A stretch of DNA of 46,920 nt from Acidimicrobiaceae bacterium (GTDB taxonomy: Bacteria > Actinomycetota > Acidimicrobiia > Acidimicrobiales > Aldehydirespiratoraceae): the NCBI GenBank assembly GCA_009843735.1, contig VYCW01000116.1, positions 1 to 46,920 of the forward strand, in the 5' to 3' direction. Positions 1 through 46,920 of the stretch are shown in pieces. The translations under genes were made by a program, and so were the position numbers. Within the stretch, counting starts at the first letter, position 1. Every line of letters begins with the position of its first letter. The notes under the pieces were generated by a model. It saw only the letters and a list, made by a program, of their open reading frames with translations. It did no database searches and was not told the origin of the DNA.

Positions 1-733
1 CCCGGTAGGCGTCGAGGGTCTCGGCCAGGGCGGTGCGGGCGCCGTCGACGCCCTGCGCGGCCCGCGAGGCGGTGTCGAACACGTCGGAGAACCGCCGCCG
101 TCCCAAGTCCGACACCAGCGGTGAGGTCGAGTGGCGCACCACGTCGAGCGCCTCCCGCTGGGGATGCACCACCCGGCGCAGCTTGGCCACGTCGGCCCGC
201 ACCGCAGTGATCTCGATCAGGAAGTCGGCGTCGGCGCTGAGGGCCAGCTCGATCAGCTCCTCGTTGCGGTCGTCGAACACCTCCAGGACCGACACCAACC
301 GGCGGGTGGCCACGTCGGCCAGCCGGGCCATGGTCTCGTCGGGCCCGCCAGCGGCCACCTCGGGACGGCACAGCACGCCCTCCCAGAGCGCCTCGACCGA
401 CGGCGAGCGCTGGTCGTGGACGGTGACGAGCCGGCGCTCGGATAGGAAGCAGTCGAGTTCGTAGGTCTCGATCCGGTCCTCGGCCAGCGCATGCAGCACG
501 ACCAGCAGGAACGTGCCGAAGTCGTCGACCTTGGGAAGGTCGATGTCCTCCACCGCGTCCCGCAGCGCCAGGGCGTCGAACCCCATCTGCTCGACGAGTT
601 CGGCGAGCTCGTCGTGATCGTCGGGACCCGCGGTGATGTCGATCCACACCCAGCCCGCCTCAGGCAGTGCTCCGGAGGGCTCAACCTCTACCGCGCACCG
701 GCCCGGCTCGAAGTGCACCGCGCGCTGCAGCAT
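1..733 (-). CDS. corA: CorA-family metal ion transporter, N-terminal part (runs off the window)
   Basis: Reading the minus strand from an ATG at 733 gives an open frame with no stop down to base 1, about 244 residues. It is acidic and helical, with segments such as WVWIDITAGPDDHDELAEL near residue 30, DLPKVDDFGTFLLVVLHAL near residue 75 and RRLVTVHDQRSPSVEALW near 105. This is the cytoplasmic funnel domain of CorA magnesium/cobalt channels (PF01544). The two C-terminal membrane helices and the GMN selectivity motif would lie outside the window, so transport competence cannot be judged. An in-frame GTG directly precedes the ATG and another lies at 751, so the start is uncertain by a few codons. 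It follows the SDR/DUF2867 gene by about 45 nt on the same strand and may be co-transcribed with it. Family assignment is firm; the ion is not. Confidence 0.85.
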   Translation of the reverse strand, partial: MLQRAVHFEPGRCAVEVEPSGALPEAGWVWIDITAGPDDHDELAELVEQMGFDALALRDAVEDIDLPKVDDFGTFLLVVLHALAEDRIETYELDCFLSERRLVTVHDQRSPSVEALWEGVLCRPEVAAGGPDETMARLADVATRRLVSVLEVFDDRNEELIELALSADADFLIEITAVRADVAKLRRVVHPQREALDVVRHSTSPLVSDLGRRRFSDVFDTASRAAQGVDGARTALAETLDAYR

Positions 734-777
734 CACCAGTGATGTTCGCACACCGACCGCACCGACTGGATGACCCG

Positions 778-2307
778 TCAGCCGCTGGTGCGTCCCGCCG
801 GTCGGGCTCGAGCCGGCCGCTCCTGGGCGGCCCGCAACAGGCCGGCGAGGAGCCTTCGCCAGATCACCGCGTGGGGCAGCAGCAACAGCCACCAGTAGGC
901 CCGCCCGGCGATGCCGCGGGGATGGAAGCGGGCCCGCTGCTGAAGCACGGTCGCGCCGTCGACGCCGCCGTTGCCGTCGCCGTCGCTGGACACCTGCCAC
1001 TCGAGCCAAGCCTCGCCAGGCAGCTTCATCTCGGCCCTAAGGCGCAGCAGCCACGGCGGGTCATGCACCTCCACCCGGAAGAAGTCGAGGGCGTCGCCCA
1101 CCCGCAGCTCGTCGGGGTGGCGCCGGCCCCGGCGCATGCCGACGCCGCCGAGGAGCTTGTCGACCCAGCCCCGGGCCGCCCAGAGCCGGTCGCCGAAGTA
1201 CCAGCCCCGGTCGCCACCCACTCCCGACACCGCGGCGAACACCGCTTCGGGTGATGCCCCGGTGCGGGCGGTCCGTACATCCTCCAGGACGGTGCCGCCG
1301 GACCAGTCGGGATCCTGGGGCATGGGCGAGGCCGGAGTCGGTGCGGGCGCGCTGTCGATCCAGCTGGTCGAGACGTCGAGGTCCTGCACCTGCGACAGGG
1401 CACGGCGCAGCGCCTCGTCGAACGGCAGCGTCCGGCGAGTCCCGAACAGCGCCGCCGCGGGGTCGGGGTCGGTCACCACCACGTCGTTGCGCAGGCTGTC
1501 GACCAGCGGCCGGGCCAGCCCGATGGGCAGGGGCGTGACCAGGTTCACCCAGTGCGACGACAGCCGGGGGGTGAGCACGGGCACGCCCAGGATCAGGCGG
1601 CGCCGCAGCCCGGCCACCGCCGCGTAGCGCTCCATCATCTCCCGGTAGGTGAGCACGTCGGGGCCGCCGATCTCAATGCGCTGGCTGCCGGCGGCCGGCG
1701 AGTCGAGGGCAGCCACCAGGCTGTGCAGCACATCGGCGATGGCGATCGGCTGGCAGCGGGTGCGGGTCACCCACCGGGGGCAGACCATCACCGGCAGCAC
1801 CTCGACCAGGCAGCGCAGCATCTCGAAGGAGGCACTGCCCGAGCCGATAATGACCGCGGCCCGCAGTTCGGTGACGGGAACGGAGCCCGATTCGAGGAGC
1901 CGGCCGACCTCGTGGCGGCTGGCCAGATGGTGCGACAGGGCTAGTGGATCTTCGCCGCCCAGTCCCCCGAGGTAGACGAGGCGCCCCACGCCGGCCTCCT
2001 GGGCGGCCACACCGGTGTTGTGCGCCCCGGCCCGGTCGGCTTGCTCGAAATCCTTGGCGTGGCCCATGGCGTGGACGAGGTAGTAGACGGCGTCGAGCCC
2101 CTCGAACCCCCGGCGCAGCGACGCCTGGTCGAGCACGTCGGCTTCGGCCACCTCCACCTCGGCTCGCCAGGCCACACCGTCGAGCCGTCCGGGTGCTCGG
2201 GCCAGGCACCGCACCCGGTGCCCGGCGTCGAGCAGGGCCGGGACCAGTCTCCCGCCCACATACCCGGTGGCGCCGATCACGCCGACGTTCAAGCCAGCCT
2301 GCTTCAT
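778..2307 (-). CDS. Atypical SDR NAD(P)-binding protein with C-terminal DUF2867 domain
   Basis: The product has 509 residues. The N-terminal ~300 residues are a Rossmann-fold atypical short-chain dehydrogenase: VGVIGATGYVGGRLVPALL near residue 8 is the dinucleotide-binding loop, followed by DVLDQASLRRGFEGLDAVYYLVHAM. The C-terminal ~170 residues, beginning near VRTARTGASPEAVFAAVSG and including RGWYFGDRLWAARGWVDKL, match DUF2867. This SDR plus DUF2867 architecture is common in actinobacteria, where it is annotated as a nucleoside-diphosphate-sugar epimerase-like protein of unknown substrate. No classical YxxxK pair is evident, so it may be a non-catalytic NAD(P) binder or a quinone-reductase-like protein. 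The ATG at 2307 has a good GGAGG ribosome site 5 nt upstream. It is divergent from the flavin hydroxylase gene at 2437. Confidence 0.88.
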   Translation of the reverse strand: MKQAGLNVGVIGATGYVGGRLVPALLDAGHRVRCLARAPGRLDGVAWRAEVEVAEADVLDQASLRRGFEGLDAVYYLVHAMGHAKDFEQADRAGAHNTGVAAQEAGVGRLVYLGGLGGEDPLALSHHLASRHEVGRLLESGSVPVTELRAAVIIGSGSASFEMLRCLVEVLPVMVCPRWVTRTRCQPIAIADVLHSLVAALDSPAAGSQRIEIGGPDVLTYREMMERYAAVAGLRRRLILGVPVLTPRLSSHWVNLVTPLPIGLARPLVDSLRNDVVVTDPDPAAALFGTRRTLPFDEALRRALSQVQDLDVSTSWIDSAPAPTPASPMPQDPDWSGGTVLEDVRTARTGASPEAVFAAVSGVGGDRGWYFGDRLWAARGWVDKLLGGVGMRRGRRHPDELRVGDALDFFRVEVHDPPWLLRLRAEMKLPGEAWLEWQVSSDGDGNGGVDGATVLQQRARFHPRGIAGRAYWWLLLLPHAVIWRRLLAGLLRAAQERPARARPAGRTSG

Positions 2308-2423
2308 GCGAGCCTCCCGCGTCCGGTCTCGATGCCGGGTTCATGGCCGGATGGGCCCGAACATAACGGCCCGGACTCTCGGTGGGATCGCGAACCGGCG
2401 GCAGGCGGGTCGGGTTGGCGCTC

Positions 2424-2429
2424 TAGATT
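2424..2429 (+). promoter_or_regulatory. Probable -10 box (TAGATT) of a leaderless promoter
   Basis: TAGATT fits the actinobacterial TANNNT -10 pattern and ends 7 nt before the GTG start at 2437. No Shine-Dalgarno sequence lies between them, so transcription probably begins at or next to the start codon. No clear -35 is visible. The assignment rests on spacing and consensus only. Confidence 0.45.
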
Positions 2430-2436
2430 GGGCTGT

Positions 2437-3591
2437 GTGACTCATCGGTTGCTGGCTGCGGCCCGCGAGCTGGGGCCCGCCATCAGTGCCCGCTCGGCGG
2501 AGATCGAGGCGCTGGGCACGCTGCCGATGGACCTGGTGGATGAGATCCGGCCGACCGGGGCGTTCCGGATGTGCGTGCCCGCCGACCTGGACGGCCCGGA
2601 GGTGACCGCGGTCGAGAGCCTGGAGATATTCGAGGAGTTCGCCTATCACGACGGCTCGGTCGGCTGGTGTGTGGCCATCGCGGCCACGACGTCGCTGCTG
2701 GCGTCGTACCTGCCCGACCCTCACGCCGCCGCCCTGTTCGGCGATCCCTCCGCCATCGGCGGGGGGTTCGTGATGCCCCGGGGCCGGGCCGTGCCCACCG
2801 AGGGAGGGCTGCGGGTATCGGGGCGCTGGCAGTGGGGCTCGGGCACCAAGCACTGCACCACCGTCGGGGGCGGATGCCGTGTGGTCGGTCCCGACGGGCA
2901 GCCCGAGCCCCGCGACGATGGTCTGGCCGTGCCGTTCGTGTTCATGGATCCCAGCGACATCACCTTCATCGAGACGTGGGACGTGGCCGGGTTGGCCGGG
3001 ACCGGCTCGGTCGATTTCGAGGCTCGTGACGTGTTCGTTCCCGAGGGCCGCTGGGTGCAGATCGGCGCGGGTGGTCCGGTCCGGGACAACGCCTGGTCCC
3101 GGTTCTCGTTCTACGGGCTGCTGGCCTGCGGGGTGGCCTCGGCCGCGGTGGGAATCGCCCGCCGCTCGATCGACGAGCTGGTGGAGTTGTCCGGGGCGAG
3201 GAAGCCCCAGGGCAGCACCCGGACCCTGGCCGAGCGGGCCACCACCCAGGCCGGCGTGGCCGAGGCCGAGGCGAGGCTGGCCGCGGCGTGGGGGCTGATG
3301 CTCGACGCGGTGGACGGCACCTGGCAGAGCGCGCTGGCGGGTCAGCCCTCGACGGTCGATCAGAAGCGACGGATCCGGCTGGCCGCCACCCACGCCACCC
3401 AGACCGCGGCCGGCGTGGCCGCGTCGATGTTCACCGCTGCGGGCGGGGCCGCCGTGTATCGCACCAGCCCGGTCCAGCGCTGCTTCCGGGACGCTGCGGT
3501 GGCCGCCCAGCACGCCATGGTGGCGCCCCGCACGATGGAGACCGCGGGGCGGCTGCGGATGGGGCTCCCCACCGACACCACCACGCTGTGA
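2437..3591 (+). CDS. Acyl-CoA dehydrogenase-like flavin hydroxylase (group D monooxygenase type)
   Basis: The product has 384 residues and resembles the acyl-CoA dehydrogenase fold as used by two-component flavin hydroxylases such as HsaA and HpaB-type enzymes. Seen in the sequence: an all-helical N-terminus (LLAAARELGPAISARSAEIE), a central beta domain with GRWQWGSGTKHCTTVGGGC near residue 128, and a helical C-terminal domain ending in RCFRDAAVAAQHAMVAPRT, typical of the Acyl-CoA_dh_2 domain. Such proteins oxygenate an aromatic or polycyclic substrate with reduced flavin supplied by a partner reductase; no reductase is visible nearby. GTG 2437 is chosen because homology starts there and a TANNNT box sits 7 nt upstream; the frame stays open further upstream but overlaps the divergent gene. 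It is followed 45 nt later by an F420-type oxidoreductase gene. The substrate is unknown. Confidence 0.82.
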   Translation: MTHRLLAAARELGPAISARSAEIEALGTLPMDLVDEIRPTGAFRMCVPADLDGPEVTAVESLEIFEEFAYHDGSVGWCVAIAATTSLLASYLPDPHAAALFGDPSAIGGGFVMPRGRAVPTEGGLRVSGRWQWGSGTKHCTTVGGGCRVVGPDGQPEPRDDGLAVPFVFMDPSDITFIETWDVAGLAGTGSVDFEARDVFVPEGRWVQIGAGGPVRDNAWSRFSFYGLLACGVASAAVGIARRSIDELVELSGARKPQGSTRTLAERATTQAGVAEAEARLAAAWGLMLDAVDGTWQSALAGQPSTVDQKRRIRLAATHATQTAAGVAASMFTAAGGAAVYRTSPVQRCFRDAAVAAQHAMVAPRTMETAGRLRMGLPTDTTTL

Positions 3592-3595
3592 CCCG

Positions 3596-3634
3596 CCGCT
3601 GTGATCCGCTGCTGCCCGCTGTGATCCGCTGCTG
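3596..3634 (+). repeat. Two tandem 19-bp direct repeats, period 20
   Basis: CCGCTGTGATCCGCTGCTG occurs at 3596-3614 and again, identical, at 3616-3634. It fills the gap between the flavin hydroxylase stop and the next ATG at 3637. It is probably a local slippage duplication; a binding site for a regulator is possible but unsupported. Confidence 0.8.
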
Positions 3635-3636
3635 AC

Positions 3637-4542
3637 ATGGTCGCCGTCGGACTGAGCCTGCCGTGGGGTCTGTGGGGGCTGCCGCCGGGTGAGCAGCGGG
3701 CCTTGCTGGGCCGGATCGCCGATGCCGGCATCGACCATGTGTTCACCGCCGACCATGTGAGCTTCCGCGACGGCAGTGGCATGGACGGCCTGGTCACCCT
3801 GGCCGCGCTCAGCGGGCTCGAGCCCCGGCTCGGCCTGCATGTGGGCGTCTACCTGCTGGGGTTGCGCCACCCGATGGTGGCCGCCCGCCAGATCGCCACA
3901 CTGGCCGAGGCCGCGCCCGGACGGCTGACGGTGGGAGTGGGCGTTGGGGGCGACGACCGTCACGAGGTCGAGGTCTGCGATGTCGATCCCTCCACCCGGG
4001 GCCGCCGCACCGATATCGCGCTGGGCCTGGTGCGGGCCCTGCTGGCGGGCGAGACGGTCGACGGCGACGGCGAGTTCTTTCAGTTCCGGGGCGGGAAGAT
4101 CCGTCCCGTGCCCGATCCGGCGGTGCCGCTGGTGGTCGGGGGCCGCAGCGACGCCGCCCTCGAGCGGGCCGGCCGGCTCGGTGACGGGTGGCTGGCCGCC
4201 TGGTGCTCGCCCCGCCGGTTCGCCGAGGGGATTGCGATGGTCGAGACGGCCGGCGCCGGCCGGAAGGTCGACTGGCACCACGGCCTCCAACTCTGGCTCG
4301 GCGTAGGCACCTCGCCCGAGGAGGGCCGATCCCATGTGGCCGAGACAATGGAGCGCTTCTACCGGATGAGCTTTGAGCCCTTCAAGCGCTACACCCCGTG
4401 CGGCACCGCGGCCGGCATCGCCGAGTTCCTCCAGCCTTACGTCGAAGCCGGGGCGACGACGCTGAACCTCACCCCCTGCGGCCCAGACCGCAACACTGAG
4501 ATCGAGGCCGCGGCCGAAGTGAAACGGCTCCTCTGCCCTTAA
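3637..4542 (+). CDS. LLM-class (luciferase-like) F420-dependent oxidoreductase
   Basis: The product has 301 residues and is a single-domain TIM barrel of the bacterial luciferase-like family. It starts with VGLSLPWGLWGLPPGEQRAL, has the GIDHVFTADHVSF strand, and the conserved VGGRSDAALERAGRLGDGW segment near residue 167 that binds the phosphate of the deazaflavin or flavin. The subgroup usually uses coenzyme F420 in actinobacteria, transferring hydride to or from a small organic substrate. F420 rather than FMN is inferred from the subgroup and from the actinobacterial context. ATG 3637 follows the 20-bp repeat directly and has no strong ribosome site, so translation may depend on coupling with the preceding hydroxylase gene. 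The pair may act in one degradative pathway, with the substrate unknown. Confidence 0.88.
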   Translation: MVAVGLSLPWGLWGLPPGEQRALLGRIADAGIDHVFTADHVSFRDGSGMDGLVTLAALSGLEPRLGLHVGVYLLGLRHPMVAARQIATLAEAAPGRLTVGVGVGGDDRHEVEVCDVDPSTRGRRTDIALGLVRALLAGETVDGDGEFFQFRGGKIRPVPDPAVPLVVGGRSDAALERAGRLGDGWLAAWCSPRRFAEGIAMVETAGAGRKVDWHHGLQLWLGVGTSPEEGRSHVAETMERFYRMSFEPFKRYTPCGTAAGIAEFLQPYVEAGATTLNLTPCGPDRNTEIEAAAEVKRLLCP

Positions 4543-4623
4543 CCGAGCAGCATTGGCGGTTGTTTTAGAATATTTTCATGTTATTGAGTTGCAAGCTGGG
4601 CGAGAGCGACTAAGGTGGGCGTC

Positions 4624-4878
4624 GTGGAGACTCTCGTTCAGGTAGTGACCGTTGCGCTGGCCGTCGTCGCCATCATCTGGCACCAGCAGCGAACCATCGA
4701 CAAACTGCGGGACGGCGCGCTTGAGAAGCTCAGAACAGATGTCGCGGCCAACGGGCAGCGGCTGGCCCGGATCGAGGGCTTCCTCGGCATCGGTATGCCT
4801 GACGCGGCCGCGTCTCAGGCGGCTGGCGCCACACCGGAGAAGCAGCATCCGGAAGTCGAGGAGCCCAACTCGACCTAG
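4624..4878 (+). CDS. Small single-pass membrane protein, unknown function
   Basis: The product has about 84 residues. A hydrophobic segment (residues ~4-20, TLVQVVTVALAVVAIIW) is followed by a basic, helical stretch (HQQRTIDKLRDGALEKLRTD) and a polar tail. The layout suggests an inner-membrane anchor with a short cytoplasmic coiled-coil. GTG 4624 is preferred because AAGGTGG lies 5 nt upstream; a GTG at 4615 in the same frame would add three residues. Its TAG stop shares the CTAG at 4875-4878 with the stop of the convergent sensor gene, so the two transcripts must overlap. I do not recognise a family. The preceding ~70 bases are unusually AT-rich and may hold the promoter. Confidence 0.6.
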   Translation: METLVQVVTVALAVVAIIWHQQRTIDKLRDGALEKLRTDVAANGQRLARIEGFLGIGMPDAAASQAAGATPEKQHPEVEEPNST

Positions 4879-7800
4879 CTTGAGGCCGCGGTGCGAGCGA
4901 TTGTGAGCCACTCGTCTACTCGGGTGCGGTTGTCCTGGATCCACCGGACGGCCAGGTCGCCGGGGTGGGCGCCCTCGAGTTGCGCGACGTTGGCCTGCGA
5001 GACTTCGAGGGGTGTGAGCTTCACCGCCTCGAACAAGGCTCGCGCCACCGGGTTGGCTTCCAGGAACGCGGTATTGGCCGTGACCAGGATGTGCCCTGCG
5101 AGCCAGCCGATGGGGCACTTGCCATCGGGCCGGTCAGCGGCCGAAGGGCACTGGTCGGGTCCGATCGACACCAAGCCGCCGGTGCCGTCGGGGCCGCGCT
5201 GTCCGAACTCCTCGCCGCGCTCGAAGCCTGTGGGGTTGGAGTCGTCGAGGATGTTCTCGACGCCCAACCAGTACACGTTGTCGCCGGGGCGTAGCACGGT
5301 GATGTAGAGAGACGGGGCCCACGTGTAGACAACCATCGGGACCCCTCCGTCGACGTCCTGTCTAGCCAACTCGAAGTCGGCGTCGTAGTCCCCGATGATC
5401 TGGATGATGTTGTCCCAGCCCGAGAACGCGATCATGTTCTCGATGATGTCGTCGCAGGTCCAGAACCCGTCGCAGCCGTAAATCTCGGCCTTGCCGTTGC
5501 CGGGCACGTGATCGGTGGCGTCGTAAGCGGCCAGCGCCTCGGCATTGTTGTTGAGGTCGTCCATGGTGTACGCGCCGTAGGCGTCGGCGAAGGACTTGGT
5601 CACCAGGAAGCCCTGCAGGACGCCGTCGAACAGCATCTCGCCCACCACGCTCAGGTGGTCACCCACCCGCGACCCGTCGGGCAGCTCGACGTCGTGCCAC
5701 TCGTAGTGGCCCGGGTACCAACTGTTCGCCCAGAAGTCCATGTCCTCCAGAGCCATCGCGGTGTAGGCGTCGCTCGGGCTCATCTCCAGCCCAGCCGGAT
5801 CAGACACCCTGTAGCCGAGCTCCTCCAACAGCAGCTTGAACAGCGCTGCCTGGAAGTAGCCCTGGTACCAGTCGGCCCGACCGGCCAGCACCGTCACACC
5901 CTCACCCGGCCGCACGGTCCCGACACCGTCGTCGGCTTCAAGCTCCGGCTGCTCCGGCACCGGCTCCGGCTCGGGCTCGGGCTGCTTTGGTTCGGGGTCG
6001 GGGGCGACGGGCCTCACCCAGCGGACCCCAGCAGGCGGTAGCCGCGGACCCCAGCAGGCGATGGTGTCATCCGTTGCTATGGCACAGCTGTGGTACGAGC
6101 CAGCGCCGACGGCCTTGTAGGTGCCAGACGGCGCGTCGACCAGCCCGGCGTCGTCGGCTCCCCAGCAGACGATCGCACCGTCAGTTGCCACCGCGCAGCT
6201 GTGCCGGTAGCCGGCAGAGACGGCAACGTAGGTGCCAGACGGCGCGTCGACCACCCCTGAGTGGTTGGCGTTCCAGGGGTCGCGCCCTGAGCACGTGATC
6301 GAGCCGTCGGTGGCTAGAGCACAGTTGTGGGCCGTGCCCGCGGAGACAGCGGCAAAGGTTCCAGCCGGCGAGTCGAGCGCGCCGAAGACATCATCCCCCC
6401 AGCAGACGATGGTGTCGTCGACGGCTATGGCGCAGTTGTATGACGGGCCGGCAGAGACAGCCTTGTACGCGCCAGCCGGCGCTGCGGCCTGCCCGGCGTC
6501 GTTGTCCCCCCAGCAGACGATGGCACCGTCAGTTGCCACCGCGCAGCTGTGCCGATCGCCGACGGAGACGTCGATGTAGTTTCCGGCTGGCGGGTCGGCT
6601 CGCCCAGCCAATCCCCAGCAGACGATGCTTTCGTCGGCAGCTACGGCGCAACTCCGGGTCCCGCCAGCAGACACGGCCTTGTAGGCGCCGACCGGTGAGT
6701 CGATCGAACCGTGGATGAGTCCCCAGCAGTCGATGGTGTCGTCAGATGCGAGTGCACAGCCATGGATCGAGCCGACGGAGACAGCTCTGTAGGTCCCGGC
6801 CGGAACGTCAAGCAGCCGGAACGCCAACTCGTCTCCCCAGCAGACGACGCTGTCATCGGCCGCTAGGGCACAACTATGGCTCGCGCCGACAGAGACAGCC
6901 TTGTAGACCCCTGCCGGAGCGTCGGCCGCGCCCCAAGCATCGGACCCCCAACAGTTGATCGCGCCGTCGACTGTGAGCCCACAACTGCTGAACTCTCCGA
7001 CCGAGACAGCCTGATAGGCAGCAGCCGGAACGTCGACCGGTTCACCGCTGTGGGACTCCCAGCAGACGACGCTGTCGTCGTTGGCTATGGCGCAGGTACG
7101 GCCCCCGCCGGCAGAGACGGCCCGGTAGGCGCCACCCGGAACGTCAGCCAGACTCGAGCTATCGGCCCCCCAGCAAGTGATGGTGTCGTCGGCTGCAATC
7201 GCACAACTGTGACTCCTGCCGACAGAGACCGCCTTGTAGTCGCCGGCCGGAACGTCATCCAGCCATGAGCTGTCGACTCCCCAGCAGACGATGCTGTCGT
7301 CGACGGCTACGGCGCAGGTGAACGACCCGCCCGCAGAGACAGCCCTATAGGTACCCGCCGGGGCATCAGCTGAGTCTTCGTCTCCCCAGCAGACGATGCT
7401 GTCGTCGACGGCTATGGCGCAACTGTGTGCCGTGCCGGCAGAGACAGCCTTGTATGTGCCAGCCGGCGCGGCGGCCTGCCCCGCATCGTTGAATCCCCAG
7501 CAGACCACGGTGTCGTCGGCAGCCACGGCGCAACTGTGTGACCCGCCGGTAGAGACAGCCTTGTAGGTGTGCTCTGGATCACCCTCCTCTGCGACCGGGG
7601 CCGTCTCAGGCGGCACCGGCTCCTCCGGCGCCTCAGGCGGCACCTGCTCGTCAGGCGGAGCTTCTGTACCTCGATCCGAGGCCCTACTCGGAGCCTCTGT
7701 ACCTCCATCGGGGCTGTCGGGCGTGGCGTGAGACTCTCCCCTCGATTCTTCGGGTCCATCGGTCTCGAATTCGTCGGGCTGCGCCGCGGTGGGATCCGTG

Positions 7801-8060
7801 GTGGCTACCTCGGTGGTGTCTGACGAGGTGACGATCAGGGCACCGATGACAGCCGCGACCGCAGCCACGGCCGCCGCGGCGGCCAGTGCGGGCCATCGAC
7901 GCCCTCTGCGAACCGGCTGAAGGCCTAGTTCCACGATCAGGCCGTCGTCCTCGGATACCGCATCCCTGGTTGGCTCACCGGAGCGAGCGGAACGGGCCTC
8001 GTTAAGCGCGTCGGCGAGAGCGGGCAGTTCTCGGCGGAGTCGGTCTTCGAAGTTGCTCAC
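4875..8060 (-). CDS. Membrane-anchored RCC1-repeat / OpuAC betaine-binding fusion, putative anti-sigma sensor
   Basis: The product has 1061 residues in five parts. (1) Residues 1-56 form a charged cytoplasmic head starting MSNFEDRLRRELPALADAL; no zinc-finger HxxxCxxC is present. (2) Residues ~56-80 are one membrane segment. (3) Residues ~81-165 are an acidic Pro/Glu/Thr linker. (4) Residues 166-679 hold fourteen repeats of 32-42 residues with the pattern YKAVSAG..HSCAIA.DD.I.CWG, short RCC1/BLIP-II-like propeller blades. (5) After a Pro-Glu linker, residues 714-1061 are an OpuAC/ProX-type substrate-binding domain with an aromatic stretch MDFWANSWYPGHYEW and a conserved Cys-rich loop. The domain is normally a free ABC-importer receptor for glycine betaine or choline, but no permease or ATPase of that system is here. 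The start overlaps the ECF sigma gene by ATGA. Role inferred: an extracytoplasmic ligand sensor holding the sigma factor through the N-terminal head. Confidence 0.85.
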   Translation of the reverse strand: MSNFEDRLRRELPALADALNEARSARSGEPTRDAVSEDDGLIVELGLQPVRRGRRWPALAAAAAVAAVAAVIGALIVTSSDTTEVATTDPTAAQPDEFETDGPEESRGESHATPDSPDGGTEAPSRASDRGTEAPPDEQVPPEAPEEPVPPETAPVAEEGDPEHTYKAVSTGGSHSCAVAADDTVVCWGFNDAGQAAAPAGTYKAVSAGTAHSCAIAVDDSIVCWGDEDSADAPAGTYRAVSAGGSFTCAVAVDDSIVCWGVDSSWLDDVPAGDYKAVSVGRSHSCAIAADDTITCWGADSSSLADVPGGAYRAVSAGGGRTCAIANDDSVVCWESHSGEPVDVPAAAYQAVSVGEFSSCGLTVDGAINCWGSDAWGAADAPAGVYKAVSVGASHSCALAADDSVVCWGDELAFRLLDVPAGTYRAVSVGSIHGCALASDDTIDCWGLIHGSIDSPVGAYKAVSAGGTRSCAVAADESIVCWGLAGRADPPAGNYIDVSVGDRHSCAVATDGAIVCWGDNDAGQAAAPAGAYKAVSAGPSYNCAIAVDDTIVCWGDDVFGALDSPAGTFAAVSAGTAHNCALATDGSITCSGRDPWNANHSGVVDAPSGTYVAVSAGYRHSCAVATDGAIVCWGADDAGLVDAPSGTYKAVGAGSYHSCAIATDDTIACWGPRLPPAGVRWVRPVAPDPEPKQPEPEPEPVPEQPELEADDGVGTVRPGEGVTVLAGRADWYQGYFQAALFKLLLEELGYRVSDPAGLEMSPSDAYTAMALEDMDFWANSWYPGHYEWHDVELPDGSRVGDHLSVVGEMLFDGVLQGFLVTKSFADAYGAYTMDDLNNNAEALAAYDATDHVPGNGKAEIYGCDGFWTCDDIIENMIAFSGWDNIIQIIGDYDADFELARQDVDGGVPMVVYTWAPSLYITVLRPGDNVYWLGVENILDDSNPTGFERGEEFGQRGPDGTGGLVSIGPDQCPSAADRPDGKCPIGWLAGHILVTANTAFLEANPVARALFEAVKLTPLEVSQANVAQLEGAHPGDLAVRWIQDNRTRVDEWLTIARTAASS
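6024..7565 (-). repeat. Fourteen in-frame coding repeats (RCC1/BLIP-II-like blades)
   Basis: The DNA encodes 14 consecutive repeats, each about 105-126 bp, with strongly similar codons (for example CCCCAGCAGACGATG recurring on the plus strand). Each carries two cysteines separated by exactly nine residues. Repeat 12 is the longest at 42 residues and is the only one with CSG instead of CW after its second cysteine; repeat 14 is the shortest at 32. Near-identity at DNA level would favour gain or loss of blades by recombination. Confidence 0.9.
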
Positions 8061-8563
8061 TCCATCTCCCCTCTAAGCGCAGCGATGGCGCGGTGGGCCA
8101 GCGAGCGCACCGTTCCCGGCCGGACGCCCAGCACTTCCGCGATCTCCTCATCGCGAAGGTCGGCGAAGTAGCGCAACACCACCACCAGGCGCTGGCGGTC
8201 GGTGAGGCGGTCCAGTGCGGTGCGCAAGTCGATGAGCTGCTCCGGGATGTCGTCGTCGGCGACCTCGAGGCGGGCAGCCCGGTAGCGCTGCTCGATGGTG
8301 CGGCGCCGCAGAACCCCCGCGCATCCGTTGATCACCGACCTTCTCAGGTACGCATCCGGCCGATCGACGGTGTCCCAGCGCTCGCTCACCGCTACGAAGG
8401 CGTCCTGCACGACCTCTTCGGCGATCGCGGGCGATCCGACGAGCAGCGTGGCCAGCCGAACCATGGGTACGCGCCTGGCCGAGAACAGCCCGTCGAAGCT
8501 GCCGCCTGCGTTCAGCGTCGGCTCTGGCGGAACGCGAGGATCGCGGTCCGAACCTGTCTCCAT
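8057..8563 (-). CDS. ECF-type RNA polymerase sigma factor
   Basis: The product has about 168 residues. Sigma region 2 (VPMVRLATLLVGSPAIAEEV followed by QDAFVAVSERW) contacts core polymerase and the -10 element. Region 4 (LTDRQRLVVVLRYFADLRDE with EIAEVLGVRPGTVRSLAHRA) is the helix-turn-helix for the -35 element. This is the SigE-like group of small actinobacterial ECF factors with no extra domain. ATG 8563 is preferred over the adjacent GTG 8566 because AGG lies 5 nt before the run into it. Its end overlaps the start of the large sensor gene by ATGA, the classic arrangement of an ECF factor with its membrane anti-sigma partner. Upstream, only 42 nt separate it from the stop of the ornithine-cyclodeaminase-like gene, so it may also be read from that operon. 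The target regulon is unknown. Confidence 0.93.
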   Translation of the reverse strand: METGSDRDPRVPPEPTLNAGGSFDGLFSARRVPMVRLATLLVGSPAIAEEVVQDAFVAVSERWDTVDRPDAYLRRSVINGCAGVLRRRTIEQRYRAARLEVADDDIPEQLIDLRTALDRLTDRQRLVVVLRYFADLRDEEIAEVLGVRPGTVRSLAHRAIAALRGEME

Positions 8564-8581
8564 CACTACCTAAGATGCACG

Positions 8582-8594
8582 AAACCGGCGGTTT
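8582..8594. promoter_or_regulatory. Perfect inverted repeat AAACCG-G-CGGTTT upstream of the ECF sigma gene
   Basis: A 6-bp perfect palindrome with a one-base centre lies 19 nt upstream of the sigma factor ATG and 12 nt before the stop of the upstream gene's coding strand. It is well placed to be an operator or part of a promoter for the sigma-sensor operon. It is too short and lacks a T-tract for a convincing terminator. Confidence 0.35.
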
Positions 8595-8605
8595 GTTGCA
8601 GGCCT

Positions 8606-9535
8606 TCAGCGGAGGGCGAGGCGGGCTGCGGCTAGGTCAGCGACCGCGAAGCCGGCCGACTTGAACAGGGTGATCTCTTCGGCAGAGGTGCGACCGGGGT
8701 GGTGGCCGGTGGCGAGGGCGTGAAGGTCGGCCGCGATCGAGGCCTCAGTGATTACGCCGTCGGCCAGCGGCTGGGCCAGGTCGCCGGACATGACGGCGCC
8801 CGCAAGGGTGTCGACGAAGATCGTGGCTCGGGCCGCGGCTTCGTCGTCGGACTCGCGCATGTCCGGCTGGAAGCTGCCGACGAGATCGAGGTGGGCGCCC
8901 GGGGCCAGCAGCTCGCCGCGCACCAGCGGCTGGGTGGCGCCGGTAACGCACGAGACGATGTCGGCCCGACCGATGCTGGTGTCGAGATCGTCGGACGCTT
9001 CGGCCGGCAAGCCCTCGACTCGTAGGGTCTCGGCGACTGACGCGGCCGCCTCGGGGCGGCGTCCCCAGACCTCGATGCGGGCCAGCGAGCGGACCGCAGC
9101 GTGGGCCCGGGCCATGTTGGGTGCCAGGACTCCGGTGCCGACGACCAGCAGGTGCTGGGCGTCGGGGCGGGCCAGGCAGTCGGCGGCCAGAGCAGAGATC
9201 GCGGCCGTGCGGCGAGCTGTCAGCTCGTCGCCGTCGAGAACGGCGGCGACCTGGCCGGTGCCGCCGTCGAAGGCGAGATAGGCGGCGTTGACCGTCGGCA
9301 CGTCGGTGCCGGCGTTGGACGGGAAGTAGGTGACGGCCTTGACGCCGATCATCTCGGTGTCTGCCCAGGCCGGCATCAACAGGAAGGCTCCGGTGCCGCC
9401 GCCGGGAAGGCCGACCGGATGCACGTGACGTTCGGGTGCGGTCACGGCGTCCTCGGTGAGCGCCTCGGCGATGGCCGAGATCAGCTCGGGCCACGGCGTA
9501 GCGGCCCGGACGGCGGCAGCGTCAAGGACGCGCAT
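8606..9535 (-). CDS. Ornithine cyclodeaminase / mu-crystallin family enzyme (DauB-like)
   Basis: The product has 309 residues, the usual length of this NAD(P)-dependent family. Seen: the N-terminal substrate domain with TEMIGVKAVTYFPSNAG near residue 61, the DGDELTARRTAAISALAAD segment around residue 105, and a Rossmann domain starting HLLVVGTGVLAPNMARAHAA near residue 129. The family includes ornithine cyclodeaminase, pyrroline-2-carboxylate reductase, alanine dehydrogenase and L-arginine dehydrogenase DauB, which sequence alone does not separate. The gene lies 64 nt after a very DauA-like D-amino-acid dehydrogenase gene. In Pseudomonas the DauA/DauB pair turns D-arginine to L-arginine through the 2-oxo acid, so an amino-acid dehydrogenase or imine reductase role is the best inference. 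ATG 9535 follows an in-frame GTG. Confidence 0.88.
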   Translation of the reverse strand: MRVLDAAAVRAATPWPELISAIAEALTEDAVTAPERHVHPVGLPGGGTGAFLLMPAWADTEMIGVKAVTYFPSNAGTDVPTVNAAYLAFDGGTGQVAAVLDGDELTARRTAAISALAADCLARPDAQHLLVVGTGVLAPNMARAHAAVRSLARIEVWGRRPEAAASVAETLRVEGLPAEASDDLDTSIGRADIVSCVTGATQPLVRGELLAPGAHLDLVGSFQPDMRESDDEAAARATIFVDTLAGAVMSGDLAQPLADGVITEASIAADLHALATGHHPGRTSAEEITLFKSAGFAVADLAAARLALR

Positions 9536-9602
9536 CACGCCGAGAATGTCACGCCTTCCGTCCCCGTGCCAGATCTCGTCGGCTCGTCGGAGCCAGCACC
9601 GC

Positions 9603-10736
9603 CTAGCGCGCGAAACGCTGAGGTCTAAGTTCGGCCGCGAGATCGGTGGGGAGCCTTTCTGGGGCTGTACCGCTGATCAGGTCTGCGACCAGCGAGGCGA
9701 TGGCCGGGGAGGTCTGGATGCCGGTGCCGCCCTGTCCGGCGCACCAGAAGAACCCCGGCGCGCCGGGATCGAAGCCGACGACCGGGACCCGGTCCGGAGC
9801 GAACGTGCGCAAGCCGGCCCAGGTGGAACGGACCGAGCGCACGTCGAGGACCGTGGCCCGGTTGACAGCCTCGATCCCGGCGGCGACGTCGATCTCGCGG
9901 GGCTTGACATCGCAGGCATCCACGGGGTCCTCGTCAGCGGGCGAGGCCAGGAACTGCCCAGTGCCCTCGGGCTTGAAGTAGAAGCTCTCGTCGCCCCCGA
10001 CGACCAGGGGCCAGCTCGCCGACTCGTGACGGCTGGCGAAGGTGAACACAGTGCGCCGGTACGGCTGCAGGCCGACGGGGCGCGCGCCGGCCATGCCGGC
10101 CACCTCGTCGGCCCAGGCGCCAGCCGCGTTGACGACGGTGGCGCAGCTCAGCACCCGCTCTCCCACGTCCACTTGCCAACACCCGTCGCGGCGGGCGAGC
10201 GCCCGCACCCCGTGTTCCCGTAGCACCGCCGCCCCCTCGGCGCGGGCGCCGCGCAGGAAGGCCTGGTGCAATTCGGCTACGTCGATGTCGAAGCCGCCGT
10301 ACTCGATCACACCGGCATCGAGCCACTGCGGGTCGAGTACGGGGCAGAGGCTGATGGCGCCGGCGGCATCGAGGCGCTCGCACGGTGTGCCCGTGGTCTG
10401 GTTGGCGGCGACCGTCGCCGCCACCTGCTCCTCGAAGCCGGCGGGGGCGACCCACAGCACGTTGCGGGGCTCCAGCAGCTCGCTGTCGGCCAGGCCGTCG
10501 GCGCCGGTCGCCAGGAACGGCAGCGACGCCGCGCTCAGGACCCGGTTGGCCGGCTCGCCGTAGGAGGCCAGGAACTGGGCGACCGACCGTCCCGTGCTGT
10601 GCGCGGTGAGCGACGCCTCGCGCTCGACGACCGCCACACGGTGCCCGCGCCGGGCCAACGCCCAGGCAGCCGACATCCCGGCCATGCCCCCACCGACGAT
10701 GACTACATCGAATGAGCGGGAGGAGGAACCGGTCAT
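9603..10736 (-). CDS. dauA: FAD-dependent D-amino-acid dehydrogenase, DauA-like
   Basis: The product has 377 residues and is a DAO-fold flavoenzyme. FAD-binding motif VVIVGGGMAGMSAAWALA lies near residue 11, followed by EREASLTAHSTGRSVAQF. Many further stretches follow the D-arginine dehydrogenase of Pseudomonas as I remember it: GLQPYRRTVFTFAS, GDESFYFKPEGTGQFLASPA, STWAGLRTFAPDRVPVVGF and APGFFWCAGQGGTGIQTSPA. It would oxidise a D-amino acid (basic ones in DauA) to the imino acid, which hydrolyses to the 2-oxo acid, passing electrons to a quinone or another acceptor. The DauB-like gene follows directly, and a racemase and importer lie upstream. ATG 10736 is chosen; a GTG at 10745 in frame is possible. 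Neither start has a strong ribosome site. Substrate specificity is inferred. Confidence 0.85.
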   Translation of the reverse strand: MTGSSSRSFDVVIVGGGMAGMSAAWALARRGHRVAVVEREASLTAHSTGRSVAQFLASYGEPANRVLSAASLPFLATGADGLADSELLEPRNVLWVAPAGFEEQVAATVAANQTTGTPCERLDAAGAISLCPVLDPQWLDAGVIEYGGFDIDVAELHQAFLRGARAEGAAVLREHGVRALARRDGCWQVDVGERVLSCATVVNAAGAWADEVAGMAGARPVGLQPYRRTVFTFASRHESASWPLVVGGDESFYFKPEGTGQFLASPADEDPVDACDVKPREIDVAAGIEAVNRATVLDVRSVRSTWAGLRTFAPDRVPVVGFDPGAPGFFWCAGQGGTGIQTSPAIASLVADLISGTAPERLPTDLAAELRPQRFAR

Positions 10737-10869
10737 GGCTACCACGAACTATACGAACCCCCGCTCACGCCGTGGGATAGGCACCCGGCTGTTCCAAGGC
10801 CGCGACAGCCAGCGTGTTGCCCTCGATCACCGCTGGCCCCGATCCGCCCGCGGGGCGTGTCGCCGGGCG

Positions 10870-11598
10870 CTATCCGCCTGCGGGGCTGGTTCGCTCCTTG
10901 TCGGGCGGCGGCATGTAGGTCCGGCGACTGGGCCTCAGGCCCATCGAGTGCATGGTCAGCAGCGTCCCGAGGGCGGCGCCCGTCGGATCGACCACCGGCA
11001 CACGCGCTTGATCCGACTCCAGCCGGTCTTGGAGAGCGGCCGCGACACCGAGCATTCCGGTGCATCCCAGCACCAAGACGTCGGCACCCGCATCAAGGGC
11101 TCGGCACGAGGCTTCGAAGAGGTTCTTGAGCAGCACGTCGCCGTCGTGCAGCTCCAGCACGGGGGTGTCGATCACCTCTATGGACGCCATCCGGCTCCTC
11201 ACACCCATCCGGGAGGCCAGCGTGGAGATCATGGGCACGACATTCTCCAGCACGGTGACAACCGAGAAGCGCTCCCCGAGGTTCAGGGCCGTGGTCACCG
11301 CGGGCTCGAACCCGCCCACCACCGGTATGTCGACGAGTTCCCGGGCTGCAGGAACCGCGGGATCACCGAAGCAGGTGATGAACACCGCGTCCGCTCCCTG
11401 GGCCTCGGCCCGCACGACCTCGGCGACGATGGCGGGACCTGCGAGGACCTCGTCATAGAACGACTCGATAGAGGCGGGGCCGTACGGGAGGCACGAGACC
11501 TCCAAGCCAATGCCGTCGCCGAGGAAGCCGCGGGCCTCCTCAGCGATCTGGTCGTTGAACGAGTCCGATGTGATCGGAACAACGATGTGGACTCTCAT
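10870..11598 (-). CDS. Asp/Glu/hydantoin racemase family protein
   Basis: The product has 242 residues. The fold is the two-domain Asp/Glu racemase type, with the two catalytic cysteines visible in ADAVFITCFGDPAVPAAREL (near residue 75) and DVLVLGCTGMLGVAAALQ (near residue 180). Between them lies VVTVLENVVPMISTLASRMG. Length and motifs fit hydantoin racemase HyuE or allantoin racemase better than classical glutamate racemase MurI. It would interconvert enantiomers of a 5-substituted hydantoin or a related compound without cofactor in the cytoplasm. ATG 11598 is supported by an AAGGGA ribosome site. The gene follows the ABC permease gene by about 50 nt and so belongs to the importer operon. 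Hydantoin specificity is inferred from the HyuA-like and DUF917 genes further upstream. Confidence 0.85.
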   Translation of the reverse strand: MRVHIVVPITSDSFNDQIAEEARGFLGDGIGLEVSCLPYGPASIESFYDEVLAGPAIVAEVVRAEAQGADAVFITCFGDPAVPAARELVDIPVVGGFEPAVTTALNLGERFSVVTVLENVVPMISTLASRMGVRSRMASIEVIDTPVLELHDGDVLLKNLFEASCRALDAGADVLVLGCTGMLGVAAALQDRLESDQARVPVVDPTGAALGTLLTMHSMGLRPSRRTYMPPPDKERTSPAGG

Positions 11599-11647
11599 TG
11601 TGGTCTTCCCTTTCTGCATTGGATTGCGGACGGTCGATTCCTTCGGG

Positions 11648-12622
11648 CTAGGCGCGTCGGGCTCTGGACCAGGCGTCGGTGGCGACGGCCACGAGGATCA
11701 CGAGACCCTGGATGATTCGCTGCCAGATGGGGTCAATCTGGTGGAGGTTGAACCCGTTGACCATGAAGGCGATGAAGAAGGCCCCTAGCAGCGTCCTCCA
11801 CACCGCGCCGGTGCCGCCCGCGATGGAGGTGCCGCCCACGACGATCGCGGCGATGACACCGAACACAAAGCTGAAGTCGTCGGAGGGGGTCGCACTGATG
11901 GTCCGCGACGCGGCCACCACACCGGCGAGCCCGGCGGCGAGCCCCGACAGTGCGAACACGGCCACGACCACCTGCCGCGTGCGCACACCAGCGAGCCTGG
12001 CAGCCTCGACGTTGCCTCCCGTGGCGTACACATGGCGACCGAACCGGGTTGCAGCCAGCGTGATCCAGGCCATCAACACGACCGCCAGCGAGATCCATGT
12101 GGCCGTCGTGAGCTCGGCGAATCGTGTGCGGGCGATGTCTCGGAAGCTGTCGCTGGAGGGCCGCATGATGCTGCGCTCGCTGACGACGTAGCCAATTCCG
12201 AAGACGATGAAGGACGTAGCCAGAGTCGTAATGAACGAGTTGATCCGCGCGAATGCCACGATTGAACCGTTGGCTGTTCCGACGACCAGACCGAACGCGC
12301 ATCCTGCGAGCAAGGCCAGCGCGACGGAGCCGGTGGCGTTCTCGACTCGCAGCGCTACCAGCGGGGCGGCCACCGCAACCGCCGAGATCGACACGTCGAA
12401 ACCGCCTGCGATCATGGTCAGCGTGGCAACGGAGGCGGCTATCAGCAGCGTCGCCTGCTGGTCGAGAACGTTGCGCAGGTTGGGGCCGGTCAAGAACCCG
12501 TCGGTTGTGATGGCAAGCAGCACGAACAGAGCGACGGTCACCCAGACGATGCCGTAGCGGGCAAACAACCCGACGTATCGGTTGGCTCCGGATGGCCGCG
12601 GCGGCGCGGCTGCATCCGTCAT
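11648..12622 (-). CDS. ABC importer permease, RbsC family
   Basis: The product has 324 residues, almost entirely hydrophobic, with about ten membrane segments. It begins after a short cytoplasmic leader (RYGIVWVTVALFVLLAIT). The conserved RbsC-family signature is seen in LLIAASVATLTMIAGGFDVS near residue 62, where the GG.DLS-type motif is GGFDVS, and in VFGVIAAIVVGGTSIAGGTG near residue 250. It forms the membrane channel with the ATPase encoded just upstream, and the two genes overlap by 4 bases (ATGA). RbsC-family permeases move pentoses, but also nucleosides, autoinducer-2 and other small polar molecules, so a sugar should not be assumed. Only one permease gene is present, so the channel is expected to be a homodimer. 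Confidence 0.93.
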   Translation of the reverse strand: MTDAAAPPRPSGANRYVGLFARYGIVWVTVALFVLLAITTDGFLTGPNLRNVLDQQATLLIAASVATLTMIAGGFDVSISAVAVAAPLVALRVENATGSVALALLAGCAFGLVVGTANGSIVAFARINSFITTLATSFIVFGIGYVVSERSIMRPSSDSFRDIARTRFAELTTATWISLAVVLMAWITLAATRFGRHVYATGGNVEAARLAGVRTRQVVVAVFALSGLAAGLAGVVAASRTISATPSDDFSFVFGVIAAIVVGGTSIAGGTGAVWRTLLGAFFIAFMVNGFNLHQIDPIWQRIIQGLVILVAVATDAWSRARRA

Positions 12623-14205
12623 GAGTTCTGGCCGACCGCGGCTTCCTCACCGAAGGCATGCCGCAGGATCTGCGTCTCGTCCAGGTCGGGATGGATGAAC
12701 TCCGCAACGAACCGCCCGTCTCGCATGACGAGCACGCGGTGGCAGAGCCCCACCAGTTCCTCGAGTTCCGAGGACACGAGCAGCACCGCGAGGCCGTCGG
12801 TAGCCGCGGCCGCGATCAGGTCGTAGATCGAGCGCTTGGAGCCCACGTCGACTCCCCTGGTGGGTTCATCGGCGATGAGGACTCTCAGACCGGGAGCCGT
12901 CCAACGCGCGAACAGGGATTTCTGTTGGTTGCCTCCTGACAGCAGCCTGACGGGCGTCTCAAGCCCTCCGCCGCGCACTCCGGCACGTGCCGCGGATGCG
13001 GATACCAACTCGCGCTCGGAGCGTCGGGTCACGAGACCTGCCCTCGTGACCCGTCGTAGGTGCGGGAGGCCGACGTTCTCGCGAAGGCTGCGCTCCATCA
13101 GCAGTCCTTGATCCTTGCGAGACTCGGGAATGAGCCCTAGGCCAGCGCTGATCGACTCACGCGGCCGGAAGCGGCCGGCGCGCCCGCCAGCGACCTGCAC
13201 ACTTCCGGCGACAGGTCTGTCAGCGCCGTAGACACACCTGACGAACTCCGTGCGGCCCGATCCGACCAGCCCTGCGATGCCGACAATCTCGCCAGGGAGC
13301 ACGTCCAGGTCGAGCCCCGCCATGAGCGGGGTGGCGGCAGAAGCGGGGTGTCCGGCGGAGCCTGCGGGAATCAGGTCTCGGACTCTCAGAACCGGGGACT
13401 GGGACGGCTCCGGAGGTGGTGGCTTGGGCGGGAAGTTGCCTTCGAGCTTGCGGCCGATCATGGCCTCGACGAGGGATCCAGTCGTCTCTGACGACGGCTT
13501 GGTGCTTCTCACGACGCGCCCGTCGCGCATGACTGTGATGTCATCGGCGAGCTCGAGGACTTCGTCGAGAAAGTGGGAGATAAAGAGGACGGTGATCTTC
13601 TGATCGCGCAGAGACCGCACCAGGCGGTGGAGTTGGTCGCGCTCCTGCGCTGAGAGGCGGGCCGAGGGCTCGTCCATGATCACGAACTCAGATCGCCGGG
13701 CCGCAGCTCGGAGGATCTCGACCCGCTGCTGGTCGGCAACGCTGAGACTCCCGACTCTCGCGGCCGGATCAATCGGGATGCCGGTGCGCTCGACGAGCGC
13801 CTCGAAGCGCTGCACGGTGTCGTTGCGGGCCACGAATCCGCACCGAGTCGACTCGACTCCGAGGAAAACGTTGTCGGCCACGCTGCGGTCCGGCACGAGG
13901 GCCAGTTCCTGGGCGATGGCGGTGATGCCGGAGGTGAACGCCTGCCTCGGTGATCGGAACCGGCACGGGCGGCCGTTGACGATCATCGATCCGCTGTCGG
14001 CGGTGTGCACTCCAACGATGATCTTCCCGACGGTGGACTTGCCCGCGCCGTTCTCGCCGACGAGTGCATGGATACAGCCGCGCCGGATGGAGATGTCTGC
14101 GCGATCGACGGCCTGGGTGGTGCCGAACCGTTTGGATACGGCGCGCAGCTCGATATGAGCGGGCTCGTCAATATGAGCGGGCTCGCCAGGCTGAGGATCA
14201 GCCAT
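12619..14205 (-). CDS. ABC importer ATPase with two nucleotide-binding domains, RbsA/MglA family
   Basis: The product has 528 residues with duplicated ABC domains. In the first, Walker A GENGAGKST is near residue 53, the signature-like LSVADQQRVEILRAA near 150, and Walker B EFVIMDEPS follows. In the second, the Walker A region is the divergent GLVGSGRTEFVRC near 320, with the signature LSGGNQQKSLFARW near 425 and Walker B VLIADEPTRGVDVGSKRSI. This asymmetry is normal for the RbsA family. The protein sits on the inner face of the membrane and powers the RbsC-type permease. The start overlaps the end of the binding-protein gene by 8 bases, indicating translational coupling. The N-terminus repeats GEPAHIDEPAHIE, a small in-frame duplication. 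Confidence 0.94.
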   Translation of the reverse strand: MADPQPGEPAHIDEPAHIELRAVSKRFGTTQAVDRADISIRRGCIHALVGENGAGKSTVGKIIVGVHTADSGSMIVNGRPCRFRSPRQAFTSGITAIAQELALVPDRSVADNVFLGVESTRCGFVARNDTVQRFEALVERTGIPIDPAARVGSLSVADQQRVEILRAAARRSEFVIMDEPSARLSAQERDQLHRLVRSLRDQKITVLFISHFLDEVLELADDITVMRDGRVVRSTKPSSETTGSLVEAMIGRKLEGNFPPKPPPPEPSQSPVLRVRDLIPAGSAGHPASAATPLMAGLDLDVLPGEIVGIAGLVGSGRTEFVRCVYGADRPVAGSVQVAGGRAGRFRPRESISAGLGLIPESRKDQGLLMERSLRENVGLPHLRRVTRAGLVTRRSERELVSASAARAGVRGGGLETPVRLLSGGNQQKSLFARWTAPGLRVLIADEPTRGVDVGSKRSIYDLIAAAATDGLAVLLVSSELEELVGLCHRVLVMRDGRFVAEFIHPDLDETQILRHAFGEEAAVGQNS

Positions 14206-15412
14206 CCCACTCCGCGTTGAACTGGTCCACGTTGGCTGCGGTGACCATTCCTTCGTCGACGAAGCCGCCGTTGGGGTCCACCCCGCCTGTGTAGGTGCCG
14301 TCCTCGAGCGCCGCGATCATGGCTTCCATGGCCAGACGGCCCTCGCTGGCCGGAGCGTAGAACACGGTCGCGAACCACCGCCCGTCACGGATTCCCTCGA
14401 TAGCGGGCGACGATCCCCCCAGGCCGATCAGGGCGACATCGTCGAGCTTGCCCTCGTCGGTGAGGACGAGCTCGATGCCTTGCAGCGGCTGGTCGGCGCC
14501 GACCACGACGTCGAAGTCAGGCTGGGCCTGCATGATGTCCTGGATGGCGTTGATCCCGCCTTCGGGTCCCAGGTACTGGCCCTCGCCCTCCGCAACGATC
14601 TCGATAGTCGGCTGGTCGGCGACCACGCTGTCGAAGCCCTGGCGCAAAGCGACGTCGAGCGGAATGCCCCGTATGCCGAAGATGTAGACCACCCGGCACG
14701 GGTCGAGGCCGGCGCAGGCCTGGACGGTGAGCCGTCCGGCCCGCTCGCCGGTCACGACGGGCGGAGCGAGGACGGAGGCTGCAATCCCGTCCACCTGCGG
14801 CTCGTTGGTGGACAGGTCGTCGCCGACGATCTGGTTGAACAGCACCACCTCATGCCCGGCTTCCAGGGCCGCCTCCACGTCGGGAACGAGCCCTGGCCCG
14901 TTCAACGCGACGAGGATGATCCCGTCGTACTGGCCGCTGGCCACCACGTCCTGGAGTTGCGTGGTCTGCAGGTCAGCGTTGAACTGAGCGTCGAACTCGA
15001 CCAACTCGATGTTGTTCTCGTCGGCAAGCCGTTGCATCTCGCCCACCGAGGCCAGCAGGAAGGTGTTGGCGGAGCTGGCCGACAGGTAGGCGACCTGCCT
15101 CGGGCCGGCCGGCTCCGTCGTTGCCGGTGGTTCATCCTCCGGCTCCTCGACGGCCGGCTCGGGCGCTTCGTCGACCTCGGGGTCGGATGCCTCCACGTCG
15201 TCCGTCCCCTCAGATGAGGTACTTGTGTCCTCTGGCGCTCCCTGCTCATCGTCAGGAGCCTCGGCTGGAGCGGCTGGAGCCTCAGTACCCGAGCTGCTCT
15301 CGACGTTGGCGTCTGCTGGTTGCTCAGGCGCCTCGTCATCGCCGCACGCCGCGGCCACTAGGGCCAGCGCCAGGATGACGGAGAGAAGCCTCGCCGCACT
15401 ACGTACCTTCAT
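14198..15412 (-). CDS. ABC importer substrate-binding lipoprotein, periplasmic-binding type 1
   Basis: The product has 404 residues. A lipoprotein signal (AARLLSVILALALVAAACGD) gives lipidation at the cysteine of AAAC. Then comes an unusually long acidic Pro/Glu/Asp/Ser linker of about 80 residues, followed by a periplasmic-binding fold of the ribose/autoinducer-2 class: QVAYLSASSANTFLLASVGE, EFDAQFNADLQTTQLQDVVA and DGIILVALNGPGLVPDVEAA. The ligand pocket residues do not identify the substrate. ATG 15412 is preferred because GGGGG lies 5 nt upstream; an in-frame GTG at 15427 would precede the lysine-rich signal oddly. It is the first gene of the binding protein - ATPase - permease - racemase operon and lies next to pucR, whose product probably controls it. 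Confidence 0.92.
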   Translation of the reverse strand: MKVRSAARLLSVILALALVAAACGDDEAPEQPADANVESSSGTEAPAAPAEAPDDEQGAPEDTSTSSEGTDDVEASDPEVDEAPEPAVEEPEDEPPATTEPAGPRQVAYLSASSANTFLLASVGEMQRLADENNIELVEFDAQFNADLQTTQLQDVVASGQYDGIILVALNGPGLVPDVEAALEAGHEVVLFNQIVGDDLSTNEPQVDGIAASVLAPPVVTGERAGRLTVQACAGLDPCRVVYIFGIRGIPLDVALRQGFDSVVADQPTIEIVAEGEGQYLGPEGGINAIQDIMQAQPDFDVVVGADQPLQGIELVLTDEGKLDDVALIGLGGSSPAIEGIRDGRWFATVFYAPASEGRLAMEAMIAALEDGTYTGGVDPNGGFVDEGMVTAANVDQFNAEWDG

Positions 15413-15461
15413 CGGATCCCCCCTCACGATGGGAATTGTGAGCCTGTGGAGGCACGGTAAG

Positions 15462-15480
15462 GAGCCCCGAACCGGGGCTC
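15462..15480. promoter_or_regulatory. Perfect hairpin/palindrome GAGCCCC-N5-GGGGCTC before the importer operon
   Basis: A 7-bp perfect inverted repeat with a 5-base loop lies 50 nt upstream of the binding-protein ATG and 85 nt after the pucR stop, both on the minus strand. It could end pucR transcription or serve as an operator for PucR. There is no T-run after it, so an operator is at least as likely as a terminator. Confidence 0.45.
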
Positions 15481-15564
15481 AATGGGCAGACCGCTGCCAT
15501 ACGGGCACTGCGAAGTGCAGTTCTTGCACCCAGGAGGCAAGTCCCTGCTGGAGCGGAGAACGGG

Positions 15565-17151
15565 CTAGAGGCTGGCTTGATCGAGCCGGTGCATCCTCAC
15601 GACGAGTTGGAGCGCGAGCCGCTGGTCGGGGTCGTGAAGGTTGACGTTGAGGGTCTCCGCGATGCGGTCGATTCGCTTCATGACGGTGTTCCGGTGCACG
15701 CCCAGCGTGGCGGCAGTGCTGGTGGCGGAGGACTGGCAGTCCAGGTAGGCCTGCAGCGTTCGCAGGAGCACGCCGTCGGCGTCCTCTCTGATCAGCGGCT
15801 CGAGGAACGCGGCCACCACCCGGCCGAAGTCCGCGGACCCGTACCAGCCCAGCATGATCCGCTGGATGCCGAGCTCATCGATGTGCCTCACCGCCACACG
15901 CCCGGTGCCGGCGCCAGCCAGGGCCGAGGCCTGACGAGCCTCGGTGAGGCTCGCCCGCAGACCGGGCAGGCCGATCGCGGGTCGGCCCACCCCCGCATGC
16001 ACGCTGATGCCGTCCGCGTCAGCGAGTAGCGCCAAGAGCGCTTCGTGCAGGCTGCGCGTCATTCGCTGATAGTCGCCCACAGGCGGTTCAGCTGCCGTGG
16101 ACACCCAGCCCGACCAGCCGTCGGTCCTCTCGATGAGAGGGCCGTCGATCCCTGCCCCGAGAAGCGTCTCAGAGAGTACGTCGGTGTTGACGAGCACCCA
16201 GTTCGAGTCCGCGGGACCCGACAGCTGAACGTGAAAGGCGCTAGTCCATCCGGCTGCGGACCAGCCGAAGGTCGCCATCTGGGCCAAGATTGCCTCGTCA
16301 GGCAGTTCCCCGCTCCCGACGACCTCGTTGAGCAGTGCGAGTCGGTGCCGGGCGTCGCGTTCCATCACCAGCCGGTCACGCACAAGGTTGGCTCCCACCG
16401 CCCAGGAGGCCACTCCGAGGAGATCCAGGCCGGTCTGCTGGATGACTGTGTCGGCGTCGCCAAGTAGGCATACAAGCCAGAACCGGACCGGTTCCTCCAG
16501 TACCACCACAACCGGGCAGACCATTCCCGGCTCACCCCCTGAACCGACATCTGGAGCGTGGTAGGCATGACGTCTCAAGGCTTGCGGCCGCACCGACGCC
16601 GGTGGCCCGGCGATGACGGCGCTGCTCGCTTCGACCAGTGAGCACGGCCGTCCGAGCACTTCAGAGACCAGCGCAAGGGTCTGTGAGACTGTGGTGGTCC
16701 TGTCAAGACCTCGTAGCAACCGAGCCATCATCGCGGCTTGGTGCACGGAGGGCTGCAGGACGAGTTCCCGTGCCGACGCGGCGGCGGCAAGCACATCGTC
16801 CGCCTGAGCCTCTGCCAGCACCGTGCGGAATCGGTCGGCCAGTCGCCGTGTAGCGATGCCGATTGCGGACACCGCGTTGACGGCCACCAGACCCGACCCC
16901 TCGCCGTCTCTGACGGTCCGCAACGCGATGTCTAGGGCATAGGAGTTGGGCTGTAGCTCGTGGGCGTCTAGCACGACCAGAAGGCCCGGCGAGATCGGCG
17001 TGGCCAAGTCGCAGCGAGCAGTGACGAACACGTCCGAGACGGTGCGATCGAGGCCGTCGCGGCCCGCGACCACCTGACAGTCTCCGAGCGCGCCGGTTGC
17101 GAGCAGCTGTTCTACCGTGAGCGGTCTGGGCCGCAGGCGAGTATCGGGCAC
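15565..17151 (-). CDS. PucR-family transcriptional regulator
   Basis: The product has 528 residues. The N-terminal PucR domain (PLTVEQLLATGALGDCQVVA) is followed by a central GGDEF-like/CdaR region and a C-terminal HTH_30 helix-turn-helix (STAATLGVHRNTVMKRIDRI near residue 490). PucR proteins activate purine, allantoin, hydantoin or amino-acid use genes when their catabolite is present. Here the gene sits between the dipeptidase and importer genes of one strand, 13 nt after the dipeptidase's promoter-distal neighbour order would predict (dipeptidase stop at 17165, pucR GTG at 17151 reading into the importer). It is therefore the likely local switch for the catabolic island. The inducer is unknown. 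The start is GTG, with no strong ribosome site. Confidence 0.9.
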   Translation of the reverse strand: MPDTRLRPRPLTVEQLLATGALGDCQVVAGRDGLDRTVSDVFVTARCDLATPISPGLLVVLDAHELQPNSYALDIALRTVRDGEGSGLVAVNAVSAIGIATRRLADRFRTVLAEAQADDVLAAAASARELVLQPSVHQAAMMARLLRGLDRTTTVSQTLALVSEVLGRPCSLVEASSAVIAGPPASVRPQALRRHAYHAPDVGSGGEPGMVCPVVVVLEEPVRFWLVCLLGDADTVIQQTGLDLLGVASWAVGANLVRDRLVMERDARHRLALLNEVVGSGELPDEAILAQMATFGWSAAGWTSAFHVQLSGPADSNWVLVNTDVLSETLLGAGIDGPLIERTDGWSGWVSTAAEPPVGDYQRMTRSLHEALLALLADADGISVHAGVGRPAIGLPGLRASLTEARQASALAGAGTGRVAVRHIDELGIQRIMLGWYGSADFGRVVAAFLEPLIREDADGVLLRTLQAYLDCQSSATSTAATLGVHRNTVMKRIDRIAETLNVNLHDPDQRLALQLVVRMHRLDQASL

Positions 17152-17164
17152 CAGGGACGTTCTA

Positions 17165-18181
17165 CTACCTGCGGCAGCTGTGTTGATCCTGTGACGGCAG
17201 GACCCGTCTCAGGAGTTCTATCCAGTTGTCGCCAGCCACCCGGGGAGCGACCTCAGCTCCCAGGCAGTTCGTGAGCCGCTCTCGGAAAGGCCCGAGATCG
17301 GCGGGATCGCGCATTCCCGCGACAAATGGCAGGTTGCCCGGATCGACGAGACCAGCCCCCAGGATCGGATCGAGCACCTCCAGCAAGTCCTCCATGAAGT
17401 CGCAGCCCAGCCCGACTGCGGACGGGCCGGCCACTCTGACCGCGTGCTCGATGTGGGAGAGGTAGTCGTCGAGGGTGGGCGCACCGGTCGAGAGAAACCC
17501 TCCGAAGGAGTTGATCCCCACTGCCCCGCCCGAGTCGGCCACATCACGCAACTGATCGTCGGTGAGGTTGCGGGGATGAGGGCACAGGGCATGGCACGAC
17601 GAATGGGTCGCCACGAACGGCCGGGTCGCGATGCCGGCGACATGGTCAAAGCCCGCCTTCGAGAGGTGGCTGACGTCCACGATCATTCCCAACCGCTCCA
17701 TCTCGGCCACGGCCTCCGCTCCGAGGGAAGTGAGGCCAGCGCCCGTGGCGGCCTCGCCCGCGCCGTCAGCCATCATGGTGCGCCGGTTCCAGGTGAGCGA
17801 CATGCATCGCACACCCAAGCGCCAGAGGGTCTCCAGCACTCCGAGGCTGTGTGCCACCGGCTCGGAGCCTTCGACGGCGAGCACCAGCCCGATGCGACCC
17901 GAGGCAAGGGCCCGTTCCAGGTCCTCGCAGGTCTCGACCACCACCACGTCCGTGGGATGGGCTGCGGCAATGTTCCGGGCCTCCTCAAGCAGCAGCAGGC
18001 AGCGTCGCAGCGCGCCCTCGCCGACGTGCTGGTCTTCGGTGAAGACGGCCAGGAACTGCACGTCCACCCCGCCGGCACGCAGTCGGGGAAGCCAGAAGTC
18101 TCCGAAGGGGTCGCTGCGCCCCCTCTCCTTCTGGTGCAACACGGCGAGCAGCAGATCGTTGTGAGCGTCTACCACCCGCAT
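17165..18181 (-). CDS. Membrane-type dipeptidase, peptidase M19 family
   Basis: The product has 338 residues, close to the usual length. Metal-binding motifs of the renal dipeptidase family are visible: DAHNDLL at residue 5, LVLAVEGSEPVAHSLG near 110, IVDVSHLSKAGFDHVAG near 168 and the ATHSSCHALCPHPRNL stretch near 190, then VGLGCDFMEDLLEVLDP. The zinc-dependent TIM-barrel enzyme hydrolyses dipeptides, often with a D-residue at the C-terminal side, and some members hydrolyse cyclic imides. No signal peptide is present, so it works in the cytoplasm. ATG 18181 has GGAG upstream. It lies between the HyuA-like and pucR genes, and release of a D-amino acid would feed the DauA-like enzyme downstream. 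Specificity is inferred. Confidence 0.9.
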   Translation of the reverse strand: MRVVDAHNDLLLAVLHQKERGRSDPFGDFWLPRLRAGGVDVQFLAVFTEDQHVGEGALRRCLLLLEEARNIAAAHPTDVVVVETCEDLERALASGRIGLVLAVEGSEPVAHSLGVLETLWRLGVRCMSLTWNRRTMMADGAGEAATGAGLTSLGAEAVAEMERLGMIVDVSHLSKAGFDHVAGIATRPFVATHSSCHALCPHPRNLTDDQLRDVADSGGAVGINSFGGFLSTGAPTLDDYLSHIEHAVRVAGPSAVGLGCDFMEDLLEVLDPILGAGLVDPGNLPFVAGMRDPADLGPFRERLTNCLGAEVAPRVAGDNWIELLRRVLPSQDQHSCRR

Positions 18182-18230
18182 CGGGTCTCCTACCGCAAGA
18201 GTCGGGCGGCGTTCGACATGGAGCCCCGCA

Positions 18231-19784
18231 CTACGAGGACAGCGGCCCGACAGCCTTGACGATCACCCGACACCTGCCTCCCGGAACGTAGGTCATGGGG
18301 ATCTCGACGATCCTGGTGATGCGCACGTTGTGGGCGTCGGCGCCGGCCCGGATGGCCGCGTCCTCGGCCTCCTCGCGGGCGCTGGTGAGGCAGGCCTCTC
18401 TACCGTCGGTGTCGTAGCTGTAGACCTTGTCGATCGATCCGGCGGCCTCGGCGATGGCCGCTCCGAAGGCGTTGGCCACCGAGTGATGCGGCGGCCAGAG
18501 CACTTCGCTGACTCCTCGCAGCGACTGAGGAACGAGATGCGCGCCGCCACCCACAGCTATGAGAGGAAGGGCCGTGCTCGACGCCTTCATCCTCTCGCAC
18601 AGGACTCCGACTCGCTCGTCCACCCAACCGATGGCCGCGTCGGTAAGCGAGGCGTCCAGGCCCGACAGCAGAGCGGGGTCACCGAAGCCCTCCAGACGGC
18701 CCGCGGCGAGCGAGATGTCCGAGAGCGTCAGCGTCGGGCCTCCCATACAGATGGCCTCGGTGATCACGTCGTAACCGACGGAGTCGGGCCCGACGGACAG
18801 ACCGTCGCCGTTGCGGACGATGCTCCCGCCTCCCAGGCCGACCGAGATCAGATCGGGCATGCGGAAGTTCGTTCTCACCCCTCCCACCTCGACTGAGGCG
18901 GTCGACTCGCGGGGGAACCCGTCGACGAGGATCCCCACATCCGCCGAGGTTCCGCCGACATCGATGACGAGCGCGTCGGACAGCCCGGCTAGCGCGCTGG
19001 CTCCCCTCATGGAGTTAGTCGGGCCCGAGCCGACCGTGAGCACCGGATACTTGTCGGCTTCGTCGACGGCCATGAGCGTGCCGTCGTTCTGGGTGAGAAA
19101 GCTCTCGACCTCCAGCCCGGCCTCGGTCAGGGTGCTGCGGAACCCGGCCACCACGCGCTTGGCCACCGTCAGTAGGGACGCGTTGAGGATCGTGGCGTTC
19201 TCGCGTTCGAGGAGTCCCAAGGACCCCACCGTGTGGCTCAGCGACACCGGGAAGTCGGCGCCGCACTCTTCGGCCAGCAGTTCGGCGGCACGAAGTTCCT
19301 GATCGATCGATGCCGGGCTGAATGCGCATGAGACTGCGATGGCTGAGACCTCCGGTGCGGAGGAGGCACCGAAACGCCGAACCGCATCCTCGTCGAGGGA
19401 AGCAATCGGCGTGCCGTCGTACTCGAACCCGCCTGGCACGATCTCGCTGCGACCGATGACGATGTCCCGAAGGTCCTCGGGCCAGGCTGCGCTGGGCCGC
19501 ACTCCCAACGACGATGGGGCGGCCAGGCGCAGTACCCCCACGCGGTCGAGGTCCTGGCGCCGGATGATGGCGTTGGTGGGATGTGTAGTACCCAACATCG
19601 CCTTGTCCAGCGCGGCTGGGTCCTCCACTTGGGCCAGGACCGCCGCCACGGCCGACTGGATGCCCCCTATCGGCTCTGGCGTGGTGGCAGTCTTCGTCGC
19701 GGCCAGGACCGTGCCAGATGAGTCGACCACGACCGCGTCGGTGTTGGTGCCTCCCACGTCGACGCCGAGCCGCAATCCGCTCAC
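18231..19784 (-). CDS. Hydantoinase/oxoprolinase family protein, HyuA-like
   Basis: The product has 517 residues. Two ATP-binding acetate-kinase-like motifs are clear: LRLGVDVGGTNTDAVVVDSS at the N-terminus and ALVIDVGGTSADVGILVDG near residue 275, with TTHPTNAIIRRQDLDRVGVL between. These are the Hydant_A_N and Hydantoinase_A domains, but without the long C-terminal part of full HyuA/OplAH proteins. No HyuB gene is in the window. Such short HyuA-like proteins regularly pair with DUF917 proteins. GTG 19784 is chosen because the homology starts there and it overlaps the DUF917 stop as GTGA; a longer reading from 19871 would overlap that gene by 90 bases. The enzyme probably opens or modifies a hydantoin-like ring using ATP. 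The substrate is unproven. Confidence 0.88.
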   Translation of the reverse strand: MSGLRLGVDVGGTNTDAVVVDSSGTVLAATKTATTPEPIGGIQSAVAAVLAQVEDPAALDKAMLGTTHPTNAIIRRQDLDRVGVLRLAAPSSLGVRPSAAWPEDLRDIVIGRSEIVPGGFEYDGTPIASLDEDAVRRFGASSAPEVSAIAVSCAFSPASIDQELRAAELLAEECGADFPVSLSHTVGSLGLLERENATILNASLLTVAKRVVAGFRSTLTEAGLEVESFLTQNDGTLMAVDEADKYPVLTVGSGPTNSMRGASALAGLSDALVIDVGGTSADVGILVDGFPRESTASVEVGGVRTNFRMPDLISVGLGGGSIVRNGDGLSVGPDSVGYDVITEAICMGGPTLTLSDISLAAGRLEGFGDPALLSGLDASLTDAAIGWVDERVGVLCERMKASSTALPLIAVGGGAHLVPQSLRGVSEVLWPPHHSVANAFGAAIAEAAGSIDKVYSYDTDGREACLTSAREEAEDAAIRAGADAHNVRITRIVEIPMTYVPGGRCRVIVKAVGPLSS

Positions 19785-20857
19785 CGCCGGCTCTCCCGGA
19801 AGTCGACGTAGTCGATGTCGTACCCGAAGGCTCTGGGCCCGACTAGTTCTAGCATCCCTTCGCGGTGCCACTCAGGTGCGCACGGCATGGCCACCACGTT
19901 GAGCCGCTGCCCGTAGGCCAGGCTCTCGGTGGTGACCGGGTCAGCCGACTCGTTGTCCATCAAGCAGAGCAGGTCGGGCACGGTCACGACCGCCTCGCCG
20001 TCCTCGAAGGCGATGAGATTCTCGTTCTGGATCTCAACCCGCATGGTGCGGCTGGCGTCGTCCAGGTGCTCGAGAACGACGGTGCCACGGGCGAAGCCCT
20101 CCGTGGTGCGGCGATCTATGTCAATGACCTTGCCGCTGAAGACCAGTTCTGCGTCTGTGTAGTCGAGCAGTCGTTGCCAGGCTCCATCTGTGCCCCGCTT
20201 GACGTGGGCGAGGCGCCTTCCGACCTCGGTGCAGTAGGTCATCGAGCCGCGGATCCCAGCCCGCTGCACGTCAGCCACCGTCATCGGATAGCAACTGATC
20301 GCGTTGGCCAGGCCGAGTTGAATGACGGCGGCCCGCGCCAGTGCCTCGGCTGTCTGGTTCGTCGTGGCCTCGAAGACGCACATGTTGCCCTTCTCGTCCG
20401 CTATGGACATGGGCGCGGCCATGAGCCCGTGCAACGTGAACACCGTCATCTCGATCTGGGGAAAGGCGCGGCGCATCCCATCGGCGTCGACGATTGGCAA
20501 GCCCAGTTCGACCGCAGTGGCGATCGGCACCAGCGTGTTGACCCCGCCCACCTCGATGGGCATCAGCGCAACAGGCTCTTCGCCCAGGTAGGCGGCCAGA
20601 GCCCGGATGCCAGCCCGAAACTCGGTGCCGGCTGGGATCTTCTCCAGGATCACCGTCGGTGCGCCGATGATGGCGGTGGTCAGTACGCGGCCGTCTTCGG
20701 GAAGTTCTTCGGGCTCCACGACCTTGGCAGGGCCGTGATCTGCGATCGCCTGCTTGACAAGCAGTTTGCCCACGTACGGGTCGCCGCCTCCACCGGTTCC
20801 GAGCAGGGTCGCGCCCAGAGCGAGATCATCGATGTCATCGATCGTCAGCTCTCTCAC
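19781..20857 (-). CDS. DUF917 protein (S-methyl-thiohydantoin desulfurase-like)
   Basis: The product has 358 residues. It opens with the family hallmark RELTIDDIDDLALGATLLGT followed by a glycine-rich GTGGGGDPYVGKL loop, then VALMPIEVGGVNTLVPIATA and GLPIVDADGMRRAFPQIEM. This family (PF06032) was later named for S-methyl-thiohydantoin desulfurase activity in S-methyl-ergothioneine breakdown; most members are untested. GTG 20857 is chosen because GGAAGG lies 8 nt upstream and homology starts at once; an upstream ATG at 20920 lacks such support. It is the first gene of the island and overlaps the HyuA-like gene by 4 bases, so the two products probably act on the same compound, possibly a thiohydantoin or hydantoin. 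Confidence 0.87.
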   Translation of the reverse strand: MRELTIDDIDDLALGATLLGTGGGGDPYVGKLLVKQAIADHGPAKVVEPEELPEDGRVLTTAIIGAPTVILEKIPAGTEFRAGIRALAAYLGEEPVALMPIEVGGVNTLVPIATAVELGLPIVDADGMRRAFPQIEMTVFTLHGLMAAPMSIADEKGNMCVFEATTNQTAEALARAAVIQLGLANAISCYPMTVADVQRAGIRGSMTYCTEVGRRLAHVKRGTDGAWQRLLDYTDAELVFSGKVIDIDRRTTEGFARGTVVLEHLDDASRTMRVEIQNENLIAFEDGEAVVTVPDLLCLMDNESADPVTTESLAYGQRLNVVAMPCAPEWHREGMLELVGPRAFGYDIDYVDFRESRR

Positions 20858-21023
20858 GGTCCGCCTTCCGGTCACTCCACGGTCGTCGGCCTGATGGACC
20901 AACCTAGAAGGCTCGTGCAAGCGGAGCCGATGGGCATTTCGCGACTACTGAGAGCTGGCGGTACGCGATCTGCCCTGCGGGTGTACTGAGCGCGCTACTC
21001 GACAGCCGGGCGCTGAGGTCGTG

Positions 21024-21413
21024 CTACCAGAGCACTTGAACTGGGAAGTCCTTGAACGCTTCGTCCCTGGTGACGAGGGTGAGCGACCCAAGCTCCGCCT
21101 GGGCGGCCAATATGCGGTCGAACGGGTCGCGGTGCTCGTTCGGATAGGTGCCGGCGCGCAGGCCGTGGTGGTGCGTTAAGGGCAGGTGCAGAAGATCGGC
21201 AGCCATTGCCAACTCGGCGAATCTGGGGACCATGTCCCTGTATGGCGTCAAACGGCCCAGGCGCACCTTGGTGGCGATCTCCCAGGCGCTGGCGGCGCTC
21301 ACGAAGGCCGTTGTGTCCGCATCCGAGAGCGTCTCGCGGACCCGCGGCGGCAGCAAGGCCTCGTCGGCCCACCACCACAGCAGCGCGTGCGTATCGAGCA
21401 GGAGCCCCGTCAT
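21024..21413 (-). CDS. vapC: PIN-domain toxin, VapC type
   Basis: The product has 129 residues, the normal size. PIN acidic residues are seen in LLLDTHALLWWWAD at the start, SAASAWEIATKVRLGRL near residue 40 and NEHRDPFDRILAAQAEL near 92. PIN toxins are magnesium-dependent RNases that cut tRNA or rRNA. The start overlaps the antitoxin stop by 4 bases (ATGA), the usual antitoxin-first order. It separates the catabolic island from the AT-rich gap. The target RNA cannot be read from sequence. Confidence 0.93.
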   Translation of the reverse strand: MTGLLLDTHALLWWWADEALLPPRVRETLSDADTTAFVSAASAWEIATKVRLGRLTPYRDMVPRFAELAMAADLLHLPLTHHHGLRAGTYPNEHRDPFDRILAAQAELGSLTLVTRDEAFKDFPVQVLW

Positions 21414-21646
21414 CTGCCTTCCCAGGCCCTGAGCTCCTCCTCGGGCAGGGGCTCGAAGAACTCGGGCCCGACGACCAAGCCCGGGAGCTGCCCGCCGCGA
21501 CGGCGCTTTGGGGCGAGCGGCATGAGCCTGGCGTACGGCTTGCCGGCCTTAGCCAGGATGATCTCCTCGCCCGCGTGCGCCCGCTCCAGCAGCCTCGACA
21601 GGTGGGTCTTGGCCTGATGAACGTTCACTACTTCCGGTTCAGTCAC
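21410..21646 (-). CDS. Phd/YefM-family antitoxin
   Basis: The product has 78 residues. The DNA-binding N-terminus TEPEVVNVHQAKTHLSRLLE is typical of Phd/YefM antitoxins, followed by AHAGEEIILAKAGKPYARLM and a flexible tail that would wrap the PIN toxin. GTG 21646 is preferred because GGAG lies 7 nt upstream; an ATG at 21652 is too close to that site. It would repress its own operon together with the toxin. A 9-bp inverted repeat at 21732-21756 is the best operator candidate nearby. Confidence 0.92.
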   Translation of the reverse strand: MTEPEVVNVHQAKTHLSRLLERAHAGEEIILAKAGKPYARLMPLAPKRRRGGQLPGLVVGPEFFEPLPEEELRAWEGR

Positions 21647-21731
21647 AATCATTCTCCAACCATACCGATATTATCCTGGCACCGCCTAAAGGCTCGTCGA
21701 GGGGGACTTCTCCCATTGTTTAGTCTATCAG

Positions 21732-21756
21732 ACTTAGTCTGAGGACTAGACTAAGT
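21732..21756. promoter_or_regulatory. Perfect 9-bp inverted repeat ACTTAGTCT-N7-AGACTAAGT upstream of the toxin-antitoxin operon
   Basis: The arms are exact reverse complements around GAGGACT. An extra TAGTCT at 21721-21726 and ACTAG inside the loop repeat the same half-site, giving a cluster. It lies about 86 nt upstream of the antitoxin start. An autoregulatory operator is the favoured reading; a terminator of a plus-strand transcript is less likely because no plus-strand gene precedes it. Confidence 0.5.
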
Positions 21757-22169
21757 GCTGTCTCGGCAGCGTTTGTGTGAGCGAATCCGCGCTCGATGTT
21801 GCATCCGGTATGTCAAACGTTGGCCATTGACTGTGAAGGATTCGCGAAACAGAAGTCACCTTCATTACACATTGAGAGTGCCCAAGAGTCGGCACCATTG
21901 CTTGTCGACAATACGCGCAGATTCTCGGGGTTAAGGGTGATCTGGTTGCTCGGTAATGCGGGATCCGAGACTCAATGAGACTTCTGCCCAGGCAGCATCC
22001 AGCGGTCCAGAGGGCTGATATCTAATATTAGTAACTATGATCTCAGGTATTGTTGTGCAGCACCCTCCCACACGAAGGGACCTACCCGGTTAGGGTCCCG
22101 TTTCGGCAGCTTCAGATGAAATAAGTGAAGCGAGTGGTGTAGGGCTTGGACCTGCGGTTTCGCGGGGAT
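21757..22169. other. AT-rich intergenic gap with two adjacent hairpins, no convincing gene
   Basis: This stretch is visibly richer in A/T than the rest of the window. The only open frame (21796-21978, 60 codons) has no recognisable family or ribosome site. Hairpin one at 22077-22099 pairs GGGACC with GGTCCC. Hairpin two at 22109-22131 pairs GCTTCA with TGAAGC around an 11-base loop. TAATATTA near 22023 is a small palindrome. It could be a leader or small RNA for the Lrp gene, or the scar of a recombined element. I see no RNA family I can name. Confidence 0.4.
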
Positions 22170-22184
22170 AACACCAGTGGTATT
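22170..22184. promoter_or_regulatory. Imperfect 15-bp palindrome before the Lrp/AsnC gene, likely its own operator
   Basis: AACACCA-G-TGGTATT matches in 6 of 7 paired positions and ends 14 nt before the ATG at 22199. Length, symmetry and place resemble Lrp/AsnC binding sites, which are often autoregulatory. Confidence 0.45.
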
Positions 22185-22198
22185 TGACGTTTTGTAAC

Positions 22199-22687
22199 AT
22201 GGCCGCCGTGCAGTTGGACGACATAGATCTCAAGATTGTTCGGACCCTGCAACAGGACGGCCGGACCAGCTACAGCGACATTGCCAAGGCCGTGGGCGTC
22301 AGTGCCGGAACGGTCCGGAACCGGGTCAACCAGATGCGGTCATCGGGGATGCTCTCCGTCAATGTCTGGCTGGATCCCAACCTCTCCGGCCTGGGGATCC
22401 ACGCGACGCTGCTCCTCAAGGTCCGGCCCGGCCGGCTGGTGGAGGTGGCCGACGCGCTGTCCGGCCTCGACGAAGCGAGCTATGTGGCCACTCTCGTGGG
22501 TGCCTACGACGCCGTCGCCGATGTCTATTGCCGCGACGTGGCCCATCTGCGTGTGTTGGTCCACGACAAGATCCAAACGATCGACGGCGTGCTCGACGTG
22601 CTGACCAACCTCGTGACCGGCAACAGGCAGCAAGCGACGTTGGCCGTCGCCGCCGGCGCATCCCCGGAGACGCTGCTGGGTCCCTAG
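22199..22687 (+). CDS. Lrp/AsnC-family transcriptional regulator
   Basis: The product has 162 residues, the standard size. The N-terminal winged helix (LDDIDLKIVRTLQQDGRTSY then SDIAKAVGVSAGTVRNRVNQ) is followed by a RAM/AsnC ligand-binding domain (LGIHATLLLKVRPGRLVEVA, VATLVGAYDAVADVYCRD). Such proteins form octamers and sense amino acids or related molecules. ATG 22199 is chosen; a TTG at 22184 in frame would overlap the putative operator. It lies near the D-amino-acid/hydantoin island but is divergent from it across the toxin-antitoxin pair, so a link to that pathway is only a suggestion. Confidence 0.9.
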   Translation: MAAVQLDDIDLKIVRTLQQDGRTSYSDIAKAVGVSAGTVRNRVNQMRSSGMLSVNVWLDPNLSGLGIHATLLLKVRPGRLVEVADALSGLDEASYVATLVGAYDAVADVYCRDVAHLRVLVHDKIQTIDGVLDVLTNLVTGNRQQATLAVAAGASPETLLGP

Positions 22688-22779
22688 CCGCCGTGCCGAT
22701 GTGCGTCGGGCATCGGCTGTCGCCGGAGGCGCTGGGGGCGGAGGGCGGCGTCGCTATGTTGGGCATCGTCCTAACTAAT

Positions 22780-22792
22780 AGTGTTCAATACT
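22780..22792. promoter_or_regulatory. Imperfect palindrome AGTGTT-C-AATACT upstream of the TetR gene
   Basis: Five of six positions pair around a central C. The site lies 53 nt before the TetR ATG, in a short AT-rich patch within the 158-nt gap. It is a plausible TetR autorepression operator; evidence is positional only. Confidence 0.35.
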
Positions 22793-22845
22793 CTTAATGC
22801 GATGCAGTGCCATGATCCGCAGGACTTCGCTTCGGAAGCGAGGAC

Positions 22846-23478
22846 ATGACTAACGGCGGCGAACTACGCCGGAGGAGCACTCCGGAGGAAACGGCGAGGC
22901 GGGTGCTGGAGGCCGCCGCCGCGGAGTTCGTGGAGCGCGGCTATGACGGGGCTGTCATCAGCGACATCGCACGCCGCGCCGGGGTGTCCTCGGGCGCGAT
23001 CTACCCGCGGTGGCCCCACAAGAACGACCTCATGCTCGCAGCCATTGAACACCTCTTGGAGCAGTTGCGGCCGGAGCGAAGGATCGAGGAGTTGGGCCTC
23101 GGCGATCTGACCCTGCCTGAGCTCTTCCAGATGTGGGGGGCGTCTCTGCTGACCTCTGACTCGGTGAGAGACGTGCTGGGCCAAGTGTTCGGCAGCGCCC
23201 GCAGCAACGCCGCGATCCAGCAGCGCCTGCAACACTTCTTGGATGAGCAGGCCGACGAGTTCTGCCGTCTAGTTGAGCAGGCCAAGGACGAGGGATCCTG
23301 CAGCCCCGAACACGAAACCGCTGCCCTTGCGTTGTTGATCCACTCCATCGGGATCGGCACGCACCTGCTGTTGTCCGGCGGGCTGTCCGATCGCTATGTC
23401 CCGTCCGAGAAGGGCTGGGTCGCGCTGCTGGCGCACGTGATCAACGGCCTGGCACCCCCAACCGACCCGAACCACTAG
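22846..23478 (+). CDS. TetR/AcrR-family transcriptional regulator
   Basis: The product has 210 residues. The N-terminal TetR DNA-binding domain is clear: ARRVLEAAAAEFVERGYDGA, then ISDIARRAGVSSGAIYPRWP and HKNDLMLAAIEHLLEQL. The C-terminal ligand domain is helical and not diagnostic (LPELFQMWGASLLTSDSVRD; LALLIHSIGIGTHLLLSGGL). ATG 22846 has GAGG three bases before it. It follows the Lrp gene in the same direction with a 158-nt gap and its own candidate operator. It is not next to an obvious efflux or degradation gene on its strand, so the target is unknown; the APC permease and SDR genes at 23.7-26.6 kb are possible. Confidence 0.92.
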   Translation: MTNGGELRRRSTPEETARRVLEAAAAEFVERGYDGAVISDIARRAGVSSGAIYPRWPHKNDLMLAAIEHLLEQLRPERRIEELGLGDLTLPELFQMWGASLLTSDSVRDVLGQVFGSARSNAAIQQRLQHFLDEQADEFCRLVEQAKDEGSCSPEHETAALALLIHSIGIGTHLLLSGGLSDRYVPSEKGWVALLAHVINGLAPPTDPNH

Positions 23479-23538
23479 GCCCAGACCCGCCCATCACCAC
23501 TAGCTGGACGGGCAGCCAGTAACGCAATCCGAACATCG

Positions 23539-23568
23539 GCTCCGGCGCGGTGAAGCCCAAGCCGGAGC
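23539..23568. terminator. GC-rich hairpin between the TetR gene and the tRNA
   Basis: GCTCCGGC at 23539-23546 pairs perfectly with GCCGGAGC at 23561-23568 around a 14-base loop. It lies between two convergent transcription units. No T-tract follows on either strand, so a factor-independent terminator is only possible. Confidence 0.4.
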
Positions 23569-23593
23569 GACGCTCTCGACTCGGGCCTCTAGG

Positions 23594-23670
<77 letters not shown>

Positions 23671-23729
23671 GAGCGATCCTACCGGGGCCGGCGACCCGCC
23701 CGCAACGCCGACGGGCCTGCGTCGGAGCC

Positions 23730-24500
23730 TTACTTCGGGGGCAGGCGGATGCCGGCGTCGACCCTGATGACCTCGCCGTTCATGTAGTCGTTGGTGATCA
23801 GCTCCATCACCATCGAGGCCAGCTCGTCGGCGGTGCCCAGACGCTTGGGGAACAGCACGCCCTCGGCCAGGTGGGCCTTGAACGCCTCGGCATCGGGGCC
23901 GGTGCCGTAGATGGGCGTGTTGATCAGCCCCGGCGCGATGGTGTTGATCCGCACGCCGATGGGCACCAGGTCCCGGGCGATCGGCAGGGTCATGCCCACC
24001 ACCCCTCCCTTGGAGGCCGAGTAGGCGTTCTGGCCGGTCTGGCCGTCGAAGGCGGCCACCGAGGCCATGTTGACGATGGCGCCCCGCTGGCCGTCGTCGT
24101 CCACCGGCTCGGTGCCGGCCATGGCCGCGGCGGCCAAGCGGATGCAGTTGAACGTGCCGATCAGGTTGGTGGCCACCACCCGCTCGAAACGCTCCAGCGG
24201 CATGGGCTGGCCGTGGCGGTCCACCGTGCGCACCGCGGAGGCGATCCCGGCCGAGTTAACCAGCACGCGCAGCGGGCCGAGCTCGCCGGCGACCTCCACC
24301 GCGGCCTGCACCGGCACCTCCTCGGCCACGTCGCCCTCCACGAACACTCCACCGACCTCCGCCGCCGCCTCGGCGCCCTTGGCCTCCTGGATGTCGAGGA
24401 TCACGCAGTGGGCGCCCAGCCCGGCCAGCCGGTTGGCGCACGCCCGCCCGATCCCCGAGGCGCCTCCGGTGACGATGGCCGCAGCCCCTGCCAAGTCCAT
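23730..24500 (-). CDS. SDR-family oxidoreductase, 3-hydroxyacyl-CoA dehydrogenase type 2-like
   Basis: The product has 256 residues, a classical short-chain dehydrogenase. Cofactor loop TGGASGIGRACANRL is near residue 11, NSAG near residue 84, the catalytic serine in NMASVAAFDG and the YSASK pair near residue 160. The aspartate in LDIQEAKGAEAAAEVGG after the second strand indicates NAD(H). The sequence style (LPIARDLVPIGVRINTIAPG, LFPKRLGTADELASMVMELI) matches bacterial homologues of HSD10, which oxidise short or branched 3-hydroxyacyl-CoA in beta-oxidation or isoleucine breakdown. The ATG has AGGAG 7 nt before it. It lies 27 nt after the APC permease gene on the same strand and may be co-transcribed. 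Confidence 0.93.
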   Translation of the reverse strand: MDLAGAAAIVTGGASGIGRACANRLAGLGAHCVILDIQEAKGAEAAAEVGGVFVEGDVAEEVPVQAAVEVAGELGPLRVLVNSAGIASAVRTVDRHGQPMPLERFERVVATNLIGTFNCIRLAAAAMAGTEPVDDDGQRGAIVNMASVAAFDGQTGQNAYSASKGGVVGMTLPIARDLVPIGVRINTIAPGLINTPIYGTGPDAEAFKAHLAEGVLFPKRLGTADELASMVMELITNDYMNGEVIRVDAGIRLPPK

Positions 24501-24527
24501 GTCGTGTCTCCTGTCTGCCAGTCGGTC

Positions 24528-26618
24528 TCAGTCGGCTAGGACGCCCACCACGTCGTCCAGGACGGGCAGGCTATTGGGCGGTCCCAGCACGGTGATCTGG
24601 TCGTCGGCCTCCAGCACCAGGTCGGCCTCGGCCCTGAGCACCCGACCCTCGCGGCTGACGGCCTCCAAGAAGAAGCCCGCATCGATGGTGAGCGCCCCCA
24701 CCCGCCGGCCGATCAGGGCCGACGTGGACAGCTCCGGCATCAGCGGGTACTGGCCGATCGACAGGTCGGGCAGCAGGGCCTCCTTCACCTCGGCCTCGAA
24801 GGCGGCCTCGGCCACCGCCTCGGCCCGGTCCGAGTGCAGGTAGGCCGCCAGCTCGCCGGCCAGGCGCAGCACCCGGCCCGGCTCGGCGCTGCACCCGGCC
24901 AGGAAGAACAGGGCCTTCACCTGCTCGTCCCGGCCGCCCCAGGCCGCGGGGATGCAGATACCGCCGGCGGCCCGCACGATCACAAGGTAGTCGTCGTCGG
25001 TGTCGAAGAAGGCCAGCGGCGTGGCCGTGGGATGCTGCTCGGAGGGCTGGATCCACAGCGAGCCCGACTCCAGGAACCGGTCGGTCACGGTGGCCACGTC
25101 CACCTCCGTCTGGGTCGACAGCACCTCCGAGGCCCGGACCGCGGCCTCGTTGATGTCGGTGCCCTCGGGAATGCTCACCACCGCGGCCCGGGCGATGAGT
25201 CCCGGGTACTCGTCGCCGGACCGCACGCCGTGGCTCTGCACCGCCGCGCTCAGTTCGCGGTCCAGGCCCCGGTCGACCAGCCTCCCCCAGCGTTCGAACA
25301 CGTGGTAGATGGCCCCGCCGTGCATCGACCGGGTGCGCCCGTAGAACACGTACCACACCACCCCCAGCACCACCGACGCCCCCGTCAGCAGCAGCGCCAC
25401 CGGACCCAGCTCGACGATCAGGTACAGGTCGATGGCGATGCCGGCCAGCTGCAGGTAGGGGAACAGCGGGGCGGTGAAGCCCGGCGCGTACGAGGCGATG
25501 CGCGACGCCCGCAGCACCAGCACCGCCGAGTTCACCAGGGCCAGGGTCAGCAGCACGAAGGCGCTGGCCACCTTGGCGATGGCGCCCACGTCGAGGGCCA
25601 GCACCACTGCCGCCATCCCCGCGCCGGTCAGGGCCACGCCCCAGGCCGGGGTGTTGAACCGGTTGAGCCGGCCCAGCCTCTCGCCCACCAGCCGGTCGCG
25701 GCTCATGGCCAGCGGGTAGCGGGCCGCGGCCAGGATCCCGGCGTTGGTGGCCGACGAGAAGGCGGCCAGGGCAGCCAGCACCACCAGCACCGCGCCCGCG
25801 GTGGGCAGCACCGCCTCCGCGGCGGTGTAGATCGGGGCCAGGTCGTCGTGCAGCTGCGCCGGCGGCACCACTGCCACCGCAACCAGCACCCCCAGCGTGT
25901 ACAGGGCGGTGCTCACCAGCAGCGACAGCGCCATCCCCAATGGGATGTTGCGCGACGGGTCGTTGATCTCCTCGGCCGCGCTGGCCACCTTGGTCAGCCC
26001 GCCGTAGGACACGAACACCAGCCCGACGACGCTGATCAACCCGCCCGTCCCGTCGGCGAAGAAGGGCTCCATGCCGCCGTCGCCGCCGACCCGGGGCAGT
26101 CCCACCGCTATGAACCAGCCCATCACGGCCAGCACGAAGCCCACCAGCAGCATCTGCACCCCCGCGCTGGCCCTGGTGCCCAGGATGTTGATGATGGTGA
26201 AGCCGGCGATGAGCACCACCGCCAGCGGCTTGGCCGGCACGTCGAGGACGATGTTGAGGTAGGCGCTCATCCCGACCAGTGCGAACGCGTCCTTGAGCAC
26301 CAGCGACAGCCACGTGGCCATGCCTGAGAACGTTCCGACCGCCGGTCCGTAGGCCCGGACCAGGAAGTAGTAGGCGCCCCCGGCTCGGGGCATGGCGGTG
26401 GAGAGCTCGGCCACGCTCAGCATGGCGGGCACGGCCACCACGCCGGCCAGGGCGTAGGCCAGCACGGCACTCGGGCCGGCGTCGGCCGCGGCCAGGCCCG
26501 GCAGCAGGAACAGGCCCGAGGAGAGCATCGCGCCGGTGCTCAGGACGAAGACGTGTCGGAGCCCCAGCGAGCGGGAGAGTCCGGCGCCGAGGGGCCCGCC
26601 TGCGCCGCGCTCGTTCAT
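24528..26618 (-). CDS. APC-superfamily amino acid permease with EIIA-like and RCK_C C-terminal domains
   Basis: The product has 696 residues. Residues ~15-430 are an APC transporter with about twelve membrane segments; the conserved first helix reads VFVLSTGAMLSSGLFLLPGL, and LISVVGLVFVSYGGLTKVAS with AAEEINDPSRNIPLGMALSL is the hallmark loop. Residues ~440-605 resemble a PTS EIIA type-2 domain (YLVIVRAAGGICIPAAWGGR, VKALFFLAGCSAEPGRVLRL), but no clear phosphorylatable PH motif is present. Residues 619-696 form a TrkA-C/RCK_C domain (TSALIGRRVGALTIDAGFFL ... DDQITVLGPPNSL), which often binds a nucleotide ligand. The tails suggest transport gated by a cytoplasmic signal. Substrate is unknown. 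It is divergent from the glutamate-synthase-like gene across repeat copy A. Confidence 0.9.
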   Translation of the reverse strand: MNERGAGGPLGAGLSRSLGLRHVFVLSTGAMLSSGLFLLPGLAAADAGPSAVLAYALAGVVAVPAMLSVAELSTAMPRAGGAYYFLVRAYGPAVGTFSGMATWLSLVLKDAFALVGMSAYLNIVLDVPAKPLAVVLIAGFTIINILGTRASAGVQMLLVGFVLAVMGWFIAVGLPRVGGDGGMEPFFADGTGGLISVVGLVFVSYGGLTKVASAAEEINDPSRNIPLGMALSLLVSTALYTLGVLVAVAVVPPAQLHDDLAPIYTAAEAVLPTAGAVLVVLAALAAFSSATNAGILAAARYPLAMSRDRLVGERLGRLNRFNTPAWGVALTGAGMAAVVLALDVGAIAKVASAFVLLTLALVNSAVLVLRASRIASYAPGFTAPLFPYLQLAGIAIDLYLIVELGPVALLLTGASVVLGVVWYVFYGRTRSMHGGAIYHVFERWGRLVDRGLDRELSAAVQSHGVRSGDEYPGLIARAAVVSIPEGTDINEAAVRASEVLSTQTEVDVATVTDRFLESGSLWIQPSEQHPTATPLAFFDTDDDYLVIVRAAGGICIPAAWGGRDEQVKALFFLAGCSAEPGRVLRLAGELAAYLHSDRAEAVAEAAFEAEVKEALLPDLSIGQYPLMPELSTSALIGRRVGALTIDAGFFLEAVSREGRVLRAEADLVLEADDQITVLGPPNSLPVLDDVVGVLAD

Positions 26619-26704
26619 GTACCTCTCGCGGGCCGGGCCATCCCCAAACCTAACCCGGTCTACTCCCCACGCTCAACATACCGAGGGCCGCACCGCCGCC
26701 CCGG

Positions 26705-26754
26705 AAATCTCGGGTTGGTTTTGCGCATACAGTCCCCAAAAGCGACCCGAGAAA
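26705..26754. repeat. Interspersed palindromic repeat, copy A (divergent member)
   Basis: TCTCGGGTTG at 26708-26717 faces CGACCCGAGA at 26743-26752 (9 of 10 paired). The centre differs from the other four copies, which share TGTGTCGTAG. It lies between divergent genes. Confidence 0.65.
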
Positions 26755-26797
26755 CCGCAGAGGCGCGGGGACGGCCGACGGCGGGATCGGCCACGGC

Positions 26798-26803
26798 TAG
26801 CGT
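26798..26803 (+). promoter_or_regulatory. Probable -10 box (TAGCGT) of a leaderless promoter
   Basis: The box fits TANNNT and ends 6 nt before the ATG at 26810. No ribosome site lies between them. Confidence 0.4.
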
Positions 26804-26809
26804 TCAAGC

Positions 26810-28363
26810 ATGAACTGGTGGCTGTGGACGCTCGCCGCGATCGGCGCCCTGCTCATCGTCACGACCGTCTACGACCTGGTGCAGAAGCGCCATGCCATCC
26901 TGCGCAACTTTCCGATCATCGGCCACCTGCGCTACCTGCTGGAGTCGTTCGGCCCCGAGCTGCGCCAGTACATCGTCAGCGACAACGACGAGGAGCGGCC
27001 CTTCAACCGCAACCAGCGCCGCTGGGTGTACGCCACCTCGAAGCGGGAGAACCCGTACTTCGGGTTCGGCTCCGACAACCGGCTCGACGCCGACGGCCAC
27101 GTGTTCTTCCGGCACTCGGCCTTCCCGTTCGACTCCGACGCCCCCCACGGCGAGCTGCGGGCGGCCAAGGTGCTCGGAGCCTGGCGAGGCCGGCCCGGCG
27201 CATTCCGGCCCGAGTCGGTGGTGAACATCTCCGGCATGTCCTACGGCTCGCTGTCGGGCCCGGCGGTGGCGGCGCTCAACGGCGGCTCGGCCATCGCCGG
27301 ATGCCTGCACAACACCGGGGAGGGCGGCGTCAGCGTCCACCACCGCCTCGGCGGCGACCTGGTGTTCCAGCTCGGCACCGGGTACTTCGGGGCCCGCGGC
27401 GCCGACGGGCGCTTCTGCATGGACGCCTTCCTGGCCAGTTTCGGCTCGGCCCCCGTCAAGGCGGTGGAGTTGAAGCTGAGCCAGGGGGCCAAACCGGGTC
27501 TGGGCGGGGTGCTGCCCGCGGCGAAGGTCACCGAGGAGATCGCCGAGGCCCGTGGCGTGCCGGCGGGGGTGACCGTTCGCAGCCCCAACCGCCACCCCGA
27601 GTTCGACGACGTGGCCGGGCTCGTCCGCTTCACCGAACGTATCGCCGATGCCTGCGGGGTGCCGGTGGGCATCAAGTCGGCGGTCGGCGACCGGCGCTTC
27701 TGGACCGAGCTGGCGTCGGAGATGTCCCGCGCCGGCCGCGGTCCCGACTTCATCACCGTCGACGGGGGCGAGGGCGGCACCGGCGCGGGGCCGCTGACGT
27801 TCACCGACCACGTGTCGCTGCCCTTCCGGGTGGGCTTCGCCGAGGTCTACCAGGCCTTCGCGGAGGCCGACCTGCATGAGGCCGTGGTGTTCGTGGGCTC
27901 CGGCAAGCTCGGCTTCGCTCCCGACGCCATGGTGGCCATGGCCATGGGCGTCGACCTGATCAATGTCGGGCGGGAGGCCATGATGTCAGTCGGCTGCATC
28001 CAGGCCCAGCGCTGCCACAGTGGCCGCTGCCCCACCGGTGTGGCCACCCAGAGCAAGTGGCTCACCCGGGGCCTCGACCCCACCAGCAAGGCCGTGCGGG
28101 TGGCCAACTACGTGGCCGGGCTGCGGCAGGAGCTGAGGATGCTGGCCGAGGCCATGGGCGAGGAGCATCCGTCGCTGGTGGACCCGGCCGCGGTCGAGAT
28201 GCGGATCCGCCGCGGTGAGCTGCTCCCCATCCTTGACGCCATCGGCTACTCGGAGGCGGCCAAGGAGGCCCGCATCGCCCTGGGCGAGGTGTCCAGGGAG
28301 GCCCGCCTCTTCGCCGACTCGACTGCCGCCAGCCCGGCCCAGGCCCCCAGATTTCTCGGGTGA
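26810..28363 (+). CDS. Membrane-anchored FMN-binding glutamate-synthase-like protein
   Basis: The product has 517 residues. An N-terminal membrane segment (WWLWTLAAIGALLIVTTVYD) is followed by the Glu_synthase FMN TIM barrel: VVNISGMSYGSLSGPAVAAL near residue 138, GCLHNTGEGGVSVHHRLGGD near 164, FITVDGGEGGTGAGPLTF near 314, and the 3Fe-4S cysteines in GCIQAQRCHSGRCPTGVATQ near 397. The glutaminase and GltD-type domains of true glutamate synthase are absent. Such stand-alone proteins are common; their donor and acceptor are unknown, though glutamate or ferredoxin chemistry is likely. The start ATG follows a TANNNT box by 6 nt. The last codons and TGA lie inside repeat copy B. Confidence 0.9.
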   Translation: MNWWLWTLAAIGALLIVTTVYDLVQKRHAILRNFPIIGHLRYLLESFGPELRQYIVSDNDEERPFNRNQRRWVYATSKRENPYFGFGSDNRLDADGHVFFRHSAFPFDSDAPHGELRAAKVLGAWRGRPGAFRPESVVNISGMSYGSLSGPAVAALNGGSAIAGCLHNTGEGGVSVHHRLGGDLVFQLGTGYFGARGADGRFCMDAFLASFGSAPVKAVELKLSQGAKPGLGGVLPAAKVTEEIAEARGVPAGVTVRSPNRHPEFDDVAGLVRFTERIADACGVPVGIKSAVGDRRFWTELASEMSRAGRGPDFITVDGGEGGTGAGPLTFTDHVSLPFRVGFAEVYQAFAEADLHEAVVFVGSGKLGFAPDAMVAMAMGVDLINVGREAMMSVGCIQAQRCHSGRCPTGVATQSKWLTRGLDPTSKAVRVANYVAGLRQELRMLAEAMGEEHPSLVDPAAVEMRIRRGELLPILDAIGYSEAAKEARIALGEVSREARLFADSTAASPAQAPRFLG

Positions 28364-28403
28364 CTAATGTGTCGTAGGCCTACACCAACTCAACCGAGAT
28401 TCT
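28349..28403. repeat. Interspersed palindromic repeat, copy B
   Basis: TCTCGGGTGA pairs with TCAACCGAGA (9 of 10) around a centre containing TGTGTCGTAGG. Its left arm encodes the last residues and TGA stop of the glutamate-synthase-like gene, so the element overlaps coding sequence. Confidence 0.8.
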
Positions 28404-28410
28404 GGGCTCG

Positions 28411-28464
28411 GGATTCTCGGTTGGGTGTTGTGTCGTAGAGCCCCCATAAGTCAACCGAGATTCT
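28411..28464. repeat. Interspersed palindromic repeat, copy C
   Basis: TCTCGGTTG at 28415-28423 pairs perfectly with CAACCGAGA at 28452-28460 around a centre with TGTGTCGTAGAG. It lies 7 nt after copy B, in the gap between two convergent genes, where it may also end transcription. Confidence 0.8.
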
Positions 28465-28480
28465 GTTGGGGGGCTGAGAG

Positions 28481-31396
28481 CTAGTTCTCGAGCTGCTCCA
28501 GCAGGCGGGCCAGGATCTCGTCCTGGCGGCGCCGCAGCTCAGCCAGTTCCTCGATCAACTGCTGGGTCTCCGACGACGTCAGCTCGCCCAGGTCCACTGC
28601 GGGCGTGTCCGTGCCCGAGGGATCGGTCCCGTCGCCGGCCGGCTCGTCGCGGCCGGTGTCGTCGAGCAGGGGAACGTCGCCGTCGGTGACTATCGGCGGC
28701 AGCACCACCCCTTCGAAGTCGGTGCCCGGGTAGAGGTCGGAGAGGGCCTGGCCCAGCGTCTTGCCCAGCGCGGTGCGGTTGCCGACCGAGGCGATCACCC
28801 CGGCCAGCAGCGGGATCTGGGTTCCCTGGGCCCGCACGTACATGGGACGGACGTACAGCACCGAGTCGTCAACCGGCAGCAGCAGCATGTCGCCGAAGTC
28901 GACCAGCGAGCCCTGGTCGTTGAGCAGCGTCAGCTCCCGGCTGATGTCGGGGTTGGTGGAGATGTTGGACGCCACGATGGCCGGACCCGGCGCCAGCAGG
29001 TTCGACATCTCGTAGGACACCAGCCTCGAAGTGCCGTCGGCGCGGGTCTCGCCCACCATGAACGCGGTCAGCTCCTTGCGGCTGTCGTCGTCGGAGGTGG
29101 GCACGAACGAGCGCAGGGCCACGAACGAGGCGTCGTCCTCGCCGGGGAGCTGGATCAGCGAGTAGTAGGCCGGCACCCGCCGCTCACGGCTGGTCAGCAG
29201 GCCCCGCTCCCCGACCACGGCCTCGGCGGTGCCCCCGGCCAGCACGCTGCGGCCCGGGTCCTGGGCCACCGCCCAGCGCTCGGTGCCGATGATCAGCGCC
29301 TCGGGGTCCGACACCTGGTACGAGGCCCACATGTTGGTCTGCACCGTGAACAGGTCGGTCGGGAAGCGCAGATGGGTGCGCAGGCCGTCGGGCATCTCGG
29401 AGAAGTCGGTGAACAGGTCGGGGAAGGCCCCCTGCCACGCGGCCACGATGGGATCGGCGACCGGCATGACGTACAGCGTCACGTCGCCGTCGTAGGAGTC
29501 GACGACGGCCTTGACCGAGTTGCGTATGTAGTTGACGCTGCTGTCGGCAAGCTCGGCGCCGATCTCCAGCCCGCTGGCGTCGGCGGTCTGGGAGTAGGGG
29601 TAGCGGTCGGTGGTGGTGTACGCGTCGAGCACGTAGTGGATGCGGCCGTCGAAGATCACCGGGTAGGCGTCGGAGTCGAACTCCAGGAACGGGGCGATGT
29701 TCTTCACCCGGTCCTGGGCGTCGCGGATGTAGATGATGCTGGTGTCGCCGCTCACGAAGTTGGAGATCAGCGGGTCGAGCTGACCGAAGCGCAGCGCGAA
29801 GGCGGTCTGGCGCAGGAACGAGCCCATGTTGACGCCGCCCTCGCCGGTGTAGCGGAAGCTCTCCTCGCGGCCCTGGCCGTCCACGTAGTCGACCTCGTCG
29901 CGGGTGGCGCCCACCAGCGCGTAGCCCTCGAGGTTCTCGCCCACGTAGATCTGGGGCTGGTCGAGCTGCAGGTCGATGGCCTCGTCCACCTCGACGGGCA
30001 GGCCGCCGGTGATGAACACCGGGCTGCCCCGCACGTCGGTGACGTTGGCCCGGGCGATGGCCATCCCGTAGCCGTGGGTGATGGCCACGTGCTGGCGCTC
30101 CCACGACGCCAGCTCGCTCAGGTTGAGCTCGCGGGCGGCCAGCACCACCTGGGTCAGCTCGCCGTCCACCTCGTAGCGGTCGACGTCGAGCACCGAGGAG
30201 AATCGGTAGAAGTCACGCTCGCCCTGATCCTTCTCGAAGGTGTCGGTGAGGGTGAGCGGGTCGAGGATCCGGGCGTTGCGCACGGTCTGGGCCGCGGCCC
30301 GCAGCTGGGCCGGAGTGGGGTTCTCGCGGTAGTCGAACACCTCGAAGGCCACATCGCGGTCGGGCACGAGCGAGTAGGCGGCCCGGGTGGCGGCGATGTT
30401 GTCGTCGGTGTAGACGGACTCCCGGGCGGTGGTGTTGGGGTCGACCTGGAACCGCTGCACGAACGCGGGGTACATGTTTCCCATCACCAGGGCGGTGAAG
30501 GCCCACAGCCCCACGGCCAGCGCCGGCAGCACCCAGCCCCGCCGCCGCAGGTTGACCACCAGCAGCACCACCGCGAACAGCGAGATCAGCAGGAGCAGGT
30601 TGAAGGCAGGCAGCTTGGCCTTGACGTCGGTGTACAGGGCGCCGTCGACCACGCCCCGGTCCGACACGGTGAGCTCGTAGCGCGACAGCCAGTAGTCGGC
30701 CGCCTTCACCAGAGCCAGCCCGGCCAGGATCGCCGACAGGTGCACCTTCACCGACGGCAGCACGCGGGGTGCGCCCCGTGGCACCTGGCCCCTGATGCCG
30801 CCGTTGATGTAGTGGGCGATGCCGATCACTACGAGGATGATCATGAAGGCGGCGAACAGCCAGTTCACGAGGAACGTCAGGAACGGCAGGCGGAAGACGT
30901 AGAAGCCGATGTCGGTGTCGAACAGCGGATCGACGACGCCGAAGTCCTTGCGGTTGACGAAGAGCAGCCACTCCTCCCACTGGTTGGACACGCCCGACGC
31001 GGCCAGCAGTGAGAAGAGCACCGACACCGCCAGGCGCACGAGCCGGGTGCGGCCCGAGACCATGCTGTGGTAGCGGCTGAGGAGCTCCTCCTCGGGTCCG
31101 GGCGGCCGCACCTTGGGTGCGAGCCGCTCCACAATCATCAGGTTGATCCAGATCAGGATGAAGAACGCGACCGCGAAGATCACGAACAGCGCGACCTTGG
31201 CCAGCAGGACCCGCCCCCACACGTCGGTCCGGTCGAGCGAGTCGAACCACAGGTAGTCGGTGTAGAAGCGGGCGATGCCCCGCAGCGACAGCAGCAGGGC
31301 CAGGAGGCCGCCGGCTACCAGCAGCGCGATTATTCGGGTTCGTCTAGTGCCGAAACGCGGTCGGCCGCCGGCGGGGGATGGTGAAACGGTGCGCAC
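28481..31396 (-). CDS. UPF0182-family large membrane protein
   Basis: The product has 971 residues, typical for UPF0182 (COG1615). The N-terminal third carries seven membrane segments, beginning IIALLVAGGLLALLLSLRGI and ending near GWVLPALAVGLWAFTALVMG. Next comes a large extracytoplasmic region (residues ~320-900; for example YSLVPDRDVAFEVFDYRENP and YPYSQTADASGLEIGAELAD), then an acidic linker (DEPAGDGTDPSGTDTPAVDL) and a short coiled-coil tail (ELAELRRRQDEILARLLEQL). The family is nearly universal in actinobacteria and has no established function. The start is 6 nt after the DivIVA gene stop, so the two are one operon. The gene ends next to repeats B and C. Confidence 0.93.
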   Translation of the reverse strand: MRTVSPSPAGGRPRFGTRRTRIIALLVAGGLLALLLSLRGIARFYTDYLWFDSLDRTDVWGRVLLAKVALFVIFAVAFFILIWINLMIVERLAPKVRPPGPEEELLSRYHSMVSGRTRLVRLAVSVLFSLLAASGVSNQWEEWLLFVNRKDFGVVDPLFDTDIGFYVFRLPFLTFLVNWLFAAFMIILVVIGIAHYINGGIRGQVPRGAPRVLPSVKVHLSAILAGLALVKAADYWLSRYELTVSDRGVVDGALYTDVKAKLPAFNLLLLISLFAVVLLVVNLRRRGWVLPALAVGLWAFTALVMGNMYPAFVQRFQVDPNTTARESVYTDDNIAATRAAYSLVPDRDVAFEVFDYRENPTPAQLRAAAQTVRNARILDPLTLTDTFEKDQGERDFYRFSSVLDVDRYEVDGELTQVVLAARELNLSELASWERQHVAITHGYGMAIARANVTDVRGSPVFITGGLPVEVDEAIDLQLDQPQIYVGENLEGYALVGATRDEVDYVDGQGREESFRYTGEGGVNMGSFLRQTAFALRFGQLDPLISNFVSGDTSIIYIRDAQDRVKNIAPFLEFDSDAYPVIFDGRIHYVLDAYTTTDRYPYSQTADASGLEIGAELADSSVNYIRNSVKAVVDSYDGDVTLYVMPVADPIVAAWQGAFPDLFTDFSEMPDGLRTHLRFPTDLFTVQTNMWASYQVSDPEALIIGTERWAVAQDPGRSVLAGGTAEAVVGERGLLTSRERRVPAYYSLIQLPGEDDASFVALRSFVPTSDDDSRKELTAFMVGETRADGTSRLVSYEMSNLLAPGPAIVASNISTNPDISRELTLLNDQGSLVDFGDMLLLPVDDSVLYVRPMYVRAQGTQIPLLAGVIASVGNRTALGKTLGQALSDLYPGTDFEGVVLPPIVTDGDVPLLDDTGRDEPAGDGTDPSGTDTPAVDLGELTSSETQQLIEELAELRRRQDEILARLLEQLEN

Positions 31397-31402
31397 TGCC
31401 GA

Positions 31403-33025
31403 TCACGATACCGTCTCTGACCAGCCAGCAGAGAGGGCGGCTTCGGCGGCGGCCTCGGCTCGGCGGGAACGCGACTCCCGGTAGATCGAGCGCACCGCCC
31501 GGGCAAGCTCGTCGGGGTCGTCGGTCTCCTCGACCAACTGGCTGAGGCGGGCCCGGGCCGGCTCCACCAGAACCGACACGATCGCAGAGGCGGCCGCCTT
31601 CATGTCGATGTCGTCGATGCTGACGTCGATGTCGGACGCGAAGTCCTGCAGCGGCTCCACCATGGCGCGCGTGTAGAGCCCCGCATCGGCGGAGATCAGG
31701 TTGCGCACGGCCCGGGATCCGCCGCGCCGCAGCGAGTCCAGCAGCTCGCCCTGCTCGTCCACCACCAGCCGCTTGAGCCTGCGGGCGATGCCGCCCACAG
31801 CGACGGCTCGGGCCGCGCCCACAAGGTCGTCCGGTCCGGACGCCTCGGCCGATGCTGCGCCTGAGGGCTCCTGTGACTCCGATCCCTCGCCGTTGTCCTC
31901 CTCGCCGGGCGGCGCGGACACCGGCTGGCTCGTGATCGACCGCAGGCGGGCGAAAATCGCGCCCGCGTCGGGCGAGGCGCCGAGCGCGGGCGCCGGCCCC
32001 GGCTCCGCGGCCGGATGGGCCTGCACACCCATCTCGTGCTCGTACGTGGCGCCGGGTCCGGTGTCGGGATCGAATCGGGGCTCGGCTTCCACGTCGTAGA
32101 GACCGACCGCGGCCCGGTCGGGTGGCCTGTCCTTATAGCCGACGATCTCGACGTACTCGCTGCTCCCGAAGTCGTCGGCCTCGTCCGGCCGGTAGGGCTC
32201 TTCCTCCAGCTCGTCCAACTCTTCCAGCTCTTCGAGTTCAGCCGGCTCGGCGGGTTCGGATCCGACCTCCTGATCGGCCTCGGGCTCCGGGGCCTCGGCC
32301 GCCTCATCGTCGACGGCGGCGACCTCTCCGGTCACTTCGTCAGGGGGCGGCTTCGCCATTCGGGCAGCCCGGATCTCCGCCTCCATCTCGCCGACGGTGA
32401 GCTCGGGCTCGGCCGCCACCAGCAGTCCAGCCCTCGCCGCCGCGGCCTCCGCTTGGGGACCCGCCTGCGCGAAGTCCGAGATCCAGCCGTCCAGACCCTC
32501 GCGGCAGACCGACACCGCCTCCAGAAGACGATCGCGGATGACCCGGAGCTGCTCCACCTCCACCCGATGCGCATGGCGCTTGAAGGCCAGGTCCGAGAGG
32601 ATCCGCTCCCTTACTTTGCGGGCCTCCGCCACGAGCTCGCGGCCCTGCACGCGGCTCTCCTCGATGATGGCGGCTGCGGCCGTCGTGGCCTCGGCGGTGA
32701 GCTCCTCACCCTGGGCCTTGGCCCGCGACAACCGCTCCCGGGCGGCGTCCCGGGCCGCCTGCAGCACCCGGGCCGCCTCATCGCCCAGGGCCTCCACCAC
32801 ATGGGCCGTCTCGATCTTCTCCGGCGGGGCGGCCTCGAACTCGGCGAGACGCTGCTGGAGCGAGTCGACCAGACCATTGAGACGGCGGACCTCGGCGGCG
32901 GCCTCACGCAACCGCCTGCGCACCGGCTCCGGCTCGAAGCCGCGGCGGACCGTGCCGAAATCGGCGCGCTCGAGCTCCTCGGGGGCCAGCCCCACTTCCG
33001 GATCCAGTCCCTCGCCGTTTGCCAT
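31403..33025 (-). CDS. DivIVA-domain coiled-coil protein with a long acidic linker
   Basis: The product has 540 residues. The start LERADFGTVRRGFEPEPVRR with RLREAAAEVRRLNGLVDSLQ is a DivIVA-type membrane-curvature domain leading into a coiled coil of ~140 residues (ARERLSRAKAQGEELTAEAT; EARKVRERILSDLAFKRHAH). A disordered acidic segment rich in Glu/Pro follows (EPAEPAELEELEELDELEEE), then a second helical domain (GIARRLKRLVVDEQGELLDS onward). Length is about double that of Wag31. DivIVA proteins mark poles and septa and recruit cell-wall machinery; mreB in the same window suggests both systems coexist. The ATG has GGAGG 6 nt upstream. It precedes the UPF0182 gene in one operon. Confidence 0.8.
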   Translation of the reverse strand: MANGEGLDPEVGLAPEELERADFGTVRRGFEPEPVRRRLREAAAEVRRLNGLVDSLQQRLAEFEAAPPEKIETAHVVEALGDEAARVLQAARDAARERLSRAKAQGEELTAEATTAAAAIIEESRVQGRELVAEARKVRERILSDLAFKRHAHRVEVEQLRVIRDRLLEAVSVCREGLDGWISDFAQAGPQAEAAAARAGLLVAAEPELTVGEMEAEIRAARMAKPPPDEVTGEVAAVDDEAAEAPEPEADQEVGSEPAEPAELEELEELDELEEEPYRPDEADDFGSSEYVEIVGYKDRPPDRAAVGLYDVEAEPRFDPDTGPGATYEHEMGVQAHPAAEPGPAPALGASPDAGAIFARLRSITSQPVSAPPGEEDNGEGSESQEPSGAASAEASGPDDLVGAARAVAVGGIARRLKRLVVDEQGELLDSLRRGGSRAVRNLISADAGLYTRAMVEPLQDFASDIDVSIDDIDMKAAASAIVSVLVEPARARLSQLVEETDDPDELARAVRSIYRESRSRRAEAAAEAALSAGWSETVS

Positions 33026-33199
33026 CGCTCCTCCGACGCGGCCGCTGTCACCTGGCCGCGGACGGGACCAATCCTATTGGCGGTGCGCCGATAACCCCGC
33101 TGAGCGGACCTCCCGGCCCAGAAACCGCAATCGCAGCACGAGCCGCGACCGCAAGAACGTGCGCGGGTAATTGCTGGGCCCGGTGAGGACGGCGGGGGC

Positions 33200-34393
33200 T
33201 CAGCCGTACAGGAGCCCGACCGGATCTCCCCCCTGGGCGGCCAGCGCCTCCAGCGCGTCCTCGAGGTCCTCGACCCCCACCACCGGAACATCGCCCGCAC
33301 CCGACCGGGCCTCGTCCACCAGTGCTGCGGGCACCATGATGATCTCGGCACCCGCTTGCCGGGCCGCCACCGACTTCTGGGCCACCCCGCCCACGTCGCC
33401 GACCGAGCCGTCGAGACGGATCGAGCCGGTGACCGCGACCCGCTTGCCTCCCGTCAGCTCGCCCGGCGTGAGGACGTCGAGCACAAGCAGGGTGAAGGCC
33501 AAGCCGGCGGAGGGGCCTCCCACGTTGCCCGAGCTGATGTCGATCTCGAAGGGGAGCGGGGACCTCTCCACGCGCTCGGTCACGCCGCTCACCCCGATGT
33601 AGGCCCCGCCGCTGTCGGGATGGGCGCCGAGCGTGAGCTCGACGTCTCGCCGCTCCTGCGTCTCGGAGTTCTCCACCGTGATGGTTGCCGTCGTGCCCGG
33701 ATCCAGACCGGCCAGCACCGCCCGCAGCGACTCGACGGTGGTCACCGGCAGGCCGTCGATCTCCAGGATCACGTCGCTGCCCTCCAGCAGGCCGTCGGCC
33801 GGGCCGCCCGAGACCGCCTCCACGAACACCACCCCGGTGAAGTCCGCGACGTGAACACCGAGGCGCTCCAGGGCCACGATCGTGGCCGTGTCCTTGGCGC
33901 TGCTCATCAAATGCCGGTTGAACTCCCGCTGCTCCTGGTTCGACCGGTCACCGAACACCGACTCGCGGCTGCGCAACTCGATGGCGTCGTCGACGGAGGA
34001 CCTGATCCAGTCGACGACGGTCAGCTCGCTGTCGATCGACACGGTGAGCAGCAGGATCTCCCCGTCGGACTCGTAAACCTCGACGCCGTCCGCCTCGATC
34101 CGGTTGGATGTGGTGAGGGCCGTGCCGGGCAGGAAGGCCACCGCGTCGGAGTCGACCACCGAGTCGCCGGGAATCAGCCGCCCGGCCCACTGGGCCGGCA
34201 CGAAGAAGGACGCGGCCGAGGCCGCCGCGGCCAACACGAAGACCGCTCCCAGGAACCACCACAGCCTTCGCCGGGGCCTTCGGCGGCGGAACCGGCGCCT
34301 GTACAGCGGGTACCGGGATGGAGGCGCCGGAGGGCCCGAGAGGTTCGAGTCCGGCGCCGGGGAAGTCGGCGGTGGGGAAGCTAGCGTGGCCAA
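33200..34393 (-). CDS. PDZ-domain Lon-type (S16) serine protease, YlbL-like
   Basis: The product has 397 residues. A proline-rich and then arginine-rich cytoplasmic start precedes a membrane segment (WWFLGAVFVLAAAASAASFF). A PDZ domain follows (GVVFVEAVSGGPADGLLEGS; VILEIDGLPVTTVESLRAVL), then the Lon proteolytic domain with the catalytic serine in NVGGPSAGLAFTLLVLD and the lysine in GGVAQKSVAARQAGAEII. This is an extracytoplasmic membrane protease without ATPase, as in B. subtilis YlbL. An in-frame TGA upstream forces a start at TTG 34393 or later. It is divergent from a small membrane protein gene. Substrates are unknown. Confidence 0.92.
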   Translation of the reverse strand: MATLASPPPTSPAPDSNLSGPPAPPSRYPLYRRRFRRRRPRRRLWWFLGAVFVLAAAASAASFFVPAQWAGRLIPGDSVVDSDAVAFLPGTALTTSNRIEADGVEVYESDGEILLLTVSIDSELTVVDWIRSSVDDAIELRSRESVFGDRSNQEQREFNRHLMSSAKDTATIVALERLGVHVADFTGVVFVEAVSGGPADGLLEGSDVILEIDGLPVTTVESLRAVLAGLDPGTTATITVENSETQERRDVELTLGAHPDSGGAYIGVSGVTERVERSPLPFEIDISSGNVGGPSAGLAFTLLVLDVLTPGELTGGKRVAVTGSIRLDGSVGDVGGVAQKSVAARQAGAEIIMVPAALVDEARSGAGDVPVVGVEDLEDALEALAAQGGDPVGLLYG

Positions 34394-34451
34394 CCGTCCA
34401 GTCGTCTTCGCTCAGGCGCCCTGGCGCGGCGCCGGCCCCCAAGGTATCCCC

Positions 34452-34829
34452 ATGGCGACAGCCCCGACCACCGGCCAGGTTCCCGACTCGGCAGCAGCTG
34501 AAGGCGACCGGTGGGCGCGGGTCGCCCGGTCGGTCCGCCGGTCGGCTCGGACGATCCTGCAGCTGGCACGGGCCGGCCTCCGGTCGGCGTGGGCTGCCCG
34601 ACCTACCGGGCGGGTCCGGCTGATCGATGTGCTGCGGCTGTTGGGTCTGGCCAGGCGGGCCGTGCCCAAGGCGGTGGTGGGACCGAAGGCCTACCCCCAG
34701 TGGTGGCAGCGCCTGCTGGCGCTGGCCGCGCTGATCGGGCTGGTCGTGGTCATCGGCTTCGTGTTGGCGGCGGCCGTGGGCATCATGGTCGTGGTGGCCG
34801 GGTTCCTGCTCGAGAACGCCATCTCGTAG
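34452..34829 (+). CDS. Small membrane protein, unknown function
   Basis: The product has 125 residues. A polar start (ATAPTTGQVPDSAAAEGDRW) leads to a basic amphipathic region (ARVARSVRRSARTILQLARA) and a C-terminal membrane segment (LLALAALIGLVVVIGFVLAA continuing to the end). ATG 34452 has AAGG 7 nt upstream; longer readings overlap the divergent protease gene. It lies 39 nt before the HEAT-repeat gene in the same direction. I recognise no family. Confidence 0.6.
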   Translation: MATAPTTGQVPDSAAAEGDRWARVARSVRRSARTILQLARAGLRSAWAARPTGRVRLIDVLRLLGLARRAVPKAVVGPKAYPQWWQRLLALAALIGLVVVIGFVLAAAVGIMVVVAGFLLENAIS

Positions 34830-34868
34830 GCGGAGCCGGGCTCATGGGCGGAGCCGGGGAGAGGTCCG

Positions 34869-35546
34869 GTGGGCACGGTGGCTGAGGTCGTGGAGCCGTC
34901 CGAGGCCGACGATGCCATGACGCGGCGCCGGGCCGCGGCTGTGGCCGGCCACCGGCGTGACCGGGCTCAAGCCCGTGCCTACCTCCACGACGACGAGCCG
35001 GAGGTCCGGGCCAGCGCACTGCGAGCCCTGGAGCGGGCCAGCGACCTCGATGCCCCTCTCCTGGCCGCCGCCCTCGAGGACCCCGCGCCCGGCGTTCGCG
35101 TCACCGCGCTGGAGTTGGCCGCCAGCCGCCCCGACGTTCCCGTGGACGCGGCCGCGGCCCGGCTCGACGACCCCGACCAGCGGGTAGTGGAGGCCGCGGC
35201 CTGGACCTGCGGTGAGAAGGTCTCAGCCGCCGCCGGTCCGGCGGACCCTGCGCCCGTCGTAGCGGCCCTCATCCGGGTGGCCCGATCCCATCCCGACCCG
35301 CTGTGCCGGGAGTCGGCCATCGCAGCGCTGGGCGCGATCGCCCACCCCGACGGGCTGCCCGCGGTCCTCGCCGGGTTGGACGACAAGCCCGAGGTCCGGC
35401 GCCGGGCGGTGATCGCCCTCGCCCCCTTCGACGGCCCGGAGGTGGAGGCCGCGCTGGCCAGGGCCGGCAACGACCGGGACAAGCAAGTCAGGGCAGCAGC
35501 CGCCGAGCTGCGCGGCCCGCAGACCGGGGCCACCGGCGCGGGATGA
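34869..35546 (+). CDS. HEAT-repeat protein
   Basis: The product has 225 residues in five or so helical-pair repeats, for example EVRASALRALERASDLDAPL, GVRVTALELAASRPDVPVDA, PLCRESAIAALGAIAHPDGL and EVRRRAVIALAPFDGPEVEA. It is almost all Ala/Leu/Arg/Asp. PBS-lyase or HEAT-type scaffolds like this bind other proteins and have no catalytic site. GTG 34869 is supported by GGAGAGG 5 nt upstream; an ATG at 34917 is possible. The gene ends 58 nt before repeat copy D. Confidence 0.85.
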   Translation: MGTVAEVVEPSEADDAMTRRRAAAVAGHRRDRAQARAYLHDDEPEVRASALRALERASDLDAPLLAAALEDPAPGVRVTALELAASRPDVPVDAAAARLDDPDQRVVEAAAWTCGEKVSAAAGPADPAPVVAALIRVARSHPDPLCRESAIAALGAIAHPDGLPAVLAGLDDKPEVRRRAVIALAPFDGPEVEAALARAGNDRDKQVRAAAAELRGPQTGATGAG

Positions 35547-35603
35547 AAGCGGCCTAGAGGCCGAGCCAGCAGGGCGCAGTGAGGCTCCAGCCCGCGCCCA
35601 GCG

Positions 35604-35657
35604 AGAATCTCGGGTGACTTATGTGTCGTAGAGACACCGCTTCTCAACCGAGATTCT
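35604..35657. repeat. Interspersed palindromic repeat, copy D
   Basis: AGAATCTCGGGT pairs with AACCGAGATTCT at 11 of 12 positions. The centre reads TTATGTGTCGTAGAGACACC, identical to copy E and nearly so to B and C. It lies between the convergent HEAT-repeat and mreB genes. Confidence 0.85.
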
Positions 35658-35675
35658 GCGACCGCGGCGCCCCAC

Positions 35676-35730
35676 GAGTCTCGGGTGACTTATGTGTCGT
35701 AGAGACACCGGAATCGTCCCGAGATTTCTC
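35676..35730. repeat. Interspersed palindromic repeat, copy E
   Basis: GAGTCTCGGG faces CCCGAGATTT around the same TTATGTGTCGTAGAGACACC centre as copy D, 18 nt away. The arms are less perfect. It ends 24 nt before the mreB stop. Confidence 0.8.
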
Positions 35731-35754
35731 CAGCGGGCGGAATCGCGGTCGGCG

Positions 35755-36759
35755 CTAGTCGAAGTCGTCGCTGAAGATCGAGATGTCCATGCCGAGGTGC
35801 TCCAGGCAGCGGCCCGCGCCGCGGACCACCGTCTCCAGCGGAGCGTTGACCCGGCGGACCCGCAGCGACATCTCCCGTGACAGGCGTATGTCCATGCCCC
35901 TGAGCAGCCCTCCCCCGCCCACGAGGTGCACGCCCCGGGCGATCAGGTCCTGGGCCAGCTCCGGCGGCGACTGCGACAGGCAGCTCAACACCGAGTCGAC
36001 CATGGCGCTCACCGGCTCCTCGATGGCCTTGCGGATCTCGTCGGGGGTGACCACCGTGGTCTTGGGCATGCCCGACATCAGCTCCCGGCCCCGGATCTCG
36101 GCCGCGGTCTCGTTGCGGGTCGCGGCCGCCGATCCGACCACGATCTTGGTGTGCTCGGCGGTGGGCTCCCCGATGGCCATTCCGTACACCCGTCTCATGT
36201 GGGCCTGGATGGCGTCATCGATGTCGAACGAGCCCACCCTCACCGCCTCCAGGGCCACCACCCCGCCCAGGCTCAACAGCGCGGTCTCGGTGGTGCCGCC
36301 GCCGATGTCCACCACCATCGACCCGACCGGCTCGTCGATGGGGAGACCGGCGCCGATGGCGGCCGCCAGGGGCTGATCGATCAGTCTCACCTCGATGGCG
36401 CCGGCCCGGCGGGCGGCCTCCATCACGGCCCGGCGCTCGACCGGGGTGATGGCCGAGGGCACGCACACCACGATGCGGGCCCGGTTGATGCGGCTGACAC
36501 CCACCTGTCTCAGCAGGATCCGGATCATGTCCTGGGCGATCTCGAAGTCGGTGATGGCGCCCTTACGCAGCGGGCGCCGGGCGACGATGTACCCGGGGGT
36601 GCGGCCCAGCATCCGCCGCGCCTTGTGGCCCACCGCCAGCAGTTGGTTGGTGTTGGTGTTGAGGGCCACCACCGACGGCTCGTTGAGCACCACTCCCTGC
36701 CCGCGGGCGTACACAAGGGTATTTGCGGTGCCGAGGTCGATTGCCAGGTCGCGGGGCAG
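35755..36759 (-). CDS. mreB: Rod-shape protein MreB, probable CTG start
   Basis: The full-length reading has 334 residues, matching MreB. The actin-fold motifs are present: phosphate-1 PRDLAIDLGTANTLVYARG, then VVLNEPSVVALNTNTNQLLA, ARIVVCVPSAITPVERRAVM, phosphate-2 GSMVVDIGGGTTETALLSLG and the adenosine motif GVHLVGGGGLLRGMD. MreB polymerises under the membrane and guides cell-wall elongation. The phosphate-1 motif lies upstream of the first ATG/GTG/TTG: between an in-frame TGA at 36763 and GTG 36714 the only usable start is CTG at 36759, 3 nt after the stop of the upstream gene. A GTG start would delete the nucleotide loop. Coupled CTG initiation is the simplest reading; a sequencing error is the alternative. 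Confidence 0.88.
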   Translation of the reverse strand: MPRDLAIDLGTANTLVYARGQGVVLNEPSVVALNTNTNQLLAVGHKARRMLGRTPGYIVARRPLRKGAITDFEIAQDMIRILLRQVGVSRINRARIVVCVPSAITPVERRAVMEAARRAGAIEVRLIDQPLAAAIGAGLPIDEPVGSMVVDIGGGTTETALLSLGGVVALEAVRVGSFDIDDAIQAHMRRVYGMAIGEPTAEHTKIVVGSAAATRNETAAEIRGRELMSGMPKTTVVTPDEIRKAIEEPVSAMVDSVLSCLSQSPPELAQDLIARGVHLVGGGGLLRGMDIRLSREMSLRVRRVNAPLETVVRGAGRCLEHLGMDISIFSDDFD

Positions 36760-36762
36760 GGC

Positions 36763-37008
36763 TCAGCGCTCCTCGACGACTGACGAGTCGGCGGGGGAGC
36801 CGTCCTCGGGGCCGGGCGCCAGCGGGTCGAGCTTGGAGATGCCGCTGGCCGGCCCGACCGGGCGCCCCGGAGTGGGCGAAACCGCCTCGAGTTGCTTCAG
36901 GAACGGGGCGGGGCGGCGCCAGGTGATCTTGCGGATCAGCCACAGCAGGGTGGAGACGACCGTGGCCAGGCCGAGCGAGGCGAGGACCAGCAGAACGGAG
37001 CCCCTCAC
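36763..37008 (-). CDS. Small membrane protein between moaE and mreB
   Basis: The product has 81 residues. A membrane segment (GSVLLVLASLGLATVVSTLL) leads into basic residues (WLIRKITWRRPAPFLKQLEA) and a Pro/Glu-rich tail ending SSVVEER. GTG 37008 overlaps the moaE stop (GTGA) and the stop is 3 nt before the mreB CTG, so it is translationally linked to both. It could tether or regulate the MreB filament, but no family is recognised and that role is inference from position. Confidence 0.72.
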   Translation of the reverse strand: MRGSVLLVLASLGLATVVSTLLWLIRKITWRRPAPFLKQLEAVSPTPGRPVGPASGISKLDPLAPGPEDGSPADSSVVEER

Positions 37009-37520
37009 CGGGCCGCCTCCTGCCACGACGGCCTGCTGCCTACCGTGGTGCTTGCCGAGGGCACGGCGTCGATGTGCTGGGGCTCCAGACCCCAACTCTC
37101 CCCGCCCTGCCAGCGCTCGCGCTTCCAGATCGGCACGGTGGTCTTGAGCGTGTCGATGGCGAAACGGGCCGCTTCGAAGGCCGCGTCCCGGTGGGGCGCC
37201 GACACGGCCACCACCACCGCGGGATCGCCCACCGCTACCCGTCCCACCCGGTGCAGCACCGCGATGCGGCCCAGGTCGTCCCACCGCCGGCGCATCTCGG
37301 AGGCGATGGCGTCGAGGCGGGGCTCGACCACCTCGTCGTAGGCCTCGTACTCCAGCCGGTCCACCCCCGGGCGGTCGACGGAGTGGTCGCGGGCCGTTCC
37401 GCTGAACTGAACCACGGCCCCGCAGCCAGGCAGCACCACCCAATCCGCCACCTCCGACGAGGGGAGCGGATCAGGTGACAGCCCTAGCCAGGTGTCGCCG
37501 CTTTCGGGGGGTGCCAGCAC
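37005..37520 (-). CDS. moaE: Molybdopterin synthase large subunit MoaE
   Basis: The product has 171 residues. Conserved MoaE stretches are seen: GAVVQFSGTARDHS near residue 35, LEYEAYDEVVEPRLDAIASE, VLHRVGRVAVGDPAVVVAVS and the active-site lysine region DTLKTTVPIWKRERW. It joins sulfur from MoaD to cyclic pyranopterin to form molybdopterin. MoaD is not in the window. Start is GTG 37520 or one of two TTGs just before it; a TACGAT box lies 8 nt upstream of the GTG. It heads the moaE - membrane protein - mreB operon, an unexpected pairing of cofactor synthesis with cell shape. Confidence 0.9.
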   Translation of the reverse strand: MLAPPESGDTWLGLSPDPLPSSEVADWVVLPGCGAVVQFSGTARDHSVDRPGVDRLEYEAYDEVVEPRLDAIASEMRRRWDDLGRIAVLHRVGRVAVGDPAVVVAVSAPHRDAAFEAARFAIDTLKTTVPIWKRERWQGGESWGLEPQHIDAVPSASTTVGSRPSWQEAAR

Positions 37521-37547
37521 CAACAAACATCGTAGGTCACTCAGCCT

Positions 37548-38651
37548 TTAAGCACGACCGGGCCGGCGGCGTTTGCGCCAGGCCCGGACGGCCAGGACGG
37601 CCGTGGCCACGGACCCCGCCACCAGCACCGCCGCCGCGGCCAGCAGCAGCTCCTGGCGGCGCCGGGCCGGCAGCGACTCCAGCGGACCGGGCTCGTGGGA
37701 GACCACCCATGCCTCCTCGTTGGTGTGGGCCGCCCGCCAGCCGAGAGCCCGCAGGCGGTCGTTGGCCACCACCCACGGGTGGATGGTGTAGGGCACGACC
37801 CCCGGCGGTGTCGGGGCCAGTCCCGAGCGCCAGCGCAGCGCGCTCAAGAGCCGGGCCAGGTGCGACGGGACTCGCAGCCGGGGCCGCGGCCCCTCCAGCT
37901 CGGCGAGGGTGTCGGGAGGGATCCAGCCGTCGGGGGCGACGTTGAGGACCCCGTCGTAGCGGGCGTTCACCGAGGTGACGACGGCGGCAGCCAGGTCGTC
38001 GGCGTGGAGGTACTGGACCGGCGGATCGCCGTCGGCGGCAACACCGGAACGGGCGGCCCGCAAGGTGTTGGCCAGCTGGCCTAGGCGGTCCTCGGCGACC
38101 ACGGCCGCCGGCCGCAGCACGGTGACCGAGCAGTCCGGCCCCGCCCCCCATTGCCGGGCCAGCCGCTCGAGCCGGTGCCGCTGCAGCGCCCAGTCGAAGT
38201 CGGGGTTGGGGCGAACCGTGCCGTCCTCGGTGATCGGTACCGGGTTGTCCCTCCAGGCGCCATAGACCATGGCCGACGACATGACCACCAGGTGGGGGAC
38301 TCCTGCGGAGGTCAGACCGTCCAGCACCCGGTGCAGCAACGCCGCCTCCAGCTCGACCTCAGCCGGATTCAGCGTGCCCGCCGTGACCGTGGAGGCCAGG
38401 TGCACCACCGAATCGGCCCCCGAGAACAGGGCGTCCAGGTCGGCGTCGGCCAGGTCGGCCTGCTTGGTCGTGACCGAGGGGTACGGGGCCGGGGAGGCCT
38501 CCCTGTCGATGGCGACGACGGCCACGGAGGGATCCTGGCCGGCCAGCCGGGCGACGACCCGCCGTCCCACCGAGCCGTGGGCGCCGGTCACCACCACCCG
38601 GGCCGGTGGGCGTTCGCCCGAACTAGAGCCGCGGCTAGTCGGTGGGGTCAC
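37548..38651 (-). CDS. NAD-dependent epimerase/dehydratase-like protein with membrane tail
   Basis: The product has 367 residues. Extended-SDR cofactor loop VVVTGAHGSVGRRVVARLAG is near residue 19, and DSVVHLASTVTAG and VVMSSAMVYGAWRDNPVP follow. The usual catalytic YxxxK is replaced by a WxxxR-like stretch (DFDWALQRHRLERLARQW), so normal sugar epimerase chemistry is doubtful. The C-terminus has a membrane segment and a basic end (LLLAAAAVLVAGSVATAVLA then VRAWRKRRRPGRA). Start GTG 38651 is divergent from the DUF2342 gene. It may be a membrane-bound NAD(P) sensor or a modified enzyme. Confidence 0.85.
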   Translation of the reverse strand: MTPPTSRGSSSGERPPARVVVTGAHGSVGRRVVARLAGQDPSVAVVAIDREASPAPYPSVTTKQADLADADLDALFSGADSVVHLASTVTAGTLNPAEVELEAALLHRVLDGLTSAGVPHLVVMSSAMVYGAWRDNPVPITEDGTVRPNPDFDWALQRHRLERLARQWGAGPDCSVTVLRPAAVVAEDRLGQLANTLRAARSGVAADGDPPVQYLHADDLAAAVVTSVNARYDGVLNVAPDGWIPPDTLAELEGPRPRLRVPSHLARLLSALRWRSGLAPTPPGVVPYTIHPWVVANDRLRALGWRAAHTNEEAWVVSHEPGPLESLPARRRQELLLAAAAVLVAGSVATAVLAVRAWRKRRRPGRA

Positions 38652-38682
38652 GGTTGGCAGGACTTTCTGGTCTGCACCCCCC

Positions 38683-38688
38683 TACGAT
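38683..38688 (+). promoter_or_regulatory. Probable -10 box (TACGAT) of a leaderless promoter
   Basis: The TANNNT box ends 6 nt before the ATG at 38695. No ribosome site is present. Confidence 0.45.
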
Positions 38689-38694
38689 GCCTCC

Positions 38695-40029
38695 ATGAGC
38701 GACGTGCCGCCAACCGGTGACGGCCCCGACGACCCGTTCGAAGGGTTGGAGGACCTCTTCAAGGAGGGCTTCGGGGAGGGCGACCTGGACGAACCGGGCG
38801 AACCTGGCTCTACCGGCGATCCCGGAGCGGGAGGCGGGCTGGGCGGCTTGGGCAGCCTGGGCGGCCTGGGCAGCCTGGGCGACATGGGTGTGATCGGGGA
38901 TCTGATGCGGGCTCTCCAGGGGGCGGCGCCCGGGTCCAGCCATGCCCGCGACGTGGCTCGGGCCATCGCCTCGGGCGGATCGTCGGAACCCAACATCGAC
39001 CCCACCGACCGGATCGCTCTGGAGCAGCTCGTGCGGGTAGCCGAACTGAGGGTCACCGACGCGACTGGTCTCCAGCCGTCGCGGGGCGCTCCGCTGCGGG
39101 TGGAGGTCGTCAACCGCGTCGGATGGTCCGACCACACCACCGGCGACTACGGGAAGCTGTTCGACGCCCTGGGGGAGTCGATTGCCGCGGGGGCCGACAC
39201 CGACCCCGACGACACCGCAGCCGACCCCATGACGGCCATGCTCGCGGGCATAACCCGCATGATCGGACCGGCCATGCTGTCGCTGACCACCGGCGCGATG
39301 GTGGGTCGGCTGGCCCAGCACGCGCTCGGCGGCTACGTGCTGCCCGTACCGCGGCCACCCGGCAAGCCGATGCTGATCGCGTTGCCCAACGTGGAGGACT
39401 TCGGCCGGCAGTGGTCCCTCGACGCCGACGACCTCCGCCTGTGGGTGTGCCTGCACGAGGCCGTCTACCACGCAGTCTTCGGCGTCGAGCATGTGCGGGG
39501 CACTGTTAGCGACCTGCTGCTGCGCCACGCGTCCGCCTTCGAGACCAACCCCCACCGTCTGGAAGAGCTGCTGGACGGGTTCGACCCCCTCTCGGGCGGG
39601 CCCGAGGCCCTGGCCGAGATCCAGCAGGCGATGGGCAGCCCCGACGCCCTCCTGGGAGCGGTGCGCTCCCAGGCCCAGGAGGCGCTGCTGCCCCAGATGA
39701 CCGCGCTGATCGCGGCCATCACCGGATACGTCGACCACACCATGGATCTCATCGGGACCCAGCTGATCGGCTCCTACGACCGGCTCGCCGAGGCGCTGCG
39801 GCGTCACCGAGTAGAGGCCAGCGAATCCGACCGCTTCGTCGAGCGGCTGCTCGGGCTGGAGCTCGACCAGGATCAGTACGAGCGGGGCGCCGCCTTCGCG
39901 GCCGGGGTGGTGGAGCGGGCCGGACCCGAGGGGCTTCAGCGGCTGTTCACCGATCCGGCCAACCTGCCCACCCCGGCCGAGGTCGACGCGGCCGGGCTCT
40001 GGCTGGCCCGGATCGACCTGCCCCGCTGA
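38695..40029 (+). CDS. DUF2342 family protein, altered metalloprotease-like motif
   Basis: The product has 444 residues. A low-complexity start rich in Gly/Leu (GGGLGGLGSLGGLGSLGDMG) precedes the conserved DUF2342 core: VEVVNRVGWSDHTTGDYGKL, ALGGYVLPVPRPPGKPMLIA, then LRLWVCLHEAVYHAVFGVEH. The family is often called zinc-dependent metalloprotease or F420-associated, but here the would-be HExxH reads HEAVYH, with tyrosine at the second histidine position. Catalysis is therefore uncertain. The remaining half is helical (FVERLLGLELDQDQYERGAA). ATG 38695 follows a TANNNT box. It is divergent from the epimerase-like gene and convergent with the MFS gene. Confidence 0.88.
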   Translation: MSDVPPTGDGPDDPFEGLEDLFKEGFGEGDLDEPGEPGSTGDPGAGGGLGGLGSLGGLGSLGDMGVIGDLMRALQGAAPGSSHARDVARAIASGGSSEPNIDPTDRIALEQLVRVAELRVTDATGLQPSRGAPLRVEVVNRVGWSDHTTGDYGKLFDALGESIAAGADTDPDDTAADPMTAMLAGITRMIGPAMLSLTTGAMVGRLAQHALGGYVLPVPRPPGKPMLIALPNVEDFGRQWSLDADDLRLWVCLHEAVYHAVFGVEHVRGTVSDLLLRHASAFETNPHRLEELLDGFDPLSGGPEALAEIQQAMGSPDALLGAVRSQAQEALLPQMTALIAAITGYVDHTMDLIGTQLIGSYDRLAEALRRHRVEASESDRFVERLLGLELDQDQYERGAAFAAGVVERAGPEGLQRLFTDPANLPTPAEVDAAGLWLARIDLPR

Positions 40030-40064
40030 AGATCCGCCCGGCGGGCCGCCGGTGCGCTTCGCGT

Positions 40065-41381
40065 CTAGGAGCCGTCCCGGCGGCGTGGGTTGCCACGCAC
40101 CGCGATGCGGCGGCGTCCGACTATGAACGAGATCAGCGCGAACGCGGCCAGCACCGCCACGAACCCTGAGCCCAGTCGCACCGGTATCGGCAGGACCACC
40201 GGAATGAACGCCCCGACCACCCAGGCGATCTGGAAGCGGGCCTCGAAACGGGAGAACGACCGTCCGTGGTTGGCGTCGGGGGCGTCGCGCTGCACCAGCG
40301 AGTCGAAGGCGAGCCGGGCCACTGCCGCGGCCAGGGCCACCCCGCCCGCCAGCAGCGCCATCCCCATCAGTCCCCCGGTCATCAACCCCAGGACGGCCGC
40401 AGCCAGTCCCACACCCAGCGACCCGAGCAGCATCAACTCCTCGACCACGCTGCGCCGCAGGATCGGGGCGACCTGCACCCCGGTGAAGGCCAGCAGGCCG
40501 GCCACCGCCACCACCACCGCGTAGTGCCAGGCCGGCGCGCCCGGATCGCCCACTATGTCGATGCCCCGCTCGGAGGCGACCGACCCTCCGAGCGCGGCCC
40601 CCTGCCGGCTCACGTCCAGGCCCTCCTCGCCGCCGCGCAGCTCGAAGGCCAGCAGGAACGTGACGAAGCCCACCGCGCCCCGCATCACCGCCATCGCGGA
40701 TGCCGACAGCAGGATGGTCGACGCCCGCAGCGCCGAGCGCTCCATCGAGCTGGGCCTGTTCTGCGCCACCGGGATGCGGGGGAGTTGGAGGGTGATGGCG
40801 GTGGCGACGCCGTAGCCGGCAGTGGCCACACCGGCGGCGACCGCCGGACTTCCCAGGAAGACCAGGGCGGCCCCCACGGCCGCCCCGAGGAGGCTCATCA
40901 CCGCGCTGATGAGGGCCAGCCGGCTGTTGGCCTGCACCAGGTTGGACTCCGAGGGCACGTAGCGGGGCACCACCGCGCTCTTGGCCACCGCGTAGCTCTT
41001 CTGCAGCACCAGCAGCGCGAACGCCTCCGGGAACAGCCACAGGGTGTCGATGTGGCGGATCATGAGCAGGGCCACCGCCAGGCGGCCCACGTTGGTGACC
41101 AGGATCATGGCCCGGCGCCCGCCGGGCATCCGATCGATGAACGGGCCTATCAGCGGCGTGACCAGCGCGAACGGCGCCATGGTGAGGGCGAGGTACAGGG
41201 CAATCCGGTCCCGGGCCGCGTCCGGGCTGATGGAGAAGAAGATCGAGCCGGCCAGCGCGACCGCTATGACCGCGTCGGTGGTGGTGGCCGCGGCATGGAC
41301 CCGGGCCAAACGCTGGAACGGGCTGTAGGAGGGCACGGGGCGCGGCGGCTGCCCGCTGTCATTCACCCCGTCGTGGGCCAC
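40065..41381 (-). CDS. MFS-family transporter
   Basis: The product has 438 residues with about twelve membrane segments. The loop after the second helix, GPFIDRMPGGRRAMILVTNV near residue 80, is the family motif A. Other helices include AVIAVALAGSIFFSISPDAA at the start, and LPIPVRLGSGFVAVLAAFAL near the end. Substrate is unknown; drug efflux is a common but unsupported label. GTG 41381 is preceded by a TANNNT box (TACCAT) at 41388-41393. It lies 19 nt after the polyphosphate kinase gene on the same strand. Confidence 0.88.
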   Translation of the reverse strand: MAHDGVNDSGQPPRPVPSYSPFQRLARVHAAATTTDAVIAVALAGSIFFSISPDAARDRIALYLALTMAPFALVTPLIGPFIDRMPGGRRAMILVTNVGRLAVALLMIRHIDTLWLFPEAFALLVLQKSYAVAKSAVVPRYVPSESNLVQANSRLALISAVMSLLGAAVGAALVFLGSPAVAAGVATAGYGVATAITLQLPRIPVAQNRPSSMERSALRASTILLSASAMAVMRGAVGFVTFLLAFELRGGEEGLDVSRQGAALGGSVASERGIDIVGDPGAPAWHYAVVVAVAGLLAFTGVQVAPILRRSVVEELMLLGSLGVGLAAAVLGLMTGGLMGMALLAGGVALAAAVARLAFDSLVQRDAPDANHGRSFSRFEARFQIAWVVGAFIPVVLPIPVRLGSGFVAVLAAFALISFIVGRRRIAVRGNPRRRDGS

Positions 41382-41387
41382 TCGCTC

Positions 41388-41393
41388 ATGGTA
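41388..41393 (-). promoter_or_regulatory. Probable -10 box (TACCAT) of a leaderless promoter
   Basis: On the minus strand TACCAT ends 6 nt before the GTG at 41381. It falls inside the 19-nt gap to the polyphosphate kinase stop, so the MFS gene may have its own transcript. Confidence 0.4.
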
Positions 41394-41400
41394 GGACGCG

Positions 41401-43473
41401 TCACGTTGATTGGGCCCGGTTCAGGGCCAGCTGCTGGAGCCGCACGTGGGGGTCGTCGTCAGCCTCGCCTCCGCAGCGGGTCCACACGCCGTCGGAATCG
41501 AGGGTCCAGGCCAGGCGCTCGTCGGTCAGGCACACGTCGGCCACCTCCATCACCCGGGCGGCCAGCCTCGGATCATCGACCCGCACGAGCGCCTCGATCC
41601 GCCGGTCGAGGTTGCGGGTGAGCAGGTCCGCGGAGCCGATGTAGGTGGCGGGCCGGCCCGGACCGTCGCCGTTGGCGAAGTGGTATATCCGCGAGTGCTC
41701 CAGGAACCGGCCGACTATCGAGCGGACCCGGATCCTCTCCGACAGACCCGGCACGCCCGGCCGCAGGCCGCAGAGGCCCCGCACGATCAGGTCGATCTCC
41801 ACGCCGGCCTGCGAGGCCTTGTACAGGTGGTCGATCATCGGCCCATCGGCCAGAGAGTTCAGCTTGAAGATGATGCGACCCCGGCCCGGCGTGTGCGCCT
41901 CCTGCTCGATCAGCTCGGTGATGCGGGCGCGGAGCTGCTCGGGCGCGGTGATCAGCCGCTTGTGGTCGACGCTGTGGCCGTAGCCGGTGAGCCGGTTGAA
42001 GAGGCCGGCGACGTCCGCTCCCACCTCCGGATCGGCGGTGAGCAGGCCGAAGTCGTCGTAGAGCCGGGCGGTCCGGTGGTTGTAGTTGCCGGTGCCGACA
42101 TGGCAGTATCGGCGGATGCCGTCGGACTCCTCGCGCACGATCATGGCGATCTTGGCGTGGATCTTGAGGCCGACCAGTCCGTAGGCCACGTGGGCCCCCG
42201 CCTGCTCCAGCCGTCTCGCCCAGCTGATGTTGCGAGCCTCGTCGAAGCGGGCCTTCAACTCCACCAGCACGGCCACCTGCTTGCCGCTGTCGGCCGCCTC
42301 CACCAGGGCGTCGATGATCGGGCTGTCGCCCGAGGTGCGGTACAGGGTGAGCTTGATGGCCAGCACGGCGGGATCGGAGGCGGCCTGCCGGATCAGCGCG
42401 CCCACCGAGCGGCTGAACGACGAGTACGGATGGTGCACGAGCACGTCGCCCGACCGCAGCACCTTGAAGAAGTCGGCCCGGCCGCCGTCGGACGACAGCT
42501 CCGGCTCGGTGATGCCCCTCCAGTGCGGCCACTTGAGCTCGGGCCGGGGCAGGTCGGCGATCTCGTTCAGCCCGCTCAGATCGATGGGGCCCCGGACGCG
42601 GTCGACGGCGTCGGCGGGCAGGTCGAGCTCGCGCAACAGCAGATTGAGCACCTCCTCCGACATGGAGTCGGCCACCTCCAGGCGAATCGCCCACTGGAAG
42701 CGGCGGCGGCGCAGCTCCATCTGCACCGCGATCAGCAGGTCCTCGGCGTCCTCGTCGTTGAGGGTGAGGTCGGCGTTGCGGGTGACCCGGAACATGTGGT
42801 GCTCCAGCAGCTCCATGCCCGGGAAGAGCGTGTCGAGATGGGCCGCGATGACATCCTCGAGGGCCACGAACCGGTTCGTGCCCTCGCCGGTGGGAACCCA
42901 CCGGTCGAGGGTGTCGGGAACCTTGATCCGGGCGAAGCGACGCTCGGAGTTGACCGGGTCGCGCATGAGCACGGCCAGGTTCAGCGACAGGTCCGACACG
43001 AACGGGAAGGGGTGGCCGGGGTCGACGGCCAGCGGGGTGAGCACCGGGAAGACACGGTCGGAGAAGTGAGTTCGGAGCCGATCCCTCTCGTCGGTGTCGA
43101 GGTCGTCGGCTGAGAGCAGATGGATGCCCTCGTCGGCCAGTTGGGGCTGGACCTGCTCGAGGAACAGGCGCTGCTGCTCGCAGCACAGCTCCGAGCTGAC
43201 CTGGCGGACCTTCTTGAGCTGCTCGGCCGGGGTGTGCCCGTCGAGGGTGCGCTCGGTGAGCTCGGCCGCTACCCGGTCGGCGAGGCCCGACACCCGCACC
43301 TGGAAGAACTCGTCGAGGTTGGTGGTGAAGATGCTCAGGTAGCGGGCCCGCTCCAGCAGCGGGATGTCCGGGTCGCCGGCGAGGCTCAGGACCCGGCCGT
43401 TGAAGGCGAGCCAGGACAGTTCCCGGCTGAAGTAGTCAGTAAAGGGCTGGCCCCACCCGCCGACGCGCATCAT
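41401..43473 (-). CDS. ppk1: Polyphosphate kinase 1
   Basis: The product has 690 residues, the normal length. The N-terminal domain begins DYFSRELSWLAFNGRVLSLA; the phospholipase-D-like catalytic half has VLVHHPYSSFSRSVGALIRQ, the histidine loop VGLKIHAKIAMIVREESDGI, the VGTGNYNHRTARLYDDFGLL motif and IIFKLNSLADGPMIDHLYKA. It makes inorganic polyphosphate from ATP through a phosphohistidine. No ppx or pstS gene is adjacent. ATG 43473 or 43470 are both possible. Confidence 0.96.
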   Translation of the reverse strand: MMRVGGWGQPFTDYFSRELSWLAFNGRVLSLAGDPDIPLLERARYLSIFTTNLDEFFQVRVSGLADRVAAELTERTLDGHTPAEQLKKVRQVSSELCCEQQRLFLEQVQPQLADEGIHLLSADDLDTDERDRLRTHFSDRVFPVLTPLAVDPGHPFPFVSDLSLNLAVLMRDPVNSERRFARIKVPDTLDRWVPTGEGTNRFVALEDVIAAHLDTLFPGMELLEHHMFRVTRNADLTLNDEDAEDLLIAVQMELRRRRFQWAIRLEVADSMSEEVLNLLLRELDLPADAVDRVRGPIDLSGLNEIADLPRPELKWPHWRGITEPELSSDGGRADFFKVLRSGDVLVHHPYSSFSRSVGALIRQAASDPAVLAIKLTLYRTSGDSPIIDALVEAADSGKQVAVLVELKARFDEARNISWARRLEQAGAHVAYGLVGLKIHAKIAMIVREESDGIRRYCHVGTGNYNHRTARLYDDFGLLTADPEVGADVAGLFNRLTGYGHSVDHKRLITAPEQLRARITELIEQEAHTPGRGRIIFKLNSLADGPMIDHLYKASQAGVEIDLIVRGLCGLRPGVPGLSERIRVRSIVGRFLEHSRIYHFANGDGPGRPATYIGSADLLTRNLDRRIEALVRVDDPRLAARVMEVADVCLTDERLAWTLDSDGVWTRCGGEADDDPHVRLQQLALNRAQST

Positions 43474-43516
43474 TGACGGGGCGGCACGGTGTCACCTGGC
43501 GGCGAACCAGCCGCGG

Positions 43517-43816
43517 TCAGGCCCGCTCCCGGGCCGGGTAGGGATCCTCTTCCTCGGGGTAGCCGAGGTCCCAGTCCACGATGATGCGCTCGCGCTCGGC
43601 GTCGCGGTTGACCCGCTCGCGGTTGCGGCGGAACTGTGGATCGTGAGGCGGCAGCAGCAGCAGGCGGGCGTGGACCCGGTCGCGGAACGAAGCCATGAAG
43701 TCGGTGTCGCCGTACACCGGCCGGATCTCCCAGTGGGGCGCGACCGGTCCGAGGTAGGTGATGGTGGCCTGACCCACCGGCGGCTCGTCGACCGCTTCGA
43801 CGTCGGTGATCGTCAT
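43517..43816 (-). CDS. Small acidic protein, unknown function
   Basis: The product has 99 residues, starting TITDVEAVDEPPVGQATITY and continuing LGPVAPHWEIRPVYGDTDFM, with a charged end (VNRDAERERIIVDWDLGYPE). No signal or membrane segment is seen. ATG 43816 is chosen because codon use and composition change sharply upstream of it. It lies between tatA and ppk1 on the same strand. Similar proteins occur beside tatA in related genomes only as an untested impression. Confidence 0.65.
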   Translation of the reverse strand: MTITDVEAVDEPPVGQATITYLGPVAPHWEIRPVYGDTDFMASFRDRVHARLLLLPPHDPQFRRNRERVNRDAERERIIVDWDLGYPEEEDPYPARERA

Positions 43817-43844
43817 CGTGCCTTCCGCCCCGGGGCCGAGGCCC

Positions 43845-44090
43845 TCAGGCGGAGCCGTTCTTGCCCGGAGCGCCCTGGTTGCCGTCGCTGCCGGTGGCCT
43901 TGCTGGCTCCCCCGGAGTCGCCCTCGTTGGCGCTCTCGGACAGACCGTCCTTGAACTCCTTCTGGGCCTGACCCAGCGAGCGCGCGAGCTTGGGGAGCTT
44001 CGCCCCGCCGAACACCAGCAGGACGATGATGAGAATGATGATGAGTTCAGACGTACCGATGCTCGGCACGACTGAGAAGATGTTCGCCAT
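43845..44090 (-). CDS. tatA: Twin-arginine translocase subunit TatA
   Basis: The product has 81 residues. The N-terminal helix (TSELIIILIIVLLVFGGAKL), the hinge FGGAKLP and the amphipathic helix KLARSLGQAQKEFKDGL are diagnostic. The polar tail is rich in Gly/Ser/Asn. It forms the pore that exports folded proteins with TatC, which is not in the window. A TATGCT box lies 8 nt before the ATG, compatible with a leaderless transcript. Confidence 0.95.
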   Translation of the reverse strand: MANIFSVVPSIGTSELIIILIIVLLVFGGAKLPKLARSLGQAQKEFKDGLSESANEGDSGGASKATGSDGNQGAPGKNGSA

Positions 44091-44118
44091 CGCTGGGAAG
44101 CATACCGCGCTTTGTCCA

Positions 44119-44143
44119 CAGCCGCATCCCTGGTATGCGGCTG
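44119..44143 (-). terminator. Perfect 9-bp hairpin after the WhiB gene
   Basis: CAGCCGCAT pairs exactly with ATGCGGCTG around a 7-base loop, 29 nt past the WhiB stop on the minus strand and 29 nt before the tatA start. No T-tract follows, as is common in GC-rich actinobacteria. Confidence 0.6.
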
Positions 44144-44171
44144 GGTGACTCGGCTTGCTATTGGGTCGCCT

Positions 44172-44447
44172 CTAGGCGCTGGCGGCCGCTCGGCGCTGCA
44201 TCGCACGGGCGCGCCGTATGCGGCGTCGCTCGCGCTCGCTCATGCCTCCCCAGATGCCGAACTTCTCGCCGTTGTTGAGCGCGAATTCCAGGCACTCCTC
44301 GCGCACCACGCAGCCGCGGCAGACCTCCTTGGCCTCCCGGGTGGATGCGCCCCGCTCGGGGAAGAAGAGGTCGGGATGCACTCCCAGGCAGTTGGCCTCG
44401 CGCTGCCAGGACATGTCCTCGGCGGGAAAGATGCCGTGTAGCTCCAT
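44172..44447 (-). CDS. whiB: WhiB-family iron-sulfur regulator (WhiB2/WhmD-like)
   Basis: The product has 91 residues. Four cysteines follow the C-x22-C-x2-C-x5-C pattern (WQREANCLGVHPDLFFPE, then EVCRGCVVREECLEFALNN) that holds a 4Fe-4S cluster. GEKFGIWGGMSERERRRIRR is the WhiB turn plus basic DNA-binding end. The sequence resembles WhiB2/WhmD, involved in division and septation in mycobacteria and streptomycetes, fitting the nearby DivIVA gene. ATG 44447 has a strong GGAGG 8 nt upstream. The 170-nt gap upstream holds two palindromes. Confidence 0.95.
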   Translation of the reverse strand: MELHGIFPAEDMSWQREANCLGVHPDLFFPERGASTREAKEVCRGCVVREECLEFALNNGEKFGIWGGMSERERRRIRRARAMQRRAAASA

Positions 44448-44534
44448 TGGGTGTTCCTCCACGAATGACCGTCTTGATGACTGGTCCGGGCCCCAGCGGT
44501 GGGCTCGAGCCCGGCCCCGCCCGGGTGCCATCGA

Positions 44535-44560
44535 TGTAATTACACCACTGTCATACGACA
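44535..44560. promoter_or_regulatory. Two palindromes upstream of the WhiB gene
   Basis: TGTAATTACA (44535-44544) is a perfect palindrome, and TGTCATACGACA (44549-44560) pairs at 5 of 6 positions. They lie 88-113 nt before the WhiB ATG in the only AT-rich part of the gap. Promoter or operator use is likely but unproven. Confidence 0.4.
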
Positions 44561-44616
44561 AATGCAAACCCGGGGAGCAAGAAATTCCCTCCCCCGGCGT
44601 GGATGCCGAGAATCCT

Positions 44617-46689
44617 CTAGCGGCGGGCCCGCACCAGGCTGCGCTTGTGCTCCACGAAGTCCACGAGGACGTAGTCGCCGAGGTTCTCGTTCGTGGTGAA
44701 GAAGGCCCGGCCCCCGTTCATCTCGGTGATGCGCTCCACGAAGTTGGTCAGGTACGACGTGGCGTCGAGCATGAACGTGTTGATGCGGATGCCGTCGCGG
44801 GTGCACCGGCCCACCTCGGCCAGGGTGAGATCGACGGTCTCTCGGGTGGGCGGATAGCTGAAGAAGGGCCGGCCCGACGGGGTGATGTGGGCGGTGGGCT
44901 CGCCGTCGGTGATCATGATGATCTGCTTGGTGCCGGTCTGGCGGTTGAGCATGCGCCGGGCGAGCATGAAGCCGTGCTGCATGTTGGTGCCGTACACGTA
45001 GTCCCATGAGACCTCGGGGAGCTTCTCGGGCCGGAACTCCCGGGCCACCTCGCTGAACGACACCAGGCCCAGGTAGTCGCGGGGGTACTGGCTGGAGATC
45101 AGCGAGTGCAGCGCCATGGCCACCTTCTTGGCCGGCAGGAAGTTGTTGCGCATGGGCATCGACAGCGACAGGTCGAGCATCAGCACGGTGGCTGAGCGGA
45201 CCTGCTGCTCGGTTCGCTCCACCTCGAAGTCGTCGGGATGGAGCTGCACGGGCACGCCGCCGCCGGTGCGGGTGACGGCATTGCGGATGGTGCGGCCGAT
45301 GTGCAGGTTGAACGGGTCGCCGTACTCGTAGGGCTTGGTGTCGGGCTCCCGCTCGTGGCCGAGACCGCTGCGGCTGATGGCGTGGCGGCCGATCTTGTCG
45401 GCGTCGAGCCGGGCGAACAGGTCCCGCAGGGCGCCCTGGCCGATCTTGCGGATGGACCGGGGAGTCAGGTCGAAGCGCCCCTCGCGGTTCTCGATCAGGC
45501 CGGCCTCCTCCAGCATGCGGGCCACTTCGGCCATGCGCTCGAGGCTCTCGGCGGCGGCGTCGCCCAGCAGCCGGCGGACGGCCTCGGTGTCAGCCTCGGC
45601 GAGGGCCCCGGGGCTGGCCGAGCCCCGTAGCAGGTTCTCGAGCCGGTCGATGTCCCCCAGCTCGGCCAGCATGTCGGATGCCTGGCTGAAATCGAGGGGA
45701 TCGACGCCGTCGAAGTCGTAGCGCCGCTCCCAGCCGAGGTCACCGAACTCGTTGCGCAGGTGCTGGGCCAACTCGTTGACCTGCCAGTTGAGGTCCATGT
45801 CGGCCAGCAGTTGGTCGGACAGCTGCTGGAGCTGGTCACGCTGGCCCGGCGTCATCGAGTTGAGCAGGGCCTGGGCGGCGGCCATGCGGCGGGCCATCAC
45901 CTCCAGCAGCTCGTCGAAGGTCTTGGGGTTCTCCGGGAAGAAGTCGCCGTAACGCTCCATGAACCCCTCGAAGTCGGGCTCCTCCCCCCGGGCCCGCTGG
46001 GCCAGCATGGCGTTGAGCTCGGCCAGCATGTCCTTGAGGCGCTGCATCTCCTCCGACGCCGCGCCGTCGCCGGTGGCGTCGCCGACCGCGCCCGCCATCC
46101 GGTCGAGGAACTGCTGCATGAGCTGCTCCCTCAGGCGCTCGGCCAACTCGGCGAACTGCTGGCGGGCCTCGTCGCTCTCGAAGTCGTAGTTGTCGAGGGC
46201 CTTGAACTGGCCGGCCAGGTCGGGGGGCATCATGTCGAGCTGGAGGTTCTTGGTGGCCGCGGTCTGGGCGGTGAGGTCGGCCCGGCGCTCGTCGCCGTCG
46301 GCCCTCGCCTGGGCCGCGGCCGCGTCCAGCTCGTCCAGCGCCCGGCGCTCGGTGCGGACCACATCGCGCAGGGCCTCGGCGATGTCGTCGTACACCCCGC
46401 CCAGGTCGTGGTTCTCCAGCAGGTCGCGGCGACGCTCCCGCAGCCGCTCCAGCATCTCGCGCAGACCCTCGATCCGGCGGCCCGAGCGGTCCTCGAATCC
46501 GTCGGCCATCAGACGGCGAAGCGCGCTGGCGAGGTCGCCGTGGTAGAGCAGGTCGTCGGCCAGCTCGTCGAAGATCGAGTCGGCGTCGAGGTCGAAGCCG
46601 GCCTGGGTGCCGTCCCAGCGCCAGTAGGCGAAGTGGGCCGGTTCGGGCTTAGCCCTCGGCCGGCGGCGCCAGCGCTCCCGCAGAGCCAT
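44617..46689 (-). CDS. Large VWA-domain protein with helical N-terminus
   Basis: The product has 690 residues. Residues 1-500 are mostly helical, with coiled-coil stretches (GLREMLERLRERRRDLLENH; EEMQRLKDMLAELNAMLAQR). The C-terminal VWA domain has the MIDAS motif DLSLS at residues 506-510, with a conserved threonine region MLARRMLNRQTGTKQI and the aspartate in IMITDGEPTAH. This CoxE/magnesium-chelatase-like arrangement usually works with a MoxR-type AAA+ ATPase, which is not in the window but may lie beyond it. It may act as a chaperone or metal-insertion factor. ATG 46689 follows a TAGGGT box by 6 nt, and a 71-bp tandem array lies just upstream. Confidence 0.9.
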   Translation of the reverse strand: MALRERWRRRPRAKPEPAHFAYWRWDGTQAGFDLDADSIFDELADDLLYHGDLASALRRLMADGFEDRSGRRIEGLREMLERLRERRRDLLENHDLGGVYDDIAEALRDVVRTERRALDELDAAAAQARADGDERRADLTAQTAATKNLQLDMMPPDLAGQFKALDNYDFESDEARQQFAELAERLREQLMQQFLDRMAGAVGDATGDGAASEEMQRLKDMLAELNAMLAQRARGEEPDFEGFMERYGDFFPENPKTFDELLEVMARRMAAAQALLNSMTPGQRDQLQQLSDQLLADMDLNWQVNELAQHLRNEFGDLGWERRYDFDGVDPLDFSQASDMLAELGDIDRLENLLRGSASPGALAEADTEAVRRLLGDAAAESLERMAEVARMLEEAGLIENREGRFDLTPRSIRKIGQGALRDLFARLDADKIGRHAISRSGLGHEREPDTKPYEYGDPFNLHIGRTIRNAVTRTGGGVPVQLHPDDFEVERTEQQVRSATVLMLDLSLSMPMRNNFLPAKKVAMALHSLISSQYPRDYLGLVSFSEVAREFRPEKLPEVSWDYVYGTNMQHGFMLARRMLNRQTGTKQIIMITDGEPTAHITPSGRPFFSYPPTRETVDLTLAEVGRCTRDGIRINTFMLDATSYLTNFVERITEMNGGRAFFTTNENLGDYVLVDFVEHKRSLVRARR

Positions 46690-46695
46690 GCCCCG

Positions 46696-46701
46696 ACCCT
46701 A
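46696..46701 (-). promoter_or_regulatory. Probable -10 box (TAGGGT) of a leaderless promoter
   Basis: On the minus strand TAGGGT ends 6 nt before the ATG at 46689. The tandem array begins 22 nt further upstream, at the expected -35 position. Confidence 0.45.
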
Positions 46702-46723
46702 CCCCGACCGGCGAGCAGCACAG

Positions 46724-46920
46724 GCGGCGGGCATCCCGGCCGCGAACTGGCAGCACAATGCACGCATACCGCGCAAAACGCCGCCAATTCCGGTGCGGCG
46801 GGCATCCCGGCCGCGAACTGGCAGCACAATGCACGCATACCGCGCAAAACGCCGCCAATTCCGGTGCGGCGGGCATCCCGGCCGCGAACTGGCAGCACAA
46901 TGCACGCATACCGCGCAAAA
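46724..46920. repeat. 71-bp tandem repeat array, at least 2.8 identical copies, cut by the window end
   Basis: Copies begin at 46724, 46795 and 46866 and are identical apart from the first few bases of copy one. Each has a near palindrome TGCACG-CATAC-CGCGCA. There are no variable spacers. Open frames through it are translations of the repeat, not genes. The array sits directly upstream of the VWA gene promoter. Confidence 0.93.

Follow-up and report, generated by a model that had tools for sequence, protein, structure and literature searches.

An ECF sigma factor of an actinobacterium is probably held at the membrane by a large protein that carries its own solute receptor. The two genes overlap, and comparison with their relatives leads us to regard the large protein as a predicted membrane anti-sigma factor: its cytoplasmic head would hold the sigma factor and let it go once a betaine-like solute is bound by a predicted outer OpuAC domain. 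It is likely that in this way a small molecule dissolved outside the cell determines when related surface proteins are made. Few membrane anti-sigma factors, to our knowledge, have a known ligand. In this case the predicted outer domain has a well-understood receptor fold whose cage residues are conserved, which makes the input of the sensor directly testable.

We call the whole stretch of DNA that was analysed, 46,920 nucleotides, the window. Its host is an uncultured actinobacterium. The features discussed below are these:

8570-8600, minus strand: ECF-type promoter motif TGCAACA-N15-GCATCTTAG, directly before the sigma gene
8057-8566, minus strand: ECF sigma factor with regions 2 and 4, SigE-like; alternative ATG start at 8563
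8057-8060, minus strand: four-base overlap GTGA between the sigma stop and the downstream start
7986-8060, minus strand: head of the large protein, residues 1-25, containing FEDRLRRELPALADAL; predicted sigma-binding helix (helix at 2-25 in the model, with modest confidence)
7830-7892, minus strand: predicted single membrane pass, residues about 57-77
6018-7565, minus strand: 14 RCC1/BLIP-II-like repeats, residues 166-681 (Pfam, motif count, AlphaFold2 model, Foldseek)
4878-5921, minus strand: OpuAC/ProX-like domain, residues 714-1061 (Pfam 726-1042; also ProX alignment and Foldseek)

The sigma open reading frame encodes 169 amino acids from the GTG at 8566, or 168 from the ATG at 8563. It matches Pfam Sigma70_r4_2 (E 2.4e-14) and Sigma70_r2 (E 6.4e-7); sigma-70 regions 2 and 4 alone, in a protein of about 170 amino acids, identify it as an ECF factor. 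TIGR02937 scores 68.8 bits, above its cut-off of 42.9. The SigE-fam_strep model, TIGR02983, scores 129.5 bits, under its curated cut-off of 141.55, and we therefore do not assign the factor formally to that family. A preliminary description of this DNA had given the overlap with the downstream gene as ATGA. The four bases stand but the letters do not: since the large reading frame has a GTG start, the overlap reads GTGA.

That large frame (4875-8060, minus strand) encodes 1061 amino acids, read in the preliminary description as a cytoplasmic head, one membrane pass, 14 repeats and a complete OpuAC domain. Pfam, the structural model and hydropathy bear this anatomy out, the membrane pass being predicted: the sequence and a hydropathy scan of relatives give one hydrophobic stretch, at about 57-77. 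Pfam RCC1_2 matches in 11 stretches (E 1.4e-70), and the repeat number of 14 comes from counting motifs. The AlphaFold2 model likewise has 14 three-strand units between residues 166 and 681, with strands counted by hand; its confidence is low at 25-162. The repeats possibly form two seven-bladed propellers. When the model was submitted to Foldseek, the top PDB match was ProX, 1r9l (E 1.2e-18), followed by RCC1-like propellers.

The C-terminal domain passed the Pfam search that had been proposed for it. OpuAC (PF04069) matches residues 726-1042 with E 1.6e-21 and 77.6 bits, above the curated cut-off of 21.2; the NCBIfam ProX model (E 1.4e-45) reaches 155.8 bits and stays under its own cut-off of 215. 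Trp65, Trp140 and Trp188 of ProX align with Trp781, Trp867 and Trp914, so that all three cage tryptophans are conserved, and Cys136 and Cys142 align with Cys863 and Cys869. From the residue roles known in ProX, we take the three tryptophans to be an aromatic cage for a quaternary amine.

Is the large protein an anti-sigma factor? It is encoded directly after the sigma gene and has a membrane segment predicted by hydropathy, as membrane anti-sigma factors do. No Pfam anti-sigma model matches the head, and the NCBIfam antisigma model matches the protein weakly (E 7.7e-4; 19.5 bits against a cut-off of 100); that model is matched by four of 76 downstream proteins of sigma relatives, the window protein (E 8e-4) lying far below the cut-off. 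Comparison with relatives supports the assignment. The pair is no chance arrangement, since the same overlap and anatomy recur among them. Of 80 loci of sigma relatives, 71 have an exact four-base overlap with a downstream frame and 78 a hydrophobic segment near the start of that frame, the choice of frame having favoured both features; contig ends cut the other two. The overlap is conserved across Actinomycetota. A profile of the head alone found six matches in 16 genomes of the genus and ten in 397 genomes of the order, and every one lies directly behind an ECF sigma gene or relative. Homologues that never adjoin an ECF gene were to count against the proposal; the head-bearing relatives viewed in context do adjoin one.

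This exclusive placement bears on a different reading, in which the large protein would act as a receptor at the surface or as an accessory of transport, sharing expression with the sigma factor but not binding to it. OpuAC domains do serve transport in this genome, as two other OpuAC proteins, L002 and L004, are encoded beside ProV-type ATPase genes. Around the pair, however, the scan of neighbours from 2020 to 19871 showed no ProV/ProW-type gene, and in the genomes searched the head is kept behind sigma genes, with its overlap, while the outer domains change. We consider co-expression alone very unlikely. An ordinary transport receptor was rejected on the same grounds, as was the receptor of an ABC importer: cognate permease and ATPase genes were not found nearby. 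Sugar-type models are the best matches of the ABC genes at 11648-15427, and these genes come with a receptor gene of their own. A role in defence was also set aside, PADLOC giving one weak partial match (E 4e-4).

What the head carries outside the membrane varies widely. In 14 relatives covering all outer-domain types it is conserved, at 44-88% identity over 25 amino acids. Among the 76 downstream proteins, Pfam recognised Gmad2 in 19, Germane in 15, RCC1_2 in five, OpuAC in three (the window, L064 and L068), kelch and PD40 in two each and LysM in one. Judged by sequence, one outer domain can replace another while head and membrane segment are conserved; this is a sensor-swapping family with OpuAC, RCC1, kelch, other propellers and Gmad2. 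Four relatives (L065, L066, L067 and L069) have RCC1 as their sole recognised outer domain, so the architecture does not require OpuAC. The true input might then be the RCC1 propellers, sensing a protein or polymer of the environment or of a host, with OpuAC an added surface-binding module that has no part in signalling. It fits such a role that OpuAC is also found alongside SLH, trypsin or fibronectin domains in other proteins, and that the RCC1 part shares 76% identity, over 454 positions, with the RCC1 part of P0016, a cyclophilin-RCC1 protein. On the other hand, L068, P0033 and P0121 pair the same head with OpuAC and no recognised RCC1, with no assembly gap, and the cage residues of OpuAC are conserved; the L064 locus does contain a gap, of 10 N. 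An RCC1 input seems unlikely to us, and we prefer OpuAC as the sensing domain.

The preliminary description proposed that the receptor domain had been captured as the input of an anti-sigma sensor. Much of this has held: in the genomes searched the head always follows a sigma gene, the outer domain can be swapped, OpuAC recurs in L064 and L068, and the cage residues are conserved. The source can now be suggested as well. In three of the six closest loci (L065, L066 and L069) a third overlapping, lipoprotein-like gene carries RCC1 or RCC1-OpuAC modules, and the OpuAC domain was therefore probably captured from such a partner. P0004 and P0019 lack the head and have a lipoprotein-like start. This natural series, from a separate lipoprotein-like gene to a fusion, suggests how such sensors evolve. 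A bolder and less probable reading is that a substrate-binding protein was captured stepwise as a direct ECF sigma switch, passing from a separate lipoprotein to an anti-sigma fusion and even to a sigma fusion. The product would be a one-step receptor from osmolyte to promoter, through which animal-associated bacteria would control a surface coat built of the sensor's own RCC1 and OpuAC modules.

How would the signal reach the promoter? We infer sigma binding, the ligand, the sign of the response, proteolysis and the regulon, in the following order. The sigma factor and its anchor would be co-produced from the overlapping genes, and the head helix (residues 1-25) would bind sigma. The three-tryptophan pocket would bind a quaternary amine or related solute, the RCC1 propellers serving as a stalk or a second binding surface. 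The anchor would then be cut by proteolysis in response to solute binding, which is the least certain of these steps. Freed sigma would transcribe its own operon and secreted RCC1, OpuAC and SLH genes from TGCAACA-N15-GCATCKTNG promoters.

Proteolysis is preferred because some relatives have sigma and head in one chain, where uncut sigma would stay tied. These natural fusions are P0033 and P0121, with OpuAC, and P0123, with LRR. By eye, the sigma part is full-length in P0123 alone. In P0033 and P0121 the beginning of the sigma factor is missing and Pfam matches no region 2; P0033 also departs from a stretch invariant in eight relatives, and P0121 has only a short hydrophobic stretch. Gene decay, a miscalled start or an assembly error may accordingly explain the fusions, and with two of three incomplete the proteolytic step is less likely, and its rival more likely, than the fusions first suggest. 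That rival is a conformational change or competition, with the head drawn away from sigma by a partner lipoprotein or by the solute. The scanned neighbours right beside the pair include no recognised protease, and three relatives do have a separate lipoprotein-like partner gene; still, the fusions weigh against this route, and we think it somewhat unlikely. The genome has a member of the site-2 protease family (PF02163), as do all 14 of 14 control genomes. An AlphaFold2 model of P0033 gave no confident docking of head on sigma (pLDDT about 35-66 in the head helix block).

The promoter motif at 8570-8600 is the sole match in the window at two mismatches or fewer (0.11 expected), and the transcript predicted from it is nearly leaderless. 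The same motif and spacing precede the sigma genes of nine of 15 relatives examined (L064-L072). Sigma-70 promoter and terminator scans of 4400-9700 found nothing above shuffled sequences. At up to two mismatches the strict motif did no better than a reversed control in genome G000 and was close to control in the other two genomes, so we used exact sites. There are 14 in the 16 genus genomes, all within the five that carry a close sigma relative (E below 1e-50). The remaining 11 genomes, of which three carry a distant one, have none (Fisher p 2.3e-4). Exact copies in sister genomes stand ahead of genes for secreted RCC1/SLH proteins. The window's own genome has a single site away from the sigma gene, and it is less sure: it lies before an SLH-OpuAC protein, 128 bases from its ATG, and matches the altered motif exactly but the strict motif with two mismatches, a level at which the reversed control is equally frequent (14 versus 21). 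Six further genomes of the order, searched with the altered pattern at up to one mismatch, revealed no wider regulon (eight sites versus six for the control); the three exact sites (G273, G254 and G131) are the sigma genes' own. The predicted regulon would consist of surface proteins rather than osmoprotection genes, and for uncultured Acidimicrobiales it makes the control of RCC1-type surface proteins open to testing.

The preliminary description knew of no described system of this kind. The logic proves close to a described one, SigI-RsgI, although SigI is not an ECF factor; the outer domain of the window protein, a solute-receptor domain plus RCC1 propellers, also differs. As published accounts of Clostridium thermocellum describe it, the sigma gene mostly overlaps the anti-sigma gene and has an autoregulated promoter; RsgI consists of a head in the cytoplasm, a single membrane helix and outer sensors that diverge (CBM3, CBM42, PA14, GH10) and bind polysaccharides; and several SigI targets carry CBMs, as the sensors do (PMC12203970, PMC4711584). 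The window pair shares the overlap, the head with a single helix, variable outer binding domains, a motif before its own sigma gene and, by prediction, targets built from sensor modules. RsgI, in the same accounts, has a periplasmic autocleavage domain; nothing was recognised between the membrane segment and the repeats of the window protein, and the libraries may lack such a model. No RsgI model in Pfam or NCBIfam matched an N-terminal domain in this protein, which would work like RsgI without formally belonging to its family.

We know of no solute-receptor fold in RsiV. That anti-sigma factor is degraded by regulated intramembrane proteolysis on an extracellular signal that is a protein, lysozyme (PMC6066255), whereas the predicted input here is a solute. 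ECF52 (SCO4117) is also an actinobacterial ECF factor with a membrane segment, a proline-rich region and an outer binding domain; there sigma and regulator are parts of a single chain, together with a zinc finger and a carbohydrate-binding domain (PMC5826349, PMC8999054). The window has two overlapping genes and, by Pfam, neither of those domains, and is not a member. IutY of Pseudomonas putida is a natural sigma/anti-sigma fusion, like P0033, P0121 and P0123, and is released by regulated intramembrane proteolysis; it serves iron-siderophore signalling, and the passages on it describe no solute-receptor domain of its own, in contrast to the OpuAC of the window sensor (PMC8999054). A literature search found no paper joining an ECF sigma factor, an anti-sigma factor and RCC1, the groups of the 2021 ECF reclassification (Nucleic Acids Research) lying outside the comparison; papers pairing anti-sigma with RCC1 or with OpuAC concern other subjects, judged by their titles. 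ProX/OpuAC receptors serve ABC importers. The window domain resembles them (PDB 1r9l, 3l6g) in its fold, three cage tryptophans and two cysteines, and differs in standing at the C-terminus of a predicted anti-sigma protein.

On the reverse strand the window encodes an ECF sigma factor and, directly behind it, a predicted membrane protein, here called the anchor, in which a short cytoplasmic N-terminus (the head) is followed by a membrane segment and an outer domain.

8057-8566 (-), ECF sigma gene, 169 aa from GTG at 8566; alternative start, ATG at 8563
4875-8060 (-), anchor ORF, 1061 codons; its start codon, GTG, and the stop codon of sigma share the bases GTGA

The four-base overlap of the preliminary description stands; the sequence it gave, ATGA, does not. 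Pfam searches recognize sigma regions 2 and 4 in the first ORF and, in the anchor, RCC1_2 (1.4e-70) and the OpuAC domain that had been proposed, at residues 726-1042 (1.6e-21). Likewise, the 14 repeats described earlier are recovered both by motif count and as 14 three-strand units in an AlphaFold2 model (mean pLDDT 74, pTM 0.45). Among PDB structures, Foldseek ranks ProX (1r9l) first as a match to this model; next come UVR8 and the ectodomains, RCC1-like in fold, of two plant receptor kinases, ACR4 and CR4. Trp781, Trp867 and Trp914 of the anchor align with Trp65, Trp140 and Trp188 of ProX, which we take to form the betaine cage, and Cys863 and Cys869 align with ProX Cys136 and Cys142. All three Trp motifs occur in 26 of 33 related proteins by a regular-expression count whose seven misses may reflect loose patterns. 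Elsewhere in the same genome, two further OpuAC proteins (loci L002 and L004), one of them with the domain twice in tandem, are each encoded beside a ProV-type ATPase gene; ordinary betaine-type import seems to be present as well.

How widespread is this arrangement? Scanning genome contigs with the sigma alignment confirmed at least 409 relatives, the best 80 of which were analyzed. Choosing the longest ORF picked shadow ORFs in some GC-rich loci; the downstream ORFs used here were chosen with a preference for a four-base overlap and a hydrophobic segment (19-mer mean > 1.5 within 130 residues). The four-base overlap, for which a search of other genomes had been suggested, is exact in 71 of the 80 loci, and 78 have the hydrophobic 19-mer, the remaining two being truncated by contig ends; the ORF choice biases both counts. 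Among 76 anchor-position proteins (the window's and those of 75 of the best 80 loci, five cut ones being excluded), Pfam finds Gmad2 in 19, Germane in 15, RCC1_2 in 5, OpuAC in 3, kelch and PD40 in 2 each, LysM and PKD in 1 each, and other domains besides; a good part of the 76 have no outer domain recognized by Pfam. The head motif [FLIV]-E-[DE]-R-L-R-x-[ED]-[LM]-x-x-L-A is common to OpuAC, RCC1 and kelch-like proteins. Similar overlapping pairs in Nonomuraea, Actinomadura, Nocardioides and others (L084-L143) give the appearance of a broad sensor family.

Since the 80 loci had been retrieved via sigma, a separate search used a profile built from head plus membrane segment (10 rows, 74 positions), with up to 150 candidates scored per genome of the genus and 14 per genome of the order. 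The proposed coupling to an ECF gene held in both: the profile found 6 places in 5 of 16 genus genomes and 10 places in 9 of 397 genomes of the order, every one (6/6 and 10/10) directly behind a sigma relative.

Among the best 80 relatives, the closest loci come from metagenome-assembled genomes labelled Acidimicrobiaceae or Acidimicrobiia and from one labelled Gemmatimonadetes (L068). The L068 contig carries a sigma/OpuAC pair and an SLH-RCC1 gene resembling Acidimicrobiales ones, which would point to misbinning or transfer. Some protein relatives bear the names Candidatus Poriferisocius and Poriferisodalis; the SB-numbered assemblies presumably come from sponges.

A head joined to OpuAC with sigma in front occurs in the window, L064 and L068, and the protein search added P0001 and P0012 as proteins alone. 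The lack of RCC1 in L064 is not certain because its stalk contains a 10-N gap; L068, P0033 and P0121 have no assembly gap. In P0033 and P0121, from the protein search, sigma, head and OpuAC are joined in a single chain, and P0123 is a comparable fusion with LRR as its outer domain and a looser head motif. The first two lack the sigma start and a region 2 match; P0033 also deviates from a stretch invariant among 8 relatives, and P0121 retains just a short hydrophobic stretch. P0122, from the same search, has no head and looks chimeric. OpuAC and RCC1 members stand together in each of two clades (support 99/97 and 91/83) of a tree built from 20 sigma sequences, so the outer domain has been switched more than once. 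Proteins matching SLH, trypsin or fibronectin domains can also carry an OpuAC domain, with 60-69% identity to that of the window, apparently as a surface module outside transport.

These sequences are best read as encoding a predicted anti-sigma factor, the anchor, that has captured a solute receptor. Of the systems described, SigI-RsgI comes closest in logic: a conserved head and a single membrane helix carry outer binding domains that diverge, the system is autoregulated, and its targets bear related modules (PMC12203970, PMC4711584). The anchor is not an RsgI member, since no RsgI domain is recognized in it. Release of the sigma factor that it is predicted to bind may occur by proteolysis, as the imperfect fusions and an analogy with IutY (PMC8999054) would suggest. 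A site-2 protease family member is encoded in the window's genome and likewise in 14 of 14 control genomes.

Where did the receptor domain come from? In L065, L066 and L069 a third gene, with a lipoprotein-like start (lipobox judged by eye) and RCC1 repeats, overlaps an RCC1-type anchor gene by four bases. Past a 10-N gap, L065 has an OpuAC piece 100% identical over 416 aa to the intact RCC1-OpuAC protein P0019, and past a 100-N gap L069 has an ORF with RCC1 and OpuAC; OpuAC was not found in this region of L066. By eye, L067 retains no more than the initial codons of a gene of this kind, and neither in L064 nor in the window was one seen. The OpuAC domain of L064 shares 88% identity with the window's, and that of the lipoprotein-like P0004 shares 75%; for the RCC1 part of the window's anchor, the cyclophilin-RCC1 protein P0016 shows 76% identity. 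We infer that the receptor domain was probably captured from the partner gene.

The genes upstream of the window's sigma (8606-19871, -) encode an ornithine-cyclodeaminase-like reductase, an FAD oxidoreductase, an Asp/Glu racemase, a sugar-type ABC importer, a PucR-type regulator, an M19 dipeptidase and a hydantoinase; by eye, a similar reductase gene precedes sigma in L064 and L065. A predicted promoter, TGCAACA-N15-GC(A/G)TC(G/T)T, is found within a short distance upstream of the sigma start in the window and L064-L072, including loci with different upstream genes; six more distant relatives that were inspected have other sequences there. A strict pattern derived solely from sigma upstream regions has exact sites in three genomes (the window's, G363 and G262), three upstream of sigma genes and three elsewhere. 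Of the latter, one precedes a membrane protein with RCC1, one an SLH-RCC1 protein and one a lipoprotein-like gene with RCC1 that is truncated by a contig end. An altered pattern (two positions widened, one narrowed) gave 22 sites at ≤1 mismatch, 14 of them exact, in the 16 genus genomes, versus 4 for the reversed control. The five genomes that have a close sigma (E < 1e-50) account for all 14 exact sites, whereas the other 11, three of them with a distant sigma, have none (Fisher p 2.3e-4); the count is partly circular because the change drew on sites known from three genomes. G398 and G401 were unsearched at that point, but their sigma promoters were already known as L067 and L066. These two genomes have two exact sites away from sigma: an SLH-RCC1 gene follows one, and nothing but a short ORF with a lipoprotein-like start follows the other. 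In the predicted regulon, five of the eight non-sigma exact sites stand before proteins that combine RCC1 or OpuAC with SLH or with a lipoprotein-like start; the other three precede an RCC1 membrane protein (L177), a membrane protein without a Pfam match (L176) and the short ORF just mentioned. In L068 the motif also stands before the SLH-RCC1 gene immediately upstream of sigma. The sole non-sigma site in the window's genome, weaker than the others, lies upstream of an SLH-OpuAC gene (G000:C53), at a distance of 128 bases from the ATG. Six other genomes of the order gave no sign of a wider regulon. The genes behind the motif at L177:2092-3870 and L176:3316-5430 resemble sigma and anchor genes minus the sigma core and head: by eye, a sigma-like start continues directly into a membrane segment and outer domain.
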